From: Streptomyces pristinaespiralis | Lineage (GTDB): Bacteria; Actinomycetota; Actinomycetes; Streptomycetales; Streptomycetaceae | Direction: 5' to 3' | DNA length: 64,000 bases | Assembly (NCBI RefSeq): GCF_001278075.1 | Contig: NZ_CP011340.1 | Coordinates: forward strand, 248,001 to 312,000 | Part shown: positions 1 through 64,000 of the stretch, in pieces | How positions within the stretch are numbered: position 1 is the stretch's first letter | Layout of the letters: each line of letters begins with the position of its first letter | Made by a program: the position numbers and the translations under genes | Notes under the pieces: generated by a model | The model's database searches: none | What the model saw: the letters and a program-made list of their open reading frames with translations, nothing else | Told to the model about the DNA's origin: nothing

Positions 1-701
1 TCGGGTCCGGCGGACGCGGTGCGGCGCAGCGCGCCCGGCGCTGCCGGGGCGGTGGTGCCGGCGAGGGTGACGGGCGTGTGGCGGGGGGTGGCGAGCCAGT
101 GGGCGCGGTCCTGGGCGTAGGCGTCGGAGGCGCGCCAGTCGGCCTCGGCGGCGAGCAGGTCCCGTATGCCGGGCTCGGTGTCACCGGCTTCGGCGTCGCC
201 TGCTTCGGCTCCGGCGCGGTAGGCGGCGGCCACGCGTTCGGCGACGAGGCGGAAGCCGTACCCGTCGAGGAGCAGGTGGTGCACGTGCTGGAACCAGCGG
301 TGGCGGCCGGGGCCGAGGGTGAACAGCGCCTGGGTGAACAGGGGCCGGCCGCAGGTCACGTCGAGGGGCCGGGCGATGACGTCGCGCATCCAGGCGTCCG
401 CGGCGGCCGCGGGGTCGTCCTCGGCGCTGACGTCGACGCGGTGCAGGGTGAAGGGGACGTCGTCGGCGACGGACTGGGTGACGGTCCCCTCGGCGTCGGT
501 GTGGAAACGCAGCCGCAGGGCGTCGGTGCGGGCGACGGTGGCGCGCAGCGCCGCCTCGAAGCGGTCGGCGTCGAGGCCGCCGGTGAGTTCGACGTATTCG
601 CCGGTGTTGAAGACGGGACTGTGCGGGTCCCGCGCCTGCGCGAACCAGATGCCGAGCTGGGCCGCCGTCAGCGGCAGACGCGCGTCGTCGGGAACGAGCA
701 C
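1..701 (-). CDS. NRPS condensation-domain protein, 3' end cut by the window edge
   Basis: Translating the minus strand from a GTG at 701 gives an N-terminal condensation domain: the C1-like motif LTAAQLGIWFAQ lies near residues 11-22 and the catalytic HHLLLDG (HHxxxDG) is encoded around 264-284. The family forms amide or ester bonds between carrier-bound acyl groups. The reading frame stays open to base 1, so any following A or PCP domains are outside. The GTG is preceded by a purine-rich GGGGGAAGA, but the spacing is short and a start slightly further upstream (before 810) is possible. It lies downstream of, and in the same direction as, the LuxR-type gene. In a polyketide cluster it might attach the carrier-bound heterocycle or an amino acid; that is inference. 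Confidence 0.78.
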   Translation of the reverse strand, partial: MLVPDDARLPLTAAQLGIWFAQARDPHSPVFNTGEYVELTGGLDADRFEAALRATVARTDALRLRFHTDAEGTVTQSVADDVPFTLHRVDVSAEDDPAAAADAWMRDVIARPLDVTCGRPLFTQALFTLGPGRHRWFQHVHHLLLDGYGFRLVAERVAAAYRAGAEAGDAEAGDTEPGIRDLLAAEADWRASDAYAQDRAHWLATPRHTPVTLAGTTAPAAPGALRRTASAGP

Positions 702-810
702 TCTTCCCCCAAGGTCCGGGCCGTCCGCGGCTGGGCGGCGAGAATCCCGCTCAGCCTCGCGGGAGGGGTTGACGGGGCGCTGACCCGCTCCTGATGTGCC
801 GGTGCGGGCG

Positions 811-1560
811 TCAGCGCAGGCCGGTCTCGAAGGCGTAGATGGCCACGTGCACGCGGTTGCGCAGCCGCAGCTTGTTCAGCAGGTTCTGCACATGGGTCTT
901 GACGGTGTGTTCGGACAGCGTCAGCGACTGGGCGATCTCGGTGTTGGACAGTCCGCGGGCCACCAGGTCGAGGATCTGGCACTCGCGGCCGGTGAGCTGC
1001 TCGGGCGGCACGTCGGAGACGGTGGCGGCGGCCCGGGGCCGGGGTGCGGCCTTCTCCGGCGTGGCGGCCGGGGCGGGTTCGGTGGTGGTGGGGGGCAGCG
1101 GGCCTCGGGTCAGCGAGTAGCCGGCGGCGGCCAGTGAGACGGCGGCGGCCAGCTGCTGGGAGGTGGTGGAGTGGGGCAGATGGCCGTGCAGGACGGCCGT
1201 GGTCCGGCCCTTGGGCTCGGCCCCGCCGACGGTGAGCACCCGTATGCCGGGGTCGACCTCGCGCAGCAGCGCGTCGGCCTCGTGCGCCTCGCGCAGCCCG
1301 TGGACGACGAGCACGTCGGGCGCCTGGGCCCGCAACGCTGCCAGGGCCCGCGGGCCGGGCTCGTCCTCCCCTATGACACTGATGCCGCCCTGCCCGTCGA
1401 GCAGGGAGCGGATCCCGGCCCGGGCGAGCGCGTCACCGCCGACGAGGAACAGCCGCACTCCCGGTGCGGCGGTCGCCCCGCCGGGCAGCATGCGCAGGAC
1501 GGAGGCCTTGCCGCCGTGCGCGGGCGCCGTCCGGCCGAGGCCGGTTCCTGCTTCCGTCAT
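811..1560 (-). CDS. LuxR/NarL-family regulator with a degenerate receiver domain
   Basis: 249 residues. The C-terminal part (about 187-249) is a clear NarL-type helix-turn-helix (LTGRECQILDLVARG, then LSNTEIAQSLTLSEHTVKTHV). Residues about 35-150 resemble a response-regulator receiver, but the strand that normally ends in the phosphorylated Asp reads DVLVVHGLRE, with His87 in that place, and no acidic pair is obvious. It is therefore probably not controlled by phosphorylation. An Ala/Pro-rich linker (about 152-182) joins the domains. I chose ATG 1560 over an upstream ATG because AGGGGG precedes it. TCGA-type 11-bp repeats lie upstream (1635-1652 and 1723-1740), so a SARP may control it. No histidine kinase gene is nearby. 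It is the only clear regulator in the window. Confidence 0.88.
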   Translation of the reverse strand: MTEAGTGLGRTAPAHGGKASVLRMLPGGATAAPGVRLFLVGGDALARAGIRSLLDGQGGISVIGEDEPGPRALAALRAQAPDVLVVHGLREAHEADALLREVDPGIRVLTVGGAEPKGRTTAVLHGHLPHSTTSQQLAAAVSLAAAGYSLTRGPLPPTTTEPAPAATPEKAAPRPRAAATVSDVPPEQLTGRECQILDLVARGLSNTEIAQSLTLSEHTVKTHVQNLLNKLRLRNRVHVAIYAFETGLR

Positions 1561-1602
1561 GACCCGCCCCCTGTGCCGCACTTGTGGTCGTCAAGCACGA
1601 TC

Positions 1603-1652
1603 ACGCTATCCGCCGCCGGTGGGGCGGCCCGGGCTTCTCCAGCCGGCTTCGA
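1603..1652 (-). promoter_or_regulatory. Putative promoter of the LuxR-type gene with an 11-bp-spaced repeat
   Basis: On the minus strand TCGAAGC (from 1652) and TGGAGAA (from 1641) start exactly 11 bp apart, like degenerate SARP heptamers, and a -10-like TAGCGT covers 1608-1603. The gap between repeat and -10 is larger than the roughly 8 bp usual for SARP promoters, so the assignment is tentative. Confidence 0.35.
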
Positions 1653-1722
1653 GAGGGCGCTGAGCTGTTCAGGAGTCAGGGGCCTCGCGCGGGGTGCCGA
1701 CCACGGGGCCGGGCAGAACCGC

Positions 1723-1740
1723 TCGAGGCCCGCTCGAGGC
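1723..1740. promoter_or_regulatory. SARP-type box A: two TCGAG heptamers 11 bp apart
   Basis: The minus strand reads TCGAGCG twice with an 11-bp period, the classical ActII-ORF4/DnrI-like heptamer. Because TCGA is self-complementary, the plus strand also shows TCGAGGC twice. The site lies between the divergent LuxR-type gene (start 1560) and hemerythrin-like gene (start 1825). Confidence 0.72.
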
Positions 1741-1824
1741 GCCGGGCCTGAAGGCGGGGGCGGGTTGACCGGGCCGGGCGGGCGGTGGTGGTATCGCGCT
1801 CCACGACGAGGGCATGGGACGATC

Positions 1825-2343
1825 ATGGAGACATTCACCGGTCACGGCGACCGGCTCGCGGCATTCGGCAACCAGCTGATCGCGGTCCATCTGTGGCTGC
1901 GCGAGGAACTGGCGCGGCTCGCCGACGACGTCGACGCCTTCCTGGAGGGCGGCGAACGGCCGCGGGAGCTGCGGGCCCACTGCCTGACGTTCTGCTCCGC
2001 GGTGCGCCGCCACCACACCGAGGAGGACGACGCCGCCTTCCCCGCGCTGGCGCAGCAGTTCCCGGAACTGCGGCCGGTGCTGGAGGAGTTGGAGAACGAC
2101 CACCACACGGTGGCGGACATCCTGCGCCGCATCGAGGAGCTGCTGGGCGGCCTCGGCACGGGCGAGGGCGCGCTGCCCGCGCAGGAGGTGCGCAAGGAAC
2201 TGGACGGTCTGGCGGCCCTGTTGGAGTCCCACTTCGTGTACGAGGAGAAGAAGATCGTCACGGCCCTGAACGGCCTGTCCGCGCCGCTGCCGGGCGGCGT
2301 GGTCCTCCAGGACGTCATCCAGGACGTGTCCGGGCAGGAGTAG
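1825..2343 (+). CDS. Hemerythrin HHE-domain protein
   Basis: 172 residues. Four-helix HHE signature: His in the first helix (AVHLWLREEL), then RRHHTEEDDAAFPAL, NDHHTVADIL and ESHFVYEEKK, which supply the His/Glu ligands of a di-iron site. Such proteins bind oxygen or NO or sense oxidants; the exact role here is unknown. It is clearly related to the C-terminal half of the nitroreductase fusion at the far end of the window (shared pattern LRxxCLxFCxA...HHxxED). ATG 1825 is chosen because family similarity starts there; no strong ribosome site is visible. It is transcribed away from the LuxR-type gene, from the region containing SARP-type box A, and converges on the PPTase gene. Confidence 0.85.
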   Translation: METFTGHGDRLAAFGNQLIAVHLWLREELARLADDVDAFLEGGERPRELRAHCLTFCSAVRRHHTEEDDAAFPALAQQFPELRPVLEELENDHHTVADILRRIEELLGGLGTGEGALPAQEVRKELDGLAALLESHFVYEEKKIVTALNGLSAPLPGGVVLQDVIQDVSGQE

Positions 2344-2398
2344 CCGGGGGCGGGCGGCTGCGGTGGTGTCCGCCGGGCGGCCGTGTCCTCACGCTGAT

Positions 2399-2417
2399 GC
2401 CGGGGTTCCGCCCCGGC
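2399..2417. terminator. Possible short bidirectional terminator
   Basis: A 7-bp GC stem (GCCGGGG / CCCCGGC) with a 5-nt loop lies between the convergent hemerythrin-like and PPTase genes. The stem is short and there is no T tract, so this is a weak call. Confidence 0.35.
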
Positions 2418-2482
2418 CCGGTCCGGTCGCTCGCGCCGGAGCCCCGGCGCTTCCGGTGCCGACCCGGCGCGGCCCGGCCCGG

Positions 2483-3298
2483 TCAGTGCTGGTGGTGCGC
2501 CATCGCCGCCAGGAAGCCCGGGTCGAGCATGGTGCGGGCCGAGGTGTCGTCGGCCGGGTCGAGGCCGGCGTCGTGGCAGGCGACGGACAGCAGGTAGCGG
2601 CCGCCGAGCGCGGGGTGCGTGGCGAAGGCCCATTCGCCGCGGGTGGCGGGTGAGCCGTCGGGGGCCAGCAGGCGGCCGCTGCGCAGGCCGAAGCCGAACT
2701 CGGTGAAGCCCAGGCGCATGCCCTGGCCGAGGGCCTTGGTGTAGGCCTCTTTGAGGGTCCACAGGCGCAGGGTCTGGGCGGTCTGTTCGCGCTCGGGCAG
2801 CGGGGCGAGTTCGGCGGCCTCCGTGGGGGTGCACATCTGGGCCTGGAGGAGGTCGAACCGCATGCGGCGGTCGGCCGGTTCTGCGTCGACGCCGATGCGG
2901 CCGTGGCGGCTGAGGCCGACGGCCATGAGGTCGCCGGTGTGGGTCAGGCTCAGGTCGATCTGGTCGAAGCCGCGCAGGTAGGGGCGGCCGCCGAGGCGGT
3001 AGGCGAGGTCGAGGGTCTCGGGGTCGACGCGCAGGGCCGCGGCCGCGGTGTGTTTCATCAGCAGCCGGGCGGCGACGAAGCGGAAGCGCACCGTCGCATC
3101 GGGGATGCGGCGGTAGCGGGTCCAGTCGCGGCCCAGCAGCCGGCGCAGGCGGGGTGCGGTGAGCGCGGCGGGCAGCCATTCGCCCCAGGTGGTGTGCACG
3201 ACCGCGTTTCCCGTCCGGGTCAGGTTCTCGTGCACGCCCTGCCACGGCCCGGCGGGCCGGGGCACGTGGATCGGTGTGCTGATCCTCTGCTCGTTCAT
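2483..3298 (-). CDS. 4'-phosphopantetheinyl transferase (Sfp type)
   Basis: 271 residues. Transfers the phosphopantetheine arm of CoA to a carrier-protein serine. Both family motifs are present: IGVDAE (Asp138 and Glu140, metal ligands) and WTLKEAYTK (residues 180-188, Lys183/Glu184). Length fits the Sfp-like subgroup. It is the last gene of the leftward operon beginning with the acyl-AMP ligase (start 10652), 54 bp after the acyl-CoA dehydrogenase-like gene. It probably primes the carriers seen here (at 33322, 53466 and 54670) and the type II ACP expected outside the window. Confidence 0.93.
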   Translation of the reverse strand: MNEQRISTPIHVPRPAGPWQGVHENLTRTGNAVVHTTWGEWLPAALTAPRLRRLLGRDWTRYRRIPDATVRFRFVAARLLMKHTAAAALRVDPETLDLAYRLGGRPYLRGFDQIDLSLTHTGDLMAVGLSRHGRIGVDAEPADRRMRFDLLQAQMCTPTEAAELAPLPEREQTAQTLRLWTLKEAYTKALGQGMRLGFTEFGFGLRSGRLLAPDGSPATRGEWAFATHPALGGRYLLSVACHDAGLDPADDTSARTMLDPGFLAAMAHHQH

Positions 3299-3352
3299 CG
3301 CTTACCCCTCCCGAAGGCGGCCGGTCGTGCCGGCCCCGCCCTGGCCGGTCTG

Positions 3353-5155
3353 TCAGCCGGCGAGCCGTGTGTCGTACAGGTCGAAGCTGCGGTGGTCCCG
3401 GTAGCGCGCGAGCACCTCTTCGAGGACCGCCTTGGTGGTGTTCCCGGGGAGTTCGGGGACCGGGACGCCGAGTCTGCGGCCGATGCGGGTGAGGGCGAGG
3501 ACGGCCCATGCCGGGTCGGACAGGAAGGTGCCGGTGCCGTCCTGGCCCTGCCACACGCCCAGGCAGGCGGCGGCCGCGAGGACCAGGGCGTAGCGGTCGG
3601 CCAGGGCGCAGACGCGGGGGTCGACGAGTGCGGCGTGGGTGATGTCGGGGAGGGCGGCGCACTGTTCGCGCAGGGCGCGCATCTCCTGGACGAACGCGTC
3701 GGCGAGGTCGGCGAGGGCGGCCCAGGCGTCCGAGGTGGTGCGCAGGGGGGCGAGGCGTTCGGCGGTGCCGATCAGGGACGCGGTCAGGACGTCGTCGCTG
3801 CCGGTGAGGGTGAGGGCGCGGTAGTCGAAGGCGGGCAGCGGCGCCCGGGGCAGGAACAGCCGGCCGGCCGGTTCGTCGGTGCGGAACCAGGAGCGGCGGG
3901 CGAGGGTGGGCAGTTGGGGCACGATGACGGCCTGGCAGGCGGCGGTGCCGGCGTGGCCGAGTCCGGCGACGGGCAGGTCGCGGACGAGTTTCTGGAAGCC
4001 GCCGTAGCGCGGGCCGCGGTCGTAGCCGTGCGCGCCGAGGACGGTGGAGAGCTCCTCGAGGTCCTCGCGGAGCAGGTCGGGCATGGTCATCTTGACGGCG
4101 GCGGCGAGCAGGTGGGAGCTGTCGGGCAGCAGGCTCAGGGCGCGCAGTCCGGTGACGGCCATGCTGTCGCAGGCGAGCAGGTCGGCGAAGACGCCGGCCA
4201 GCACGGTGTGCCAGCGGCGGGGCGGGACGCCGGCGGGCCGTCCGGTGACGGCGGCGCGGACGGCGAAGCGCAGGACGCTGTCGACGCCGGCGACGACGGT
4301 GGCGGGGATGAGGCAGCGGTTGACCTGGTAGGTGCGCAGGGCGAGCGGGACGCCGTCGCCGAGGTCGCCGACGAGGGTGTCGGCCCCGGCGGGGCAGTCG
4401 GTGAACTCGAGGCCCGCGAAGCGGCTGCCGCGCATGCCCGGGGTGAGGGCGCGCGGCAGCCGGCGCAGGCCGCCGGGCGGCAGCCGCTCGGGGTCGAGCA
4501 GCAGCACGGAGTGGCTTCGTGGGCCGGTCGAGGACGCCGTACGGGCGTACATGACGTAGGCGTCCGCCCGGTCGGCGTTGATGACGACGTCCTTGCGTCC
4601 GGACAGGACGAAGCCGCCGTCGGGGGTGGGTCGTGCGGTGAACTCGTCGCGCAGGATCGCGTTGGCGTGGGCGAGTTCGTGGTGGAGGATCGGGGTGCGG
4701 CCGCCGGCCAGGAGCACGCGGGCGGTCGCTTCCCGCTGTGCGGTGTCGCCGGCCGCCCAGACGGCGGAGGCGCCGAACAGCGAGGTGATGCCGTGGCCGA
4801 AGCCGAGGGCGACGTCGCGGCGGAAGAGAGGGCGCAGGACCTGGGCGAGGAGGTCGGGGCGGATGAGGCGGCCGCCGAGTTCGTGGGGGACGAGTTCGGC
4901 GGTGAGTCCGGCGTCGGTGAGCAGCGCTTCGGTGGCGGCGGGGATCTCGCGGCGGTCGTCGGCGTCCAGGAGGGGTGTGTAGCCGTGCGGGTTGCGCGGG
5001 TCGTCGGGGTCGCCGAGGAGGTTCTCCAGCCAGGCGGCCCGCTCGGCGGCGCCGGGCGGGGCGCCGCCGTGCGCCCCCGGGCCCGTGGCGGGCCCGGGGG
5101 TGCTCGGTCGGTGGCCCGCCGCTGCCGGGGCGGGCGCGGTCACGGGTGCGGTCAC
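3353..5155 (-). CDS. Large acyl-CoA dehydrogenase-like flavoprotein
   Basis: 600 residues, longer than a standard acyl-CoA dehydrogenase (about 380). An Ala/Pro-rich tail of about 30 residues is followed by the N-terminal helical domain, a middle beta domain (HHELAHANAILRDEF; GFVLSGRKDVVINADRAD) and the helical FAD domain, plus an extra C-terminal helical region as in acyl-CoA oxidases. The GTG at 5155 overlaps the aromatase stop (GTGA) and is the natural start; the open frame extends upstream but lies inside the aromatase. Likely role: oxidation or dehydrogenation of an acyl or polyketide intermediate; the substrate is unknown. It is translationally coupled to the aromatase and followed by the PPTase. 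Confidence 0.82.
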   Translation of the reverse strand: MTAPVTAPAPAAAGHRPSTPGPATGPGAHGGAPPGAAERAAWLENLLGDPDDPRNPHGYTPLLDADDRREIPAATEALLTDAGLTAELVPHELGGRLIRPDLLAQVLRPLFRRDVALGFGHGITSLFGASAVWAAGDTAQREATARVLLAGGRTPILHHELAHANAILRDEFTARPTPDGGFVLSGRKDVVINADRADAYVMYARTASSTGPRSHSVLLLDPERLPPGGLRRLPRALTPGMRGSRFAGLEFTDCPAGADTLVGDLGDGVPLALRTYQVNRCLIPATVVAGVDSVLRFAVRAAVTGRPAGVPPRRWHTVLAGVFADLLACDSMAVTGLRALSLLPDSSHLLAAAVKMTMPDLLREDLEELSTVLGAHGYDRGPRYGGFQKLVRDLPVAGLGHAGTAACQAVIVPQLPTLARRSWFRTDEPAGRLFLPRAPLPAFDYRALTLTGSDDVLTASLIGTAERLAPLRTTSDAWAALADLADAFVQEMRALREQCAALPDITHAALVDPRVCALADRYALVLAAAACLGVWQGQDGTGTFLSDPAWAVLALTRIGRRLGVPVPELPGNTTKAVLEEVLARYRDHRSFDLYDTRLAG

Positions 5156-6108
5156 AGGACGCGGACCGCGCTCTCCGCGTGCTTCTTGGCGAGGGCGAGG
5201 GTGGCGCCGCTGTTGCGGCCCAGGGCCTCGCGGACGTAGCGGCGGGCGGTCTGCACGTCGGCGTCCGGGCCGAGGACGGACTCGATGTTCTCCGGGCGCA
5301 GGACGACGCTGTGCTGGGAGGTGACGGTGACGCCGGTCTCGTCGGGGACGACGGACCATTCGCCGGTGTGGGCGGCCATCAGCAGCGGGGTGGCGGTCTG
5401 CTTGTAGACGATGCGTCCGGCGTGGGGGAAGCAGACGCGGACGGACTCGGTGGTGTGGGTGGAGCCGTCGGCGGTGACGGTGTCCATGGCCATGACCTGG
5501 ACGCCGGGCTGGTCCTCCGTCAGCTCCAGGCGGGAGACGTGCGGGACGAGCTGGGGCCAGTCCGCCACCCGGTAGAGGAAGTCGTAGACGAGTTCGGCGG
5601 GGCCGTTGACGCGGACGGAGTCCTCGAAGGACAGGACGAGGTCGTCGAGCTGGGACCAGCGTTCGGCGAGCCGGCTGAGGTTGTCCAGTTCGGCGCGGCT
5701 GTTGGTGTCGGTGGCGCGTTCGACCCAGGCGACGTCGTCGGCGGCGTCGCCGGCGACGGTGAAGTCGTGCAGCAGGGTCAGCTTGGACCGGTTCGCGTCG
5801 AGCGGTTCGACGATCCAGGTGCCGCCCATGGACTGCACCGGGGAGGCGGGCAGTTCCTGGCGGAACTCGATGCGGCGCCGGGCGGGGTCGAGGACGCGGC
5901 GGGAGGTCCAGGACTTGACCTGTCCGTTGGCGGTGGCCCACATGCGCAGGCGTTCGCTGGCGCCGTCGAACTCCAGGCGTTCCACGTGGACGTTGGGCGG
6001 GAAGAACAGCGGCCACTGGACGGCGTCGGAGATCAGGCCGTAGACCACGCCGGCGGGCGCGGCCACGTTCACCTCGTGCGTCGTTGCGTGCACTCGCTCA
6101 GCGGACAT
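5152..6108 (-). CDS. Didomain polyketide aromatase/cyclase (SRPBCC)
   Basis: 318 residues, two START/Bet v1-like domains: residues about 1-150 (THEVNVAAPAGVVYGLISDA) and about 160-310 (EDSVRVNGPAELVYDFLYRV). This is the ActVII-like bifunctional type that closes and aromatises the first ring of a C9-reduced type II polyketide on its ACP. It lies directly after the ketoreductase, the usual order in anthracycline- and benzoisochromanequinone-type clusters. ATG 6108 is preceded by an AAGGAAGAGAAA purine stretch. A second aromatase-like gene lies at 57852-58673. Confidence 0.93.
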   Translation of the reverse strand: MSAERVHATTHEVNVAAPAGVVYGLISDAVQWPLFFPPNVHVERLEFDGASERLRMWATANGQVKSWTSRRVLDPARRRIEFRQELPASPVQSMGGTWIVEPLDANRSKLTLLHDFTVAGDAADDVAWVERATDTNSRAELDNLSRLAERWSQLDDLVLSFEDSVRVNGPAELVYDFLYRVADWPQLVPHVSRLELTEDQPGVQVMAMDTVTADGSTHTTESVRVCFPHAGRIVYKQTATPLLMAAHTGEWSVVPDETGVTVTSQHSVVLRPENIESVLGPDADVQTARRYVREALGRNSGATLALAKKHAESAVRVL

Positions 6109-6124
6109 CTTTTCTCTTCCTTCT

Positions 6125-6919
6125 TCAGACGTTGCCCAGGCCGCCGCAGACGTTGAGTGCCTGGGCGGTGATGGAGGCGGCGTGTTCGGTGGTGAGGTAG
6201 CCGACCAGGGCGGCCACTTCTTCGGGGGTGGTGTAGCGGCCGAGGGGGATCTTGGCCTCGAACTGCTCCTGTACGTATTCCTCCGTGGTGTCCCACGCGG
6301 CGGCGTAGCCCTGGCGGACGCGTTCGGCCAGCGGGGTCTCGACGTAGCCGGGGCAGACCGCGTTGACGGTGATGCCGGCGGGGGCGAGTTCCTTGCCGAG
6401 GGCTTTGGTGAAGCCGACGACGCCGTGCTTGGAGGCGGAGTAGGGGGCGCCGAGCAGGACGCCCTGTTTTCCCGCGGTGGAGGCGATGTTGATGATGCGT
6501 CCCCAGGTGGCGTCGGCGAGGCCGCCGTTCTTGAGGACTTCGCGGGTCAGCAGGAAGACGCTGTTGAGGTTGGTGTCGATGACGTCGTACCAGAGTTCGT
6601 CGGCGATGTCGGCGGTGGGTCCGCCGCCGCTGCGTCCGACGTTGTTGACGAGGACGGTGACGGGTCCGTAGGTGTCCAGGACGGTGCGCACGAGGGCGGC
6701 CACCGAGTCGCGGCAGCGGACGTCGGCGGCGGCGCCCTCGGCCTCCAGGCCTTCGTCGCGGAGGTCCTCGACGGTCTGTTTGACCTCCAGGGCGGTGCGG
6801 GCGCAGATGAAGACGCGGTGGCCGCGGCGGCCGAGGTCGCGGGCGACGGCGAGGCCGATGCCGCTGGTGGCGCCGGTGACCAGGGCGACCGGCGGCGTCG
6901 CCGGCGACGGTGCGGTCAT
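6125..6919 (-). CDS. Polyketide C9 ketoreductase (ActIII-like SDR)
   Basis: 264 residues. Reduces the C9 carbonyl of the nascent poly-beta-ketone with NADPH. Seen: cofactor loop TGATSGIG, NNVGRSGGG, catalytic Ser in IASTAG and the active-site YSASKHG (YxxxK), in the context diagnostic of ActIII-type enzymes. The start overlaps the FAD-hydroxylase stop (ATGA), and a GGAGG lies inside that gene's end. A strong SARP-type box sits 54-82 bp upstream, inside the neighbouring coding sequence, so the ketoreductase-aromatase pair may also have its own promoter. Its presence shows that the main product is a reduced aromatic polyketide, although no minimal PKS is in view. Confidence 0.95.
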   Translation of the reverse strand: MTAPSPATPPVALVTGATSGIGLAVARDLGRRGHRVFICARTALEVKQTVEDLRDEGLEAEGAAADVRCRDSVAALVRTVLDTYGPVTVLVNNVGRSGGGPTADIADELWYDVIDTNLNSVFLLTREVLKNGGLADATWGRIINIASTAGKQGVLLGAPYSASKHGVVGFTKALGKELAPAGITVNAVCPGYVETPLAERVRQGYAAAWDTTEEYVQEQFEAKIPLGRYTTPEEVAALVGYLTTEHAASITAQALNVCGGLGNV

Positions 6920-8697
6920 CGTTGTGCCTCCTTGTGCGGTGCGCCGACGGTGCTGTCGACGGTGTCCCGGTCCGCTCGACGGCCGGACGAGGCCCGCTCG
7001 AGAAGGGACTCAGGTGTGCTGTGGGGCTGGTGCGGTGCTGTCAGGGACAGCGGTCGCAGGGCCTCGTCGAGGGCGCGGGGGGTGAGCAGGCCGCCGTGGG
7101 CGGCGAGGTAGCCGTCGGGGCGGATGAGCGCCCAGGCGCCGGAGGCGAGGCCCAGGGCGCGGCGCAGGGCGCCGTCGGGGTCGGGCAGGGGGCGTGGGCC
7201 GGGGGTGGTGGTGTCGCCGACGGTGCGCACGGACAGCCAGGCGCCGTGGCGGGCGGCGGCGTCGGTGGCGGTGCGGACGGGGGTGCCGGCGGCGGTGTGG
7301 GCGCCGGGGGCGACGAGCAGGGTCCAGCGCACGTCGCGCAGTTCGTCGGCGAAGGCGCGCGGGCCGGGCGAGGCGGGTTCGCGGGCGGTGGCGGTGGCGG
7401 CGCGTTCGCCGGGGGCGGGCACATGGCGGTGCCTGGGTACGAACACGGGCGCGGCGACGGGCGCGGCGACGGGGACGGGTTCGGGTCCTGCGCCGGTGGT
7501 CAGCGGGCTGGTGGCGTAGTCGATGCGCAGTCCGGACATGCCGCCGAGGACCTTGCGCTGGATGGCGCGGCGCAGCGGGGGCACGGCGCGTACGACGGTG
7601 AAGACGGCGGGCAGGGCGAGGGAGGCGAGGGCGTTCTTGAGCTGGACGAGGAAGGTGGCGGTGCGGGTGGAGCCGAGGAGCTGCTTGCCGATGGGGACGC
7701 GTTCGGTGCTGTAGGTGTCCAGGAGCGCGGGGCCGGCGTGGCCCTGGTGGACCATGGCGAGTTTCCAGGCGAGGTTGTAGGCCTCCTGGATGCCGGTGTT
7801 CATGCCCTGTCCGGAGGCCGGGCTGTGGACGTGGGCGGCGTCGCCGGCGACGAAGACGCGGCCTTGGTGCATGCGGGGCACCATGCGCTGCTGGAAGGTG
7901 AAGACGGAGACCCATTCGGGGTCGCCAACGTGGACCTGGTGGCCGAGGCCGGTGGTGAGGCGGTCGGCGATGCGTTCGGCGGCGCCGGCCGCGTCGGGGG
8001 TCCGGGGGGCGGTGTCCAGCAGCCGCCAGTGGCCCGGGCGGGCGTAGGGCACCATCATCATGGCCTGTTTGCCGGTGTGGACCCAGTAGATGCTGTCGGG
8101 TTCGAGGTCGGTGCGTACGGGTGCGTCGGCCAGCAGCCAGGTGTCGCGGCTCTCGCCGATCAGGGGCAGGCCGAGCTGTTTGCGTACGGTGCTGTGGCCG
8201 CCGTCGCAGCCCACCAGCCAGGGTGTCTCGCAGATCTCCTCGGTGCCGTCGGCGTGCCGCAGGGTGGCTCGTACGGTGGTGGTGTCCTGCTCGAGGCCGG
8301 TGAGCCGTACGCCCCATTCGATCTCGACGCCGAGCCGGGCGACGGCGTCGCGCAGGACGGCCTCGGTGCGGGTCTGCTCGATGATCACGGTGTAGGGGTG
8401 GCGGGTGGGCATGCTGCGGTAGTCGGCCTCCAGGCGCACCAGCCGGCGGCCGGAGGCGAACATGGTGAACGCCCGGTTCTTGCGGCCGGCTTCGATGACG
8501 GGTGCGGCGGTGCCCATCTGGTCGAGGGTTTCCAGGGTGCGCGGGTGGACGGCGACGGCGCGGCTGGTGCGGGCGGGGCCGGTGGCGGCGTCGACGAGGC
8601 GGACGCGCAGGCCGCGGCGGGCCAGTTCGTGGGCGGCGGTCAGGCCGACCGGGCCGGCGCCGGCGACCAGGACGTCGGGCCGGCGGTCATCGGACAC
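6916..8697 (-). CDS. FAD-dependent aromatic polyketide hydroxylase
   Basis: 593 residues, p-hydroxybenzoate-hydroxylase fold. FAD fingerprint GAGPVGLTAAHELARRG (about 12-28), DG motif CDGGHSTVRKQ (about 165-175) and GD motif AGDAAHVHSPASGQGMN (about 281-297). A C-terminal thioredoxin-like domain (RWTLLVAPGAH onwards) matches the RdmE/PgaE-like class that hydroxylates angucycline or anthracycline rings. The last 40 or so residues (after LSLTAPH) look like a low-similarity tail, and a SARP-type box lies within it at the DNA level. The gene overlaps the small monooxygenase by 11 bp and the ketoreductase by 4 bp. The exact hydroxylation site cannot be read from sequence. Confidence 0.92.
   Translation of the reverse strand: MSDDRRPDVLVAGAGPVGLTAAHELARRGLRVRLVDAATGPARTSRAVAVHPRTLETLDQMGTAAPVIEAGRKNRAFTMFASGRRLVRLEADYRSMPTRHPYTVIIEQTRTEAVLRDAVARLGVEIEWGVRLTGLEQDTTTVRATLRHADGTEEICETPWLVGCDGGHSTVRKQLGLPLIGESRDTWLLADAPVRTDLEPDSIYWVHTGKQAMMMVPYARPGHWRLLDTAPRTPDAAGAAERIADRLTTGLGHQVHVGDPEWVSVFTFQQRMVPRMHQGRVFVAGDAAHVHSPASGQGMNTGIQEAYNLAWKLAMVHQGHAGPALLDTYSTERVPIGKQLLGSTRTATFLVQLKNALASLALPAVFTVVRAVPPLRRAIQRKVLGGMSGLRIDYATSPLTTGAGPEPVPVAAPVAAPVFVPRHRHVPAPGERAATATAREPASPGPRAFADELRDVRWTLLVAPGAHTAAGTPVRTATDAAARHGAWLSVRTVGDTTTPGPRPLPDPDGALRRALGLASGAWALIRPDGYLAAHGGLLTPRALDEALRPLSLTAPHQPHSTPESLLERASSGRRADRDTVDSTVGAPHKEAQR
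6973..7001 (-). promoter_or_regulatory. SARP-type box B inside the end of the FAD-hydroxylase gene
   Basis: On the minus strand TCGAGCG occurs at both ends exactly 22 bp apart, with the degenerate TCGTCCG midway, giving three heptamers with an 11-bp period. It points at the ketoreductase start (6919). Location within coding DNA is unusual for such boxes. Confidence 0.62.
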
Positions 8698-8998
8698 CGG
8701 CCGCCTCCAGCGGGGCGGCGGCGTCCTCGGTCTCGTACATGGCGGGTTCGGCGGTCACCAGTGGCTTGAGGTCGGCCACGATGGCGCGGAAGCCGTCGCT
8801 GCCGACGGCGGCGCGGTGTGCCTCCGCGCTGTCCCAGACGGCGATCTCGAGGTGGACGTTCCCGGCGCCGAGGGCGCGCAGGTTCTGGTGGCTGACGTAG
8901 CCGGGCTGGGCGGACATGTAGGCGGTGAGGCGGGCGCGGACGGCGAGGAAGGCGTCGTGGTCGCCGTGCACGGTCAGCTTGTTGACGAAGGTCACCAT
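8687..8998 (-). CDS. Small antibiotic-biosynthesis monooxygenase (ABM fold)
   Basis: 103 residues, ferredoxin-like ABM domain (FVNKLTVHGDHDAFLAV at the N-terminus; GYVSHQNLRALG and HLEIAVWDSAEAHRAA further on). Members such as ActVA-Orf6 and SnoaB oxidise anthrone-type polyketides to quinones without a cofactor. AAGGAG precedes ATG 8998. It sits between the acyl-AMP ligase and the FAD hydroxylase in one operon. A second ABM protein is at 43086-43379 and shares the start pattern (V/I)TF(V/I)N. Confidence 0.88.
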   Translation of the reverse strand: MVTFVNKLTVHGDHDAFLAVRARLTAYMSAQPGYVSHQNLRALGAGNVHLEIAVWDSAEAHRAAVGSDGFRAIVADLKPLVTAEPAMYETEDAAAPLEAAGVR

Positions 8999-9041
8999 GG
9001 GTCGTCTCCTTGCGGAAGGGGTCGCCGGCGTGGGCGGGGTG

Positions 9042-10652
9042 TCAGGCGGCGGCTTCTGCGGCGGCGCGGTCGCGCAGCCGGCGGCGCAGTTCCTGGCGGC
9101 GGGGTTTGCCGGTGGGGGTGCGCGGGACGGTGTCGAGGGCTTCGACGCGGCGGATGCGTTCGAAGTGGGCGAGCCGGGAGTTGGCCTTCTCGGTGATCGC
9201 GTCGAGGACGTCGAGGACGGCGTGGGCCGCGTGCTGCGGGGGCCCGGGGGTCTCGCGCAGGACGATGCCGGCCCATACGACGGCGCCGTGCACGGCGTCG
9301 GGCCAGCCGACGACGACGCATTCGGCGACGCGGGGGTCGTCGGCGATGATCCGTTCGACGGCGGACGGTGAGACGAGTTCGTTGTCGTACTTGAAGACGT
9401 CGCCGAGCCGGTCGACGAGGTGGAGGACGCCGTCGGCGTCCTGGTAGCCGATGTCGCCGGTGGAGAACCAGCCGTCGGCGTCGATCGGTGAGGGTTCGTC
9501 GTCGTCGAGGTAGCCGGCCATCACCTGCGGTCCGCGGACCTGCACTTCGCCGGTGGCCCACACGTCCGCCACCTCGCGCGAGTCGAGGCCGACGATGCGG
9601 GACTCGGTGCCGGGCAGGGGGTGTCCGACGGCGCCGGGACGGGTGTCGTCGAGGCGCTGGTTGTGGGACAGCGGGGAGAGTTCGGCCATCCCGTAGCCCT
9701 GGACGACGGGGACGCCGAGCAGTTGGCTCAGCCGGCGGGCGGCGGCGGGCGCGAGCGCGGTGCCGCCGGACAGGACGGCGGTGAGCCGGGGCAGGGCGGG
9801 GACGGCGTCGGGGGACGCGGCCGGTCGCGGGTCGGCGGCGAGGCGGTGCAGGCGGGCGGGGAGCCCGTAGTAGTGGGTGGCGCCCGTGCGGGCGGCCAGC
9901 GCGAGGGAGGCGAGGGGGTCGCCGTCGGGGCACAGCACCTGCGCGGCTCCGGCGCACACGGCCGAGTTGAGGTGCATCACGTGGAACAGCGGCAGGTGGT
10001 TGAGGGTGACGGAGTCCGGGCCGAGGCCGTGGGCGAGGGCGATCTGGTGGGCGTTGGCGACCAGGTTGCGGTGGGTCAGGCGCACGCCCTTGGGACGGCC
10101 GGTGGTGCCGGTGGTGAACTGCACGCACACGGTCGCCGACAGGTCGGCCGGTCCGTGGGCGGGTGCGGCCGGCCCGTCGTCCGCGCCGTGCAGGGCGACG
10201 TGGAGCGGGGTGGCGTCGGCGGGGACCACGCCGTCGTCGGCGTCGGTGACGACGATGGTGTGCAGGCGGGGCAGTTGCTCGCGCATCTTGGTGAGCAGTT
10301 CGGCGGTGGCGCAGGGCACGAACGCGATCTCGATCGCGGCGGCGGTGAACACGTGCCGCAGTGCCGCCTCGCCGATGAGCGGGTTGACCAGGGCGATGGT
10401 GCTGCCGCTGCGGCTGGTGCCGTAGTAGGTGGCGGCGAACGCGGCGTCGAGGGTGTTCGCCACGCCGACGGTGGTGCCCGGCCGGCCGGTGGCGCGCAGG
10501 AGGTAGTGGGCGACGCGGTCGGCGCGGGCGTCGAGTTCGGCGTAGGTGAGGGTGTGCTGCCCGCAGGTCAGGGCGGTGCCGTCGGGGTCCCGGACGGCGG
10601 CCTGGCGCAGCAGTCCGTCCAGGGGCAGTTCCGGGTGCGTGAATCGCGGCAC
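9042..10652 (-). CDS. Acyl-CoA/AMP ligase (class I adenylate-forming)
   Basis: 536 residues. Core motifs: FTTGTTGRPKGV (ATP loop), GYGMAELSP, the WFSTGDIGY Asp-containing motif and the C-terminal TPTGKPRRQ with the catalytic Lys. Activates a carboxylic acid as acyl-AMP, usually then transferred to CoA or a carrier. GTG 10652 is strongly supported by GGAGGAGG; the open frame continues upstream without homology. First gene of the leftward operon that runs to the PPTase. Substrate is unknown: it could activate a starter or side-chain acid. It is distinct from the NRPS-like adenylation enzyme at 33587. Confidence 0.9.
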   Translation of the reverse strand: MPRFTHPELPLDGLLRQAAVRDPDGTALTCGQHTLTYAELDARADRVAHYLLRATGRPGTTVGVANTLDAAFAATYYGTSRSGSTIALVNPLIGEAALRHVFTAAAIEIAFVPCATAELLTKMREQLPRLHTIVVTDADDGVVPADATPLHVALHGADDGPAAPAHGPADLSATVCVQFTTGTTGRPKGVRLTHRNLVANAHQIALAHGLGPDSVTLNHLPLFHVMHLNSAVCAGAAQVLCPDGDPLASLALAARTGATHYYGLPARLHRLAADPRPAASPDAVPALPRLTAVLSGGTALAPAAARRLSQLLGVPVVQGYGMAELSPLSHNQRLDDTRPGAVGHPLPGTESRIVGLDSREVADVWATGEVQVRGPQVMAGYLDDDEPSPIDADGWFSTGDIGYQDADGVLHLVDRLGDVFKYDNELVSPSAVERIIADDPRVAECVVVGWPDAVHGAVVWAGIVLRETPGPPQHAAHAVLDVLDAITEKANSRLAHFERIRRVEALDTVPRTPTGKPRRQELRRRLRDRAAAEAAA

Positions 10653-11097
10653 GGCGTGGTCCTCCTCCGGGTGGCGGATGCCGCGACCGGCCCGGCCTGC
10701 CGGGAGGGGCACCAGCGCTGGCAGGCACCGGTCGGGTGTCGGGTGCCACGCTGTGCGGCGGCGCTCGAGAAACCGTGGAAGTCCGCTCGACGGTCCCTCG
10801 GCGGTGCGCGGACGGGCGGCGGAGCGGGCGGCCGGCCGGGGGCGGGGCGGCCGGCGTCGCGGGGCGGGGCGGCCGGCGTCGCAGGGCGGGGCGGTGGCCG
10901 GGTGCGAGCAACGCTCCAGCGGCGTGCGGGCGGGCCTCCATCGGGACCGGCCACGTTGGGCCGCGTACGTCCTTGCCTGCGCAGGGATCCGGGCCGTGTC
11001 GCGACGTGCCGCCCCATCTGGCGGCCGGCGCCGCTTCGCGGACACTCCCCCGGGCCCCGCGTACGGACCGATTCGCCACCCGATGGGGGTTTGACGC
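10653..11097. other. 445-bp divergent intergenic region with SARP box and short GC repeats
   Basis: Lies between the leftward acyl-AMP ligase and rightward hydrolase. It holds SARP-type box C (10762-10790) and, around 10839-10895, GC-only direct repeats of about 21-22 bp containing GGGCGGGGCGGCCGGCGTCG. I see no convincing small gene. Confidence 0.6.
10762..10790 (-). promoter_or_regulatory. SARP-type box C: two TCGAGCG heptamers 22 bp apart
   Basis: The minus strand carries two exact TCGAGCG heptamers with a 22-bp period and TCCACGG midway. It lies 110 bp upstream of the acyl-AMP ligase start and is the best match in the window to the ActII-ORF4-type operator. Confidence 0.78.
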
Positions 11098-12174
11098 ATG
11101 ACGCAGACGACGATCGACCGGCCGGGGGTCTCGGCTCTTCAGGAGGCCGTGCAGGGCGCGGCGGACCGGCTGGTCCAGGCCGGTGCGGCCGGCGTGCAGT
11201 TCCGGGTCACCCGGGGGGACAACTCCTTCGTCGTCACCTCGGGGATCGCGGAGCTGGGCTCGGACCGGCCGGTTCCCGCGGACGGCCGTTTCCGTATCTC
11301 GTGCATCACCAAGCCGTTCGTGTCCGTGGTGGTGCTGCAGCTGGTCGCCGAGGGCCGCCTCGACCTGGACCGCACGGTGGAGAGCTACCTGCCGGGGCTG
11401 CTGCCGTACGGCGAGAAGATCACCGTCCGGAACCTGATGCAGCACACCAGCGGCCTGTACAACTACATGGACTCGTTCCAGAAGCCGGGCGACCGGTTCC
11501 TGCGCGACCGCTACAAGCACTACGAGCCCGAGGACCTGATCGCGATCGCGGCGGCCAAGCCGCTGGAGTTCGAGCCGGGCACGAAGTTCGCGTACTGCAA
11601 CACCAACTACTTCATCGTCGGCCTGCTCATCAAGAAGATCACGGGCCGCTCCTACCGCGAGGAGATCACCGAGCGGGTGCTGGAGCCGCTGGGGCTGAAG
11701 GAGACGACGCTGCCGGGCGACGACCCGAACATCCCCGGGCCGCACGCCCGCGGCTACATGCAGATCGGCGGCGAGCCGGTCGACGTGACGCTGATGAACC
11801 CCTCGGAGGCGGGCTGCGCGGGTGAGATCATCTCCACCACGGCGGACCTGGACCGGTTCTTCACGGCCCTGTTCAGCGGCGAGCTGCTGAACGAGCCGGA
11901 GTTCACCGAGATGACGACGCCGCTGCCGCCGGAGATGATCGAGAACCTGCCGATGGGCATCGGCTACGGCCTGGGCATCATGAAGCTGGAGAACGACGAC
12001 GACCTGGACCTGTGGGGCCACGGCGCCGGCATCCCCGGCTACGCCACGTTCGCGGCCACCACCCGCGACCGATCCGCCCGGGTGCAGCTGTCGTTCACGA
12101 TCGGCGACAAGGACTTCGGCCCGGAGGCCGAGCAGGCCGTCATCCGCGGTGTCAACACCGCCCTGTGCTCCTGA
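11098..12174 (+). CDS. Beta-lactamase/DD-peptidase-fold hydrolase with Cys at the nucleophile position
   Basis: 358 residues, class C beta-lactamase/carboxypeptidase fold. The usual R-I-G-S-x-x-K motif reads RISCITKP: Cys69 occupies the nucleophile position three residues before Lys72. The other active-site elements are intact: Tyr166-Cys-Asn168 (YxN) in FAYCNTNYF and the HxG-like [10 protein letters not shown] near residues 303-312. Length is normal and no signal peptide is evident, so it is probably cytoplasmic. Cluster-encoded members of this fold can act as esterases, thioesterases or transacylases; Cys would favour acyl transfer over hydrolysis. It is followed 7 bp later by an SDR gene and shares the divergent region with box C. 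Confidence 0.85.
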
Positions 12175-12181
12175 GGCCGTG

Positions 12182-12937
12182 ATGACGGACCAGGTGAGGA
12201 AATCGGTCGTCGTCACCGGCGGCGGCACGGGTATCGGCGCTGCCACGGCCCGCGCTTTCGCGGACGACGGTGCGCATGTGCTCATTGTCGGACGCAGTGA
12301 ATCGACGCTGAAGGAAACAGCGGACGGGCACGACCGGATTCGAATTCTGGTCGCCGATGTCCACGACCACGACGCGCCGGATCTCATTGTCCGGACGGCG
12401 CTCGAGGAATTCGGCCGTCTCGATGTTCTCGTGAACAATGCGGCCGTCACCGGATTCGCGTCCCTGGACGGTCTGGAACGCGAATCCGTGCGTCGGCAGT
12501 TGGGCACCAATCTCCTCGCGCCCGTATTTTTGACGCAGGCGGCCCTGGACGCGCTCGAGGAGGCCGGCGGGGTCGTGGTGAACGTCAGCTCGGCGGGTTC
12601 GCTGGGCCGCCGGGCCTGGCCGGAGAACTCGGTGTACGGGATGGCGAAGGTGGCGCTCGACTTCCTGACCCGCACCTGGGCCGTCGAGCTCGCGCCGCGC
12701 GGCATCCGGTCGGTCGGTATCGCGCCCGGTGTCGTGGACACCGGTGTGGGGGTGCGGGCCGGGATGCCGGCGGAGGCCTACGAGGCGTTCCTCGCGCAGA
12801 TGGCGGAGCGGATCCCGGCGGGCCGGGTCGGCCGGCCGGAGGACATCGCATGGTGGATCGTGCAGTTGACCCGGCCGGAGGCCGGGTACGCCAACGGCAC
12901 GGTCGTGGCGGTGGACGGTGCGCTGTCGGTGACCTGA
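12182..12937 (+). CDS. Short-chain dehydrogenase/reductase
   Basis: 251 residues. Classical [11 protein letters not shown] cofactor loop (about 12-19), NNAAVTG, catalytic Ser in VNVSSAGS and Tyr-Lys in VYGMAK. Substrate unknown; probably a ketone of the polyketide or heterocycle. ATG 12182 lies 7 bp after the upstream stop; an in-frame GTG directly precedes it. Its codon use in the first 120 codons includes more A/T-ending codons than its neighbours, which may indicate a different origin. The gene ends at a strong hairpin shared with the convergent methyltransferase. Confidence 0.9.
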
Positions 12938-12957
12938 CGCCGCCGCGTCGCGCACCT

Positions 12958-12995
12958 GGAGCGGCCCCCGGGGAGTTCTCCCCGGGGGCCGCTCC
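12958..12995. terminator. Bidirectional hairpin terminator
   Basis: A perfect 17-bp GC-rich inverted repeat with a 4-nt loop lies between convergent genes (SDR and methyltransferase), followed on the plus side by CTTGT. Confidence 0.85.
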
Positions 12996-13034
12996 CTTGT
13001 CCGGTCCTGCCGTCGTTTTGTCTGCCGGGTGCTC

Positions 13035-13898
13035 TCAGCGGGCGACGGTGGCGGTGACGTAGCGGACGGGGACGTCGATGCGGATGAGGCCGTCGGCGCC
13101 GCGCAGGGCGTCGAGTTCGCCGGTCAGGCGGGTGCGCAGGGCGGCGGCCTCGTCGGTGGGCAGGTGCTGCCACAGCAGGCGCATGCCCTGGGTGTGGGAC
13201 CACTCGACCCAGTCCTCGCCGCTCGCGGCGGTCATCTCCACCACCTCGTCGGTGATGACGGTGTCGGTGAATCCGGCCTGCCGCAGAGCGGCTTCGAGGT
13301 CGGCGGGGTCCTCGAGCCAGGAGTGCAGCTGGCGCCGCAGCTGCTCGGGGTGCCAGGCGGGCGGCAGGTGCTGGAGCAGCGACATGGGGATCCAGCGGCT
13401 GAACAGCGGCGGCAGGAAGGGGAACTGGTCCTTGTGGAAGACGGGGCTGGTGAACGCGATTCGGCCGCCGTCGCGCAGCAGGTCGGCGTAGCGGGCGAGG
13501 GCGGCGCGGGCGTCGGGCAGGAAGATGACGCTGTAGCTGCCCAGGACGAGGTCGAAGGACCGGGCGGGCAGGTCGGGGTGTTCGCCGTCCATGACCCGCA
13601 GTTCGACGTTGTCGATGCCCTGGCGGCGGGCCTCCTGGCCGGCCTGTTCGATCATCGCCTCTGCGATGTCGATGCCGAGCGCGTGGCCGGTGGGGCCGAT
13701 CCGGTCGGCGGCGGGCAGCAGGGTGGCGCCCAGACCGCAGCCGACGTCGAGGAGCCGCTGTCCGGGCTGCGGGCGGGCGTGCTCGACGAGCCGGCGGCCC
13801 ATGGGGGTGAAGAACTCGACCCCGAGCCGGTCGTAGGCCGCCGCGGCCTTGTTGAAGGCGGCGGTGACTTTCGTCTTGTAGGTGGTGGCGGTGTCCAC
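13035..13898 (-). CDS. SAM-dependent methyltransferase
   Basis: 287 residues, class I fold. Motif [14 protein letters not shown] (about 48-60), then [31 protein letters not shown] and a post-I strand. Similar to UbiE-type C/O-methyltransferases; here it most likely methylates the aromatic aglycone or a sugar. GTG 13898 is preferred because GGAG lies 6 nt upstream; an upstream ATG at 13925 would add a Pro-rich stub without a ribosome site. Single leftward gene diverging from the SnoaL-like gene, with SARP-type box D between them. Confidence 0.87.
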
Positions 13899-13981
13899 GG
13901 TCAGCTCCGGGGGTGGTGGCGGCATGGATCTGTTCAGGGTGAATGCTGCGGCCTTTTGGCCGGGTGGTGGTGGAGGACCGT

Positions 13982-13999
13982 TCGAGAGCCGGTCGACGG
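13982..13999. promoter_or_regulatory. SARP-type box D
   Basis: TCGAGAG and TCGACGG start 11 bp apart on the plus strand (TCGACCG/TCGAACG on the minus strand). Centred in the divergent promoter of the methyltransferase (start 13898) and SnoaL-like cyclase (start 14092). Confidence 0.65.
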
Positions 14000-14091
14000 C
14001 GGCAATTCGCTGCTTGCCCGGCCTCTTCGGCCACCGCACAATGTCGGCCAGTGTCCTGAATTTCTTTTGGGCGCCCGGCGAAGGGAATGCG

Positions 14092-14526
14092 ATGAGCAGT
14101 CATATAGCGGCGGTGCGCCGCATGGTGGAGGCGTACAACACGGGAAAGACCGATGACGTCGCGGAATTCATCCACCCGGATTATCTGAATCCGGCGACGA
14201 TGGAGCACATGGACCTGCGTGGTCCCGACTCGTTCGCGATGGCCGTGAAGTGGCTGAAGATGACCTTCTCCGAGGAGGCGTACCTCGAGGAGGTCCTCAT
14301 CGAGGAGCGCGGCGACTGGGTGCGCGCCAACCTCGTTCTGTACGGCCGTCATGTCGGCAACCTGGTGGGCATGGCGCCGACCGGGCGCCGTTTCTCCGGG
14401 GAGCAGATCCATCTGATCCGCCTGGTCGACGGCAAGATCCGTGACCACCGTGACTGGCCGGACTACCAGGGCACCTACCGGCAGCTCGGGTCGCCGTGGC
14501 CGGAGCCGAACGGCTGGAGGGACTGA
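14092..14526 (+). CDS. SnoaL-like polyketide cyclase
   Basis: 144 residues, one SnoaL/NTF2-like domain. Typical features: [24 protein letters not shown] and the C-terminal [18 protein letters not shown] with acid/base residues. In anthracycline pathways such proteins close the last ring by intramolecular aldol condensation (AknH/SnoaL); relatives act as hydroxylases. GAAGGGA lies 5 nt before the ATG. First gene of a rightward trio with two NmrA-like oxidoreductases; the stop is 3 bp from the next start. Confidence 0.9.
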
Positions 14527-14529
14527 GCC

Positions 14530-15387
14530 ATGATTCTCGTCACCGGAGCGACCGGCAAAGTGGGCCGTGAGGCCGTGGAACAGCTCGCCGCGGCGGGCCG
14601 TCGGGTGCGCGCCCTGAGCCGTACCCCCGAGGAGGCGAACCTGCCGGCCGGCGTCGAGGTGGTGGCGGGCTCCCCCGCCGACCCGGCGTCGCTGGCCGCC
14701 GCGTTCCAGGGGGTGGACTCGGCGCTGGTGGTGCTGTCCGGCGATGTGGCGGGCGAGGCCCGCAACGTCGCCGCGGCCGCCGCGGCGTCGGGCGTCGGGC
14801 ACCTGGTGTTCCTGTCGTCGGCGAGCGTGCTGCATCCGCTGCCGCACGGCATCGCGGACGAGCACCGGGCCGCGGAGGAGGCCATCACCGCGTCCGGCGT
14901 CGACACGACGTTCCTGCGTCCCGGCCCCTTCCACGCCAACACCTCGTGGTGGATCAGGACCGTGCGGGAGAGCGGCGCGGTGCGCTGCTGGATCGGCAAC
15001 AACCCGGGTGCGCCGATCGACGAGTACGACATCGCCTCCTCTGCGGTGGCCGCGCTCACCGACGAGCGCCACCGGGGCAAGGCGTACGTGCTGACCGGTT
15101 CCGAGGTGCTGACCTCGAAGGAGCAGGCCCGCATCCTGGGCGAGGTCCTGGGCCGTGAACTGGACTTCTCCGTCGCGCCGCAGGAGGAGGTCGTGGAGGT
15201 CTTCGCGGGCATCACCGGCGACCGTCCGGCGGCGGTGACCAACGTGGCCGCCCTGCACAGCCCCGAGGTGCCGTGGGCCCGGCCGACGCCGGCGGTACGG
15301 CTGCTGACCGGCCGTGAGCCGCGCGGCTACCGGGCGTGGGCAGAGGCGAACGCGTCGCTGTTCGCCGCCGAGGAGGTGACGGTATGA
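14530..15387 (+). CDS. NmrA-like NAD(P)-binding oxidoreductase
   Basis: 285 residues, atypical SDR (NmrA/HSCARG type). N-terminal [21 protein letters not shown]ossmann motif; [10 protein letters not shown] follows; no YxxxK triad is apparent. Members include quinone reductases and sensors. Coupled by an ATGA overlap to the next gene, a paralogue; a third paralogue is at 26468-27328. Likely a tailoring reductase; substrate unknown. Confidence 0.87.
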
Positions 15388-16259
15388 GCACCGGGGCCGG
15401 CGGTACGGTCCTGGTGACCGGTGCGACGGGCCTTCAGGGCGGGGCGACCGCGCGTGAACTGGTGCGCCGTGGGCGCACGGTGGCGGCGCTGGTGCGCGAC
15501 CCGGCCTCCGAGGCGGCCCGGGCGCTGGCCGACCTGGGCGTGACGCTGGTGCGCGGCGACCTGGACGACGAGGCGTCGCTGCGTTCCGCGATGGAGGGTG
15601 TGCACGGGGTGTTCTCCGTGCAGACGTTCATGACGCCCAAGGGCCTGGGCGGCGAGGTCCGTCAGGGCCGCGCGGTGGCGCGTGCGGCGAAGGCCGCCGG
15701 CGTGGCGCACGTCGTGTACAGCTCGGTGGGCGGTGCGGAACGGCACAGCGGCGTACCGCACTTCGAGTCCAAGCGTCACATCGAGCGGTACCTGCAGGAG
15801 CTTTCGGTGCCGGTGACGGTGCTGCGTCCGTCGTTCTTCATGGACAACTTCGCCGCGCACGGTCCGCGACTCGTGGACGGGACGCTGGTGGTGCAGCTGG
15901 CGCTGAAGCCGGACACCCGCGTGCAGTTCATCGCCGTGGAGGACATCGGCTTCTTCGCCGCCGAGGCGTTCGAGCGGCCCGCCGAGTACGTGGGCCGTGC
16001 GGTGGAACTGGCGGGCGACGAGCTGAGCGCGAGGGAGGTCGCAGAGGCGTTCGCCGCGCGTACGGGTCTGCCGGCCCGGTTCGAGGAGCTGCCGCTGGAC
16101 GCGGTGGCCGGGAACCCGTACATCCCCAACGCGCCGGAGATTGCGCTGATGTTCGAGTGGTTCCAGGAGCACGGCTACCGGGCGGACATCCCCGCGCTGC
16201 GCGCCGAGCACCCGGGGCTGCTGTCCTTCGCGGCGTACCTGAAGTCCCTGGACCTCTGA
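15384..16259 (+). CDS. NmrA-like NAD(P)-binding oxidoreductase
   Basis: 291 residues. [21 protein letters not shown] cofactor motif near residues 11-31, then [21 protein letters not shown], typical of the NmrA/isoflavone-reductase-like family. ATG 15384 overlaps the upstream stop (ATGA); the upstream in-frame ATG falls inside the preceding gene. Last gene of the trio; a strong hairpin follows. Confidence 0.87.
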
Positions 16260-16274
16260 GCCGCCTGCACCGAG

Positions 16275-16304
16275 GGGCCCGGACCGCGTCGGCGGTCCGG
16301 GCCC
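16275..16304. terminator. Hairpin terminator, left border of the stress/sugar-phosphate island
   Basis: Perfect 13-bp stem with a 4-nt loop just after the NmrA-like gene. Its 30 bases differ at only one position from the hairpin at 24860-24889 on the other side of the 16.4-24.9 kb island. Confidence 0.82.
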
Positions 16305-16472
16305 TTCGCGTGGTGCCGCTCCCCTGCGCGCGCCGCGCCACCACCCCGAGCAGAACGCACCAAAAGTCCCTTATCGGTATGATCCATTTCAGGGGTCTTC
16401 CGTTCGGAGATGTCAGGCGAGGGGCGTGGGGCCCCACCAGGTCCGGCAGGCCCTCACGCGAGGAGACGCTTC

Positions 16473-17357
16473 ATGCAACGGCCCATCATCGCCGGAGTTG
16501 ACGGCAGCTCCGACAGTCTGATCGCAGCGGGCTGGGCGGCCGGCGAGGCACGGCGGCACGGGGCGCCCCTGGTGCTGCTGCACGGTCATGTTCCGCAGGC
16601 GGGGTTCTACCGGGTGCTCGCCGGCGACATCGAGCACGAGCGCCGCGCGGCGCGGCAACTGCTCGATGACGCCCTGGCTTGGGTGCGCGAACACTTCGAG
16701 GACGTCGAGGTGAGTGCCGAGCTGGTGGTGAAGCCGGAGGCGGAGCTGCTTGTCGAGCGCGGCCGGAACGCGCGGATGATCGTGCTCGGCTCCCGGCGGC
16801 CGGGCCCGGTGACGGGCTTCTTCCTCGGATCGGTCGGACTTCGCGTGCTGAGCAGAGCCGCCTGCCCCGTGGTCATGATCCGCGGCGGCTCGGCCGGCCG
16901 CCGGCCGCGGGACGGCGAGATCGTGGCCGGTGTCCCCCGGGAGGAGGAGGCCGAGGCGGTCCTGGACTTCGCCTTCCGGGCCGCCGCCGCGCGCGGTGTG
17001 CCGCTGCGCGCGGCGCGCGCCTGGAGCCTGCCCACCATGTTCACCCACGAGCCCGAGCTGTCGCGCCGCGCGAACGAGCACGGTGGGCTGGAGGAGGTCC
17101 ACCGCCATGACCTCGCGAACCTGCTGGCGCCGTGGCGTGAGCGCCATCCGCAGGTCACGGTGGTGGAGCATGTCGAACCGAGTCCGACCGCCGAGATGCT
17201 GGTGAGTCTGGCGGCCTCTGCCCAGCTCCTCGTCGTCGGCCGCCGCGCCGAACCCCGCAGCCGTTATGTGGGCCATGTCGCCCACGCGACCCTCCACTTC
17301 GCCGACGCGCCCATCGCCCTCATTCCTCATCCGCTGGACGCGGCCGCCGACGGGTGA
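16473..17357 (+). CDS. Tandem universal stress protein (two USP domains)
   Basis: 294 residues. First USP domain about 1-150 with GVDGSSDS and the ATP-binding GSRRPGPVTGFFLGS (G-2x-G-9x-G-S); second, more degenerate domain about 165-290 ending LLVVGRRAEPRSR. Double-USP proteins are common in actinobacterial hypoxia/redox regulons. AGGAG lies 7 nt before ATG 16473. A -10-like TATGAT at 16378-16383 lies about 90 bp upstream, next to AAAGTCCC, which resembles half a DosR-type site; that is weak. First gene of the island unrelated to polyketide synthesis. Confidence 0.88.
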   Translation: MQRPIIAGVDGSSDSLIAAGWAAGEARRHGAPLVLLHGHVPQAGFYRVLAGDIEHERRAARQLLDDALAWVREHFEDVEVSAELVVKPEAELLVERGRNARMIVLGSRRPGPVTGFFLGSVGLRVLSRAACPVVMIRGGSAGRRPRDGEIVAGVPREEEAEAVLDFAFRAAAARGVPLRAARAWSLPTMFTHEPELSRRANEHGGLEEVHRHDLANLLAPWRERHPQVTVVEHVEPSPTAEMLVSLAASAQLLVVGRRAEPRSRYVGHVAHATLHFADAPIALIPHPLDAAADG

Positions 17358-17625
17358 CACAGGCCGACGACAGCCCCGCGGTGCGCACGACGAACGCCGG
17401 GCTTGCCCGAGGCAGGACGCCGCCCTCCGCACCGCCTGCACCGGCCGGACCCGTCCCCGGCGTCCTGACGCCGGGCCGGTGTCGAGGCCGTCCCCGGTCG
17501 TCGGCGCCGGACTCGGGCGCGGCCCGGCGGCGGCACCGCATGACCTGCCCCCTGGGCCGCGACCCGGCCGACCGGGCGTGAGGCCGTGCGCGGGCGTTCC
17601 ACGGGCGGGGTGACCGCACCGGCGG

Positions 17626-18150
17626 TCAGCGTCCGTCGAGCAGCTTCACGGCCGTCCGGACGATCTCCTCGGGAGCCGGTGAGGCATCCAACGAGGCTCC
17701 CCTCTCGTCCGGTTCGAGCGGCTCGAGCGTGGCGAGCTGGGAGTCGAGCAGGGTCTGCGGCATGAAGTGGCCCCTGCGCCCGCCGAGCCGGCCCGCGAGC
17801 ACCTCGCGGTCGGCGGTGAGCTGGAAGAAGACCGCGGCGGGGCAGGCCGACCTCAGGATGTCCCGGTAACGCCGCCGCAGGGCGGAGCAGGACGCCACTC
17901 CCCCGCTGCCGGCGGCGTCGCGGTCGCCCAGCCAGCGTCCGACGGACTCCAGCCACGCCCGGCGGTCCCGATCGTCCAGCGGAACTCCCGACGCCATCTT
18001 CCGGATGCTGTCGGGCGAGTGGAAGTCGTCCGCCTCGGCGAAGGGCACCCCCAGACGCTCGGCCAGCTGCCGGGCGACCGTCGACTTCCCGGCCCCGGAC
18101 ACTCCGGAGATCACGACGCACGGAGGACGGCTCGACGTGCGGTGGGTCAT
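17626..18150 (-). CDS. gntK: Gluconate kinase
   Basis: 174 residues, P-loop kinase of the thermoresistant gluconokinase type: Walker A GVSGAGKST (near residue 15), ADDFHSPDSIRKMASGVPLDD substrate region and HFMPQTLLDSQLATLE. Phosphorylates gluconate to 6-phosphogluconate, feeding the pentose phosphate pathway. GGAGGGAGAG precedes ATG 18150. It follows glucose-6-phosphate dehydrogenase by 62 bp in the same direction, so the two are probably co-transcribed. Confidence 0.92.
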   Translation of the reverse strand: MTHRTSSRPPCVVISGVSGAGKSTVARQLAERLGVPFAEADDFHSPDSIRKMASGVPLDDRDRRAWLESVGRWLGDRDAAGSGGVASCSALRRRYRDILRSACPAAVFFQLTADREVLAGRLGGRRGHFMPQTLLDSQLATLEPLEPDERGASLDASPAPEEIVRTAVKLLDGR

Positions 18151-18212
18151 CGGCTCTCCCTCCAGGTCCCGCGTGCGACGACCGGTGCGGCCCGGCTGTG
18201 GTGGGTGTCCCC

Positions 18213-19640
18213 TCAGGAGTCGGCCGGCATGACGGCTTCCTCGTGGAGCAGGTCGTCCCGCCGTCCAGGGGTGGTGTGGCGTGGGGGCGGCCCGTCCGAG
18301 CCGGCCGGATACTCCTCCATGGGCACCAGGTCCCGCTCCCAGGCGGACAGGACCGGTTCGACGACACGCCAGGCCTCCTCGGCCTCGTCGCTGCGGATGG
18401 ACAGCGCGGGGTCGCCGCCCAGAACGTCCAGCAGCAGACGGCCGTAGGCCGGCAGGGCGGGGGCGTCCATCTCGGCGGTCAGCGCGAGCTGGGTGAGGGT
18501 CTCGGCACGCGAGCCCGTCACGGTCATGTCCATGCTCAGGCTCTCGGGTTCCAGGCCGAACCGCAGCACGTTGGGCCGGACGTCCTTGTCCTGTCCGAAG
18601 GGCAGGTGAGGTACGGAACGGAAGTGCACCGCGACCTCCTTGCGGTCCTTGCCGAGGCCCTTGCCGCTGCGCAGACGGAACCGGGTGCCCGTCCAGCGCC
18701 AGCTGTCCAGTTCCAGCACGATCTCGGCGAAGGTCTCGGTCCGGCGCCGCGCGTCGACACCGTCCTCGTCCACATAGGCGGGCACCTCGCGGTCGCCGGC
18801 CCGGCCGGACGAGTAGCGGGCGCGGCGCGTGCGGTGCGCGACGTCGAAGTCGGTCAGCGGCCGCACCGACCGCAGCACGTCGACCTTCCGGTCGCGCAGG
18901 TCCCGCTCGCCGAGGGTGAGCGGCGGCTCCATGGCGACCAGGCACAGCAGTTGCAGCAGGTGGTTCTGCACCATGTCCTTCAGCGCGCCGACGTGGTCGT
19001 AGTAGCCGGCCCTCCCTTCCAGGGCGAGGGTCTCGTCCCAGACGATCTCGATCTCGGCGATGTGCGTGCTGTTCCAGATGGGTTCGAGGACCCGGTTGGC
19101 GAGCCTGCTGCCGAGGACGTTCTGAACGGTCGTCATGGCCAGGAAGTGGTCGACCCGGAAGACGGCGCGCTCGGGTACGAGATCGGCGAGCAGCCGGTTC
19201 AACTCCTGTGCGCCGGCGAGGTCCTCGCCGAACGGCTTCTCCAGGACGATGCGGCTGCCTGGGGGCAGTGCGGCCTCGTGCAGCGCGGTCACCGTCGCCG
19301 GGAACAGCGCCGGGGGGAGCGCGAGGTAGACGGCCACGGGGTCTTCACCGGCGACGGCCGCGCCCACGTCCGCGGGGTCCGTCACGTCGGCCCTGCGGTA
19401 GTCGGCCGACGCGATGACGGCTCGCCGGGAGTCGGCAGGGAGGTCGGCGCCGTGGCGTTCGAGCTGGGCGTCGGCCCACTTCCGGTACCGTTCGCCGTCC
19501 CAGTCCTCCCGGCTGGCGCCCGTCAGGCCGAACCGGTCGTCGATGTGTCCCGCCGCGTGCAGGGCGGCCAGCGCCGGCAGCAGGAAGCGGCCCGTGAGGT
19601 CGCCTGTCCCGCCGAAGACGACGAGTCGTCGGATGGTCAT
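18213..19640 (-). CDS. zwf: Glucose-6-phosphate 1-dehydrogenase
   Basis: 475 residues. Oxidises glucose-6-phosphate to 6-phosphogluconolactone, making NADPH. Seen: N-terminal FGGTGDLTGRFLLPAL, LEKPFGEDL, and RVDHFLAMTTVQNVL, which covers the family's active-site RIDHYLGKE region; here the last part reads HFLAM, so the conserved Lys after the Gly is replaced, a departure from housekeeping enzymes. Start ATG 19640 overlaps the stop of a GH15 remnant (ATGA). Probably a second, stress-linked copy of the enzyme. With the lactonase and gluconate kinase it completes the upper oxidative branch to 6-phosphogluconate. Confidence 0.9.
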   Translation of the reverse strand: MTIRRLVVFGGTGDLTGRFLLPALAALHAAGHIDDRFGLTGASREDWDGERYRKWADAQLERHGADLPADSRRAVIASADYRRADVTDPADVGAAVAGEDPVAVYLALPPALFPATVTALHEAALPPGSRIVLEKPFGEDLAGAQELNRLLADLVPERAVFRVDHFLAMTTVQNVLGSRLANRVLEPIWNSTHIAEIEIVWDETLALEGRAGYYDHVGALKDMVQNHLLQLLCLVAMEPPLTLGERDLRDRKVDVLRSVRPLTDFDVAHRTRRARYSSGRAGDREVPAYVDEDGVDARRRTETFAEIVLELDSWRWTGTRFRLRSGKGLGKDRKEVAVHFRSVPHLPFGQDKDVRPNVLRFGLEPESLSMDMTVTGSRAETLTQLALTAEMDAPALPAYGRLLLDVLGGDPALSIRSDEAEEAWRVVEPVLSAWERDLVPMEEYPAGSDGPPPRHTTPGRRDDLLHEEAVMPADS

Positions 19641-19894
19641 CGCGAACCGCCCTGCGCCCGTGCGAGGCCGGCTCCGCCGGCGATGACGCCGAGGCGGCCG
19701 GACGCCTGGGGGAAGTTGCCCATGAATGCTCCCGTGGTCGGGTCGATCTGCTCCGGCAGCAGCCCCAGGGGGGCTCGCTCGGAGCACAGCGACGCGTACA
19801 GTTCTCCGGCCTCGTCGAGGCGGCCCCGACCGGTCAGGTTCTCCACCGTCCGGACGCCGCACAAGCCCCTTGGGGGGCCGGCTGCCCGTCGCAC
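19637..19894 (-). pseudogene. C-terminal stump of a GH15 glucoamylase/trehalase-like gene
   Basis: Only about 70-85 residues remain. RLDEAGELYASLCSERAPLG, LLPEQIDPTTGAFMGNFPQA and the following residues match the C-terminal end of GH15 enzymes, which are normally about 600 residues; everything upstream, including the catalytic region, is missing. The stop still overlaps the glucose-6-phosphate dehydrogenase start (ATGA), so the gene was once the upstream member of that operon. The break falls around 19840-19894, next to the end of the alcohol dehydrogenase gene. Confidence 0.78.
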
Positions 19895-19898
19895 CGGT

Positions 19899-20948
19899 CT
19901 AGAAGCTCACCAGCACCTTGACGACGTCCTCCAGCTTCTTGTCCGACACCTCGAAGGCGCGTTCCATCTCGTCGAAGGAGTAGGTGTGGGTGGTCATGCG
20001 CGTGGGGTCGAGGCGGCCCTTCTCCAGGACGCGCAGCAGGCGCTCCATCCGCAGCCTTCCGCCGGGGCAGAGGCCGGAGGCGATCGTCTTGTCGGCCATG
20101 CCGACGCCCCAGGCGACGCGGGGAATGCTGACGTGGTCGCCGGAGCCGAAGTAGCCGATGTTGGAGATCGTGCCGCCGGGCTTCGTGATCTCGACGCAGG
20201 TCCTGAAGGTGACGTCCGCGCCGAGCGCCTCGATCGCCGTGTCCACCCCCTGGCCGCCGGTCAGTTCGAGAACGCGTTCGGTCACGTCCTCGTGGGTGAA
20301 GTCGACGATCTCGTCCGCTCCGTAGTGGCGCGCGAGTTCCTGCCGGCTCGGCACGGACTCGACGCCGATGACGAGTCCCGCGCCCAGGAGTCGGGCCCCT
20401 GCCGTCGCCATCAGTCCCACGGGGCCCTGGGCGAGAACGGCCACGGTCCCGCCCATCGGGATGTTGCCGTGTTCGGCGCCCATGAATCCCGTGGAAAGCA
20501 TGTCGGCGCAGTAGACGGCCGCTTCGTCGGGGATCCTGTCGGGGATTTTCGCGAGGTTGGCGTCGGCGTCACCGACATGGAAGAACTCGGCGAACACGCC
20601 GTCCTTCAGGTTCGCGAACTTGAATCCCCCGAGCGGTCCGCCCGACTGGGACGGGTGGCCGTTCTGGGAGGCCAGGTCGCCCCAGTCGGGGGTGATGGCG
20701 CCGACGAGGACACGGTCGCCCGGCCGGAAGTCCTTCACGTCGCTGCCCACGGACTCCACGACGCCGACCGCCTCGTGCCCCAGCGTGAGGTCTTCCCGCG
20801 GTCCGATGCCTCCCTGCACCGTGTGGGAGTCGGAGGTGCAGATCAGGGCCTTCGTCGTCCGCACCAGGGCGTCACGGGAGCCGACGTCGGGGACCGGCTT
20901 GTCCATGAAAGCCACTTTGCCGATTTCCTTCATGACAAATGCCCGCAC
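19899..20948 (-). CDS. Zinc-dependent alcohol dehydrogenase
   Basis: 349 residues, medium-chain dehydrogenase. Cys and His/Glu zinc ligands in ICTSDSHTVQGG and LTLGHEAVGVVESVG; cofactor motif GPVGLMATAGARLLG. Resembles the isopropanol/formaldehyde dehydrogenase-like subgroup (PDWGDLASQNGHPSQSGGPLGG insert). The structural zinc four-Cys lobe is absent. GTG 20948 is chosen because AGGAGG lies 8 nt upstream and the resulting start (RAFVMKEIGKVAF) matches the family; ATG 20933 would lose the first strand. Located in the stress/sugar-phosphate island; substrate not determinable. Confidence 0.9.
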   Translation of the reverse strand: MRAFVMKEIGKVAFMDKPVPDVGSRDALVRTTKALICTSDSHTVQGGIGPREDLTLGHEAVGVVESVGSDVKDFRPGDRVLVGAITPDWGDLASQNGHPSQSGGPLGGFKFANLKDGVFAEFFHVGDADANLAKIPDRIPDEAAVYCADMLSTGFMGAEHGNIPMGGTVAVLAQGPVGLMATAGARLLGAGLVIGVESVPSRQELARHYGADEIVDFTHEDVTERVLELTGGQGVDTAIEALGADVTFRTCVEITKPGGTISNIGYFGSGDHVSIPRVAWGVGMADKTIASGLCPGGRLRMERLLRVLEKGRLDPTRMTTHTYSFDEMERAFEVSDKKLEDVVKVLVSF

Positions 20949-21145
20949 TGTTTCGTCCTCCTGCCGGCTCTTCCCGGTCAGGGGAAAACGCTGAGCCATC
21001 GGTACACGGATCGCGCCGCCGCGTGCCGTCCGCGGCGCAAGCAACTGCTCCAGGCTCATCGAGCCCGACCCGGGCCGCAAACCGCGCCCCGGGAGTCGGC
21101 GCCACCGGCGGAACGGCGAACCGGCCCGGTCCCCGGCCCGTCCCA

Positions 21146-21162
21146 TAGGGTGGTGGCCCATG
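21146..21162 (+). promoter_or_regulatory. -10 element of a probable leaderless transcript
   Basis: TAGGGT (21146-21151) ends 8 nt before the lactonase ATG and there is no ribosome binding site, so transcription probably starts at or next to the start codon. Confidence 0.5.
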
Positions 21163-22206
21163 AACGGCACGGTGCCCCTGAGGGCTTTCATCGGTTGCTT
21201 TACAACAAATGGGGGACGGGGAATCGTCCGGGCCGCGGTGGATCCGCGCACCGGGGCGCTGACCGCGGAAGGCACCGTCGAGACCGTTCCCGACCCGTCG
21301 TATCTGGCTGTGGGACACCGGGGAAGCGGCCCGGTTCTCTACTGCGTGTCCGAAACGGCCCACGGGGCGGTCGCCGGCTTCGACGTCTCGGGGCCGGTGC
21401 CCCGGCCGCTCGGCGAGCCCGTTGCGACAGGAGCGGCCGACCCGACGCACCTCGCCGTCTGCCACGACCACCTGGTGACGGCGGACTACGGGTCCGGGAG
21501 CGTCACCGTGCTGCCGCTGGCCGCCGACGGCAGCCCCCTCGCGCCGAGCAGCGTGCTGCGCCACGAGGGGTCCGGGCCGGACCGGGAACGCCAGTCGGCC
21601 CCGCACGCCCATCAGGTGGTCCAGGATCCTTCGGGAGGCTGGGTGCTGAGCGTCGACCTCGGCACCGACTCGGTGCGGGTCTGCTCCCTGGACCCGGGCA
21701 CCGGGCAGCTCGCCCTCCACAGCGTCATGGACCTGCCGCCGGGCACGGGCCCGCGCCACCTCGTCTTCCACCCGCGCGGCAGCCACGCCTACGTGCTCGG
21801 TGAGCTGCGGCCCACCGTCACCGTGTGCCGCTGGGACGCGGCCTCGGGCGTGCTGCTGCCGGTCGGTGAGTTTCCCCTCTTCCCGGACGGCGCCGGCGTT
21901 GCGGTGCAGCCCTCCGCGCCCGTCGTCTCCCGGGACGGGCGGCATCTGTGGGCGGCCGTCCGCGGCACCGACACCATCGAGGTCCTCTCGCTGGACGAGA
22001 CGGGCGAGGTGGCACGGGTCGTCACCTCGGTGCCGTGCGGAGGCCACTGGCCGCGCGACCTCGTACTGCACCCGTCGGGCGCCCACCTGTACGCCGCCAA
22101 CGAGCGTTCGGGCGATGTGACCTGGTTCGACGTCGACGCGACGGGGGTGCCGCGCCGAGCCGGGTCACTCGCCGTGCCGGCGGCGTCCAGCGTCGCCTTC
22201 GCCTGA
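21160..22206 (+). CDS. Lactonase, seven-bladed beta-propeller (6-phosphogluconolactonase type)
   Basis: 348 residues. Repeated blade motifs such as DPSYLAVG, DPTHLAVCHDHLVTADYGSGSV, PHAHQVVQDPSG, GPRHLVFHPRGSHAYVLGEL and WPRDLVLHPSGAHLYAANERSG are typical of the YbhE/YkgB lactonase family. Likely hydrolyses 6-phosphogluconolactone between glucose-6-phosphate dehydrogenase and 6-phosphogluconate, although related proteins have other lactone substrates. Diverges from the alcohol dehydrogenase gene; the -10-like TAGGGT only 8 nt from ATG suggests a leaderless message. Confidence 0.88.
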   Translation: MNGTVPLRAFIGCFTTNGGRGIVRAAVDPRTGALTAEGTVETVPDPSYLAVGHRGSGPVLYCVSETAHGAVAGFDVSGPVPRPLGEPVATGAADPTHLAVCHDHLVTADYGSGSVTVLPLAADGSPLAPSSVLRHEGSGPDRERQSAPHAHQVVQDPSGGWVLSVDLGTDSVRVCSLDPGTGQLALHSVMDLPPGTGPRHLVFHPRGSHAYVLGELRPTVTVCRWDAASGVLLPVGEFPLFPDGAGVAVQPSAPVVSRDGRHLWAAVRGTDTIEVLSLDETGEVARVVTSVPCGGHWPRDLVLHPSGAHLYAANERSGDVTWFDVDATGVPRRAGSLAVPAASSVAFA

Positions 22207-22295
22207 CGCGGCCGGGTCCACGGCCGGCCGCCGTACCGCCCGGGGCCTGACGACCGGCCGGACGGTGGCCCGGTGGCCCTGACGACCGGTCGGGC

Positions 22296-23390
22296 TCAGT
22301 ACCGCAGCAGGGCGGCCACACCGTCCGTCGCACGGGCAGGCGGCAGGATCTCGGTGAAGGCGGCACCGCCCAGAGCGGCCGCGCGCAGCAGCAGCGGCGC
22401 CGCGGGCGCGCTGAACACCGTCGGGTCGTCGCCCAGCGCCGCCGGGTCGGTGCCCAGCACCTGGGGATCGCGGCGCGAGGCGTGCAGGACCGGGTCGCCG
22501 GAGCGGTCCGCGGCGAGCAGCAGTGTCTCCACCCGGCCCTGTGCCAGCGCCTCCTTCACGGCCGGGATCCCCTGCAGGGCCCGCCCGCCGGCCAGCTCGG
22601 CCTCCAGGGTGTCCAGGACGCCGCGGTGACGGGCGGTCATGGCTTCGCGCATCGCCGCGTCCACGCTCGCCCGCAGACCTGCGAGGGCCGAGGTGTCGCT
22701 GCGGCCTCCGTCCACGTAGACCAGTTCCCCGACCGGTGGCTGGTCCGTCAGGTGCTCGCGCAGCAGCCCGATCGCCTTGGGGTCCCCGGCGACCAGGACC
22801 ACCGCGGCCTCCACGCCGGCTGCCGCTTCGCGCACGTCGTCGGCGGTCTGCTCGGTGTTCTCGCTCCACACGTTGACCGACCGCCGGTGGAAGGAGGCCT
22901 GGGCCTCCGCGCCCGCCTTCACCCGGCTGATGTGCAGCGTGCTGCCGTTGAAGGTGCGCTTCATGGACGGCTCGTGCGCTGCGGCGGGGTAGGCGGTCAC
23001 ATCCCCTCCCTCGCGGTCGACGGCGACGACGACGTGCGGCAGTTGATGGTCCCGGTCGATCACCAGACCCAGCGGGTCGGGCACGGGCAGCAACAGCGCG
23101 CTGTCGGCCGCGGGCGGCTCCGTCAGGGTGAACGCTCCGAGAAGCCGCCCGGCCGATGCGAACAGGGCCTCCCCTTGAGGCCCCGGCACCTCGGCGACGC
23201 CTCCGATCATCTGCTCCAGCACGTCCAGCGTCGCCTGGTCCGCGCCCTGTTCGGCCAGTGACCGGAGCGCGGCGCGCCGGCGCAGCTCGATCTGCTTGTC
23301 GGCGTCGTGCGCCGAACGGCTCGTGTCCAGGTGGACGGAGGCGACGGGGCCCTCGCCCTCGTACAGGGGCTGAAGAAACGCAAGATCCAT
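22296..23390 (-). CDS. Rv2629/Vms1-like (eRF1-fold) protein
   Basis: 364 residues. Matches the actinobacterial Rv2629-type family: N-terminal LYEGEGPVASVHLDTSR, middle VVVAVDREGGDVTAYP, then VVLVAGDPKAIGLLREHL and GGRALQGIPAVKEALAQGRVETLLL. The fold relates to eRF1 and Vms1 release factors. In mycobacteria Rv2629 belongs to the dormancy regulon, which fits the neighbouring universal stress proteins. Its molecular function is not established. ATG 23390 has only a weak GAG upstream. A -10-like TAGGGT occurs upstream on the minus strand near 23450. Confidence 0.82.
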   Translation of the reverse strand: MDLAFLQPLYEGEGPVASVHLDTSRSAHDADKQIELRRRAALRSLAEQGADQATLDVLEQMIGGVAEVPGPQGEALFASAGRLLGAFTLTEPPAADSALLLPVPDPLGLVIDRDHQLPHVVVAVDREGGDVTAYPAAAHEPSMKRTFNGSTLHISRVKAGAEAQASFHRRSVNVWSENTEQTADDVREAAAGVEAAVVLVAGDPKAIGLLREHLTDQPPVGELVYVDGGRSDTSALAGLRASVDAAMREAMTARHRGVLDTLEAELAGGRALQGIPAVKEALAQGRVETLLLAADRSGDPVLHASRRDPQVLGTDPAALGDDPTVFSAPAAPLLLRAAALGGAAFTEILPPARATDGVAALLRY

Positions 23391-23639
23391 AATGCTCGGG
23401 CCGGGCGGCCCTACCGCCTTCCCACGGATGCACAACGAACAGCACCCTAGACCTGTATGTACCGGTTTGCGCGTTCTGTGGTTCCCGTCGTGTGTGGCCT
23501 CAGAGGGGGCCGGGATCCCGTCCCCGTCTGGACCTGCCGGACTGCGCACACGGTGCGGTCGGCATGATGCTGGAGTCGGCCTGTGGCGGCGGACCGCCCG
23601 CCCGTCGGCCGTCCGCCACCGTCGAGTCGAGGAGTGTCC

Positions 23640-24098
23640 ATGGCTGACCAGCGCGAGGAGACGGGCCGCATCGTGGTCGGAGTGGACGGTTCGGACTCGT
23701 CGAAGCAGGCCCTTCGCTGGGCCGTGCGTCAGGCGGAGGCCACCGGCGGTGTGGTGGAGGCGGTGACCGCCTGGGACTTTCCGCAGTTCCACGGCGCGCT
23801 CGGCTGGCTGCCCCCGTCGAGCGGCGACGAGGCCGCGCTGGAGGCCCGGGCACGCAAGGAACTCGACGAAGCCGTCGAGGAAGCCGTGGGATCGCAGCCG
23901 CCGGTGGAGGTACGCAGCGAGGTGCGTTACGGCACCCCGGCCAGTGTGCTGCTGAACGCGGCCCACGGCGCGACCTTGCTCGTGGTCGGCAGCAGGGGCC
24001 TCGGCGGCTTCGCGGGGCTGCTGTTGGGCTCGGTGGCCCAGCACTGCACCCAGCACGCCGCATGCCCGGTCCTCGTGCTCCGCGGCGACAGCCAATGA
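23640..24098 (+). CDS. Universal stress protein, single domain
   Basis: 152 residues, one UspA domain: VVGVDGSDSSKQALRWAVRQA at the start and the ATP-binding VVGSRGLGGFAGLLLGSV, then HAACPVLVLR. GAGGAG lies 5 nt before ATG 23640. Diverges from the Rv2629-like gene. Part of the stress island; partner of the tandem USP at 16473. Confidence 0.92.
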   Translation: MADQREETGRIVVGVDGSDSSKQALRWAVRQAEATGGVVEAVTAWDFPQFHGALGWLPPSSGDEAALEARARKELDEAVEEAVGSQPPVEVRSEVRYGTPASVLLNAAHGATLLVVGSRGLGGFAGLLLGSVAQHCTQHAACPVLVLRGDSQ

Positions 24099-24174
24099 GC
24101 ACCGGCTGATCCGGCGCTGAACGTCCCCGAAGGCGCCGGCGGGACCTGACGGGCCGCCCGGGCGGAGGGCTCCG

Positions 24175-24190
24175 TAGGCTGCCGCCCATG
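24175..24190 (+). promoter_or_regulatory. -10 element of a probable leaderless transcript
   Basis: TAGGCT (24175-24180) ends 7 nt before the HAD-protein ATG with no Shine-Dalgarno sequence between, the same layout as at 21146. Confidence 0.48.
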
Positions 24191-24844
24191 ACGGGGAGCG
24201 GCATCGAACTGGTGATCTTCGACTGCGACGGTGTGCTGGTCGACAGCGAGAGGATATGCGTCGAAGTGGACGCGGTGATCATGGCTGATCTGGGGTGCGC
24301 GTTCACCGAGGCCGAGATCGTCGAACGGTTCGTGGGCTCGTCCACCGAGGTGTACACCGCGGCCGTGGAGGAGCGTCTCGGACGGCGCCTGGAGAAGGAC
24401 TGGCAGAAGAAGTACGAGCACCTGTACGAGGCGGCCTTCGAGACCGGGCTCACCGCGGTCGACGGCGTCAAGGACGCGCTCGACGATCTCACCGCGGCCG
24501 TGTGCGTCGCCTCGAACGGTGATCACGCCGGCATCCGGCGCAGTCTGGACATCGTCGCCCTGTCCGACCGCTTCGAGGGGCGCGTCTTCAGCGCGGCGGA
24601 CGTCCCCCGGGGCAAGCCCGCACCCGACCTGTTCCTGCACGCCGCCCGCTCCATGGGGGTGGAGCCCCGGGCGTGCGCGGTGGTCGAGGACAGCGCGTAC
24701 GGGGTGCGGGCGGCTCGCGCGGCGGGGATGCGGGCCTTCGGCTACTGCGGGGGCCTCACCCCGGCCTCCCGGCTGGCGGGTCCGGGCACGGTCGTGTTCG
24801 ACGACATGCGTGATCTGCCCGGGCTGCTGTCCGCGGTCCGCTGA
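24188..24844 (+). CDS. HAD-family phosphatase/phosphoglucomutase-like protein
   Basis: 218 residues. HAD motifs: FDCDGVLVDSE with nucleophile Asp and acid/base Asp (about 10-20), CVASNGDHAG (motif II region; the Thr/Ser is supplied by Ser), RGKPAPDLF (motif III Lys) and VVEDSAYGVRAARAAG (motif IV). This is the beta-phosphoglucomutase-like HAD-IA group acting on sugar phosphates, consistent with the pentose-phosphate neighbours. Last gene of the island, ending 15 bp before a hairpin. Confidence 0.9.
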   Translation: MTGSGIELVIFDCDGVLVDSERICVEVDAVIMADLGCAFTEAEIVERFVGSSTEVYTAAVEERLGRRLEKDWQKKYEHLYEAAFETGLTAVDGVKDALDDLTAAVCVASNGDHAGIRRSLDIVALSDRFEGRVFSAADVPRGKPAPDLFLHAARSMGVEPRACAVVEDSAYGVRAARAAGMRAFGYCGGLTPASRLAGPGTVVFDDMRDLPGLLSAVR

Positions 24845-24859
24845 GCCGGGACCCGGGCC

Positions 24860-24889
24860 GGGCCCGGACCGTGTCGGCGGTCCGGGCCC
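24860..24889. terminator. Hairpin terminator, right border of the stress/sugar-phosphate island
   Basis: 12-bp perfect stem with a 6-nt loop between convergent HAD and SnoaL-like genes. The 30-base unit is identical to 16275-16304 except for one base in the loop-proximal part. Confidence 0.82.
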
Positions 24890-24908
24890 TGGGCGGTGGC
24901 GCCGGGTC

Positions 24909-25361
24909 TCACATGACGTCGGCGGCGACGAAGCCCAGCTCCTTGAGCATCGGCAGGTAGTTGAAGACGTCGTAGTGCTCGATGATCTTTCCGGCGTCGT
25001 CGAAGCGCAGCTCCTCGAGCATGAACCAGGTGACCTTCTTGCCGGTCGCGGCCTTGCCGAAGAAGTCGCCCCGGTGGGTGGCGGTCACGGTGATCCGCAG
25101 GATGACGCGGTCGCCTTCGGAGACGGCGCTCCTGACGTCCAGGTGCAGGTCCGGGAAGGCGGCGAGTCCGCCGCGCATCGCGGCCTTCATGATCTCGGAG
25201 TCGACCGGGCGGTCCTCGGAGAAGTGCTTGATGTCCGGCGACCAGTGCGTGAAGATCCCGTCCAGGTCCCAGCGGTTCCAGGCGGCGGCGCAGTCCAGCG
25301 CGATCTGCTTGTTGCGCTCCTGGACGGTGACGGCGGGCTGCTCGGCGAGTGTTGCGGTCAT
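24909..25361 (-). CDS. SnoaL-like polyketide cyclase/hydroxylase
   Basis: 150 residues, NTF2-like. NKQIALDCAAAWNRWDLDGIF, FPDLHLDVRSAVSEGDRV and FMLEELRFDDAGKIIEHYDVFN are typical of SnoaL-like proteins. Two members occur in this cluster (other at 14092); in comparable anthracycline clusters one closes the final ring and another acts as a 1-hydroxylase component with an SDR. Co-directional with the quinone oxidoreductase upstream (18-bp gap), suggesting one operon with the NmrA-like gene. Confidence 0.88.
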   Translation of the reverse strand: MTATLAEQPAVTVQERNKQIALDCAAAWNRWDLDGIFTHWSPDIKHFSEDRPVDSEIMKAAMRGGLAAFPDLHLDVRSAVSEGDRVILRITVTATHRGDFFGKAATGKKVTWFMLEELRFDDAGKIIEHYDVFNYLPMLKELGFVAADVM

Positions 25362-25379
25362 GGTGTTCCTTACCGGGTG

Positions 25380-26471
25380 TCAGGGGATCAGGACGTGCTT
25401 GCCGACGGTGGCGCCGTCCAGCAGGGCGCGGACCGCGGCCGGGGCCTCGGTCAGCGGATGGCGGCCGGCGATCTCGGGGCGCAGGACGCCCTCGTCGACC
25501 AGCCGGTACAGCGCGGCGAGGTCGGCCCGGAAGTCGTCGCCGGGTTTGACGTAGTACATGCTCTGGCGGCGGCCGCGGGTGAGGCGGAGCTTGGCCGCGA
25601 TCCAGCGGGCGGCGGTGCGGCGCAGTGCGGGCACGTGCGGCCTGAACCACTGACCGGGCCGGTAGCCGGCCACGGAGGAGTCGAACGAGACGAGGGTGCC
25701 GCCGTCGGCGAGCATGGCCCAGCCGGCGTCCAGGCCGCGTCCGCCGATGTGGTCGAAGACGGCGTCGACGCCGTCGGGTGCCAGTTCCCGTACGGCGGCG
25801 GGCAGGTCCTCGGTGCGGTAGTCGAGGGGTTCCGCGCCCAGCGCGCGCACCGCCGGGTGCTTGGCGGGTGAGGCGGTGCCGATGACGCGCAGCTGCGCGT
25901 GGACGGCGAGCTGGGTGAGCAGGGTGCCCACGCCGCCGCTGGCGCCGTGCACGAGCACGGTGGAGCCGGCGGCGAGCCGGGTCTGCCGGTGCAGCATCTG
26001 GTAGGCCGTCACACCGTTGGTGATCAGGGAGACGGCGACGGCCGCGTCCAGGTGCTCGGGCACCGCGGCGAGCGCGGCGGCGGGCACCTCGACGTACGTC
26101 TGCCAGGCGCCGTGGCGGGGCATCGCGGCGACGCGGTCGCCGGTGTTCCAGCCGGTGACGCCCTCGCCGGTCTCCACGACGCGGCCCACCAGGTCGTAGC
26201 CGGGCACGAAGGGGAACTTGGGCGGGAAGGGGTGCAGGTGCTGGAGCATCTGCACCTCGGCGAAGGACACGCCGGCGGCCTCGACGCGCACGACGACCTT
26301 GCCGCGGCCCGCGGTGGGCCGTGTGCCGTGGCCGGCGACGATGTGGTCCTCGGGGCGGCCGCTGCCGGTGAGCCGCACATGGACGTGGGCCGTCGCGCCG
26401 CCGGCGGCGGGCGCGGCGGGGGCGGCGGGGGCGGTCCCGCGGCCTGCGGCCGTGCCGGTGTCGACGCTCAC
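25380..26471 (-). CDS. Zinc-free quinone oxidoreductase/enoyl reductase (MDR family)
   Basis: 363 residues. After an Ala/Pro/Gly-rich leader (about 25 residues) comes the MDR fold: VVRVEAAGVSFAEVQMLQ, FVPGYDLVGRVVETGEGV and the NADPH site GASGGVGTLLTQLA; the zinc ligands of alcohol dehydrogenases are absent. Likely reduces a quinone or enone of the polyketide. GTG 26471 overlaps the stop of the NmrA-like gene (GTGA), so translation is coupled. Confidence 0.9.
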   Translation of the reverse strand: MSVDTGTAAGRGTAPAAPAAPAAGGATAHVHVRLTGSGRPEDHIVAGHGTRPTAGRGKVVVRVEAAGVSFAEVQMLQHLHPFPPKFPFVPGYDLVGRVVETGEGVTGWNTGDRVAAMPRHGAWQTYVEVPAAALAAVPEHLDAAVAVSLITNGVTAYQMLHRQTRLAAGSTVLVHGASGGVGTLLTQLAVHAQLRVIGTASPAKHPAVRALGAEPLDYRTEDLPAAVRELAPDGVDAVFDHIGGRGLDAGWAMLADGGTLVSFDSSVAGYRPGQWFRPHVPALRRTAARWIAAKLRLTRGRRQSMYYVKPGDDFRADLAALYRLVDEGVLRPEIAGRHPLTEAPAAVRALLDGATVGKHVLIP

Positions 26472-27328
26472 GCCGCCACCGTCTCGCGCTGGGGGGCGAA
26501 GTCGGCGGCGTGGTCCGCGGCCCACCGGGCGAAGGTGCGGGCCGGGCGGCCGGTGATCCGCTCGACGGTGTCCAGCGGCACGGGCGGGTTGTCCATGGCG
26601 TCGGCGAGGTAGCCGAGGATCATCTCGACGACCGGCGGCGGCATGAAGTGGCCCATCTGCTCACGCGCCTGGTCGGGGGTGATCTCCTCGAAGGCGACCT
26701 CGGTGCCGATGGCGTCGGCGATCGCCTTCACCTGGTCCACCTGGGTGATGGCCTGCGGGCCGGTCAGCACGTACGCCTGTCCGGCGTGGCCGTCCTCGAC
26801 GAGCGCGGTGGCGGCCACCGCGGCGACGTCGGCCTCGTGGATCAGGACGCGCGGCGCGCCGCCGTAGGGGGTGCGCACGACGCCCTCGGTGCGGATGGAG
26901 TGGCCCCATTTCCACAGCAGGTTGGTGGCGAACTCGTCGGGGCGGACGAAGGTCCACTCGATGCCGGACTCCTCGACGGCGCGCTCCACGGTCCGGTGGT
27001 GCTCACCGCTGTGGTTGTCGCCGGAGGTGTCGAGCACGGACGACGAGGAGAGCACCACGATGCGCCGCACTCCGGCCTCCTTGGCGAGGGCGACGACCTC
27101 CCGTGCGGTCTGAGGGACCGGGAAGAGGTAGAGGCGCTCCACGCCGGTCAGGGCGGCCCGCAGCGTCTGCGGCTGCTCGAGGTCGCCCTCGAACACCTCG
27201 ACGCCGTCGGGGAGCCCGGCCGTGGCCGGGGTGCGGGTCAGGGCACGCACCTGCGCCCCCGCCGCCACGAGGTGGTCGACCACATGCCGGCCGACGGATC
27301 CTGTCGCTCCTGTCACCAGAACTGTCAC
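26468..27328 (-). CDS. NmrA-like NAD(P)-binding oxidoreductase
   Basis: 286 residues. [20 protein letters not shown] at the N-terminus, IVVLSSSSVLDTSGD, FVRPDEFATNLLWKW. Third NmrA-like paralogue of the cluster. GTG 27328 has GGAG 8 nt upstream; the open frame upstream has no homology. First gene of a leftward trio (NmrA-like, quinone oxidoreductase, SnoaL-like) driven from the region carrying SARP-type box E. Confidence 0.87.
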   Translation of the reverse strand: MTVLVTGATGSVGRHVVDHLVAAGAQVRALTRTPATAGLPDGVEVFEGDLEQPQTLRAALTGVERLYLFPVPQTAREVVALAKEAGVRRIVVLSSSSVLDTSGDNHSGEHHRTVERAVEESGIEWTFVRPDEFATNLLWKWGHSIRTEGVVRTPYGGAPRVLIHEADVAAVAATALVEDGHAGQAYVLTGPQAITQVDQVKAIADAIGTEVAFEEITPDQAREQMGHFMPPPVVEMILGYLADAMDNPPVPLDTVERITGRPARTFARWAADHAADFAPQRETVAA

Positions 27329-27653
27329 GCCTGCTCCACCCTGTCGGTCTCGGCTTCCCCGAGACTCCTCGGACCTTGGTGGTGCAAGGCTGAACAGACC
27401 GGCTGGAGGGTCCCCGGAGACTGGCTGGAACGCGATCCGGGCCGGGCGGGCGGGAGCGCCGCTCGAGCCGTTCTCGAGCGGCGGCGGGGATGCTCCCGGC
27501 GGAGGGCCTCGCCTGCGTGCCCGTGCGCGCCGGGGCGCCCGGGCACGGCCGGCCGCCGGGTGGCTGCGGGGCTTTCGCGGGGCTTTCGACTGCCGGACCA
27601 CGCCACCCCCCCTTTTTTCTGTGTTCCCTCGTCCCCCACGAAAGGTCGCCGCC
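27329..27653. other. 325-bp divergent promoter region
   Basis: No gene seen. Contains SARP-type box E (27463-27480) and a more degenerate set of 11-bp-spaced heptamers on the plus strand (TGGAGGG 27404, CGGAGAC 27415, TGGAACG 27426). A run of six T at 27613-27618 precedes the membrane-protein gene. Confidence 0.55.
27463..27480. promoter_or_regulatory. SARP-type box E
   Basis: TCGAGCC and TCGAGCG start 11 bp apart; the two also form an inverted repeat (CCGCTCGAG/CTCGAGCGG). Serves the divergent NmrA-like gene (start 27328) and membrane-protein gene (start 27654). Confidence 0.72.
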
Positions 27654-28232
27654 TTGTCCGCCACCGCCGTAAGCCAGTCCCCCACCACGCGAGGCAGGAC
27701 CAAGAAGAAGTTCGAACTCTCCCGCAGGGCGCGCAGGCTGACGCTCGCCGTCCACGTCGTCACCTCGGTCGGCTGGGTGGGCCTGTCCCTGGCGATGGCC
27801 GTGCTGGCCGTCATGGGGTACACCACCGAGGACGCCGCGGTCGCCAAGGGCGTCTACTACGCGATGTACGTCTTCGACGACACCTGCGTCACGGTGTTCA
27901 GCATCACCGCTGCGCTGTCCGGCATTCTGCTGTCCTGCGGCACCAAGTGGGGCCTGCTGCTGCACTGGTGGATCATCGCCAAGTGGGTGATCACCCTGTT
28001 CATGACGATCTTCGCGTGGTTCGTGATCCACCCGATCGTCATGAAGGCCACCGACAACACCGCGACGGCGGGCGGCGCGCCGCCGGAGCCGGGCTGGCCG
28101 GCGGACTTCCTGCTGTGGAGCGTGCCGGTGCTGTTCGCGCTGCTGACCGTCGCGGCGGTGGTGTCCGTCTACAAGCCGTGGGGTCGCACCTCCCGCGGCC
28201 GGCGCACCGCGCCGCGCGGCGGGCGTTCCTGA
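27654..28232 (+). CDS. Four-helix membrane protein of unknown function, TTG start
   Basis: 192 residues with four predicted membrane helices (about 29-55, 70-97, 103-130 and 146-170) and a basic N-terminal tail (RGRTKKKFELSRRARR). The pattern resembles small DUF2269-like integral membrane proteins, but I cannot assign a function. TTG 27654 is chosen because AAAGG lies 8 nt upstream; an in-frame GTG at 27621 has no ribosome site. Single rightward gene whose promoter region carries box E, so it is likely part of the pathway, perhaps in resistance or transport; that is inference. Confidence 0.72.
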   Translation: MSATAVSQSPTTRGRTKKKFELSRRARRLTLAVHVVTSVGWVGLSLAMAVLAVMGYTTEDAAVAKGVYYAMYVFDDTCVTVFSITAALSGILLSCGTKWGLLLHWWIIAKWVITLFMTIFAWFVIHPIVMKATDNTATAGGAPPEPGWPADFLLWSVPVLFALLTVAAVVSVYKPWGRTSRGRRTAPRGGRS

Positions 28233-28251
28233 CGGCCGCGCACACGCGCGG

Positions 28252-28291
28252 CGGCGGCCGGTCCCCCTGGATGCCCGGGGGCCGGCCGCCG
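28252..28291. terminator. Bidirectional hairpin terminator
   Basis: A 15-bp GC stem (one G-T pair) with a 10-nt loop, extended by an outer GCACACG/CGTGTGC pairing, lies between the convergent membrane-protein and TrpF-like genes. Confidence 0.8.
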
Positions 28292-28304
28292 TCGTGTGCG
28301 GGGG

Positions 28305-28970
28305 TCAGGTGGTGCGCCAGGCGCGGGTGACGGCCTGGGCGCGATTCTTGTCGAGGAGGCCGTCGTCGCCGCGGGCGGCGGAGTCGACGTCGATGCCGAG
28401 GAAGCGGGGGTGGGCCGAGGTGGCGGGGAAGTCGCCGTGGCCCGCGGGGCCGAGGCCGCCGGCGAGGAGGAACGGCAGGGTGGTGGCGTCCGCCAGCTTC
28501 GTGACGGTGGTGTCGTCCAGGCGCTGGGCGGTGGAGCCGATGCGGCCGTCGCCCGTGACGGCGTCGAAGAGGAAGCAGTCGGCCCCGGCCCGCTCGTAGG
28601 CGCCGGTGAGCCGGCCCTCCAGGCAGGTGTCGTCGCGCACGTGCAGCACCTTGGCGATCTTCAGGCCGTCGGGGCACTGCGCGCGCAGGGCGCGCAGCAC
28701 GCCCGGGGGCTGGAAGCCGTGCAGTTGGACCCAGGGCACCTTCGCCGCCCGCACGGCCGTCGCCAGCACGCCGGGGTCGGCGGAGAAGGTGACCAGGACG
28801 GGCTCGAGGCCCGCGCCGAGGGCTCGGGCGGAGAGCACGGTGAGCTGATCGAGCGTCAGGTCGGCGCGGCCGCCCGGGACGTGGTGCCACAGGCCGATCA
28901 GGTCGGCACCGGAGGCGGCGACGGCGTCGACCTCCGCCGTGGTGGTGGCGCCGCAGATCTTGACCAGCAT
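28305..28970 (-). CDS. Phosphoribosylanthranilate isomerase paralogue (TrpF-like)
   Basis: 221 residues, (beta/alpha)8 barrel. TrpF catalyses an Amadori rearrangement of an N-phosphoribosyl amine. The catalytic pair is kept: Cys6 in KICG and Asp136 in CFLFDAVTG; VQLHGFQPPG and FLLAGGLGP are also family motifs. The usual FxFxxxSPR segment reads LWHHVPGGR, so the substrate-binding loop differs. Last gene of the leftward eight-gene operon starting at 35113; its ATG overlaps the transglutaminase-like stop (TGATG). It occurs without trpB, trpC or trpE, so it is a pathway paralogue, presumably rearranging a phosphoribosylated heterocycle. Confidence 0.9.
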   Translation of the reverse strand: MLVKICGATTTAEVDAVAASGADLIGLWHHVPGGRADLTLDQLTVLSARALGAGLEPVLVTFSADPGVLATAVRAAKVPWVQLHGFQPPGVLRALRAQCPDGLKIAKVLHVRDDTCLEGRLTGAYERAGADCFLFDAVTGDGRIGSTAQRLDDTTVTKLADATTLPFLLAGGLGPAGHGDFPATSAHPRFLGIDVDSAARGDDGLLDKNRAQAVTRAWRTT

Positions 28971-29659
28971 CAGGCGGCCGCCGTCCGGCCGGCGTCGTGC
29001 TCCAGGGATCCGGCCGTGAAGCGGTCGTCGCCGGCGCCGAACAGGCCGGGGTGCGCGGCGCGCAGGTCGGCCAGGACCGCCTCGTAGGGCAGGTCGTCGA
29101 ACTCGCCGTGGAAGCGCAGGAATTCCATCTGCCGGCGGCCCTTCAGGTCGAAGGGGTGGTGCACGCTGTCGGCGGTGCCGTCGAAGTCGAGGGGCGCCAT
29201 CCGGTAGAGCCGGCACAGGTTCTTGTTGAACACCGGTGTGGCGCGCACCCATTGGCCTTCAAGGCGTACGGAGGTCAGGCAGTGCTGGTGGAACACGTCG
29301 CCGCCGAGCAGGCTCACCAGCTTCTCGGAGGCGAGGTGGTTGCGCACGTCGGTCAGGACGAGGCGGGCGGGGATGCCGAGCGAGCGCAGGCCGGCCGCGT
29401 AGAGGACCGACTTGTGCAGGCACATGCCGGAGCGGCCGGCCGCCACGGTGCTGGCGCGCAGGCCCTGGCGGGTCAGGTCGGCGCCGTAGACCTCGTAGCG
29501 GACGGTGTCGCGGACCGCGTAGTAGAGGGCGACGGCCTGCTCGGTCGGGGTGGTGGCGCCGGGCGGCAGGGCGTCGGCGACGAAGGCGCGCACCTGCTCG
29601 GTCTCGTGGTCGAGGAACTCGGTGGCCTCGAGGGCGCCGGTGCTCAGTCGGGTCGTCAT
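28970..29659 (-). CDS. Transglutaminase-like cysteine protein
   Basis: 229 residues. Transglutaminase-like core with Cys80 in GRSGMCLHKSVLYAAGLRSLG and His124/His126 in DVFHQHCLTSVRLEGQW. The usual Asp after the Trp is replaced by ATPVFN, which I recall as common to a bacterial subgroup whose members read KATPAFN. Possible roles are acyl transfer, amide formation or hydrolysis on a carrier-bound intermediate; unknown. Follows the acyl-CoA dehydrogenase by 50 bp and overlaps TrpF. Confidence 0.82.
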   Translation of the reverse strand: MTTRLSTGALEATEFLDHETEQVRAFVADALPPGATTPTEQAVALYYAVRDTVRYEVYGADLTRQGLRASTVAAGRSGMCLHKSVLYAAGLRSLGIPARLVLTDVRNHLASEKLVSLLGGDVFHQHCLTSVRLEGQWVRATPVFNKNLCRLYRMAPLDFDGTADSVHHPFDLKGRRQMEFLRFHGEFDDLPYEAVLADLRAAHPGLFGAGDDRFTAGSLEHDAGRTAAA

Positions 29660-29709
29660 GGCAGCTGGGGATCCGCTTCGTTGTCGGTGGGGCTCGGTGG
29701 CCCGTCGGT

Positions 29710-30849
29710 TCAAAGGCCCAGGAGGGCGGCGATGCGGTTGCGCTGGGTCTCGGAGGTGCCGGAGTAGATCGTTCCGGCGACCGCGTTGCGCAGCTGGCTC
29801 TCGATGCCGAACTCGGCCATGTAGCCGTTGCCGCCGAAGATCTGCACGGCGGCCAGGGCGGAGGCGACGTTGGCCTCGCTGGTGACGAGTTTGGCCATGG
29901 CGATGTCGCGGGTGACGTTGTCGCCGGCGGTCATCCTGCGCGCCGTCTCGTACAGCCAGCGGCGGGAGGTCTCCACACCGGTGGCCATGTCGACGATTTT
30001 GTGGGAGACGGCCTGGTAGGAGCCGATGGGCTGCCCGAACTGGCTGCGGGTCTGCGCGTAGCGGACGCAGGCGTCCACCCGGCGCTGCATCTCGCCGGCG
30101 TTGATGACGAAGGAGCACAGGATCTCCCAGCGCATCACATGGTCCAGGACGAGGAACCCGCCGCCGGGCCGGCCGACGACCCGGTCGGCCGGGACGCGGC
30201 AGTCGTCGAAGTACAGCTCGCACAGCGGCGAGGTGCGCAGGCCCATTTTGGCCAGGGGCCGGCCGAGGGTCAGGCCCGGGGTGTCGCGGTCGACGAGGAA
30301 CGCGGTGATGCTCAGCGGCCCGGGACGGTCGCTGGTGCGGGCGTAGACGGTGAACACGTCGGCGACCGGCCCGTTGCTGACGAACGCCTTGCTGCCGTTC
30401 AGGACGTAGGCGTCGCCGTCGCGTACCGCCCGGGTGCGCATCGCCAGCGCGTCGGAGCCGCTGTCGGGTTCGCTGATGGCGTGGGCGCCGATCAGCTCAC
30501 CGGTGCAGATCCCGGGCAGGTGGCGCTCCTTGAGGGCGTCGGAGCCGAAGCGCTGCAGCGGGACGCCGGCCGCGACCATGTGGGTGCAGGCGGAGAAGTT
30601 CAGTCCGGCGTCGCGGCAGCCCTCCCCCAGGCCCTCCAGGACGTACATGGTGGTGGTCAGCGACTGGCCGAGTCCGCCGTACCGCTCGTCGAAGGGCAGT
30701 CCGAGGATTCCGGTGCCGGCCAGCCGCCGCCATGCCTCACGGGGGAACTCGGCGGCCGCGTCGCGCTCGACGTGCCCTTCGTCGAGCTTTTCGAGCACGG
30801 GCGCCAGGCCGTCGCGCAGGGCCTGCTGGTCCTTCGTGAAGTCGGCCAT
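29710..30849 (-). CDS. Acyl-CoA dehydrogenase-like flavoenzyme
   Basis: 379 residues, standard three-domain acyl-CoA dehydrogenase: IGAHAISEPDSGSDALAM (FAD-binding), GSKAFVSNGPVADVF and RSQFGQPIGSYQAVSHKIVD. The usual C-terminal catalytic Glu (YEGT) is Ser363 in IYSGTSETQRN, but Glu242 in MRWEILCSF aligns with the alternative base used by isovaleryl-CoA dehydrogenase, so the enzyme can be active. In the operon with a discrete adenylation enzyme and carrier it most likely works on a carrier-bound acyl group, for example changing the oxidation state of a nicotinyl-type ring (inference). ATG overlaps the cupin stop (TGATG). Confidence 0.9.
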   Translation of the reverse strand: MADFTKDQQALRDGLAPVLEKLDEGHVERDAAAEFPREAWRRLAGTGILGLPFDERYGGLGQSLTTTMYVLEGLGEGCRDAGLNFSACTHMVAAGVPLQRFGSDALKERHLPGICTGELIGAHAISEPDSGSDALAMRTRAVRDGDAYVLNGSKAFVSNGPVADVFTVYARTSDRPGPLSITAFLVDRDTPGLTLGRPLAKMGLRTSPLCELYFDDCRVPADRVVGRPGGGFLVLDHVMRWEILCSFVINAGEMQRRVDACVRYAQTRSQFGQPIGSYQAVSHKIVDMATGVETSRRWLYETARRMTAGDNVTRDIAMAKLVTSEANVASALAAVQIFGGNGYMAEFGIESQLRNAVAGTIYSGTSETQRNRIAALLGL

Positions 30850-31223
30850 CAGTAGTGGGAGAACTCGGGCGAGTCGAGGTTGTGGCTCTCGTCGCCGCGC
30901 AGCGCGGGGGTGAACATGCACACCAGGCGCAGGTCCTCGTGCGGGCTCGCCACCAGCCAGTGGGCGTCGTGCCGGTCGAGCGCGTACAGGGTGCCGGGGG
31001 TGATGGGGTGCGAGACGCCGTCGCTGTCGATCACCTCGCCGCTGCCCTCGATGCAGTAGCAGCTCTCGAGGTGGTTGCGGTACTCCAGGCGGGACTTGGT
31101 GCCCGCGCGGACGATGGTGTCGGTGACGGTGTAGCCGACACCGTCGGCCTGGGTGAGGAATCTGCGGCTGAGGCCGTTGCCCCAGTCGACACAGGTGACC
31201 TCTTCGAGCTTGCGGACGATCAT
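30849..31223 (-). CDS. Ectoine-synthase-like cupin (EctC paralogue)
   Basis: 124 residues, close to EctC along its whole length: MIVRKLEEVTCVDWGNGLSRR, YRNHLESCYCIEGSGEV, ITPGTLYALDRHDAHWL, DLRLVCMFTPAL. EctC closes N-gamma-acetyl-diaminobutyrate into a cyclic amidine with loss of water. The iron ligands known for EctC (Glu, Tyr, His) appear as Glu53, Tyr80 and His88. No ectA, ectB or ectD is present, so ectoine itself is unlikely to be made here. In this operon of trp paralogues it is a good candidate for forming a cyclic amidine in the heterocycle. Lies between TrpA-like and acyl-CoA dehydrogenase genes. Confidence 0.9.
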   Translation of the reverse strand: MIVRKLEEVTCVDWGNGLSRRFLTQADGVGYTVTDTIVRAGTKSRLEYRNHLESCYCIEGSGEVIDSDGVSHPITPGTLYALDRHDAHWLVASPHEDLRLVCMFTPALRGDESHNLDSPEFSHY

Positions 31224-31287
31224 GCGGGGTCTCCTTTCATACGGGGTGGTTCCGCGCTCTTCGCAACGGTGGGCCGCGAGGGGCCGC

Positions 31288-32286
31288 TCACGGCCCGCGC
31301 AGCTCCCTCACGAAGGAGCCGAACTCCTCGACGGGGTCGCGGCCTTCGGTCAGGGCCTGTTCGATACGGGCCACGCCGACGCTGCCGACGACGGCGGCGT
31401 CCGCGCCGAGGTCCTGCAGGAGCAGGGTGTCGGCGCGGGTCCTGACGCCGAAGCCGACCGCGACGGGCGCGGTGGCGGTGGCGCGCAGTGCGGCGACGGA
31501 CCGGGCCAGCCGGTCGTGGTCGAGGGCCGCGGCGGTGCCGCTGCGGCCGTAGTGGGCGACCAGGTAGAGGTAGGCGGTGGCCTGCGCCGCCGCCTCGGCG
31601 ACCGCGTCGGGCCGGGAGACGGCGTAGCAGGTGGTGACCAGCGGCAGGCCGGCGTCGTGGGCGGCCTCGTAGTGGGCGGTGCGCAGCCTGGGCGGGACGC
31701 CGTGCAGCAGCAGTCCGTCGCAGCCGGCGTCGCGCACGGCGGCGGCGAAGTCGCCGGGGGCGGTGCCTTTGACGGTGTGGCTGAAGTCGGCGAGCAGCGC
31801 GATGCGCAGTCTCTTCAGGCCGGGCCGGACGCGGGCGACGGCGGCGAGGACGGCGGCGAGGTCGGTGCCGTGGGCCAGGGCCCGGTCGGCGGAGCGGCGG
31901 ATGACGGGCCCGTCGGTGACGGATCCGGGGAAGGGGACGGCCAGTTCGAGGCAGTCGATGTCGCTCTCGTCGAGGAGGGCGACAAGGTCGGGCAGCCGGT
32001 CCAGCGGCGGGTCGCCCGCGTTGAGGAACAGCGCGAGGCCCGGCCGGCCGGGCGCGGCACGGGTGAAGAAGCCCTCGGCGGCGGGCACGACGGCAGGCGC
32101 GGTGCGGGGTGCGGTGCCGGTGCCGGTGGCGGTGGCGGTGGCGGTGGCGGTGGCATGGGTGGGGCCGGTTCCCGACGCGGGGCCCGTGACGGGGGCGGCG
32201 CCGGGTGCGGATGCGGGGCCGGTGCCGGGCGCGGGGCCCGTGGCGGGTGTGGGGCCCGTGGCGGGTGTGGGGCGGGGATCAGGCAT
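31288..32286 (-). CDS. Tryptophan synthase alpha-chain paralogue (TrpA-like) with low-complexity N-terminus
   Basis: 332 residues if ATG 32286 is used. Residues about 3-68 are a Pro/Ala/Thr/Gly repeat (PTPATGPTPATGPAPGTG, then ATATATATG); the TrpA barrel starts at AAEGFFTRAAPGRPG. Both catalytic residues are kept: Glu114 in LELAVPF and Asp125 in VTDGPVI, and phosphate-site VGFGV and VGSVG are present. TrpA cleaves indole-glycerol phosphate by retro-aldol chemistry; without a TrpB partner here it probably releases glyceraldehyde phosphate from another C-C-linked heterocycle (inference). The ATG overlaps the TrpD stop by 8 bp; a GTG just before the barrel could be an alternative start. Confidence 0.88.
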   Translation of the reverse strand: MPDPRPTPATGPTPATGPAPGTGPASAPGAAPVTGPASGTGPTHATATATATATGTGTAPRTAPAVVPAAEGFFTRAAPGRPGLALFLNAGDPPLDRLPDLVALLDESDIDCLELAVPFPGSVTDGPVIRRSADRALAHGTDLAAVLAAVARVRPGLKRLRIALLADFSHTVKGTAPGDFAAAVRDAGCDGLLLHGVPPRLRTAHYEAAHDAGLPLVTTCYAVSRPDAVAEAAAQATAYLYLVAHYGRSGTAAALDHDRLARSVAALRATATAPVAVGFGVRTRADTLLLQDLGADAAVVGSVGVARIEQALTEGRDPVEEFGSFVRELRGP

Positions 32287-33319
32287 GGGCCACCTCCGTG
32301 GCGCGTCGCAGCCGGTCGACCAGGGCGAGGGCCGAGCCGTCGTTCAGGACCGCGCGGGCGCCGCGCAGTGCCTGGTGCCAGTCGCCGGTGAGACGGCCGG
32401 CCACGGCGAGGGCCGCCGCGTTGAGGCAGACCGCGTCCTCGGCCGCCGGGCGGCCGCGGCCGGCGAGCAGGTCCAGGACGTCGCGGACGGGGTCGGCGCC
32501 GGGCCGCAGGTCCTCCAGGCCTCCGGGGCCGAGACCGAGCGCGGCGGGATCGAGGACGAACTCGTCCTCGCCGCCGCCTTCGTAGGTGCGCACCAGGTTG
32601 GGGGCGAAGCCGACCAGTTCGTCGGCGCCCGTGTCGTTGGTGGCCAGCCACACGGACCCGCCGGTGCGGCGGGCGGTGTGCTCGGCGGCGTGCCGCAGCC
32701 CGGGCACGAGCCGCGGGTCGGAGACGCCGGTGAGCTGGGCGTCGACCGGCATGTCGGCGAGGAACGGACCGAGGGCGTTGACGAAGCGGCCGAGCCTGCG
32801 GACGTCGAGCGGCAGCACCCCCCGGGCGAGCAGGCCCAGTTCGGCCGGGTAGACGAACATTCCGGCGAACGCGATGCCGCACCGCTCGAGCATCTCGTGG
32901 GTCTGCTCGTAGGAGGAGGCCGTCTCGATGCCCAGGCGTTCGAGCAGGTCGAGGGAGCCGAGGGCGGAGGTGTAGGCGCGGGAACCGGTCTTGACGACGC
33001 GGGTGCCCATCGCGGCGGCGGTCAGCGCGGCCGCGGTGGAGATGTTGAGGGTGCGCGGGCCTCCGCCGGTGCCGACGATGTTGACGGCGCCCTCGAACAC
33101 CGGCCGTCCGGCGCCCTGTCCGGGGCGGCGTTCGGCGAGCGAGTCGAGCAGCGCGGTCAGCGTGGTGCGGCCGGGCATCTGCGTGGACAGGGACGCGAGC
33201 AGGGCCACGCTCTCGCCCCGGCGCAGCGCGCCGTCGTGCAGGCTGTCCCAGAACGAGCGCCACTGGGGAAGGTCGACGGGCCGGTCCTGGGCGATCAGGG
33301 CGGCGACGGCGTCGTGCAT
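32279..33319 (-). CDS. Anthranilate phosphoribosyltransferase paralogue (TrpD-like) with altered acceptor site
   Basis: 346 residues. Transfers phosphoribose from PRPP to an amine or ring nitrogen. PRPP and magnesium elements are kept: GTGG (83-86), NIST (92-95) and Asp233-Glu234. The anthranilate-contacting motifs are not: KHGNR reads KTGSR (110-114) and the HPAM segment reads YPAE (Tyr157). The acceptor is therefore probably not anthranilate. This fits a nicotinate-type acceptor as proposed for kosinostatin. Preceded by the carrier gene (2-bp gap) and followed by TrpA-like. Confidence 0.9.
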   Translation of the reverse strand: MHDAVAALIAQDRPVDLPQWRSFWDSLHDGALRRGESVALLASLSTQMPGRTTLTALLDSLAERRPGQGAGRPVFEGAVNIVGTGGGPRTLNISTAAALTAAAMGTRVVKTGSRAYTSALGSLDLLERLGIETASSYEQTHEMLERCGIAFAGMFVYPAELGLLARGVLPLDVRRLGRFVNALGPFLADMPVDAQLTGVSDPRLVPGLRHAAEHTARRTGGSVWLATNDTGADELVGFAPNLVRTYEGGGEDEFVLDPAALGLGPGGLEDLRPGADPVRDVLDLLAGRGRPAAEDAVCLNAAALAVAGRLTGDWHQALRGARAVLNDGSALALVDRLRRATEVAHA

Positions 33320-33321
33320 GG

Positions 33322-33585
33322 TTAGGCGGCCTCCGCCCGGGTGCGGGAGGCGTCGGCGATGAACGCCTCGATGGCCGCCACCGACTTGAAGGACTCGGGG
33401 TCCAGGTCCACCTCGTCGGTGTTGATGTCGTACCGGTCCTCCAACCAGGCGATCACCTTGAGCAGGCCGAGGCTGTCGATGACGCCGCCCTCCAGCAGGT
33501 CGTCGTGGTCGGCCAGGTCCCGCGCGGGCATGTCGGGCAGGAACTCCTCGACGATGAACTCCTTGATGGCCTGGGCGTGGGGCAT
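33322..33585 (-). CDS. Discrete peptidyl/acyl carrier protein
   Basis: 87 residues. Phosphopantetheine site Ser38 in GGVIDSLGLLKV, an acyl-carrier four-helix pattern close to D-alanyl/PCP-type carriers. It follows the adenylation enzyme by 1 bp and precedes TrpD-like; the three are surely co-translated. Likely holds the activated acid of the heterocycle pathway while flavoenzyme and phosphoribosyl steps occur. Confidence 0.93.
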   Translation of the reverse strand: MPHAQAIKEFIVEEFLPDMPARDLADHDDLLEGGVIDSLGLLKVIAWLEDRYDINTDEVDLDPESFKSVAAIEAFIADASRTRAEAA

Positions 33586-33586
33586 G

Positions 33587-35113
33587 TCAGTTCTCCTTGG
33601 TGAAGTGGTCCTTCACGACACGGTCGCGGTCGACCTTGCCGGTGGAGGTCCGGGGCAGCGGCTCGTCGGTGAAGCGCAGGACCGAGGGGATCGCGGCTTT
33701 CGGCAGACCGCGTGCCAGATGGCCGCGCAGGGCCAGGCTGTTGAGGCCGCTGCCCGGGGTGCGGCGGGCCACGGCGTGCAGCAGCCGGCCGGCCACCTCG
33801 TCGGGCAGGGCCAGGACGGCGGCCTCGGTGACCTCGGGGTGGGCGAGCAGCACGTGCTCGACCTCCTGGACGTTGATGCGCACACCGCGGACCTTGACCT
33901 GGAAGTCGGTGCGGCCGGCCAGGGTCAGCGCGCCGTCGGCGGCGCGGTGCACCAGGTCGCCGGTGCGGTACCAGCGCCGGCCGTCGGCGCCGGCGGGGTG
34001 CGGCACGAACACCGGCCGGGCGGCGGCCGCGCCGAGGTAACCGCTCGTCTGGAACGGTGTGGTGACCCACAGCTCGCCGCTGCCGGGGCCCTCGAGGACG
34101 GTGCCGTCGTCGGTGACGACGAGGGCGCCGGCGCCGGGCAGCGGGCGGCCCAGCGGCAGCGTCGCGCCCGCCGCGGCCTGCTCGCCGGTCACCTCGTGCA
34201 CAAAGCTGTCGTTGGTCTCGGTGCAGCCGTAGATGTTGTGCAGCCGCGCGTTCGGGTACAGGCGCGGCAGTTCGGCCAGGACCGGGCCGGGCAGGGCGTC
34301 ACCGGTGGTCATCGCGTGCCGTACGGAGGGCAGGACGGTGCCGTGGTCGCGGGCGGCGTCGCTGACCAGGCGGTGGAACATGGGCACGGCCTGGACGACG
34401 TGGACGTCGTGGTGCTCGATCGTCTCCAGCAGGTGGCGGCCGCTCATGGCCTGGTCGGGGTCGACGAGGACGACACGGCCGCCGTGCGCGAGGGTGGTCC
34501 ACACGTCGAGCAGGCACAGGTCGAAGTTGAGCGGCGCGTAGTTGAGGACGTTCGTGCCCTCTTCGATGCCGAACGCGTCGGCGGCCCAGGCGGTGAAGCG
34601 GTCGACGGCGCCGCCGGCGATGGGCACGATCTTGGGCAGCCCGGTCGACCCGGAGGTGGTCAGCAGCAGGACCGGGGCCTCGGGATCGGCGGGCGTGTCG
34701 TGCGCGGCGCGGAGGTCGCCGTACGGCGTGTCGTCGCCCTGCCCCGCGTCGCCCTGCCCCGCGTCGTCCGGCCCGTCGTCCGGCCCGTCGTCCGGCCTGT
34801 CGGGCAGGGGGACGGCGCCGGCCTGCTCGTACAGCTGCTCCAGCACGTCCTTGCCGAGCGTCGCCGACGGCAGCAGCACCGGGCGGCGCTCCAGCATGCA
34901 GGCGAGGAGCAGCGCGACGGTGCCGGGCGACTTGACGGCCGGGACCCCGACGGGGCCGCGGCCGGGCGTGTCCGCGACACGGGCCCTTTCCCGCTCTGCG
35001 CGTCGCCACAGGGCGCCGTAGGTGACCTCGTCGCCGTGCCACACGAGCGCCGTCCGTTGTGGCGCACGGCGCGCATGCGCCCGGATGCCCTCGACGAGTG
35101 TGCCGCCGCCCAT
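33587..35113 (-). CDS. Discrete NRPS-type adenylation enzyme
   Basis: 508 residues. Core motifs A3 LLTTSGSTGLPKIVP, A5 NIYGCTETND, A7 WYRTGDLVHR, A8 GRTDFQVKVRGVRIN and A10 RTSTGKVDRD with the catalytic Lys. Activates a carboxylic acid and loads it on the adjacent carrier. Between A1 and A3 there is a short repeat (PDDGPDDGPDDAGQGDAGQGDD) absent from typical members. ATG 35113 has AAGGGGG upstream; the frame stays open further without homology. By analogy with the kosinostatin report, nicotinate is a candidate substrate; I cannot read specificity reliably. First gene of the eight-gene leftward operon. Confidence 0.92.
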   Translation of the reverse strand: MGGGTLVEGIRAHARRAPQRTALVWHGDEVTYGALWRRAERERARVADTPGRGPVGVPAVKSPGTVALLLACMLERRPVLLPSATLGKDVLEQLYEQAGAVPLPDRPDDGPDDGPDDAGQGDAGQGDDTPYGDLRAAHDTPADPEAPVLLLTTSGSTGLPKIVPIAGGAVDRFTAWAADAFGIEEGTNVLNYAPLNFDLCLLDVWTTLAHGGRVVLVDPDQAMSGRHLLETIEHHDVHVVQAVPMFHRLVSDAARDHGTVLPSVRHAMTTGDALPGPVLAELPRLYPNARLHNIYGCTETNDSFVHEVTGEQAAAGATLPLGRPLPGAGALVVTDDGTVLEGPGSGELWVTTPFQTSGYLGAAAARPVFVPHPAGADGRRWYRTGDLVHRAADGALTLAGRTDFQVKVRGVRINVQEVEHVLLAHPEVTEAAVLALPDEVAGRLLHAVARRTPGSGLNSLALRGHLARGLPKAAIPSVLRFTDEPLPRTSTGKVDRDRVVKDHFTKEN

Positions 35114-35177
35114 GGGCCGCGCCCCCTTCCGCTCCTCGCACTGGCGAAAACCTGTCGGCCTCGATGGTGGTTTCGCG

Positions 35178-35195
35178 CGCTGGAGGATCGCCGGA
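35178..35195 (-). promoter_or_regulatory. Weak SARP-type box K upstream of the heterocycle operon
   Basis: Minus strand TCCGGCG and TCCAGCG start 11 bp apart, 65 bp before the adenylation-enzyme ATG. They deviate from TCGAGCG at two and one positions, so this is a weaker match than the other boxes. Confidence 0.42.
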
Positions 35196-35330
35196 GCCGT
35201 GAGGCATGAGACGTGAGGCCGCGGAGGGAGCGTGAGGCATGAGAGAGACTCGGGGGTGCGAAGGCGCCTTGCAGAGGACCGCCCGTCGGCCGGGCCGTCC
35301 GTTCGCATCACGTGGTCACTGGGGGGACTG

Positions 35331-36062
35331 TTGACGACAGAGGATTCCTTGCCGATCGTCTTCGTGCACGGGACGCGCTTCAGCGCCGGGCAGTGGAGCG
35401 CGCAACTCGCCGCGCTGCGCGACGAGTTCGAGGTGGCAGCCGTCGACCTGCCCGGTCACGGGGAGCGTGCGGCCGACCCGTGGAGCCTGAGCGGTGCGAC
35501 GCGGATCATCGCGTCCGCGGTGGACGCGCTCGACCGCGGGCCGGCTCTGGTGGTCGGGCACTCGCTCGGCGGATACGCCTCGCTGGAGTTCGCACGGCGG
35601 TGTCCGCACCACGTGCGCGGGTTGGTCCTCGCCGGGGCCAGCGCCTCCACCCGCGGTCCGTGGGCAACGCCGTACCGGTGGGCCGCCAAGCTGGTCCCCC
35701 GCATACCGGTGGACCGCCTGACCCGTTGGAACGACCGGCTGCTGCGACGGCTCTACCCGCCGGAGGTGGTGGCGGCGACCATCCGCGCCGGCTACGCCTT
35801 CCACACCCTGCCGGCCGCCTGGGACGAGGTGCTGGGACGCTTCGACGCCGGCGCGATGCGTCATGTGAAGGCTCCGGTGCTGATCCTCAACGGCGAGAAG
35901 GACACCGTCTTCCGGGCCGGGGAGAGGGACTTCGCCCGCGCCCACCCGCGTGCCCGCGTCGAACTGATCCCGCGGGCACGCCATCTCGCGAACTTCGACG
36001 CTCCGGACGCCTTCACCGATGCGGTCCGCCGGTTCGCCCGGCAGCTCCTCGCCGACGGCTGA
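35331..36062 (+). CDS. Alpha/beta hydrolase
   Basis: 243 residues from TTG 35331. Nucleophile elbow GHSLGGYASLEFA with the catalytic Ser, oxyanion VFVHGTRFSAGQW, acid in LNGEKDTVF and the late His in ARHLANFDAP. Could be a thioesterase, esterase or lactonase. Start is uncertain: TTG 35331 follows GGGGGG, while GTG 35232 has GGAGGGAG but adds 33 residues without homology. Diverges from the adenylation-enzyme operon; pathway membership is unclear. Confidence 0.75.
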   Translation: MTTEDSLPIVFVHGTRFSAGQWSAQLAALRDEFEVAAVDLPGHGERAADPWSLSGATRIIASAVDALDRGPALVVGHSLGGYASLEFARRCPHHVRGLVLAGASASTRGPWATPYRWAAKLVPRIPVDRLTRWNDRLLRRLYPPEVVAATIRAGYAFHTLPAAWDEVLGRFDAGAMRHVKAPVLILNGEKDTVFRAGERDFARAHPRARVELIPRARHLANFDAPDAFTDAVRRFARQLLADG

Positions 36063-36325
36063 ACGCGCGCGCAGCGGCCCGCATCCGGGTCCGCAGACCG
36101 GGCCCGCCGCGGTCCGGGGCCCTCGGACACGTCACCGCCGGGTGGCGCCTGTCGGACGGCACCGGGCACCGTGGCCGTTCGCCGACGGCAACCCGCCGCA
36201 GTGACCGGCAACCCGGCTGCTGTCACCGGCACCCGGCCCGGCCGCCACCACGGCCAATCCTGCGGGACAGGGCGGCGAAAGGCCGGGCAGGCCGGCCGAA
36301 GGCCCCGGCCGGGGTGCGGCCGGTC

Positions 36326-36679
36326 TCAGCCCGTCGGCGGGTGCGGGTGCCGGTGGGCGTCGCGTTCCGCGGCGGCGTGCCACCACCTCGGTGGTGAGGG
36401 GCCGATGACGCGTGCGGTCGGCTGGTCGGGATGCAGGCCCAGCCGGCGCAGCGCATCGGGGTCGACACGGACGTCGAACCAGCCGCGCCGGTGGCCGTCG
36501 GGACCGATGCCGCAGAGATGGTCGACGTGGATCTCGTCGGTGGCGAAGGGCATCCAGTCGACGCCTCGCTCACGCAGTCAAGCGCGTGCGGCCGCGATCG
36601 GTTGGAGGCGACCGGGCAGGTTCTCGTAGGACGCGATGGCGATCCAGTCGGATCTGTCCGTCTGCATGACGTCCATCAT
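36326..36679 (-). pseudogene. Small hypothetical gene interrupted by an in-frame TGA
   Basis: Reading the minus strand from ATG 36679 gives 33 residues (starts MMDVMQTDRSDWIAIASYEN), then TGA at 36580-36578, then the same frame continues through LRERGVDWMPFATDEIHVDH to a stop at 36326. Without the TGA it would encode about 117 residues. A single C-to-T change of CGA would create this stop. The second part could also start at ATG 36553. I do not recognise the family. It is close to the SWIM-protein gene and probably belongs with that non-biosynthetic block. Confidence 0.6.
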
Positions 36680-36718
36680 GCCCTGCGGGCCGCTTCCCGT
36701 TCGTCGTCGCCGGCCGGG

Positions 36719-38020
36719 TCACGACTCCGGTGGGGTGTCGAGGAGTTCGCTGAGGGCGACGGCCGGGTCGGTGTCCGGGGGGCCGGCGGGCCACCACGTG
36801 CCCGAGCGGTCGCGGTAGGGGTACCAGCGGGCGTCGCGGCCCCGGCGGAGCTGGAGGCCGCGGCCGGTGAGCGTCCAGTGGTTGCCGTCGACGTCGAAGG
36901 CGGGCAGGTCGTCGTCCCAGCCCGCGGCGAGGGCGGTGCGGGCGCGGGCCGTCTCCTGTTCGGAGGGGGTCCAGGGCTGTTCGAGGACCTCCAGGCCGGC
37001 CTTACCGCCGGTGCGCCAGGCCGCGGCGGCACGGTCCAGGTCGTCGGGACGGCCGCAGGCCTCGCGCAGCCGCGCGGGGACGCGCGGGTCGGGGTGGGTG
37101 GCGACGATACGGACGGTGTCCTGCCACTCGTCGAGCGGCGGGGCGGGCGGCGTCTCGCCGAACCCGGCGATGTGGGCGAGCAGTTCACGTGCCCGGACGG
37201 CGGCGTCGGCGACGAGGCGTTCCAGCGGGTCGGCCTCGATGCCGGTGACCGGCTCGGCCGCGGAGGGCAGCGGCTCGGGCAGCGGAGGCAGGGCGGGCAG
37301 CGCGGCGGCGGGGCGTGCGTAGGCCTCGCGATTGCTGTCGTAGGCCTCCTGCTCCTGCCGGTCCTCCTGCGCGAAATCCTCTCCCCCGTCGTCCTCGCCT
37401 TCTTCGTCGTCCTCGTCGTCGGTGGCGGTCAGCGCCCGCAGCATCAGGACCGACTTCAGCTCGTCGAGCGCCTCGTGGGTGTCCCGGCCGCGGACCAGGA
37501 GCAGCAGCCAGGGGTCGGAATCGAGGAGCCAGGAGAACTGGTAGCCGAGCGCGGTGGCGTGCGGGCAGGGGTGGTCGAGCGCGTCGCAGTCGCAGTCCGC
37601 GTCCAGGTCGCCGTAGCCGGGCAGCAGCCCGAGGCGGGCGTCCTCGGCCGCTTCGAGGAGGTCCTCGGGCAGGTCACCGGCGAGCAGGGCCTCCGTGGCG
37701 TCGGGCCGGTCGGCGGTCCTCTCCCACAGCAGGTCCCAGTCGTCGTCGTCCCATGCCTTGACGGTGAGGGTGGTGGCGTGGGCGGCCTCGCCGGCGTAGA
37801 CCTCGGCGGCGACGCGTCCGGCGCTGACGGTGATGGGGCCGATGCGTCCGGTGCGGGAGAAGGCGCGGCCCTTCTTCAGGGGCTCCTCCTCCGGCCAGGT
37901 GTCCTCCAGGGCCTCGGTCCACCGGCCGGCCCACGGGGACTGGCCGCGGGTGCGGCCGCCCTTGCGGGCGGGGAAGGCGGCAAAGCCGCGGGCGCCGCTC
38001 GCCTCGTAGTCGCTCAACAC
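36719..38020 (-). CDS. SWIM zinc-finger protein
   Basis: 433 residues. SWIM motif DCDCDALDHPCPHATAL (CxC...CxH) in the N-terminal half; an acidic stretch (DDEDDEEGEDDGGEDF) in the middle. GTG 38020 is preceded by GAGGAG and overlaps the end of the SNF2 gene; TTG 38017 would also work. SWIM proteins are usually encoded next to SNF2 helicases in Streptomyces, as here, and are thought to act together on nucleic acids. Probably not part of antibiotic synthesis. Confidence 0.86.
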   Translation of the reverse strand: MLSDYEASGARGFAAFPARKGGRTRGQSPWAGRWTEALEDTWPEEEPLKKGRAFSRTGRIGPITVSAGRVAAEVYAGEAAHATTLTVKAWDDDDWDLLWERTADRPDATEALLAGDLPEDLLEAAEDARLGLLPGYGDLDADCDCDALDHPCPHATALGYQFSWLLDSDPWLLLLVRGRDTHEALDELKSVLMLRALTATDDEDDEEGEDDGGEDFAQEDRQEQEAYDSNREAYARPAAALPALPPLPEPLPSAAEPVTGIEADPLERLVADAAVRARELLAHIAGFGETPPAPPLDEWQDTVRIVATHPDPRVPARLREACGRPDDLDRAAAAWRTGGKAGLEVLEQPWTPSEQETARARTALAAGWDDDLPAFDVDGNHWTLTGRGLQLRRGRDARWYPYRDRSGTWWPAGPPDTDPAVALSELLDTPPES

Positions 38021-40824
38021 ACGCTCCTCAGTTCGACCAGGTTGGCCAGCTCGTCGTTGGTCAGTTCCGTCAGGGCGCCTTCGCCGGAGCCGAGGACGGC
38101 GTCTGCGAGGTCCTTCTTGGACTCGAGCAGGGCGGCGATGCGGTCCTCGATGGTGCCTTCGGCGATCATCTTGTGCACCTGGACGGATCTGGTCTGGCCG
38201 ATGCGGTAGGCGCGGTCGGTGGCCTGCGCCTCGACGGCCGGGTTCCACCAGCGGTCGTAGTGGACGACGTGGTCGGCGCGGGTGAGGTTGAGTCCGGTGC
38301 CGGCGGCCTTCAACGACAGCAGGAAGACGGGGACCTCGCCGTCCTGGAAGCGCTGGACGAGTTCCTCGCGGCGGGGTACGGGGGTGCCGCCGTGCAGCAG
38401 CTGGGCCCCGATGCCGCGTTCGCGCAGGTGCCGTTCGAGGAGCTTGGCCATGGCGACGTACTGGGTGAACACCAGGACGGCGCCGCCCTCCGCGGTGATG
38501 GTGTCGAGGAGTTCGTCGAGGAGTTCGAGTTTCCCCGAGCGGCCGGACAGGGCGGTGTCGTCCTGCTTGAGGAAGTGCGCGGGGTGGTTGCAGATCTGTT
38601 TGAGGCCGGTGAGGAGTTTGAGGACCAGGCCGCTGCGGGCGATGCCCTGGCTGGCGCGGATCCGGTCCATGACCTCCTGCGCGTGCTTGCGGTAGAGCGC
38701 GGACTGTTCGGCGGTGAGGGCGACGGGCCGGTCGGTCTCGGTCTTGGGCGGCAGTTCGGGTGCGATGCCGGGGTCGGACTTGCGGCGGCGCAGCAGGAAC
38801 GGCCGGACGAGTCCGGCCAGTCGGCGGGCGGTGGGCTGCTCGCCGGTGGCGTCGGCGCGTTCGGCGTCGATCGGGGCCATCCAGCGGCGGCGGAAGTGGC
38901 CGTGGCTGCCCAGCAGTCCGGGGGTGGTCCAGTCCAGGACGGCCCACAGTTCGGAGAGGCTGTTCTCGACGGGGGTGCCGGTGAGGGCGATCTTCGCGTC
39001 GGCGGGGATCAGGCGCAGGGCCTTGGCGGTGCCGGAGAGCGGGTTCTTGACGTGCTGGGCCTCGTCGGCGACGAGCATGCTCCAGCGGTGGTCGCCGAGC
39101 CGTTCCGCGTCCAGGCGCATGGTGCCGTAGGTGGTCAGGACGAAGCCGTCGTCGGCGCCTTCGAGGCTGCGGCCGGTGCCGTGGAAGCGGCGCACCGGGG
39201 TGCCGGGGGCGAACCTGCCGATCTCGCGCTGCCAGTTGCCGAGCAGGGAGGCGGGGCAGACGACGAGGGTGGGGCCGCGGGTGTCGTCGTGTTCCTGGCG
39301 CAGCAGGTGCAGGGCGATGAGCTGGATCGTCTTGCCCAGGCCCATGTCGTCGGCGAGGCAGCCGCCGAGGCCGAGGGAGGTCATGCGCTCGAGCCAGCGC
39401 AGGCCGCGCAGTTGGTAGTCGCGCAGGGTCGCGGCCAGCGCGTCGGGCTGCCGGCAGGGTTCGGTGCCGCCGTCGGGGTCGGCGAGGCGGGCGCGCAGGG
39501 CCAGCAGCCAGTCGCTGGGGGCGACGGGGACCTGTTCGGTGCCGATCCGGGTGTGGCCGGTGAGGGCGACGGCGAGGGCCTCGATGGCGGTCAGCGGTCC
39601 GAGGTCGCGTTCGCGGGCCTTGCGGGCGAGGTCGGCGCCCACCAGGGTCCAGCGGCCGCGGAGCCGGACGAGGGGGCGGCCCTCGTCGGCGACGTGGGCC
39701 GTCTCCTCCTCGGTGAGGGGTTTGCCGTCGAGGGCGAGCTGCCAGCGCAGGTCGACGGTGCCGTCGCCGCCGAGGAAGGAGCGCAGGTCGGCGGGCGGGA
39801 CACGGCCGGCGCCGACGACGGCGCGGGCGGTCAGGGAGCGGGCGGCGCCTTCGGGCCAGTGGACGTCGATGCCGTGGGCGCGCAGCCGGGCGGCGCCGGT
39901 GCCGATGAGTTCGGTGGTCTCCCGGTCGGTCAGGACCAGGGCGGACGGTACGGGCAGCAGCCGCTCAAGGGGCTCCCACACGCTCGCCGCGCGGCGCACG
40001 GCGAGGATCGTGTCGGCCTGGGCGCGCGGGCCGAGCGCGTGGTCGGCGCTGGCGAACAGCTCGCCGGCGTCGAGCGCGAGGGTGGGGTCGGCGAGGCTGT
40101 GGGCGCGCGGGACGAGGTGGAGGGCGGGCGGGCCGTCGGGGGTGTCGGCGAGATGGACGTGGAGGGACACCCGGACGCCGGAGTCGAGTCCGGCGGAGAT
40201 CTCCTCGGCCCAGGCGCGCAGTTGGGGCACGTGCTGGGGTTCGGTGGCCGAGAAAGCGGCCCGTCCGGTGGCGGCCGGGGCGGCGGCGGTGCGCGGCAGG
40301 GTGTCGGCGACGGCGTCGAGGAAGGCGCGCAGCAGCGCCTGTACGTCGCTGCCGGGTGCGGCGACGGCCTCGCCGGGAGCGGCCTGGGCGAGCTCCCGCA
40401 GGCGTACGACGTCCTCGAGGTCGAGCGGTCCGGCCCGCCAGGTGTCGTAGCCGCCGACGGAGACGCCGGGCAGCAGCCGCTCCCGGGCTGCGAGGTGCAG
40501 CCCGAGGGCGGCGGCGGCCCCCCAGAACGCGGCGGCCGGATGCACGGTGGCGCCGTCCCGGCCGTGGCGGCGGCGGGCCTCGATCAGGGCCGGCAGCGCC
40601 TCGGCGGGGGCGAGGCGCAGCACCGGGAACGTCCGCAGTGCGACGCCGCCGTCGTGCGGCACGACGAGGGACGCCTTGCCCGGCTCCCCCGCCGCCGTTT
40701 CCGGCAGCGGGGAGCCGTCCGGGTTGTAGAACACGAGGCGGCCCGTGCGCGCCGGGTCCCCCGCCTCGAAGACCACCGCGCACCGCGCCAGCAGTCCGGC
40801 CTGCTCAGGCGCCAACCACACCAT
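38014..40824 (-). CDS. SNF2-family DEAD/DEAH-like helicase
   Basis: 936 residues. An N-terminal domain of about 420 residues precedes the SNF2 ATPase: motif I DDMGLGKTIQ, motif II DEAQ in LVADEAQHVKNP, GTPVENSLSELW, then the C-terminal helicase lobe with LFTQYVAM-like strand, HGGTP, LSLKAAGTGLNLT and AYRIGQTRSVQVHKM. ATP-dependent DNA translocase, probably in repair or chromosome maintenance. Overlaps the SWIM gene by 7 bp. Confidence 0.95.
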   Translation of the reverse strand: MVWLAPEQAGLLARCAVVFEAGDPARTGRLVFYNPDGSPLPETAAGEPGKASLVVPHDGGVALRTFPVLRLAPAEALPALIEARRRHGRDGATVHPAAAFWGAAAALGLHLAARERLLPGVSVGGYDTWRAGPLDLEDVVRLRELAQAAPGEAVAAPGSDVQALLRAFLDAVADTLPRTAAAPAATGRAAFSATEPQHVPQLRAWAEEISAGLDSGVRVSLHVHLADTPDGPPALHLVPRAHSLADPTLALDAGELFASADHALGPRAQADTILAVRRAASVWEPLERLLPVPSALVLTDRETTELIGTGAARLRAHGIDVHWPEGAARSLTARAVVGAGRVPPADLRSFLGGDGTVDLRWQLALDGKPLTEEETAHVADEGRPLVRLRGRWTLVGADLARKARERDLGPLTAIEALAVALTGHTRIGTEQVPVAPSDWLLALRARLADPDGGTEPCRQPDALAATLRDYQLRGLRWLERMTSLGLGGCLADDMGLGKTIQLIALHLLRQEHDDTRGPTLVVCPASLLGNWQREIGRFAPGTPVRRFHGTGRSLEGADDGFVLTTYGTMRLDAERLGDHRWSMLVADEAQHVKNPLSGTAKALRLIPADAKIALTGTPVENSLSELWAVLDWTTPGLLGSHGHFRRRWMAPIDAERADATGEQPTARRLAGLVRPFLLRRRKSDPGIAPELPPKTETDRPVALTAEQSALYRKHAQEVMDRIRASQGIARSGLVLKLLTGLKQICNHPAHFLKQDDTALSGRSGKLELLDELLDTITAEGGAVLVFTQYVAMAKLLERHLRERGIGAQLLHGGTPVPRREELVQRFQDGEVPVFLLSLKAAGTGLNLTRADHVVHYDRWWNPAVEAQATDRAYRIGQTRSVQVHKMIAEGTIEDRIAALLESKKDLADAVLGSGEGALTELTNDELANLVELRSVC

Positions 40825-40857
40825 GCGTCCCGCTCTCTCTTGCGTGCTGTTCTCTTG

Positions 40858-40985
40858 TGCCGCGTCGTGCCGGTACCGCGTCGTGCTGGTACCGCGTCGT
40901 GCTCGTGGTGCGGGACCGCGTTCCGCTCGTGGTGCGTGGTGCCGGTACCGCGTCGTCCGTGGCCGTGCCGTGTCGTGCGTGTGTG
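40858..40985. repeat. Imperfect short tandem repeats upstream of the helicase
   Basis: The unit GGTACCGCGTCGTG occurs twice directly adjacent (16-bp period) and again near 40948, with degenerate versions (GGGACCGCG, GTGCCGTGTCGTG) around. Lies between the divergent-end region of the helicase start and the end of the ABC permease gene. Confidence 0.6.
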
Positions 40986-40992
40986 CCGGTGA

Positions 40993-41850
40993 TCAGCTTG
41001 TCAGGTTGCGGAAGCGGCGCACCGACAACGGGAAGAAGACGGCGCACAGGATCACGGGCCAGACCACGGCCATCAGCAGCGCGTGCTGCGCGATCCATGA
41101 GTCCCCGCCGAATCCCGGGTTGCCGAACAGTTCCCGTACCGCCAGCACCGTGGAGGACAACGGATTCCACTCGGCGATCGTGCCCAGCCAGCCCGGCATG
41201 GTGGACGGTGCGACGAACGCGCTGGTGAGGAAGCCGATCGGGAATTCGAGGGTCTGCACCATGGTGATGCCCTCGGGGCCCTTCATCAGCAGTCCGAGGT
41301 AGATGCCGGCCCAGACCAGAGCGAAGCGCAGCAGCAGCAACAGGCCGACCGCGAGGGTGGTTTCGCCGAGGGTGCCGTGGGCGTCCCAGCCGATGGCCAG
41401 GCCGGTGGCGAACAGGACGGCCAGGGCCAGCAGGGAGGAGAGCATGTCGGTCACGGCGCGTCCGACGACCACGGCGGAGGGAGCCATGGGCATGGTGCGG
41501 AAGCGGGAGGTGACACCGCGGTTCTTGTCGGCGGCGACGGCGGTGACCGTCTCGCCCATGCCGAAGACCATCGTCATGACGAACATGCCGGGGACCAGGA
41601 ACTCGCGGTAGTTCCCGCCGCCGGGCACCTGCATGGCGCCGCCGAAGAAGTACCCGAACATCAGCACCATCATGACGGGGAAGGCCAGCGACCCGATCAG
41701 GGTGCCCGGTTCGCGTACCCAGTGGGTCAGGCCGCGCAGGGTGACCGTCCAGCCGTCGGCGGCCGCCCAGCGCAGGCGGGCCAGCGGGGTGCGGGCGATC
41801 ACCGGGGCGAGGGCCGCCCGGTCCATGGGGCGGGGTGCGGTGATGCTCAT
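40993..41850 (-). CDS. ABC-2 type transporter permease (DrrB-like)
   Basis: 285 residues, six predicted membrane helices and the EPGTLIGSLAFPVMMVLMFGYFFGG start typical of the daunorubicin exporter DrrB family. Pairs with the ATP-binding protein upstream (ATGA overlap) to export, and give resistance to, the aromatic product. Last gene of the two-gene leftward operon under the array of 11-bp repeats. Confidence 0.93.
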   Translation of the reverse strand: MSITAPRPMDRAALAPVIARTPLARLRWAAADGWTVTLRGLTHWVREPGTLIGSLAFPVMMVLMFGYFFGGAMQVPGGGNYREFLVPGMFVMTMVFGMGETVTAVAADKNRGVTSRFRTMPMAPSAVVVGRAVTDMLSSLLALAVLFATGLAIGWDAHGTLGETTLAVGLLLLLRFALVWAGIYLGLLMKGPEGITMVQTLEFPIGFLTSAFVAPSTMPGWLGTIAEWNPLSSTVLAVRELFGNPGFGGDSWIAQHALLMAVVWPVILCAVFFPLSVRRFRNLTS

Positions 41851-42860
41851 GCCGCCACCGCCTCTCGGGCGCCGTCACCGGAGACGTCACTGCCGTTGCC
41901 GTCGGTGGACGCGCCGGTGCCGGAGCCGGTCAGGTGCAGGAACACCTCATCGAGGGTGGGCCGGCGCAGGGCGATGTCCTCGGCCGCCACACCGGCCGCG
42001 TCGAGGGCGCGGACGATGTCGGCGAGGGCGCTGGTGCGGTCCTTGACGCGGGCGCTGATGCGGCGGGTGTCGCGGTCGGTGTCCGGGGGTGCGGCGCACA
42101 CGTGCTCCAGCGCCGCCGCGGCGGCGGGGAGCTGGTCGGCGCGGCGTACCACGACGTCGATCCGGTCGCCGCCGATGCGGGACTTGAGCTCGTCGGGGGT
42201 GCCCTCGGCGATGACCTTGCCGGAGTCGATGACGGAGACGGCGTGGGCGAGCTGGTCGGCCTCTTCCAGGTACTGGGTGGTCAGCAGCACGGTGGTGCCG
42301 GTGTCGACGAGGCTGCGTACCGCCTCCCACACCTCGCCGCGGCTGCGCGGGTCGAGGCCGGTGGTCGGTTCGTCGAGGAAGAGGACCGGCGGGGCGAGGA
42401 CCATGCTCGCCGCCAGGTCGAGGCGGCGGCGCATGCCTCCGGAGTACTCCTTCAGCGGCTTCTTGCCGGTGTCGGCGAGGCGGAAGTGCTCGAGGAGCTC
42501 GTCGGCGCGGCGGCGGGCGGCGGCCGGTGACAGGTGGTGCAGGCGGCCGAACATGACGAGGTTCTGCCGTCCGCTGAGGACCTCGTCGACGGCGGCGTAC
42601 TGACCGACCAGGCCGATGCTCGCGCGGACCTCCGCGGCCTGGCGGGAGACGTCGTGGCCGGCGACCTCGGCGCGGCCGCCGTCGGCCTTCAGCAGGGTCG
42701 ACAGGATGCCGACGGAGGTCGTCTTGCCCGCACCGTTGGGGCCCAGCAGCCCGTGGACGGTGCCGGCGGGTACGCGCAGGTCGAATCCGTCGAGTGCGTA
42801 GCGGTCGCCGTAGCGCTTGCGCAGTCCTTCGGCGAGGACGGCGGTGCTGGTCGGATCCAC
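41847..42860 (-). CDS. ABC transporter ATP-binding protein (DrrA-like)
   Basis: 337 residues. Walker A LLGPNGAGKTTSV, Q-loop GLVGQYAAVDEVLSG, signature YSGGMRRRLDLAASM, Walker B VLFLDEPTTGLDP and the DrrA-like C-terminal extension ending LRRPTLDEVFLHLTG. GTG 42860 has AAGGAA 8 nt upstream; the much longer open frame upstream is not coding. First gene of the exporter operon. Confidence 0.95.
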   Translation of the reverse strand: MDPTSTAVLAEGLRKRYGDRYALDGFDLRVPAGTVHGLLGPNGAGKTTSVGILSTLLKADGGRAEVAGHDVSRQAAEVRASIGLVGQYAAVDEVLSGRQNLVMFGRLHHLSPAAARRRADELLEHFRLADTGKKPLKEYSGGMRRRLDLAASMVLAPPVLFLDEPTTGLDPRSRGEVWEAVRSLVDTGTTVLLTTQYLEEADQLAHAVSVIDSGKVIAEGTPDELKSRIGGDRIDVVVRRADQLPAAAAALEHVCAAPPDTDRDTRRISARVKDRTSALADIVRALDAAGVAAEDIALRRPTLDEVFLHLTGSGTGASTDGNGSDVSGDGAREAVAA

Positions 42861-42929
42861 GTCGGCTTCCTTACGGGTAGCGGGTATCCGGCCGAGGGTC
42901 CCAAACCGTCCCTGAGCGGGGCCGGAGCG

Positions 42930-42995
42930 CCGCTCAAGATCCGGTCGGGGAACGGTCGGAAGCCGGTCGGCAGCCGGTCGACGGCCTCTCGGGGC
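42930..42995 (-). promoter_or_regulatory. SARP-type box F: six consecutive 11-bp repeats
   Basis: Six adjacent 11-mers with consensus CCGGTCGGnnG (CCGCTCAAGAT, CCGGTCGGGGA, ACGGTCGGAAG, CCGGTCGGCAG, CCGGTCGACGG, CCTCTCGGGGC). Lies between the divergent exporter (start 42860) and ABM (start 43086) genes. Strict 11-bp period over 66 bp indicates protein binding on one face of the helix. Confidence 0.7.
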
Positions 42996-43085
42996 CGCGG
43001 GCGGCGCCCGCCGGTTCGACGGCTGCTCTAGCAGCGGACGGGACCGTGGCGGGCCAGGACCACACGGCAGAGAAGGGAAGTCACT

Positions 43086-43379
43086 GTGATCACTTTCATC
43101 AACCGGTTCCATGTCACCGGCGCCACCGCGGAGTTCGAGGCGGCCTTCGACGCCACGTCGGCGTTCTTCGCCGACCGGCCCGGCTTCCTGAACCACCGGC
43201 TGCTCCAGCACCTCGACGAGCCGCACCTGTACGTGAACATCGCCGACTGGAAGGACGAGGAGTCCTTCCGTGCCGCCCTGGCCCACCCGGAGTTCGCCGC
43301 GCACCGCGCGAGGCTGCGCACGCTCAGCAGCAGCGACCCGAACCTGTACGTGCCGCTGCTCGAGCGCGTCGCCCGCTGA
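43086..43379 (+). CDS. Small antibiotic-biosynthesis monooxygenase (ABM fold)
   Basis: 97 residues, ABM domain: ITFINRFHVTGATAEFEAAF, FLNHRLLQHLDEPHLYVNIADWKDEESFRAAL. Likely oxidises an aromatic ring or acts as cyclase-like partner. Second of two ABM proteins. GAAGGGAA precedes the ATG. Transcribed from box F, opposite to the exporter; the sugar operon follows after a separate box. Confidence 0.88.
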   Translation: MITFINRFHVTGATAEFEAAFDATSAFFADRPGFLNHRLLQHLDEPHLYVNIADWKDEESFRAALAHPEFAAHRARLRTLSSSDPNLYVPLLERVAR

Positions 43380-43450
43380 GATCCGGGCGCCGGGGGCCCA
43401 TCGCCGGGCGCCGGGCTTCGTGCGTGCCCGGAGTGGGCCAGGACCGTCCG

Positions 43451-43468
43451 TCGACCGGCCCTCGAGGG
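43451..43468 (+). promoter_or_regulatory. SARP-type box G
   Basis: TCGACCG and TCGAGGG start 11 bp apart, 59 bp before the sugar operon start at 43527. Confidence 0.65.
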
Positions 43469-43526
43469 CCGTCGGCCAGCATGGGGCGCCGCCGCCCAAG
43501 GCAGTTCCCTTCAGGAGGACATGGAA

Positions 43527-44783
43527 ATGAAGATCGACGAGTGCCGCATCTGCGGCAACCGTGCGCTGCTGCCCGTGCTGGACCTCGGCTCCCAGGCCCT
43601 GACCGGCGTCTTCCCGAAGAACCGGGAGGAGACGGTGGCGTCGGTGCCGCTGGAGCTCGTCAAGTGCTCGCAGCCCGACGGCTGCGGGCTGGTGCAGCTG
43701 CTGCACACGGCCGACTTCGACCTGATGTACGGAGACCACTACGGCTACCGTTCCGGGCTCGGCGAGTTCATGATCCGGCACCTGCAGGACAAGGTCGCCT
43801 CCCTCCTGAAGACGGTCGAGGTGCGGCCCGGCGACATCGTCGTCGACATCGGCAGCAACGACTCGACCCTGCTGCGCGGTTATCCGTCGGACCCGGCGCT
43901 GCGCCCGCAGCTGGTGGGCATCGACCCGACCGGCGGCAAGTTCCGGCACCTGTATCCCGAGGGCGCCGAGCTGATCACCGAGTACTTCTCGCGGAAGGTG
44001 TTCGCCGAGCGGTTCGGCAGCCGCCGCGCGAAGGTCGTCACCTCGGTCGCGATGTTCTACGACCTGCCGCGTCCCATGGAGTTCATGCAGGACGTGCACG
44101 ACATCCTCGCCGAAGACGGTGTCTGGCTGATGGAGCAGAGCTACATGCCGGCGATGCTCGAGGCCACGGCGTACGACGTGGTGTGCCACGAGCACCTGGA
44201 GTACTACGCGCTCAGCCAGATCGAGTGGATGGCCGAGCGGGTGGGGCTGAAGGTCGTACGGGCGGAGCTGAACGACGTGTACGGCGGCAGCCTGTGCGCG
44301 GTGCTGGCCCGCAAGGACTCGTCCGTCGCGGTGGACGAGGCGTCCGTGGCCCGGGTCCGTGCGCACGAGACGGCGCTCGCCCTGGACACGGCGGCCCCCT
44401 ACGAGGCGTTCGCCGCGCGGACGGTCCGCTACCGCGAGGAGCTGCTGGCGTTCCTCGACGACTCGCGGCGGTCGGGGAAGCTGACGCTCGGGTACGGCGC
44501 GTCGACCAAGGGCAACGTGATCCTTCAGTACTGCGGCCTGAGCGAGAAGGACCTGCCGGTCATCGGCGAGGTGAACCCGGAGAAGCACGGCGCGTTCACC
44601 CCCGGCACCTACATCCCGATCGTCTCCCAGGAGGAGGCCAGGTCCCGCCGCCCCGACCAGCTGCTGGTGCTGCCGTGGATCTACCGCGACGGGTTCGTGG
44701 AGCGGGAGCGCGCGTACGTCGCCGGCGGCGGCAGGCTGGTCTTCCCGCTGCCGGTGCTCGACGTGGTGGGCGGGGCGCGATGA
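43527..44783 (+). CDS. NDP-deoxyhexose 3-C-methyltransferase
   Basis: 418 residues, TylC3/EryBIII-like. N-terminal zinc-binding Cys set (CRICG, CSQPDGCGL), SAM-binding VVDIGSNDSTLL, the catalytic-site HEHLEYYAL segment and the C-terminal GYGASTKGNVILQYC domain. Adds a methyl branch at C-3 of a 4-keto-2,6-dideoxyhexose. AGGAGG lies 8 nt before ATG 43527; ATG 43521 is only 2 nt from it, so the second ATG is preferred. First gene of a three-gene sugar operon with 4-nt overlaps. Confidence 0.94.
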   Translation: MKIDECRICGNRALLPVLDLGSQALTGVFPKNREETVASVPLELVKCSQPDGCGLVQLLHTADFDLMYGDHYGYRSGLGEFMIRHLQDKVASLLKTVEVRPGDIVVDIGSNDSTLLRGYPSDPALRPQLVGIDPTGGKFRHLYPEGAELITEYFSRKVFAERFGSRRAKVVTSVAMFYDLPRPMEFMQDVHDILAEDGVWLMEQSYMPAMLEATAYDVVCHEHLEYYALSQIEWMAERVGLKVVRAELNDVYGGSLCAVLARKDSSVAVDEASVARVRAHETALALDTAAPYEAFAARTVRYREELLAFLDDSRRSGKLTLGYGASTKGNVILQYCGLSEKDLPVIGEVNPEKHGAFTPGTYIPIVSQEEARSRRPDQLLVLPWIYRDGFVERERAYVAGGGRLVFPLPVLDVVGGAR

Positions 44784-45418
44784 CGGCCGGTACGGCACGC
44801 GGCTTCTCGACGTCCACCGCCACGGTGCGGGAGCTGGCGGTCGCCGGCGCCTACGAGTTCACGCCGCGGGTGCACCGCGACGAGCGGGGCCTGTTCGTCT
44901 CCCCGCTCCAGGAGGAGGCGTTCGTCGCCGCGGTGGGCCGCCCCTTCACGGTGGCGCAGACCAACCACAGCCGCTCGGCCCGCGGGGTGATGCGCGGGGT
45001 GCACTTCACCACCACCCCGCCCGGGCAGGCCAAGTACGTGCACTGCGCCCGCGGCAGGGCCATGGACGTGGTCGTCGACATCCGGGTCGGCTCACCGACG
45101 TTCGGGGCCTGGGACACCGTCGAGATGGACACCGAGTCCTTCCGCGCGGTGTACCTCCCGGAGGGGGTGGGGCACGCGTTCTTGTCCCTGGAGGACGACA
45201 CGGTGATGTCCTACCTGGTCTCGACCCCCTACCGGGCGGACCTGGAGCAGGCGATCGACCCGCTCGACCCGGCGCTGGGCCTGCCCTGGCCGAAGGACAT
45301 GTCCTTCACGCTCTCCCGGCGCGACACCCAGGCGGTCGGCCTGGCAGAGGCGCGGGCCAAGGGCATGCTGCCGCGGTACGAGGACTGCCCGGCGGCCGCG
45401 GCCGCCGCGGACCGGTGA
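44780..45418 (+). CDS. NDP-4-keto-6-deoxyhexose 3,5- (or 5-) epimerase
   Basis: 212 residues, RmlC-like cupin: FTPRVHRDERGLFVSPLQ, NHSRSARGVMRGVHF (catalytic His), YVHCARGRAMDVVVDIR, YLPEGVGHAFLSLEDDTVMSYL. Converts the D- to the L-hexose. ATG 44780 overlaps the methyltransferase stop (ATGA). Confidence 0.95.
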   Translation: MTAGTARGFSTSTATVRELAVAGAYEFTPRVHRDERGLFVSPLQEEAFVAAVGRPFTVAQTNHSRSARGVMRGVHFTTTPPGQAKYVHCARGRAMDVVVDIRVGSPTFGAWDTVEMDTESFRAVYLPEGVGHAFLSLEDDTVMSYLVSTPYRADLEQAIDPLDPALGLPWPKDMSFTLSRRDTQAVGLAEARAKGMLPRYEDCPAAAAAADR

Positions 45419-46395
45419 CCGTGCGGCCCGGCCCGGGCGGCGCGCGGGCCGGGCGGGTCGCGGTCGTCGGCGCGACCGGCTGTGTGGGGCGGCACGTGTG
45501 CGCCGCGTTCGCAGGCGGCGGCAGCGAGGTCGTCGGCGTGGCCCGCCGGTACGCGCCGCACGTCGGCGCGCACCGCTTCGTGCCGCTGGACGCCGCGGGC
45601 TGCTCCCCCGAGCAGCTGGCGGAGTTCCTGGCGGCCGAGGCGGTGGACGCCGTCGTGAACGCGACGCTCGGCTGGGGTGAGGAACTGCACCGGGTGAACG
45701 TGGAGTTGGTGGAGCGGCTGATCGGCGCGCTGCGGCTGCTGCCCGCGGCGCGCCGTCCGCGGCTGGTCCAGCTCGGCACGGTCCACGAGTACGGTCCGGT
45801 GCCGCAGGGCACGCCGGTGACCGAGCTGACGCCGCCGGCGCCGGTGACCGAGTACGCGCGGGCGAAGCTGGCCGCGTCCCGGGCGGTGCTGGGGGCGGCG
45901 GGGATCGACGCGGTGGTGCTGCGCATGGCGAACACGATCGGCCCGCACCCCGCGCCCGGCAGCTTCCTCGGTTCGCTGGCGGCCCGCTTCACCGAGGCGG
46001 CCGCCTCGCCGGGCGAGCGGATCGAGCTGACCGTGGCGGCCGGCGCCCGGCGCGACTACGTCGACGTGCGGGATGCGGCGGACGCGGTCGTACGGGCGGC
46101 GTTCGCCGGGCATCTCGGCCAGGACCAGCGGCTGTTCAACATCGGCACCGGCACCGCCAGGGGCATCGACACGCTGGTCCTGGCCCTCGCTCAGGCCTGC
46201 GGCCTGCCCGCGTCGGCGCTCGCCCTGCGGACGGGCGAGGTGGCGGCACAGGGCGCGTCGACGGGCACCGACTTCACCTGCCTGGACGCGTCACGGGCCC
46301 GGGCGGTGCTGGGATGGTCGCCGCGGCGGTCACCGGCGGAGTCGATGCGGGCGATGGCCGAGACGGCGCGCGCGACCTGCTTCGCGACGTCCTGA
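45415..46395 (+). CDS. NDP-hexose 4-ketoreductase (NAD-dependent epimerase/dehydratase family)
   Basis: 326 residues. VVGATGCVGRHVCAAF cofactor motif, then LVQLGTVHEYGPVPQG with Thr and Tyr, ITEYARAKLAASRAV-like YxxxK (TEYARAKLA) and VLRMANTIGPH. Reduces the C-4 ketone as the last step before glycosyl transfer. GTG 45415 overlaps the epimerase stop (GTGA). A long non-coding repeat region follows. Confidence 0.92.
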   Translation: MTVRPGPGGARAGRVAVVGATGCVGRHVCAAFAGGGSEVVGVARRYAPHVGAHRFVPLDAAGCSPEQLAEFLAAEAVDAVVNATLGWGEELHRVNVELVERLIGALRLLPAARRPRLVQLGTVHEYGPVPQGTPVTELTPPAPVTEYARAKLAASRAVLGAAGIDAVVLRMANTIGPHPAPGSFLGSLAARFTEAAASPGERIELTVAAGARRDYVDVRDAADAVVRAAFAGHLGQDQRLFNIGTGTARGIDTLVLALAQACGLPASALALRTGEVAAQGASTGTDFTCLDASRARAVLGWSPRRSPAESMRAMAETARATCFATS

Positions 46396-47684
46396 CGCTC
46401 CCCTCCCCCGGGCCCCTTGCCCATGGGGGCCCACTTCCGCACCGGGCCGGGCCCCGGACCCGCACCGCGCTCCGCGCGGGGTTCCTGGCCCTCTACGCCT
46501 GGCGGCGTGGGCGGGGCCCCTTCACGGCCCCCGCGCCTCGCATGCCGGCGAGGCTGAACTGCCTCCACCCGGCGCAGGCATGAGCCACGGCCGGGAGGAC
46601 CAGCGTCGCCCCCGCCGGCACGGCCGGCTTCGGGTTCGCCCCGGCCACGGGGAGACCCGGGAGGCGACCGAAGGCCCCACGGGCTCCGGGCGGAGCCCGG
46701 TTCGGTCGACGGGACGAGGCCGTACGGGACCGGGCCGACCCGGTTCGGGACGGGCTCCCCGGCCGAGCCGGGCCGAACCAGGCTCGGCCGCAGCCCGGTT
46801 CCGGGACGGGCCCCACGGCCACGCACGCCGGGCCGTACCGGACCCGAATGGCGAGGCCCCGACCGGACGGTCAAGCTCAAGCCCCGCCGGCGGCCTTGGC
46901 GCAGGCGCAGGCCCCGGCAGGACAGGCGAGTTCGAGCCCCGCCGGCGACTGGGGCGCAGCCCCCAGGGCGAAGCCCGACCGGACCGGCAAGCTCAAGCCC
47001 CGCCAGCGGCTGAGACGCAGACGAAGGCCCCGGCAGGACGGGCGAGTTCGAGCCCCGCCGGCGATTGAGGCGCAGACCCCCGGAGTGAAGCCCGACCGGA
47101 CCGGCAAGCTCAAGCCCGCCGGCGGCTGAGGCGCAGGCGCAGGCCCCGACCGGACGGGCAAGATCAAGCCCCACCGGCGGCTGAGGCGCAGCCCCCAGGG
47201 CGAAGCCCGACCGGACCGGCAAGCTCAAGCCCCGCCGGCGGCTGAGGCGCAGGCCCCGGGGCGAGGCCCCGACCGCGACCGGCAAGCTCAAGCCCGCCGG
47301 CGGCCGAGGCGTGGAGGCCCGGGTTCGGGGGTGAGGCCCGACTGGACCAGCAAGCTCAAGCCCCGCCACGAGCGGAGGCGCAGACACCGGCAGGACGGGC
47401 GAGCTCAAGCCCCGCCGGTGGCAGAGGCGCAGACCCCCGACCAGACGGGCAAGCTCGAGCCCTGCCGGCGACTGGGGCGCAGACCCCGGGGCGAAGCCCG
47501 ACCGGACCGGCAAGTTCAAGCCCCGCCGGCGATTGAGGCGCAGGCCCCGACCGCATCGGCGAGTTCGAGCCCCGCCGGGGGTTGTGGCGTGGTGGCCCGG
47601 TTCGGGGGCAGGGCCCGTGACGGGGCGCGCGCGAGAGGGTGTCCAGCGGGGCTCCAGCAGGAGCCGCGAGGGTTCGGCTTTGTG
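46396..47684. other. 1.29-kb gene-free stretch containing a repeat array
   Basis: No homologous gene on either strand; the long open frames here are by-products of repeats and GC bias. Bases 46396-46860 are unrelated GC-rich DNA with short GGGCCGGGCC-like palindromes; 46866-47595 hold the repeat array. Confidence 0.75.
46866..47595. repeat. Array of about 13 degenerate 50-65-bp repeats
   Basis: Each unit contains GGCAAGCTCAAGCCCCGCCG or the variant GGCGAGTTCGAGCCCCGCCG, then GCGGCTGAGGCGCAG and a variable G/C tract with GGGCGAAGCCCGACCGG. I count 13 copies (starting near 46869, 46927, 46986, 47041, 47101, 47156, 47216, 47279, 47346, 47396, 47446, 47506 and 47556). It resembles the dispersed extragenic repeat (CCCGTCCGGCGATTGAGG type) often seen singly in Streptomyces, here expanded in tandem. 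Confidence 0.85.
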
Positions 47685-48887
47685 ATGACGATTCAACGGG
47701 CACACGACGACATCCTGAAGCTGATTCTGGCCGCCGAGGGCGGCACCGAGCAGATCGACGCCGCGATCCGCGCGGTCGGCGCCGAGCGCACCGCGGCGAT
47801 CCTCGCCGACGAGCTGGTGAACCGGGCGGATCTGCACGAGATCCCCGGGCCGGGCACCGCCGGGGTCGACATCCAGCTCGCGCTCGCCTTCGACGGTGGC
47901 ACGGTCCATCACGTCGTGCGCGTGGGCAAGAGCGCCGAGCACGAGGCGGGCCGCGTCGACGCGCCGCACGCCACGCTCGAGTCGGATCTGGCCGAGCTGC
48001 TGCGCTCGGTGCTGGGGCCGTGGCGCGGCGTGGAGGCGCAGACGCTGCGGATCGTGTGGCACGACCTGGAGAACGTGGAGCGCCTCGGCGGCACCATGCA
48101 CGTCTTCCCGGTCGTCAGGCGTCTGGTGCGCGGCACCACCGGCCGGCACGAGGACCTGGGCGAGCTGTCGCTGCGCAACGGCTCCGACAAGTGGGGGCTG
48201 CACTTCTACACGCCGCACTACGACCGGCATTTCGGGCCGCTGCGCGACCGGCCGCTGAAGATCCTGGAGCTGGGGATCGGCGGTTACGGCAATCCCGCCT
48301 CCGGCGGTGGTTCGCTGCGCATGTGGAAGCGCTACTTTCCCCGTTCGGTCGTCTACGGTGTCGACGTCTTCGACAAGGCGCCGCTGCGTGAGCAGCGCAT
48401 CCACACCGTGGAGGGTGATCTGTCGAATCCGGAGTTCCTGGAGTCGCTGGGACGTGACCTGGGCCCGTTCGACATCGTCATCGACGACGCCAGCCACGGC
48501 AACGCCGACCTCATCGCCGCGTTCAAGGCGCTGTTCCCGTACGTCAGGCCGGGCGGCCTGTACGCGGCGGAGGATCTGCAGACGTCGTACTGGCCCGGCT
48601 ACGGCGGCAGTTCGAAGGAGCTGAACTCGCCGGCCACCAGCATGGGTTTCCTCAAGGCGCTGCTGGACGGCCTCAACCACGAGGAGCGTGAGCTCCCGGA
48701 GGGCACGACGGCGTCCGAGACGGATCTGACGCTGACCGGTGCGCACTTCTACCCGAGCCTGGCGATCTTCGAGAAGGGCGTCAACGCGGAGGGTGCGAGC
48801 GCGTCGTGGATCCCGCGGCAGCAGATGAGCTACGAGGAGATGTCCGCCGTCGACTGGGGCGAGGGTCTGACCGCCGACAAGGACTGA
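47685..48887 (+). CDS. Sugar O-methyltransferase (MycE/TylE-like)
   Basis: 400 residues, the same size as MycE (about 399). N-terminal auxiliary domain (about 1-150), then the SAM/metal-dependent domain: GSDKWGLHFYTPHYDRHF, ILELGIGGYGNPASGGGSL, FDIVIDDASHGNADLIAAF, GGLYAAEDLQTSYWPGYGG. Metal ligands are expected at the Asp pair of DDASH. Methylates a sugar hydroxyl, usually after glycosylation. ATG 47685 (in-frame GTG directly before) follows the repeat region; it faces the KS gene across a terminator. Confidence 0.9.
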   Translation: MTIQRAHDDILKLILAAEGGTEQIDAAIRAVGAERTAAILADELVNRADLHEIPGPGTAGVDIQLALAFDGGTVHHVVRVGKSAEHEAGRVDAPHATLESDLAELLRSVLGPWRGVEAQTLRIVWHDLENVERLGGTMHVFPVVRRLVRGTTGRHEDLGELSLRNGSDKWGLHFYTPHYDRHFGPLRDRPLKILELGIGGYGNPASGGGSLRMWKRYFPRSVVYGVDVFDKAPLREQRIHTVEGDLSNPEFLESLGRDLGPFDIVIDDASHGNADLIAAFKALFPYVRPGGLYAAEDLQTSYWPGYGGSSKELNSPATSMGFLKALLDGLNHEERELPEGTTASETDLTLTGAHFYPSLAIFEKGVNAEGASASWIPRQQMSYEEMSAVDWGEGLTADKD

Positions 48888-48908
48888 GAGCGACGACAGC
48901 GCCGTACG

Positions 48909-48947
48909 CGGACGGGGCCGCCTCCACCAGGGAGGCGGCCCCGTCCG
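48909..48947. terminator. Bidirectional hairpin terminator
   Basis: Perfect 17-bp stem with a 5-nt loop between the convergent O-methyltransferase and ketosynthase genes. Confidence 0.85.
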
Positions 48948-48963
48948 TGTGCTCCGGCGGGTC

Positions 48964-50691
48964 TCAGAGCGCGGGCGGGGGCTCGTCGTCGAACCAGTAG
49001 GAGCGGCGCTGGTACGGGGTGCCGGGCAGGTGGGCGCGGGCGGGGCGGTCGTGTTCCTTCCACAGCACGTCCCAGTCGGGGGTGGCGCCGTCGGCCCATG
49101 CGCGGGCGAGCGGGTCCTGGGCGGGCGGCAGGTCGGCGCCGTCGGCGACGGACCGCAGGGCGGTGCGCAGGGCGGCGGTGTCGGACACGACGAGGGCGCG
49201 TCGGTGTTTCATGGCGCGCCGGCCGTACTGCAGCGTGTGGGCGAGGGAGGCGAGTTCGGGTGCGTGGGGGCCGTCGAGCTGGTGCAGCAGGCGGCGGGCC
49301 AGCAGGGCGACGGCCTCCTCGCTGCCGGCGGACAGCGGTACGACGTGCGGGCGGCCGGCTGGGCCGGCGGCGGGGGCGGCTGTGGCCGGCCGCGGGGGGC
49401 GGGGGGCTTCTTCGACGACCGCGTGGGACATGGAGCCGCCGAGTCCGAAGGCGTTGACGGCGCCGATGCGCGGGGTGCTTCCCGCGGGCCAGGGCACGTT
49501 CTCGACGGGGAGGCCGAGGGGCGCGTCGCCGACGGGGAGTTTGCCGTCGGCCTCGTCGAGGCCGGCGATCCTCGGGATGGTGCCGGCGCGCAGGGCGAGG
49601 ATCGTCTTGACGACTCCGATGAGTCCGGCGGCGGCTTCGAGGTGGCCGATGTTGGCCTTGACGGAGCCGACCCACAGCCGGCCGTCGGGCCCGGCGGCGG
49701 GCCCGTCGACGAGGTGGGCCAGGGCGGCGATCTCGGTGGCGTCGCCGCCGCGGGTGCCGGTGCCGTGGGCCTCGAGGTGGCCGAGGTCGCGGGGGGTGAG
49801 CCCGGCCTTGGCGAGGGTCTGCCGGACGAGGGCGGTCTGGGAGTCCTGGTCGGTGCCGGTCAGTCCGCCGCCGCGGCCGTTGTGGGCGCTGCCGACGGAG
49901 CGGATGACGGCGTGCACGGGGTCGCCGTCGGCGAGGGCGGCGTCGAGGGGTTTGAGGAGCAGGCAGGCGCCGCCCTCGCCGCGCAGGTAGCCGTTGCGGG
50001 CGGCGCTGAAGGGCACCGAGTCGCCGGTGGGTGACAGGGCGCCGCCGAGGTAGGCGTTGGTGGTGTAGTAGCCGGCGCTGAACAGGTTGGGTGAGCCGAC
50101 CAGTGCCATGGGGTAGTCGCCCGCGCGCAGGCCCTGGACGGCGAAGCCGAGGGCGGACAGCCCGGCGGAGCAGGCGGAGTCGATGACCATGCTGGGGCCG
50201 GTCCAGCCGAACTGGTAGGAGACGCGGTTGGCGAGGAAGGCCATCATGGTGCCGGGGAACGCGGCGCCGTCGGAGCGTCGGCCGCGTGCGGTCATGCGTT
50301 CGGCGTAGTCGGACATGAAGGCGCCGGCGAAGACGGCGACGGGTTCGCCGGTGAGTGTCTGCGGGTCCAGGCCGGCGTTCTCCACGGCGTGCCAGGCCAG
50401 TTCGAGCATGAGCCGGTGCTGGGGGTCCATGAAGGCGGCCATGCGGTGGGCGATGCCGAAGAAGCGGGCGTCGAAGCCGTCGATGGAGTCGAGGAGGAAC
50501 GCGCGGGGGGTGTTGGCGGCGGCGACCTGCTCGTCGAGTCCGTACCAGCGTCCGGCGGGCACGTCGTGCAGGTGCCGTTCGCCGCGGGAGACGACGTCCC
50601 AGAATTCGGTCAGGGTCTCTGCGCCGGCGGTCCGGCAGGACATGCCGATGACGGCGACGGGTGCGGCGTCGGTGCCGTGGGCGGTTGTCAC
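48964..50691 (-). CDS. Stand-alone type I ketosynthase with trans-AT-style C-terminal linker
   Basis: 575 residues. Complete KS with catalytic Cys174 (DSACSAGLSAL), His309 (EAHGTGT) and His350 (KANIGHLEAAAG), so it should condense rather than only decarboxylate. After the KS comes a linker ending LPGTPYQRRSYWFDD, the post-AT YPFxxxRYW-like tail of modular PKSs, but there is no AT or other domain. It is the last gene of the beta-branching operon (GTGA overlap with the second hydratase). Probably makes a beta-ketoacyl-ACP on the carrier at 54670 for branching; the AT would act in trans. Confidence 0.92.
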   Translation of the reverse strand: MTTAHGTDAAPVAVIGMSCRTAGAETLTEFWDVVSRGERHLHDVPAGRWYGLDEQVAAANTPRAFLLDSIDGFDARFFGIAHRMAAFMDPQHRLMLELAWHAVENAGLDPQTLTGEPVAVFAGAFMSDYAERMTARGRRSDGAAFPGTMMAFLANRVSYQFGWTGPSMVIDSACSAGLSALGFAVQGLRAGDYPMALVGSPNLFSAGYYTTNAYLGGALSPTGDSVPFSAARNGYLRGEGGACLLLKPLDAALADGDPVHAVIRSVGSAHNGRGGGLTGTDQDSQTALVRQTLAKAGLTPRDLGHLEAHGTGTRGGDATEIAALAHLVDGPAAGPDGRLWVGSVKANIGHLEAAAGLIGVVKTILALRAGTIPRIAGLDEADGKLPVGDAPLGLPVENVPWPAGSTPRIGAVNAFGLGGSMSHAVVEEAPRPPRPATAAPAAGPAGRPHVVPLSAGSEEAVALLARRLLHQLDGPHAPELASLAHTLQYGRRAMKHRRALVVSDTAALRTALRSVADGADLPPAQDPLARAWADGATPDWDVLWKEHDRPARAHLPGTPYQRRSYWFDDEPPPAL

Positions 50692-51476
50692 GCGGCGGCC
50701 TCCGGCTGTCCGGCGCGGGTGATGCGCTGGCCGTGCAGGCCCCGGATGCGGCGGCGTGCCTCGTCGCCGGTGATGGTGGCCTCGTGGTCGGGGATCTCCC
50801 GTTCGAGGGCGGCCCGGGCGTCGGTGAGGAGGGTCCGTACGAGCTGGGACTTCATCATCGCCAGCGCGCCGCGTGGTGCCTGGGCGCTCTGCAGGGCGAT
50901 GCGGTGGGCCTCCGCCGGGACGGTGTCGTGGGCGCAGATCCTGGTGCCGGCGCCGCGTTCGCGCAGTTCGCGGCCGGTGTAGGTGCGGCTGGTGTACATC
51001 ATCTCGGTGCCCAGCGCGCGGCCGAACGCCGCCGGCACGACGTGGGAGGCGCCGAGGATGGGGGTGAAGCCGAAGGTGAGGAAGTTCATCGCGTAGCGGG
51101 AGCGTTCGCTGAGGACGGCGATGTCGCAGTAGAGGGCGAGCAGCAGTCCGCCGCCGAGTGCGTGTCCCTGGGCGGCGGCCACGACCGGCACCGGGCAGGC
51201 GGCGATGGCCTGCATCATTTCCCAGAGTTCGACGACGCGCTGCTCGTGGGTGCCGAGCATGCGTTCGGTGGCGCCTCCGGCGCTGAAGACGCCGGGTGCG
51301 CCTTCCAGGACGACGGCCCGGACGTCCCGGTCGTCGCCGGCCCGTTGCAGGGCGGCGATGAGGCCGGCGCGCAGCTCGGGGGTGAACCGGTTGTGGCCCG
51401 CCTCGTCGCACATCCGGACGGTGGCGACGGGCGCCTCGGTGTGCAGCTGGACGGGCCCGTAGGAAAGAGCGGTCAC
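50688..51476 (-). CDS. Enoyl-CoA hydratase-like decarboxylase (ECH2)
   Basis: 262 residues, crotonase fold. FSAGGATERML, oxyanion-hole AAQGHALGGGLLLALYCD and MNFLTFGFTPILGASHV, a pattern close to PksI/ECH2 enzymes that decarboxylate the glutaconyl-type intermediate in beta-branching. Coupled to both neighbours by 4-nt overlaps. Confidence 0.9.
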   Translation of the reverse strand: MTALSYGPVQLHTEAPVATVRMCDEAGHNRFTPELRAGLIAALQRAGDDRDVRAVVLEGAPGVFSAGGATERMLGTHEQRVVELWEMMQAIAACPVPVVAAAQGHALGGGLLLALYCDIAVLSERSRYAMNFLTFGFTPILGASHVVPAAFGRALGTEMMYTSRTYTGRELRERGAGTRICAHDTVPAEAHRIALQSAQAPRGALAMMKSQLVRTLLTDARAALEREIPDHEATITGDEARRRIRGLHGQRITRAGQPEAAA

Positions 51477-52231
51477 GGTATCAGTCCTTGCCGGTGAAGG
51501 GTGTTCAGCCGCTCGTGGACCCGCTGGTCGGCAAGGCGTTCGGCGACGGCGCGCAGCGCGCGGTCGGCGTGGCCTTCGGGGGCGGGGAACAGTTCACGGC
51601 GGTAGCGCTTGAGTGCGCGTACGGCTCCGTGGTCGGCGGCCCGCAGGCGCCGCAGCAGCAGCCGCAGTTCCTGGCGGCAGTCGTCGGTGCGCTGGTCGGC
51701 GAGGCCGATGTCGGCGGCCTGTTCGGCGCTGACGTGCTGGGCGCCGAGTGCGAGGGAGAAGGCGCGGTGGCGGCCGGTGCGTTCGGCGACGACGGGCAGG
51801 ATCACGGCGGGTACGAGGCCGAGGAGGACCTCGGTCATGCGGAAGCTCGCGCGGGGGCCGGCGATGACGTGGTCGCAGGCGGCGGCGAGGCCGACGCCTC
51901 CTCCGGTGGCGGCGCCGTCGACGACGGCGACGGTGACCAGGGGCGAGTCGGCCAGGCGTTGCAGCAGGTGGTGCACGGCGGTCAGGCGCGGCCGCCAGCC
52001 GTCGCGGTCGGCCTCGCCGAGGGCGATGCCCGAGCAGAAGCTGTCGCCGGTGGCGTCGAGGACGAACACCTCGGCGCCCTCGGCCGCTTCGGCGGCGGTG
52101 AGGGCGCCGGTGAGGGCCGTGAGCATGTCGTCGTCGAGGCGGTTGCGGGTGGCGGGCGTGTCGAGGGTGGCGCGGACCAGGGGCGGGCGGCCGGTGTCCA
52201 CGCGCAGCGGGGCGGGGGCTGTCAGCGCCAC
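51473..52231 (-). CDS. Enoyl-CoA hydratase-like dehydratase (ECH1)
   Basis: 252 residues, crotonase fold. SFCSGIALGE, DGAATGGGVGLAAACDHVIAG and SFRMTEVLLGLVPAVILPVV, similar to PksH/ECH1, which dehydrates the HMG-like adduct. GTG 52231 lies 10 bp inside the end of the HMG-synthase gene; no strong ribosome site is visible, suggesting coupled translation. Confidence 0.88.
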   Translation of the reverse strand: MALTAPAPLRVDTGRPPLVRATLDTPATRNRLDDDMLTALTGALTAAEAAEGAEVFVLDATGDSFCSGIALGEADRDGWRPRLTAVHHLLQRLADSPLVTVAVVDGAATGGGVGLAAACDHVIAGPRASFRMTEVLLGLVPAVILPVVAERTGRHRAFSLALGAQHVSAEQAADIGLADQRTDDCRQELRLLLRRLRAADHGAVRALKRYRRELFPAPEGHADRALRAVAERLADQRVHERLNTLHRQGLIP

Positions 52232-53469
52232 TCGTACCGCCTGATGTAGTTCTCGACGCCGGCCAGCACCAGTTGCTTGCCGTGGTCGCGGAAGGGCGCG
52301 AGGAAGGTCTCCTGGAGCGAGTCGTCGACGTCGCGGTGGGCCTTGGGCACCAGGATGCGGCGGGTGACGGGCAGCATCTGCTCGTACTCGGCGAAGGTCA
52401 GCTCGCGCCGCAGGGCGAGGCGTTCCGCGATGCGTGCCTTGCCGAGGGTCGCCTTGGCGCCGGGGGCGACGGTCGCGCCGAAGAACTCGGAGGCGCAGCC
52501 GGATCCGTAGGAGTACATGCCGAGCCGGGCGCCTTCGACGCGTTCGGCGCTCTGGTGGTCGATCAGGGAGGCGAGGGCGAGCCAGATGGCGCCGGAGCAC
52601 AGGTTGCCGACGACCCGGCCGTAGCGCAGGGAGGGGGCGACGCGCCGCTCGAAGTCCTCGGCGATCGCCTTGGGGGCGCGGGGTGCGAATTCGCGCATCA
52701 GCTTGCGGTGCGCGGCTCTGACCATGCCGCCGAACGGGGTGTGCATGACGACGTGGTCGAAGGAGTCGGCGAAGTCGGTGCCCGGGACGTTGGCGGTGTA
52801 GGCGCGGAAGCTGTCGGAGAGGCACTCGAGGTAGGCGAGCAGCGACAGGTCGGGGTTGTACAGGTCGTAGTCCGGGGCGGGCCGGGCGGTGTCCATGACT
52901 TCGAAGCTGTTGAGGCCGTAGGCGCCGGGGGTCAGGGCGAGAATGCCGGGGCTGTCGCCGACGAGGAGCGCCACGGCGCCGTGGCCGGTGGTGGGCTCGG
53001 CGTATTTGGCGTACTCGTCCATGGGGTTGACGTCGGTGGCGATGATCAGTGCCTTGGCGCCGGGCCGCAGGCCGGACCTCAGGTAGCCGGCGGCGAGCTG
53101 GAGGGCGCCGGTCGCCCCGTAGCAGGCCTGCTTGACCTCCATGTAGCGGCACTGCCGGGACAGGCCGAGGTGTCGGTGGACGTGGGAGGCGAGGGACTTG
53201 CTGTAGTCGAGGCCGGACTCGCTGGAGGTGACGAGGAGTTCGATGGAGTCCCGGTCGTCGTCGCTGAGGGCGTCGACGAGGGGTTTGGCGGCGTTGACGG
53301 CGCCGGTGACCGGGTCCTCCCAGGGGAGCTGGACGGACCGCTCGTCCATCATGAGGTTGTCGAAGCGGTCCGGGTCGAGGCCGCGGGCGTCGAAGAGGGC
53401 GCGGGCGGAGATCTTGGCGACACCGGCGTGGACGTTCAGTGCCTCGACGCCGATACGGGCGGTGCTCAT
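52222..53469 (-). CDS. HMG-CoA-synthase-like enzyme for polyketide beta-branching
   Basis: 415 residues. Catalytic triad visible: Glu84 in VTSSESGLDYSK, Cys116 in KQACYGATGAL and His243 in VVMHTPFGGMV. In trans-AT systems (LnmM, PksG) this enzyme adds the enolate of a donor acyl-ACP to a beta-ketoacyl-ACP. Flanked by the donor-type ACP and LnmK-like genes, it completes a beta-branching set. ATG 53469 overlaps the ACP stop. Confidence 0.95.
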   Translation of the reverse strand: MSTARIGVEALNVHAGVAKISARALFDARGLDPDRFDNLMMDERSVQLPWEDPVTGAVNAAKPLVDALSDDDRDSIELLVTSSESGLDYSKSLASHVHRHLGLSRQCRYMEVKQACYGATGALQLAAGYLRSGLRPGAKALIIATDVNPMDEYAKYAEPTTGHGAVALLVGDSPGILALTPGAYGLNSFEVMDTARPAPDYDLYNPDLSLLAYLECLSDSFRAYTANVPGTDFADSFDHVVMHTPFGGMVRAAHRKLMREFAPRAPKAIAEDFERRVAPSLRYGRVVGNLCSGAIWLALASLIDHQSAERVEGARLGMYSYGSGCASEFFGATVAPGAKATLGKARIAERLALRRELTFAEYEQMLPVTRRILVPKAHRDVDDSLQETFLAPFRDHGKQLVLAGVENYIRRYEWR

Positions 53470-53729
53470 CGCGGGCCGCCGGTGGCGAGATGGGCGACGA
53501 GGCCGCCGATGTCGGGGATGTCGGCGAAGGTGGAGACCCGCTCGCGGCTGCCGAGCCGGTGGGTGAGGGTGGTGATGATCTCGACGCGGTCGACGGAGTC
53601 GGCGCCGAGGTCCTTCAGGCTCCGCCCGTCGGTGATCTCCTCGGCGGGTACGTCGGGCAGGATCTCGGCGACGACCTCCGCGAGGACGCGCCGGACGGTG
53701 GCTTCGTCGGTGGCGGCGGGGGCGGTCAT
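53466..53729 (-). CDS. Discrete acyl carrier protein, probable branching donor (LnmL-like)
   Basis: 87 residues. Phosphopantetheine Ser45 in LGADSVDRVEI. Located between LnmK-like and HMG-synthase genes, exactly where LnmL lies in logic, so it probably carries the donor acyl group. ATGA overlaps at both ends. Confidence 0.92.
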   Translation of the reverse strand: MTAPAATDEATVRRVLAEVVAEILPDVPAEEITDGRSLKDLGADSVDRVEIITTLTHRLGSRERVSTFADIPDIGGLVAHLATGGPR

Positions 53730-54673
53730 GAGTCCTCCAGGAGCTGCTGGATCGAGCAGACGGCGAGCAGCCGTCCGGTCGCGGCCTCGGTGACGGCGAC
53801 GTCGGCGATCTCGTCGCCGGCCACGGTGTCGCTGTGCCACAGCCGCACGGTGAGGGTGAGTTCGGCGTCGGCGTCGGCGTTGCCGAAGTAGCCGATCCGG
53901 TGGTCGACGACGGTGCGGCGGCTGAAGCCGCGCGGGTCGCGGCCCAGGGCGCGCCACTGGCGCAGCAGGGCGGTGTCGACGATGGCGAAGTAGGAGGCGA
54001 AGTACATGAGCCCGGCGCCGTTGAGGTCGCGTACCCGGTCCAGGGTGTAGGTGGTGGTGTACGGCGCGGACGCGGTGCGGCCCGGGATGCCTCCGGGGTG
54101 GAAGGTGCCCGCCTTGCGGGCGCGGCCGCAGATCCCGCGGGGCGAGTGCTCGGCGGGCAGCGGGGGCAGGTGCTCGTGCCGGTGGCCGGCCGGGGACGCC
54201 TCCACCAGGCCCTCGTTGCTGTCCGGGTGGGAGCGGGAGATCCAGCGGTTGTAGTTCTCGACGTACAGGCAGTCCTCGCGCTGCTCCTCGTGGAAGGCCC
54301 GCGGGTCCAGGCCGGTCGCCGGGGTGCCGGGGCGGGAGAGGCGGTGCAGGGTCATCACGGACTGCGGTCCGAGGTCGAAGACGCGTGAGGTGACGTCGAA
54401 CTCGTCGCCGAAGGCGATGCCGTAGGGCTGGATGTGCCGGCTGCCGCGGACGCGGAAGTAGTAGAAGGAGAGGTACGTGGGGTGGCCGTCGGCGCTGCGG
54501 GCGGCGTACACGTTGGTGCCGGTGGCGGCTTTGACGGCCTCCCACGTCCAGTCCCCGAGCTGCCCGAAGAACAGGGAGCCGGCGCCGCACATGCCCGGGG
54601 CCACCGTGACGCGGCGGGTCAGCAGGGACGTGTCGGCGGGCGCCGGTTTGTCGATCAGGTCGGTCGGGCTCAC
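53726..54673 (-). CDS. LnmK-like bifunctional acyltransferase/decarboxylase
   Basis: 315 residues. Resembles LnmK of leinamycin throughout: VTVAPGMCGAGSLFFGQLGDWTW at the N-terminus, LSFYYFRVRGSRHIQPYG, DEFDVTSRVFDLGPQSVMTLHRLS and MYFASYFAIVDTALLRQW, a double hot-dog fold. LnmK takes methylmalonyl-CoA and makes propionyl-ACP. If the specificity is the same, a propionate-derived, not acetate-derived, branch would be added. No KS-decarboxylase of the usual HCS cassette is present, which fits. Overlaps the neighbours by 4 nt. Confidence 0.9.
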   Translation of the reverse strand: MSPTDLIDKPAPADTSLLTRRVTVAPGMCGAGSLFFGQLGDWTWEAVKAATGTNVYAARSADGHPTYLSFYYFRVRGSRHIQPYGIAFGDEFDVTSRVFDLGPQSVMTLHRLSRPGTPATGLDPRAFHEEQREDCLYVENYNRWISRSHPDSNEGLVEASPAGHRHEHLPPLPAEHSPRGICGRARKAGTFHPGGIPGRTASAPYTTTYTLDRVRDLNGAGLMYFASYFAIVDTALLRQWRALGRDPRGFSRRTVVDHRIGYFGNADADAELTLTVRLWHSDTVAGDEIADVAVTEAATGRLLAVCSIQQLLEDS

Positions 54674-54942
54674 TTTGCGGTCGCCCCCAGGGCCGCGACC
54701 TGGCTGCTCACATAGGTGCTGAGCTGGTTGACCGTGGGGTGGGCGTAGACCGTGTCGAGCATCTCCTCGAGGCCGTACTTGGTGTTGAGGAGGGACACCA
54801 GCTCCACGCCCAGGACGGAGTCGAGTCCCAGCTCGGCGAAGGTGGCGTCGTCGTCGATCTCCTCGATCTCGCAGTAGAGGATCGCGGCCAGGTGTGTCCG
54901 CAGTTCGTCGCGGATCGAGTCGGCACTCACCAGGGTGGTCAT
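54670..54942 (-). CDS. Discrete acyl carrier protein, probable acceptor
   Basis: 90 residues. Phosphopantetheine Ser42 in LGLDSVLGVELVSLLN, closer to modular type I PKS ACPs than to type II ACPs. First gene of the leftward seven-gene module under box H. Likely carries the beta-keto acceptor made by the stand-alone KS. GAGAGAAG lies before the ATG. Confidence 0.92.
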   Translation of the reverse strand: MTTLVSADSIRDELRTHLAAILYCEIEEIDDDATFAELGLDSVLGVELVSLLNTKYGLEEMLDTVYAHPTVNQLSTYVSSQVAALGATAK

Positions 54943-55026
54943 TCGCTTCTCTCCTCAGCCTGTTCGGCTCGCCCGGCCCGCTCGACCGGCCGTGCGAGCA
55001 ATCGGTGTGACGCTAGGAAGGGCGTC

Positions 55027-55055
55027 TCGGGGACCGCTGGAGCCGTCCTCGAGAC
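55027..55055. promoter_or_regulatory. SARP-type box H upstream of the beta-branching operon
   Basis: Three heptamers with an exact 11-bp period (TCGGGGA, TGGAGCC, TCGAGAC on the plus strand; TCGAGGA, TCCAGCG on the minus strand) lie 85-113 bp before the ACP start at 54942. Confidence 0.62.
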
Positions 55056-55082
55056 GTGGAGGGGCGGTCGCGGTGGGGCGGT

Positions 55083-56486
55083 TCACGCGACGGCCTGCGG
55101 TTCGCGGACCGCCGCGGGCAGGAAGCCGAGCAGGGTCAGCAGGCTGCGTGCCTCGACGTTGAGGTGGCTGCCGTACCGCACGAACCCGATGAGCTGGCGG
55201 ACCGTCATCCAGGCGAATCCGGCGGGTGCTTCCAGGGGGAAGTCGTCGGCGACCTCGACCAGCAGGTAGCGGCTCCGGGCGTGGTAGAAGCGGCCGCCCT
55301 CCTCGGACTGCACGGCGTCGAACCGGATCTGCTCCCGCCCGGCGGTGAGCACGGTGTCCAGGTACGGGGGCCGGCCGGCCGGGTCGGGGCCGCCGGCGCG
55401 GTCGGTGAGGTAGTCGGCGGGCTGGCACTGGACGGTGGGCGCCATCTCGATGCGGTCCAGCGCCCCGGTCTCGATCCGGGCCTGCACCAGCAGGTGCAGC
55501 ACCCCTTCGACGCGTTTGGCGAGGAAGGCGATGACTCCCTGGCTGCGGGGCGCGAACATGGGCTGCGACCAGCCGGTCACCTCGCGGTTGGAGGCCTCGA
55601 CCCCCACGCCGAGGACGGTGAAGTGGCGGTCCTCGGCGTGGGCGACGATGCCGTCGCGCCGCGACCAGTCCGCGAGGCCGGCCAGGGGCACGAGGCGGCG
55701 GCTCAGCGTGCAGCGGCCCTTGGCCTCGGTGAACCAGCTCAGCAGTTCGACGGTGTTGTGCAGGGAGCGGCCGTCCTGCTGCCAGGACCGTACGAGGGCG
55801 CCGTCGAAGGTGTCGTCGTCGGGGTGGGCGCCGCGGCCCACGGCGGGGCGGCGCAGGGCGACGGCGCCGGACAGGACGGTGCGGGTGTCCATGTTCACCA
55901 GGTCGTCGCTCTGCAGGAGTTCGGCGATCTGGTCGAAGCTGAGCCAGCAGAAGTCGTCCAGGACGGGGATGTCGGCGTCGGTGCGCACGATCATGTTGCG
56001 GTTGCGTTTGGCGAGGAACCAGGACGCCTGCTCCGACTGGAGGGCGTCGAAGAGGACCTCGCCGCCGCGCGGGGCGACGAAGTGCTCGAGATAGGGAACG
56101 GGCCGCCCGCCGTGCACACGCATGTAGTTGCTCTTCGTGGCCTGCACGGTCGGCGACAACTGGACGAGATTCACATTTCCCGGTTCCATCTTCGCCTGGA
56201 GAAGGCAGTGCGGAACTCCGTCGAACTCCTTCACCAGGATTCCGAGAATTCCGTGTTCCGGCTGAACGATGATCGGCTGCTGCCAGGCTTCCACGGCCCG
56301 TCCCGAGTCGGTGACCTCGAGGCCCTGGACGGAGAAGAACCGTCCGCTGCGGTGCACCAGGTTCCCGGAGTCCGCCTCCATCGACCAGCCGTCGAGGCGG
56401 TCGAGGGGGACCTGGGCGACCTTGTAGGCGTTCGCGGCGCACCGCTGCTCGAACCAGCGGTGGAATTCTGTTGTGTCGGAGAACAT
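55083..56486 (-). CDS. NDP-hexose 2,3-dehydratase
   Basis: 467 residues, the usual size. Two repeated halves are visible: QQPIIVQPEHGILGILVKEF with MEPGNVNLVQLSPTVQATKSNY, and SQPMFAPRSQGVIAFLAKRV with RIETGALDRIEMAPTVQCQPADY. Removes the C-2 hydroxyl to give a 3,4-diketo sugar, the first committed step to 2,6-dideoxyhexoses. ATG 56486 has GGGAGG upstream. Works with the 3-ketoreductase at 60040. Followed by the beta-branching operon after 140 bp with its own box. Confidence 0.95.
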   Translation of the reverse strand: MFSDTTEFHRWFEQRCAANAYKVAQVPLDRLDGWSMEADSGNLVHRSGRFFSVQGLEVTDSGRAVEAWQQPIIVQPEHGILGILVKEFDGVPHCLLQAKMEPGNVNLVQLSPTVQATKSNYMRVHGGRPVPYLEHFVAPRGGEVLFDALQSEQASWFLAKRNRNMIVRTDADIPVLDDFCWLSFDQIAELLQSDDLVNMDTRTVLSGAVALRRPAVGRGAHPDDDTFDGALVRSWQQDGRSLHNTVELLSWFTEAKGRCTLSRRLVPLAGLADWSRRDGIVAHAEDRHFTVLGVGVEASNREVTGWSQPMFAPRSQGVIAFLAKRVEGVLHLLVQARIETGALDRIEMAPTVQCQPADYLTDRAGGPDPAGRPPYLDTVLTAGREQIRFDAVQSEEGGRFYHARSRYLLVEVADDFPLEAPAGFAWMTVRQLIGFVRYGSHLNVEARSLLTLLGFLPAAVREPQAVA

Positions 56487-56561
56487 CTGGGGGCCTCCCG
56501 TTGGGTCTCTTCCAAAAATGTGCCGAAGGGCCGGCGATCGCGGCCGATTCGCAAGAGAAGT

Positions 56562-56601
56562 TCGAGCCGGGTTCGAGCCCGGGAATTGAGAATGTCGAGT
56601 C
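56562..56601 (+). promoter_or_regulatory. SARP-type box I
   Basis: TCGAGCC at 56562 and 56573 and TCGAGTC at 56595 (11- and 22-bp steps). A -10-like GGATAT begins about 8 bp after the last heptamer, the spacing known for SARP promoters. Points at the EstB-like gene (start 56636); may also serve the divergent 2,3-dehydratase. Confidence 0.78.
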
Positions 56602-56635
56602 TCGAAGTGGATATGCGGCGCAAGGAGTTGATCCG

Positions 56636-57844
56636 GTGACAACCGAAGTCGAGGAGACCGTGACGGTGCGTGGGGAATGCGCGCCCGGTTTCGAGGAAGT
56701 GGCGCGTGCTTTCGCGGGGAACTTCCGCGACGGCACGCAGACCGGGGCGGGGGTGAGCGTGTATCTGCGCGGCCGTGAAGTGGTGAACCTGTGGGGCGGG
56801 TTCGCCGACGAGGCCGCCGGCCGGCCCTGGGAGCGGGACACCCTGGCCGTGCTCGCCTCCCCCACCAAGTCCGTGGCGGCCGGTGCGCTGTTCGTGCTGA
56901 TCGAGCGCGGCGTCCTGGAACTGGACGCCCCGATCGCCCGCTACTGGCCCGAGTTCGCGGCGGCCGGCAAGGAGTCGGTCACCCTGCGGATGCTGCTGGC
57001 GCAGCGCACCGGTGTGGTGGCGCTGGACTCGGACCCGATCACCTACGAGAAGCTGCGCACCGGCCGGCCGGTCGTCGAGGCGCTCGCCGCGGCCCGCCCC
57101 GAGTGGGCGCCGGGCACCGCGCACGGCTATCACGCCATGACCTTCGGCCACATGGTCAGTGAGGTGGTGCGGCGGGTCACCGGCTCGACGGTGGGCCGGT
57201 TCTTCGCGGAGGAGATCGCCGGGCCGCTGGGCCTCGAGTGCTTCATCGGCCTGCCCGAGGACCGGCTGCCGCGGCTGGCGACGATGGTGCCGTCCAAGGC
57301 CGAGGTCCTGATGGACGGCGGTGCGGCCGGCCAGGTGACGGAGCTGCTCGCGGCGCTCGGCGACCCGTCGTCGCTGACCTTCCGGGCGACGATCGGCAGC
57401 ATGTCCTTCGACGCCGACACCGGTGACGACGCCAAGCGGGTGCGGCTGGAGAACGCCTCCTACGACGGGGTGGCCGACGCCGGGTCGCTGGCCCGCTACT
57501 TCGCCGCGCTGATCGGCGAGGTGGACGGGGTGCGTCTGGCGGGGCCGGCGCTGGTCGACGAGATCCGCCGGGAGCACTCCTCGGGCCGGTGCCGCACCAT
57601 GCTGATGGACACCAACTGGGGCCTGGGCATGATGCTGCCGGACGGGCCGCTCTACCCGGCGTCCGCCGGGCCGCTGGGCTCCTTCGGTCTGGCCGGCGCG
57701 ACCGGCTCGTTCGCGTGCGCCGTCCCCGGCCGGCAGCTCGCCTTCGCCTATGTTCCGGGCGGCGGTTCGCACGTCGTCGACCGGCTCGATCCGCGGGCCC
57801 GGCGCGTCGCGGAGGCCGTGCACCGCAGCGCCGCCGCCTGCTGA
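56636..57844 (+). CDS. EstB-like serine esterase (beta-lactamase fold)
   Basis: 402 residues. Active-site SPTK (Ser-x-x-Lys) in VLASPTKSVAAGALFVLIERG, Tyr in HGYHAMTFGHMV, and LAGATGSFACAVPG near the C-terminus in place of the KTG/HxG motif; a family VIII carboxylesterase. Unlike the protein at 11098 it keeps the catalytic Ser. Might remove or transfer an acyl group. GTG 56636 has AAGGAG 8 nt upstream. Confidence 0.9.
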   Translation: MTTEVEETVTVRGECAPGFEEVARAFAGNFRDGTQTGAGVSVYLRGREVVNLWGGFADEAAGRPWERDTLAVLASPTKSVAAGALFVLIERGVLELDAPIARYWPEFAAAGKESVTLRMLLAQRTGVVALDSDPITYEKLRTGRPVVEALAAARPEWAPGTAHGYHAMTFGHMVSEVVRRVTGSTVGRFFAEEIAGPLGLECFIGLPEDRLPRLATMVPSKAEVLMDGGAAGQVTELLAALGDPSSLTFRATIGSMSFDADTGDDAKRVRLENASYDGVADAGSLARYFAALIGEVDGVRLAGPALVDEIRREHSSGRCRTMLMDTNWGLGMMLPDGPLYPASAGPLGSFGLAGATGSFACAVPGRQLAFAYVPGGGSHVVDRLDPRARRVAEAVHRSAAAC

Positions 57845-57851
57845 GCGGGGG

Positions 57852-58673
57852 TCAGCGGGCCGTGGCCCGGTCCGCGGCGTGGGCACCGGCGCTCTCCAGG
57901 ATCTGAAGGCTGCTGCGGCGCAGCTGCTCTTCGGCGGTGGCGCGGGCCCGCGCCGGGCCCCCGCCCAGGGCGGCGGCGTCCGGGTCGAGGGCCGCGTCGT
58001 GACGGACGAGGACCCGGCTGCGGGCGCCGTCGTCGGTGACGCTCCAGGTGGCGGTGTGCGCGCGCAGCGGCGCGGGCGCCGCGGGGCCGCTGAGGACCAG
58101 GCGCCGCCCGGGCAGGCGAACACGGGGGCCCGCGCCGCGGCACAGCAGGTCGTGGACGGTGTCGGCGGGCAGGTCGAGGAGGATCTCCTGGGTCAGGGAG
58201 AACATCAGGTCGTCGAGGTCCTCGGGGCGCTCTGCCCAGTAGCGCACGGCGGCGACCTCGTCCGCGTTGTGGCGCTCGAGCGCGCCGGCGAGGAACGTCG
58301 CGGTCGCCTCGTCGGCGGTGGTGAGGGTGTAGGCGTTGGTGAGCGTGATGCGGGTGCCGGCGGTGTCCGGTTCGAAGCGCCAGGTGCCTTCGGCGGCGGA
58401 CAGCGGGGCGCTCGGCCGCTCCTGACGGAAGGTCACCCGCAGTGCCTGCTCGTCGGCGTGACGCGTAGAGGTCCAGGCGCGCACGTCGTCGCCGGAGGCC
58501 ACCCACATCCGGAAGCGGTCGCCGCCGTCGGGGCCTGGGCCCAGCTGTTCGACGTGCAGGCAGGGCGCGAACAGCAGGGGCCAGCGGTCGATGCCGGCGA
58601 TCAGCCGGTAGGCCCGCCGTGCGGGGGCCGGGGTCGTGGCGACGTACTCGGCCGAGCGGCCGGCGGCTGTCAT
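57852..58673 (-). CDS. Second aromatase/cyclase (SRPBCC), reduced C-terminal half
   Basis: 273 residues. N-terminal SRPBCC domain (ATTPAPARRAYRLIAGIDRWPLL, FRMWVASGDDVRAWTS, VTFRQERPSAPLSAAEGTW) is clear and resembles the didomain protein at 5152; the second half (DLMFSLTQEILLDLPADTVHDL) is shorter and diverged. Likely helps close a later ring. GGAG lies 6 nt before ATG 58673, so that ATG is preferred to 58679. Confidence 0.85.
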   Translation of the reverse strand: MTAAGRSAEYVATTPAPARRAYRLIAGIDRWPLLFAPCLHVEQLGPGPDGGDRFRMWVASGDDVRAWTSTRHADEQALRVTFRQERPSAPLSAAEGTWRFEPDTAGTRITLTNAYTLTTADEATATFLAGALERHNADEVAAVRYWAERPEDLDDLMFSLTQEILLDLPADTVHDLLCRGAGPRVRLPGRRLVLSGPAAPAPLRAHTATWSVTDDGARSRVLVRHDAALDPDAAALGGGPARARATAEEQLRRSSLQILESAGAHAADRATAR

Positions 58674-58729
58674 CCGCATCTCCAGACGGTGGGCGGGCTC
58701 GTGTCACCCGGCAATCTCGCCCAGCCGTC

Positions 58730-58758
58730 TCGATCCCTCCTCGACCCGGGATCGAGCC
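58730..58758. promoter_or_regulatory. SARP-type box J: three TCGA heptamers, 11-bp period
   Basis: TCGATCC, TCGACCC and TCGAGCC start at 58730, 58741 and 58752. Lies between the divergent aromatase/cyclase (start 58673) and glycosyltransferase (start 58805) genes. Confidence 0.75.
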
Positions 58759-58804
58759 GCCGCACGGAGTGTGAACCTCCCATAGGACGACTGGAGTCGC
58801 TGTC

Positions 58805-60043
58805 ATGCGTGTTCTGTTCACCGTGTTCCCGGCCACGGCCCATGTGCATCCGATCGTTCCGCTCGCCTGGGCGCTGCAGAACGCGGGCCACGAGGTGCGG
58901 GTGGCCATCCACCCGGACACCGTGCGTCTGGTCACCGAGGCCGGACTGCCCGCGGTGCCGCTGGGCTCGCGGGAGGTGCTCGCCGACGCGGTGAAGTGGA
59001 ACGACAACTTCGAGATGCTCGACAGCCTCAGCGACGCGCTGTCCCTGGACACGGGTGACGCCCCGCAGTGGGAGCGCCAGTGGCAGGGGCTGACCGGCAT
59101 GCTGCGGATGTTCACGCCGATGGTGGACGACCTGGTGGCCTTCTGCCGCGGCTGGCGGCCCGACCTGGTGGTGTGGGACCCGTTCTGTGTGGCGGCGGGT
59201 GTCGCGGCGAGGGTGACGGGCGCGGCGCACGCGCGTTTCCTGTGGGGTCAGGACAACATCGGCTGGCTGCGCGGCAAGTCCCTCGAGCGGCGGGACGACC
59301 GGTCCGGCGACCCGGTGGACGCGCTGATGGCGCCGATGCTCGAACGCTACGGGCTGGAGTACTCGGAGGACCTGCTGCTCGGCCAGTGGACCATCGACCC
59401 GATGCCCAAGGCGCTGCGCCTGCCGCTCCCCCACCGCTACGAGCCGATCCGGCGGGTCCCCTACAACGGCAGCGCGGTGGCCCCGGCCTGGGTGCACGAG
59501 CGGCCTGAGCGGCCGCGGGTGCTGCTGACGCTGGGCATCGGCGGCCGCGGCCGTCAGCTGTTCAAGGCGGCCGGTGTCTCCTTCCCCGAGGTGGTCGACG
59601 CGCTGGCCGGCCTCGACGTCGAGGTGGTCGCCACGCTGCACCGAGCGATGCTGGAGACGGTGACCCGGGTGCCGGACAACGTCCGGCTGACGGAGTACGT
59701 GCCGCTGGCGCAGATCCTGCCGAGCTGCTCGGCGATCATCCACCACGGTGGCGGGGGGACGTTCGCGGCGGCCACGGCGGCCGCCGTGCCGCAGCTGATC
59801 GTGCCGATGCCGTGCTGGAGCGAGGCGACCACGGCCCGCTTCATGGCCGGCCGGGGCGCCGGACTGGTCGTCACCACCGAGGAGTTCGACACGGAGCTGC
59901 TGCGCAAGCAGATCACGCGGCTGCTGGAGGAGCCGGCGTTCGGCGAGGGCGCGCAGGCGCTGCGCGCGGAGATCAACCAGGCGCCCGGCCCGGCCGAGTT
60001 CGTGTCCGTGCTGGAGGAACTGACCGCGGAGCACCGCCGGTGA
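58805..60043 (+). CDS. Glycosyltransferase (GT1, antibiotic type)
   Basis: 412 residues. GT-B fold: VLFTVFPATAHVHPIVPLAWAL at the start and the nucleotide-sugar site VRLTEYVPLAQILPSCSAIIHHGGGGTF, as in DesVII/AknS-like enzymes. Many of these need a P450-like helper; none is in view. Transfers a TDP-deoxysugar to the aglycone. GTGA overlap with the next gene. Confidence 0.94.
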   Translation: MRVLFTVFPATAHVHPIVPLAWALQNAGHEVRVAIHPDTVRLVTEAGLPAVPLGSREVLADAVKWNDNFEMLDSLSDALSLDTGDAPQWERQWQGLTGMLRMFTPMVDDLVAFCRGWRPDLVVWDPFCVAAGVAARVTGAAHARFLWGQDNIGWLRGKSLERRDDRSGDPVDALMAPMLERYGLEYSEDLLLGQWTIDPMPKALRLPLPHRYEPIRRVPYNGSAVAPAWVHERPERPRVLLTLGIGGRGRQLFKAAGVSFPEVVDALAGLDVEVVATLHRAMLETVTRVPDNVRLTEYVPLAQILPSCSAIIHHGGGGTFAAATAAAVPQLIVPMPCWSEATTARFMAGRGAGLVVTTEEFDTELLRKQITRLLEEPAFGEGAQALRAEINQAPGPAEFVSVLEELTAEHRR

Positions 60044-61029
60044 CGGCGCCTGCGGCGGGGGTGCTGCGGTTCGGGGTCCTCGGGTGCGCGGACATCGCGC
60101 GCCGCCGGGTGCTGCCCGCGATGGCGGCCGCGCCGGACATCGAACTCGCCGCGGTCGCCAGCCGTTCGCCCGCCCGGGCCGCCGAGACGGCCCGCGCCCA
60201 CGGCGCCCGTCCGGTGAGCGGGTACGAGCGGCTGCTCGCCGACCCGGACGTGGACGCCCTCTACATCCCGCTGCCGGCGGCGCTGCACGCCGTCTGGGTG
60301 GAGGCGGCGCTCGAGGCGGGCAAGCACGTCCTGGCCGAGAAGCCGCTGACGACGGACCCGGCCCGCACCCGCGCGCTGCTGGAGCGGGCACGGCGGCGGA
60401 AGCTGGTGCTGCGGGAGAACGTGATGTTCGTGCACCACGGTCAGCACCGGGCGGTCGGCGCGATGGTCGGTGACGGTGTGATCGGCGAACTGCGGTCGTT
60501 GCACGCGGCGTTCACGATCCCCTCCCCCGCCGACGGGGACATCCGCTTCGACGCGGACCTGGGCGGCGGCGCGCTGTCGGACGTGGGCCTGTACCCGGTG
60601 CGGGCCGCGGTGCACCTGCTCGGCCCCGGCCTGCGGGTAGCGGGCGCGGTGCTGCGGGACGCAGCGGGCCGCGGTGTGGAGACCTCGGGCGCCGCGCTGC
60701 TGCGCCGCGCCGACGGGGTGAGCGCGCAGCTGACGTTCGGGATGGACGACGCGTACCGCTCGCGCTACGAACTGTGGGGCAGCGAGGGCCGCATCACGGT
60801 GGACCGCGCGTTCACCCCGCCGGCCGGTCACCGGCCCCGGATCGTGGTGGAGGACGCAGCCGGTGCCCGCACGGTCGAGCTTGCGGCCGAGGACCAGGTG
60901 GCGGCCACGCTCGCCGCGTTCACGGCGGCGGTCCGGGGCGGGGACACCGTGCCCGCCGGCGGGGAGCTGCGCGACCTGCTGGCGCAGGCCGACCTGCTGG
61001 CCGCGATCCGCCGCGCGGCGGCGACCTGA
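60040..61029 (+). CDS. NDP-hexose 3-ketoreductase (Gfo/Idh/MocA)
   Basis: 329 residues. FGVLGCADIARRRVLPAM cofactor site, YIPLPAALHAVWVEAALEAGKHVLAEKPLT with the catalytic EKP Lys, and LGGGALSDVGLYPV. Reduces the C-3 ketone formed by the 2,3-dehydratase. Translationally coupled to the glycosyltransferase. Confidence 0.94.
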   Translation: MTAPAAGVLRFGVLGCADIARRRVLPAMAAAPDIELAAVASRSPARAAETARAHGARPVSGYERLLADPDVDALYIPLPAALHAVWVEAALEAGKHVLAEKPLTTDPARTRALLERARRRKLVLRENVMFVHHGQHRAVGAMVGDGVIGELRSLHAAFTIPSPADGDIRFDADLGGGALSDVGLYPVRAAVHLLGPGLRVAGAVLRDAAGRGVETSGAALLRRADGVSAQLTFGMDDAYRSRYELWGSEGRITVDRAFTPPAGHRPRIVVEDAAGARTVELAAEDQVAATLAAFTAAVRGGDTVPAGGELRDLLAQADLLAAIRRAAAT

Positions 61030-61999
61030 CACCTGCGGCGCCCGCGACCCCGGGGGGGCCCGGGGGCCGGTGGGCCCGGGGGGCCCGGGGGCCGGTGGGC
61101 CCGGGGGGCCCGGGGGCCGGTGGGCCCGGGGGGCCCGGGGGCCGGTGGGCCCGGGGGCCGGTGGGGCCCGGGGGCCGGTGGGGCCCGGGGGCCGGTGGGG
61201 CGGCGCGTCGCGGGTGGTCACGGCGTGCGATGAAGCCCGCAGGCCAAGTCCGGTGGGGCGGTCCGGCAGAGGCCACGTCCTGCCGGGCCACGTCACGTCC
61301 GGGCCGGGTCAGGTCCGATCAGGTCGGTTCAGATCCGAGGCTCGCTCATGTGCAGCGGCGCGGTGCGCGTACCCGGGTCGGCCGGGCGCGCCCGCCTGCC
61401 CGCGCTGCCCGACGGCTCCGGGCACCGGCGTACCCGGGGGCCCCGGGGAGTCCTTTCGGGGGTCGTGAACTGCTGCTGTTTGACTTCGTATGAGTGAGTT
61501 CTGCCGTGTGCGGGTGAGTTGGTGTGGGCTGTGGTGTGTGAGGGCTCGCGGGGTGGACGGGGGTTCGTCTGTCGAATGGGTGACCTTTGCGGGTGGTGGT
61601 CGTTGGGGGTGGTGGCGGGTGTGTGTGGTCCAGGACAGGAGGGGTGGTGATCACCGTGGGCGGTCTGCGGGAGGTGGCGGCGCCGTTCGTGGTCACCGGA
61701 CCTTCGGTCGCGATCGGCAGACGCGCCCAAGGGCACCCGATCCGGCGACGGACGACACCGCCCCCGCACGACCAGAGCGATCGTGCGGGGCATCGGACCG
61801 TCCAGGCCGACCGGCGTGCCCCTGGGCGTGAGGAAACCCGCCCCCGCATCCCCGGACCACGCACACGATGCGTGCCCCCGGACGCGGAACGAACGCGGGC
61901 AACCAGGGCACCCAACACCGTTCGGGGTGCCCGCAGCGACCAGGAATGGGTCCAAGACTCACTCCTGCTCACTGACTAGGAACGGTCGCGGAGGTGCGG
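61030..61999. other. 970-bp gene-free stretch
   Basis: No recognisable gene. It holds the G/C-only tandem repeat (61052-61200), a strand-skewed G+T-rich patch (about 61490-61660) and a remaining 300 bp without similarity I can name. Open frames here are Pro/Arg/Gly-rich and look non-coding. A degenerate mobile element cannot be excluded. Confidence 0.65.
61052..61200. repeat. G/C-only tandem repeat, 26-bp then 18-bp periods
   Basis: Unit GGGCCCGGGGGCCGGTGGGC recurs with a 26-bp period (about three to four copies), then a shortened unit with an 18-bp period repeats about three times to 61200. Located just after the 3-ketoreductase stop. Confidence 0.8.
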
Positions 62000-63133
62000 T
62001 CAGGTGCGGGTCAGGGCCTGAACCGCGGTGAGGGTCTCTGCCGGGCCCGGCAGGGCGGCCAGTTCGGCGGCGAGGGTTCCGGCGCGCCGGGCGTAGGAGG
62101 GGGTGGCCAGCATGTCGCGGCAGGCGGCGGCGACGGTCTCGGGGCCGTCCTCGCCCGGTGGCAGGACGCGGGCCGCGCCGTAGGCGGCCAGGCGCTGGTT
62201 GGGGGCGAGGACCTTCGGCATGGTGGGGACGACGAGCTGCGGCACACCCGCGTGCACGGCCGTCAGCGCGCTCTGGCCGCCGCCGGAGTGCACGAGCAGG
62301 TCGCAGGTGTGCAGGACCGTGTCCAGCGGCAGCCAGCCGGCGCGCAGGCCGGGGTGCCGTTCGCGCAGGGCCGCCGCGACGTCCTCGGGGGCGGCGGCGA
62401 CGACTTCCACGTCCGGACCGGCGACGTGGGAGACGAGGGCGTCGAGGTGGTCGAACTCGTAGTCCTTGCTGACCCGGCTGCCCGCCGTCACGCAGACCCG
62501 GCGCCGCTGGGAGGGGGTGTACATCCAGCGTTCCAGCGGCTGCTGGCGGCCGCAGGGCACGAACCGCATGGTCCGGCCGGCGGGTGCGCCGGGGTCCGCG
62601 ACGCTGGGCGGGCAGATGTCGATCCACAGGTCAGGCGCGGGCAGGGACGTCAGGCCCAGGGCCCTGAGTTCGGGGGCCAGTTCGTCCTCGGCGCCCCGGT
62701 CCATCTCGGCGGGCTCGCCCATGTCCCAGGCGTGCCGCACGTACGGGATCTTCAGCTCGGCGGCCAGCAGCGCGGCGCCGAAGGCGAGGGTGCCGCCGAC
62801 GACGGCGTCCGGGCGCCAGTCGCGGCCCGCCTCCCGCAGCGCGGGCAGGCTGCCGGCGGCCAGCCGGCCGAAGCCGCGGCCGCCGAAGTGCATCCTCTCC
62901 CCCGCGTCCGCCGGCAGCGTCAGCGCGGTGCCGTCGCGGTCGGCCAGCATGAAGTCGCGCATCGTCCGCTCGGTGACGGGCGCGGCGGGCAGTCCGGCGG
63001 AGGTGATGACGCCGCTCATGTCGGCGGTGGCCGCCATGAGCACCTGGTGGCCGGCGTTGCGGGCGGCGGTGGCCAGCGGCACGAGGGCGAACACGGTGGC
63101 CGGACTGCCGCCGGCGAGGAAGAGGATCCGCAT
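62000..63133 (-). CDS. Glycosyltransferase (GT1, antibiotic type)
   Basis: 377 residues. MRILFLAGGSPATVFALVPLATAARNAGHQ at the start and the sugar-nucleotide segment AGWLPLDTVLHTCDLLVHSGGGQSALTAVHAGVPQLVVP. Second glycosyltransferase, so the product may carry two sugars or a disaccharide. Follows the nitroreductase-hemerythrin gene by 3 bp in the same direction. Confidence 0.93.
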   Translation of the reverse strand: MRILFLAGGSPATVFALVPLATAARNAGHQVLMAATADMSGVITSAGLPAAPVTERTMRDFMLADRDGTALTLPADAGERMHFGGRGFGRLAAGSLPALREAGRDWRPDAVVGGTLAFGAALLAAELKIPYVRHAWDMGEPAEMDRGAEDELAPELRALGLTSLPAPDLWIDICPPSVADPGAPAGRTMRFVPCGRQQPLERWMYTPSQRRRVCVTAGSRVSKDYEFDHLDALVSHVAGPDVEVVAAAPEDVAAALRERHPGLRAGWLPLDTVLHTCDLLVHSGGGQSALTAVHAGVPQLVVPTMPKVLAPNQRLAAYGAARVLPPGEDGPETVAAACRDMLATPSYARRAGTLAAELAALPGPAETLTAVQALTRT

Positions 63134-63136
63134 GGT

Positions 63137-64000
63137 TCAGGCCGGGGGCGCGCCGCGGTGGGCGGGGGCGAAGGCCAGTGCGTCGAGCGCGGCGACGACC
63201 GCGGCCTCCTCGTGGTCGAAGTGGCGCTCCAGTTCGCCGGTCAGGCGCTCCAGCTCGTGTTGCAGGCCCTGCGGGTCGCCCGGCTCCAGGCGGGTGACGA
63301 GGTCGGCGATGTCGCCGCGCAGCTGTGAGACGACCTTGTGCTCCTCGCGGAGCTTGGCCAGGGTCGGCGCGAGGCCGGGGAACTTCGACTCCAGGACGGG
63401 GAAGGCGCCCTGGTCCTCGCCGCCGTGGTGGACCTCCAGCGCCTTGCAGAAGCTGAGGCAGTTGTCGCGCAGCTGCTGCAGCAGGGTGCTGTCGCCGATG
63501 TCGACGGTGTCGGCGCGTCCGGCGGCGAAGTCGGCGACCTGGCGGCGCAGTTCGGCGATCTCGCCGCGCAGCCAGCCGTGGATCTCGGTCAGTTCCTGGC
63601 CCAGGCCGCGGGCGCGGCGCCCGTCGTCGTAGGTCTCGGTCTCGAGGACGACGACGGGGATGATCCGCTCGGTGTTCTTCTGGTAGTCGGCGTAGCCGGG
63701 GGCGATCCCGCAGGCCTTCGCGAAGACCCGTTCCCGCTCCTCGCCCTCCAGGACGGTGGCCCTGGCCTGGTACTTCTCGGTGCCGACCTCGACGGTCAGG
63801 AGGGGGTTGGCGCGCAGGTTGTGGTACCAGGCGGGGTTCTTGGGGCCGCCGCCCGCCGAGGCGATGACGACGCCCTTGCCGTCGATCTCCATGTAGCCGA
63901 CGGGGCTGGTGGTCGCGCGGCCGCTCCTGGCGCCGGCGGTGGTCAGCAGCGCCAGGGTGCCGCCCGCGAACGGTCCGCCGACCTTGCCGCCGTTGGCCCG
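63137..64000 (-). CDS. Deazaflavin-type nitroreductase fused to a hemerythrin domain, 5' end cut
   Basis: The frame is open to the window end. N-terminal part: DDN/DUF385 F420-dependent reductase-like domain (LALLTTAGARSGRATTSPVGY, GGGPKNPAWYHNLRANPLLTVEVG). C-terminal part: HHE domain (LSFCKALEVHHGGEDQGAFPVL, LREEHKVVSQL, HFDHEEAAV). The fusion occurs in actinomycetes; it may use F420H2 or haem-independent redox chemistry. Its HHE part is related to the separate protein at 1825. Confidence 0.85.
   Translation of the reverse strand, partial: RANGGKVGGPFAGGTLALLTTAGARSGRATTSPVGYMEIDGKGVVIASAGGGPKNPAWYHNLRANPLLTVEVGTEKYQARATVLEGEERERVFAKACGIAPGYADYQKNTERIIPVVVLETETYDDGRRARGLGQELTEIHGWLRGEIAELRRQVADFAAGRADTVDIGDSTLLQQLRDNCLSFCKALEVHHGGEDQGAFPVLESKFPGLAPTLAKLREEHKVVSQLRGDIADLVTRLEPGDPQGLQHELERLTGELERHFDHEEAAVVAALDALAFAPAHRGAPPA

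Follow-up and report, generated by a model that had tools for sequence, protein, structure and literature searches.

A carrier-bound, tryptophan-pathway-like gene cassette in Streptomyces pristinaespiralis, very probably of the quinocycline type

Introduction

Ma et al. reportedly observed in 2013 that labelled nicotinate is incorporated into kosinostatin. An origin of its pyrrolopyrrole from nicotinate and ribose is an odd published claim, for which we know of no clear enzymology. The same origin is stated in two further articles (PMC5321127; a table in PMC7918784), and the latter also indicates that kstB7, a proposed deformylase, is absent from the second producer's cluster. Kosinostatin clusters have been reported in the S. 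albidoflavus group and S. spiroverticillatus, the antibiotic is lost in S. albidoflavus on replacement of the PRA isomerase gene ksnC3, and a survey had already predicted a kosinostatin cluster in S. pristinaespiralis (PMC13099267). For a route combining Trp enzymes, EctC and glutamine, nothing was found in the open-access papers searched.

Here we analyse a window of 64,000 nucleotides from S. pristinaespiralis (NZ_CP011340.1, positions 248,001 to 312,000). The cluster concerned has an adenylation enzyme (A), a carrier protein (PCP), Trp-like enzymes, type II PKS genes and deoxysugar genes in common with the kst and ksn clusters. Its TrpC-like gene lies in a second, different cluster, and its genes are spread through modular PKS/NRPS genes. 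With a probability of roughly 0.55, we read its eight-gene operon as an indole-pathway-like cassette that works on carrier-bound intermediates and provides an aromatic polyketide of the quinocycline/kosinostatin type with its bicyclic nitrogen unit, most likely from glutamine or the cyclic amidine ADPC and with TrpC probably supplied in trans.

Layout of the operon

A sequence-only reading of this DNA had described eight genes forming one leftward operon, and their order and identity are confirmed, all Pfam matches (AMP-binding, PP-binding, Glycos_transf_3 of the TrpD family, Trp_syntA, Ectoine_synth, Acyl-CoA_dh, Transglut_core and PRAI) lying above gathering scores:

33587..35113, minus strand: discrete A enzyme of about 508 aa, its ATG at 35113, in an open frame that extends to 35311 (Pfam AMP-binding 152 bits, AMP-binding_C 49 bits)
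33322..33585, minus strand: carrier protein (PCP), 87 aa (Pfam PP-binding 28 bits)
32279..33319, minus strand: TrpD-like phosphoribosyltransferase, 346 aa (Pfam Glycos_transf_3 133 bits; NCBIfam trpD 139 bits, under the curated cut-off of 199)
31288..32286, minus strand: TrpA-like protein, 332 aa, with about 70 low-complexity residues at its N-terminus (NCBIfam trpA 121.8 bits, over the cut-off of 102)
30849..31223, minus strand: EctC-like cupin, 124 aa, published metal ligands conserved (Pfam Ectoine_synth 121 bits)
29710..30852, minus strand: acyl-CoA-dehydrogenase-like protein of the prolyl-PCP dehydrogenase type (NCBIfam RedW 381 bits, PigA 380 bits; best PDB match 4irn)
28970..29659, minus strand: transglutaminase-like protein, 229 aa (Pfam Transglut_core 60 bits)
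28305..28970, minus strand: TrpF-like protein (PRA isomerase), 221 aa, catalytic Cys and Asp conserved in 20/20 (Pfam PRAI 40 bits)

The computed intergenic gaps are +1, +2, -8, +64, -4, +50 and +2 bases (with the ATG at 28970 as the start of TrpF, the last would be -1), so the operon reads as a single translationally coupled unit. That it has no trpB, trpC or trpE, as had been claimed, holds for the eight genes, among which Pfam and NCBIfam models found neither trpE nor trpB; for trpC the claim does not extend to the genome, since a cassette-type TrpC-like gene lies in a second operon, at a distance of about 100 kb.

Relation to the primary tryptophan pathway

The suggestion that tryptophan-pathway homologues have here been turned to secondary metabolism, beside A, PCP and dehydrogenase genes, is supported. 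The closest homologues of the operon's genes are not confined to primary trp operons: the housekeeping trpD is only 37% identical over residues 76-345, and the neighbourhoods of the relatives that were scanned hold PKS, sugar or similar biosynthetic genes. Compared with the genome's own housekeeping copies, the TrpD motif KHGNR has become K[T/S]GSR in all 20 cassette members aligned, and the TrpC motif AES has become SAS in 19/19. A loss of the anthranilate-carboxylate Arg in TrpD was also considered but is not claimed, the alignment being ambiguous owing to an insertion of three residues. The cassette shares families and most catalytic residues with TrpC, TrpD, TrpF and TrpA of the tryptophan pathway but has changed substrate-binding motifs and acts beside a carrier protein. 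The Trp family names might suggest a misplaced primary tryptophan operon, a reading that is extremely improbable in view of the missing trpB and trpE, the altered motifs and the biosynthetic neighbours.

Genomic surroundings

The operon sits within a terminal inverted repeat that is 388 kb or more in length, on a chromosome arm that also carries type II PKS genes and modular PKS/NRPS genes, the latter probably those for pristinamycin. The following genes provide context in the window:

24909..25361, minus strand: SnoaL-like polyketide cyclase of the same cluster (Pfam SnoaL 97 bits)
5152..6919, minus strand: polyketide cyclase and SDR ketoreductase genes (Pfam)
43521..60043, no strand assigned: deoxysugar and glycosyltransferase genes (Pfam: C-methyltransferase, epimerase, NDP-hexose 2,3-dehydratase, EryCIII-like transferase), interspersed with a KS/HMGS/LnmK group

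With regard to the branched-octose sugar genes of kosinostatin/quinocycline clusters, what the window shows is deoxysugar genes and a C-methyltransferase. Homologues of the SnoaL-like cyclase (78-93%) and of the cyclase and SDR ketoreductase genes lie near the cassette in G178, G127, G108 and G255. A type II KS pair is found about 53 kb from the cassette in the present genome, one member with STGCTSG and its partner without such a Cys motif, and about 10-11 kb from the cassette in three other Streptomyces (G127, G108, G255), which gives good support to a quinocycline/kosinostatin-type role. A homologues 60% identical occur in the S. albidoflavus group and S. spiroverticillatus, which agree with reported producers at the level of species names. 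The quinocycline/kosinostatin-type context put forward in the sequence-only reading is thus well supported, and the operon is very probably a quinocycline-type cassette.

A usual ninth gene and a second operon

Of the 20 cassette loci that include TrpF, 18 have a TrpC-like gene following and adjoining it; the two exceptions are the present operon and the sister genome G178. A further, 21st locus with TrpF (L008, Burkholderiales), which has only weak TrpF (32%) and TrpA (32%) matches and no TrpC match, was kept apart from these 20 and from the alignments. That the TrpC-like gene is the usual ninth member of the cassette, and is absent from the present operon, is new here; its usual membership, and its presence in this genome in a second operon only, were overlooked in the sequence-only reading.

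The sole cassette-type TrpC of the genome is found in the second operon (G000:C1:about 162-186 kb), where it is uninterrupted and 80% identical to the copy from a complete cassette. This second cassette family shares PCP, TrpD, EctC and dehydrogenase with the present operon but has neither TrpA nor TrpF nor a functional adenylation gene, its A copy being degenerate, and its neighbours are a FabF-like KS, an alpha-oxoamine-synthase-like protein, a MaoC protein, a PLP decarboxylase and a multicopper oxidase. A search for TrpF remnants in the second operon and TrpC remnants in the first returned only weak, chance-level matches; the one other match was to the beginning of the TrpC gene that belongs to the second operon itself and fell inside the searched stretch. 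The housekeeping TrpC, located at 6.37 Mb, could also act in trans.

Three genomes, two of them close relatives, carry two different cassettes (G000, G178, G255), and in each the two together make up the full core set. The full core set stands at one place in all 10 fully visible one-cassette genomes (L064 and L065, cut by contig ends, are excluded from these; G203 and G276, each with an identical-scoring second copy at the opposite chromosome end, are counted as having one cassette). By their gene content, the two operons of S. pristinaespiralis look complementary, each appearing to have lost genes kept by the other, and the second operon probably supplies the TrpC-like step in trans.

Distribution of the cassette

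The gene set is no chance collection: its members and their order are repeated in other Streptomyces, and all eight genes are present in three of the four alphaproteobacterial loci. TrpF-like genes were found in 15 of 295 Streptomyces genomes; 17 have TrpC-like genes, among them every one of these 15. The cassette is also carried by Azospirillum, Roseomonas and an Acetobacteraceae MAG (one half of whose contig is annotated). A front half on its own, made up of A, PCP, EctC-like, dehydrogenase and transglutaminase-like genes, is present in 8 of the 295 Streptomyces genomes; Trp-like genes are missing from the 7.8-20 kb covering each of these short cassettes, and the genome-wide search was for TrpF and TrpC. 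The free-standing front half, the spread to Azospirillum, Roseomonas and the Acetobacteraceae MAG, and the alpha-amino-binding Asp of the A enzymes described below are new observations. Overall, the cassette looks like a portable gene set, a copy of the tryptophan pathway that acts on a building block attached to a protein.

Cupin, dehydrogenase and transglutaminase-like protein

The EctC-like protein exceeds the NCBIfam ectoine synthase cut-off (136.6 versus 128). With ectoine synthase it shares the fold family and the metal ligands E57, Y84 and H92 (21/21), as well as T40, Y52 and F106 (21/21), but the carboxylate-binding N38 is replaced in all 21 aligned proteins, and neither ectA nor ectB is present among the eight genes. 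A loss of Trp-21 is not claimed, as a Trp stands a few residues from that position. From glutamine, ectoine synthase can make the five-membered cyclic amidine ADPC as a side reaction (PMC4795551; PMC6344544).

The dehydrogenase is closest to the prolyl-carrier dehydrogenases RedW, PigA and AnaB, and its best PDB match, 4irn, is a prolyl-ACP dehydrogenase. The A, PCP and prolyl-PCP dehydrogenase types are common to the cassette and the prodiginine/pyrrole front end; the cassette has Trp-like enzymes and an EctC-like cyclase besides, and by curated NCBIfam cut-offs is not a member, its dehydrogenase scoring 381 of 650 bits for RedW and 380 of 500 for PigA. Such scores under curated NCBIfam cut-offs, of which that for TrpD is another, count against the reading proposed here. 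In the transglutaminase-like protein, Cys and His of the triad are conserved in 9/9 and the usual Asp is Thr in 9/9; its predicted structure has a mean pLDDT of 52.5. A PDB sequence search returned no match for it (E up to 0.1) or for the TrpF-like protein (E up to 0.001).

A proposed route and its alternatives

From gene content, conservation, complementary losses and retained catalytic residues, we propose the following substrate, step order, product and supply in trans. The A enzyme would load an alpha-amino acid, most likely L-glutamine, or else ADPC, on the PCP, and the EctC-like cupin would provide the cyclic amidine, which the prolyl-PCP-dehydrogenase-like enzyme would desaturate to 5-aminopyrrole-2-carbonyl-PCP. 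TrpD would then put phosphoribose on the exocyclic nitrogen, TrpF would carry out the Amadori step, and a TrpC-like enzyme, probably acting in trans from the distant operon that itself is without A, TrpA and TrpF, would form the second ring by closure at the pyrrole carbon that is still free. Removal of glyceraldehyde phosphate by TrpA would give a pyrrolo[2,3-b]pyrrole, the indole analogue, and the transglutaminase-like protein may release or transfer this unit.

The identity of the loaded acid turns on the A enzyme, whose pocket, read by eye, has the motifs NFDLC, TNDS and TSTGK; its positions are numbered 235, 330 and 517 as in PheA. The NFD, TND and lysine motifs occur in 21 of 22 aligned A enzymes, being missing only from the degenerate copy in the second operon, and also in 8/8 short cassettes. 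A specific proline-type code was dropped, since the best PDB match is not to a Pro ligase. A nicotinate-activating A enzyme would be expected to lack the alpha-amino-binding Asp, which is retained in the same fraction of the aligned enzymes (21/22) and so argues against nicotinate, the acid favoured in the sequence-only reading. On the nicotinate route, A would load nicotinate on the PCP, ring contraction by kstB-type enzymes would give a pyrrole, and the ribose-derived part would be added by the Trp-like enzymes; this route accords with the published nicotinate and ribose origin, but no recognisable ring-contracting or aminating enzyme is found among the cassette genes, the cyclic-amidine-forming EctC fold would have no obvious role, and the deformylase proposed for it is the gene that the second producer's cluster lacks. 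We therefore regard nicotinate as unlikely. The same logic with another alpha-amino acid (for example a glutamate-derived or methylated one, or proline) is also rather doubtful: the key pocket residues are invariant yet match no code known to us, and a glutamate mutase E-type gene adjoins the short cassette in G074, with a homologue similarly placed in G008, but glutamine or ADPC would account exactly for the ring size of a pyrrolo[2,3-b]pyrrole and for where its nitrogens lie. Glutamine or ADPC is thus a plausible acid at slightly under even odds; we know of no glutamine code that the pocket fits. The nicotinate feeding reported for kosinostatin runs counter to a glutamine route, as do the decayed-looking cassettes of G052 and G188, which have no EctC match yet an intact adenylation pocket.

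Those two cassettes, together with the absence of TrpC here and in G178 and the existence of a housekeeping TrpC, could also mean that the present operon is decaying and makes no product, or that its ring is closed by the housekeeping enzyme or spontaneously, the second operon being irrelevant. This is improbable, as all eight genes are open, their G178 orthologues are 86-99% identical, and the cassette-type TrpC of the second operon is intact and close to that of a complete cassette.

Implications

Conservation of the gene set, the occurrence of its front half on its own and the adenylation pocket together offer a simpler route than nicotinate. Tentatively, the glutamine-based route may represent a second carrier-bound, indole-type bacterial pathway, from glutamine and ribose to a pyrrolo[2,3-b]pyrrole acyl unit, that serves as a portable building block for assembly lines of no fewer than three kinds (aromatic type II PKS, a KS and alpha-oxoamine-synthase system, and an aryl-polyene-like system in Alphaproteobacteria), one copy being shared by two clusters in pristinamycin-type Streptomyces after complementary gene loss. 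If so, the split pathway would offer a clear example from nature of mutually dependent antibiotic clusters, and the present operon would be expected not to work by itself in a foreign host that lacks the distant TrpC-like gene. The spread of the cassette through 15 of the 295 sampled Streptomyces genomes as well as Azospirillum and its relatives hints at undiscovered products that contain its unit.

Organization and distribution of the cassette

The gene order described in the sequence-only reading was confirmed, with each product scoring above its Pfam gathering score:

Window 28305-35113, minus strand: adenylation (A) enzyme, carrier protein (PCP), TrpD-like, TrpA-like, EctC-like, dehydrogenase, transglutaminase-like and TrpF-like genes

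Since the intergenic spacing is only -8 to +64 bases, the eight genes are regarded as a single operon. In NCBIfam, the TrpA-like (121.8 against a cut-off of 102.35 bits) and EctC-like proteins (136.6 against a curated cut-off of 128 bits) score above threshold, whereas the TrpD-like (139 against 199 bits), TrpF-like (76 against 216 bits) and dehydrogenase proteins (381 against the RedW cut-off of 650 bits) fall below it and are, on these scores, diverged rather than standard family members.

A TrpF-like gene (E up to 1e-25) was found in 15 of 295 Streptomyces genomes and, phylum-wide, in one of 396 sampled genomes, that of S. pristinaespiralis itself. A collection scan revealed six related loci:

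Strong: Rhodospira MAG, Actinokineospora diospyrosa, Acetobacteraceae MAG, Roseomonas genomospecies 6, Azospirillum griseum
Weak: Burkholderiales MAG

By tblastn, 14 Streptomyces loci share the order A, PCP, TrpD, TrpA, EctC, dehydrogenase and TrpF (L064 and L065 are truncated at contig ends). The Streptomyces cassettes form two families, which separate in the dehydrogenase tree (support of at least 98 each) and in the TrpD tree (89/90 for Family I, 100/99 for Family II). The transglutaminase-like gene is present in Family I (the window, L056, L057, L058 and L060) and absent from Family II (L059, L061-L063, L065-L069 and probably L064), which also differs in its neighbours; these include genes for a FabF-like ketosynthase (KS), MaoC, an alpha-oxoamine-synthase-like enzyme, a PLP decarboxylase and a multicopper oxidase. 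All eight genes also occur, with TrpF at the front, in the Acetobacteraceae, Roseomonas and Azospirillum loci; in the last two, the transglutaminase-like gene lies about 7 kb past the dehydrogenase. The Rhodospira contig terminates after EctC. The alphaproteobacterial neighbourhoods scanned (L006, L007, L003) encode KS, ACP, an AfsA-type hotdog protein, UbiD, an MMPL transporter and LolA-like proteins, a setting that we take to resemble aryl-polyene clusters.

A ninth gene and a probable split of the cassette over two operons

In 18 of the 20 TrpF-bearing cassette loci, a TrpC-like (IGPS) gene directly follows TrpF; it is absent from this place in the operon studied here and in L056 from the sister genome G178. 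The weak Burkholderiales locus, which is outside the 20, also lacks it. At E up to 1e-40, TrpC-like genes occur in 17 of the 295 Streptomyces genomes, comprising all 15 with TrpF as well as G052 and G188, whose cassettes look decayed, with a fragmentary TrpD and no match to PCP, EctC, TrpA or TrpF.

The sole cassette-type TrpC of S. pristinaespiralis lies at about 173105-173776, some 100 kb from the eight-gene operon, in a second operon, of Family II, that also has PCP, TrpD, EctC and dehydrogenase genes. Neither TrpA nor TrpF was found in this second operon, and its adenylation gene has a replaced pocket motif and lacks the C-terminal lysine motif. G178 has the same gene pattern. In G255, a complete Family I cassette is accompanied by a Family II cassette without A and TrpF. 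Hence all three genomes with two different cassettes show losses in one or both, the union being complete in each, and 10 of the 10 genomes with a single, fully visible cassette have it complete. Complementary gene loss between the two cassettes would be the simplest reading, bearing in mind that independent events are few, as there are three such genomes and two of these are close relatives. The housekeeping TrpC, whose gene is present in the genome, could also contribute; the cassette-type proteins carry SAS (19/19) where the housekeeping enzyme has AES.

The surrounding Family II cluster (G000:C1:156342-209433, L015-L018) also contains a large KS-bearing open frame and genes for KASIII-like proteins, an alpha-oxoamine-synthase-like enzyme, a PLP decarboxylase and B12 methionine synthase. 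Adjoining it is a further transglutaminase-like gene (L015:14942-15952, G000:C1:162942-163952), 34% identical to that of the window.

A free-standing front half

Dehydrogenase matches (E up to 1e-130) were obtained in 24 of the 295 Streptomyces genomes, namely the 15 with TrpF, G052 and eight others (G008, G013, G074, G185, G218, G221, G279 and G299). All eight short cassettes contain the A, PCP, EctC, dehydrogenase and transglutaminase-like genes, with other genes inserted among the five in G218, and no TrpD, TrpA, TrpF or TrpC was detected by tblastn in the 7.8-20 kb examined, nor were these genomes among the matches of the genome-wide TrpF and TrpC searches. In Actinokineospora, a comparable set of five genes is on one contig, and genes for PCP, TrpD, TrpF, TrpC, UbiD and a PLP enzyme are on a second one. 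With the five-gene set occurring without Trp-like genes, the steps assigned to EctC and the dehydrogenase are most likely part of a front half that is self-sufficient, rather than of the Trp-like half.

The short cassette of G074 is adjoined by glutamate mutase E-type and ATP-grasp genes (L152:3775-7432); homologues of this mutase occur in G008 (L153:13798-16242). A PLP enzyme shared with Actinokineospora is also present.

Chromosomal context

The window spans 248001-312000 of an 8,532,592-base contig. Four match pairs are exactly mirror-symmetric about the contig centre, the innermost at 388 kb (388449), which places the operon in a terminal inverted repeat that extends over at least 388 kb, so that it is present twice. 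Through this repeat the antibiotic genes of this arm are duplicated. The arm also carries very large open frames in which adenylation or KS matches recur, and a 422-aa NtaA/DmoA-family monooxygenase, consistent with a pristinamycin IIA synthase subunit. Much of the arm is shared with G178 (mostly 84-99% identity), including large NRPS/PKS genes, while the window's deoxysugar genes (about 293-312 kb) have little or no match in the fetched G178 stretch.

The less related Streptomyces genomes G127, G108 and G255 have many operon-flanking genes in common with the window (about 56-93% identity). Homologues of the type II KS at 336152 (81-85%) and of its partner at 333487 (74-75%) lie about 10-11 kb from the cassette in these genomes; the KS contains an STGCTSG motif and the partner no such Cys motif, as in KS/CLF pairs. 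Together with a SnoaL-like cyclase, a further cyclase, an SDR and deoxysugar genes in the window, this context supports a quinocycline-type aromatic polyketide, as the sequence-only reading had proposed. The general assignment is largely anticipated in print, since a 2026 survey predicts a kosinostatin cluster, version D, inside a 210-kb supercluster of S. pristinaespiralis (PMC13099267). The same survey reports kosinostatin clusters for the S. albidoflavus group and S. spiroverticillatus, both of which have A homologues of 60% identity, and the loss of kosinostatin in S. albidoflavus upon replacement of the PRA isomerase gene ksnC3 (PMC13099267).

Amid the deoxysugar genes, window 48964-54942 harbours a beta-branching set of KS, HMG-CoA-synthase-like and LnmK-type acyltransferase/decarboxylase genes, in which a 90-aa open frame may encode an ACP.

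Conserved residues and a possible route from glutamine

The NFD, TND and TGK lysine motifs are kept in 21 of 22 aligned A enzymes (19 from the loci plus P0180, P0181 and P0189), the exception being the degenerate second-operon copy, and NFD, TND and the lysine motif are also present in all eight short-cassette enzymes. By an established rule, the pocket Asp of adenylation enzymes contacts the alpha-amino group when the substrate is an amino acid. Its retention in 21 of 22 enzymes speaks for an alpha-amino acid as substrate and makes nicotinate, the carrier-bound acid of the sequence-only reading, doubtful.

In the other enzymes, the following residues are retained: E57, Y84 and H92 (metal ligands; PMC6344544) and T40, Y52 and F106 in EctC (21/21), Cys and Asp in TrpF (20/20), Glu in the dehydrogenase (20/20), Glu (17/18, the remaining row being a gap) and Asp (17/18) in TrpA, and Cys and His in the transglutaminase-like protein (9/9), in which Thr takes the place of the usual Asp (9/9). 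In TrpD, KHGNR is changed to K[T/S]GSR (20/20). N38 of EctC, described in PMC6344544 as holding the substrate carboxylate, is replaced in 21 of 21 sequences, as would be expected if the acid is tethered.

We infer a route in which glutamine would lose water to form ADPC, a five-membered cyclic amidine. Formation of ADPC from glutamine is a side reaction of H. elongata EctC according to PMC4795551 and PMC6344544, one of which describes condensation of two glutamines. A single alpha,beta-desaturation by the prolyl-PCP-dehydrogenase-like enzyme would give 5-aminopyrrole-2-carbonyl-PCP, on which TrpD, TrpF, TrpC and TrpA would act as on anthranilate; unlike with anthranilate, ring closure would occur at a free carbon, making decarboxylation unnecessary, and the end product would be a pyrrolo[2,3-b]pyrrole acyl group. 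Each core enzyme would be used once in this scheme, which is also in keeping with a front half that stands alone. The published labelling work, in which nicotinate was reportedly incorporated into kosinostatin, speaks against the scheme; it is cited in PMC5321127 and PMC7918784.

Within the literature searched, the TrpC-like ninth gene and the split over two clusters, the front half on its own and the broader distribution of the cassette are new; on the last point, the survey does state in general terms that its modules occur more widely than the cluster as a whole (PMC13099267).
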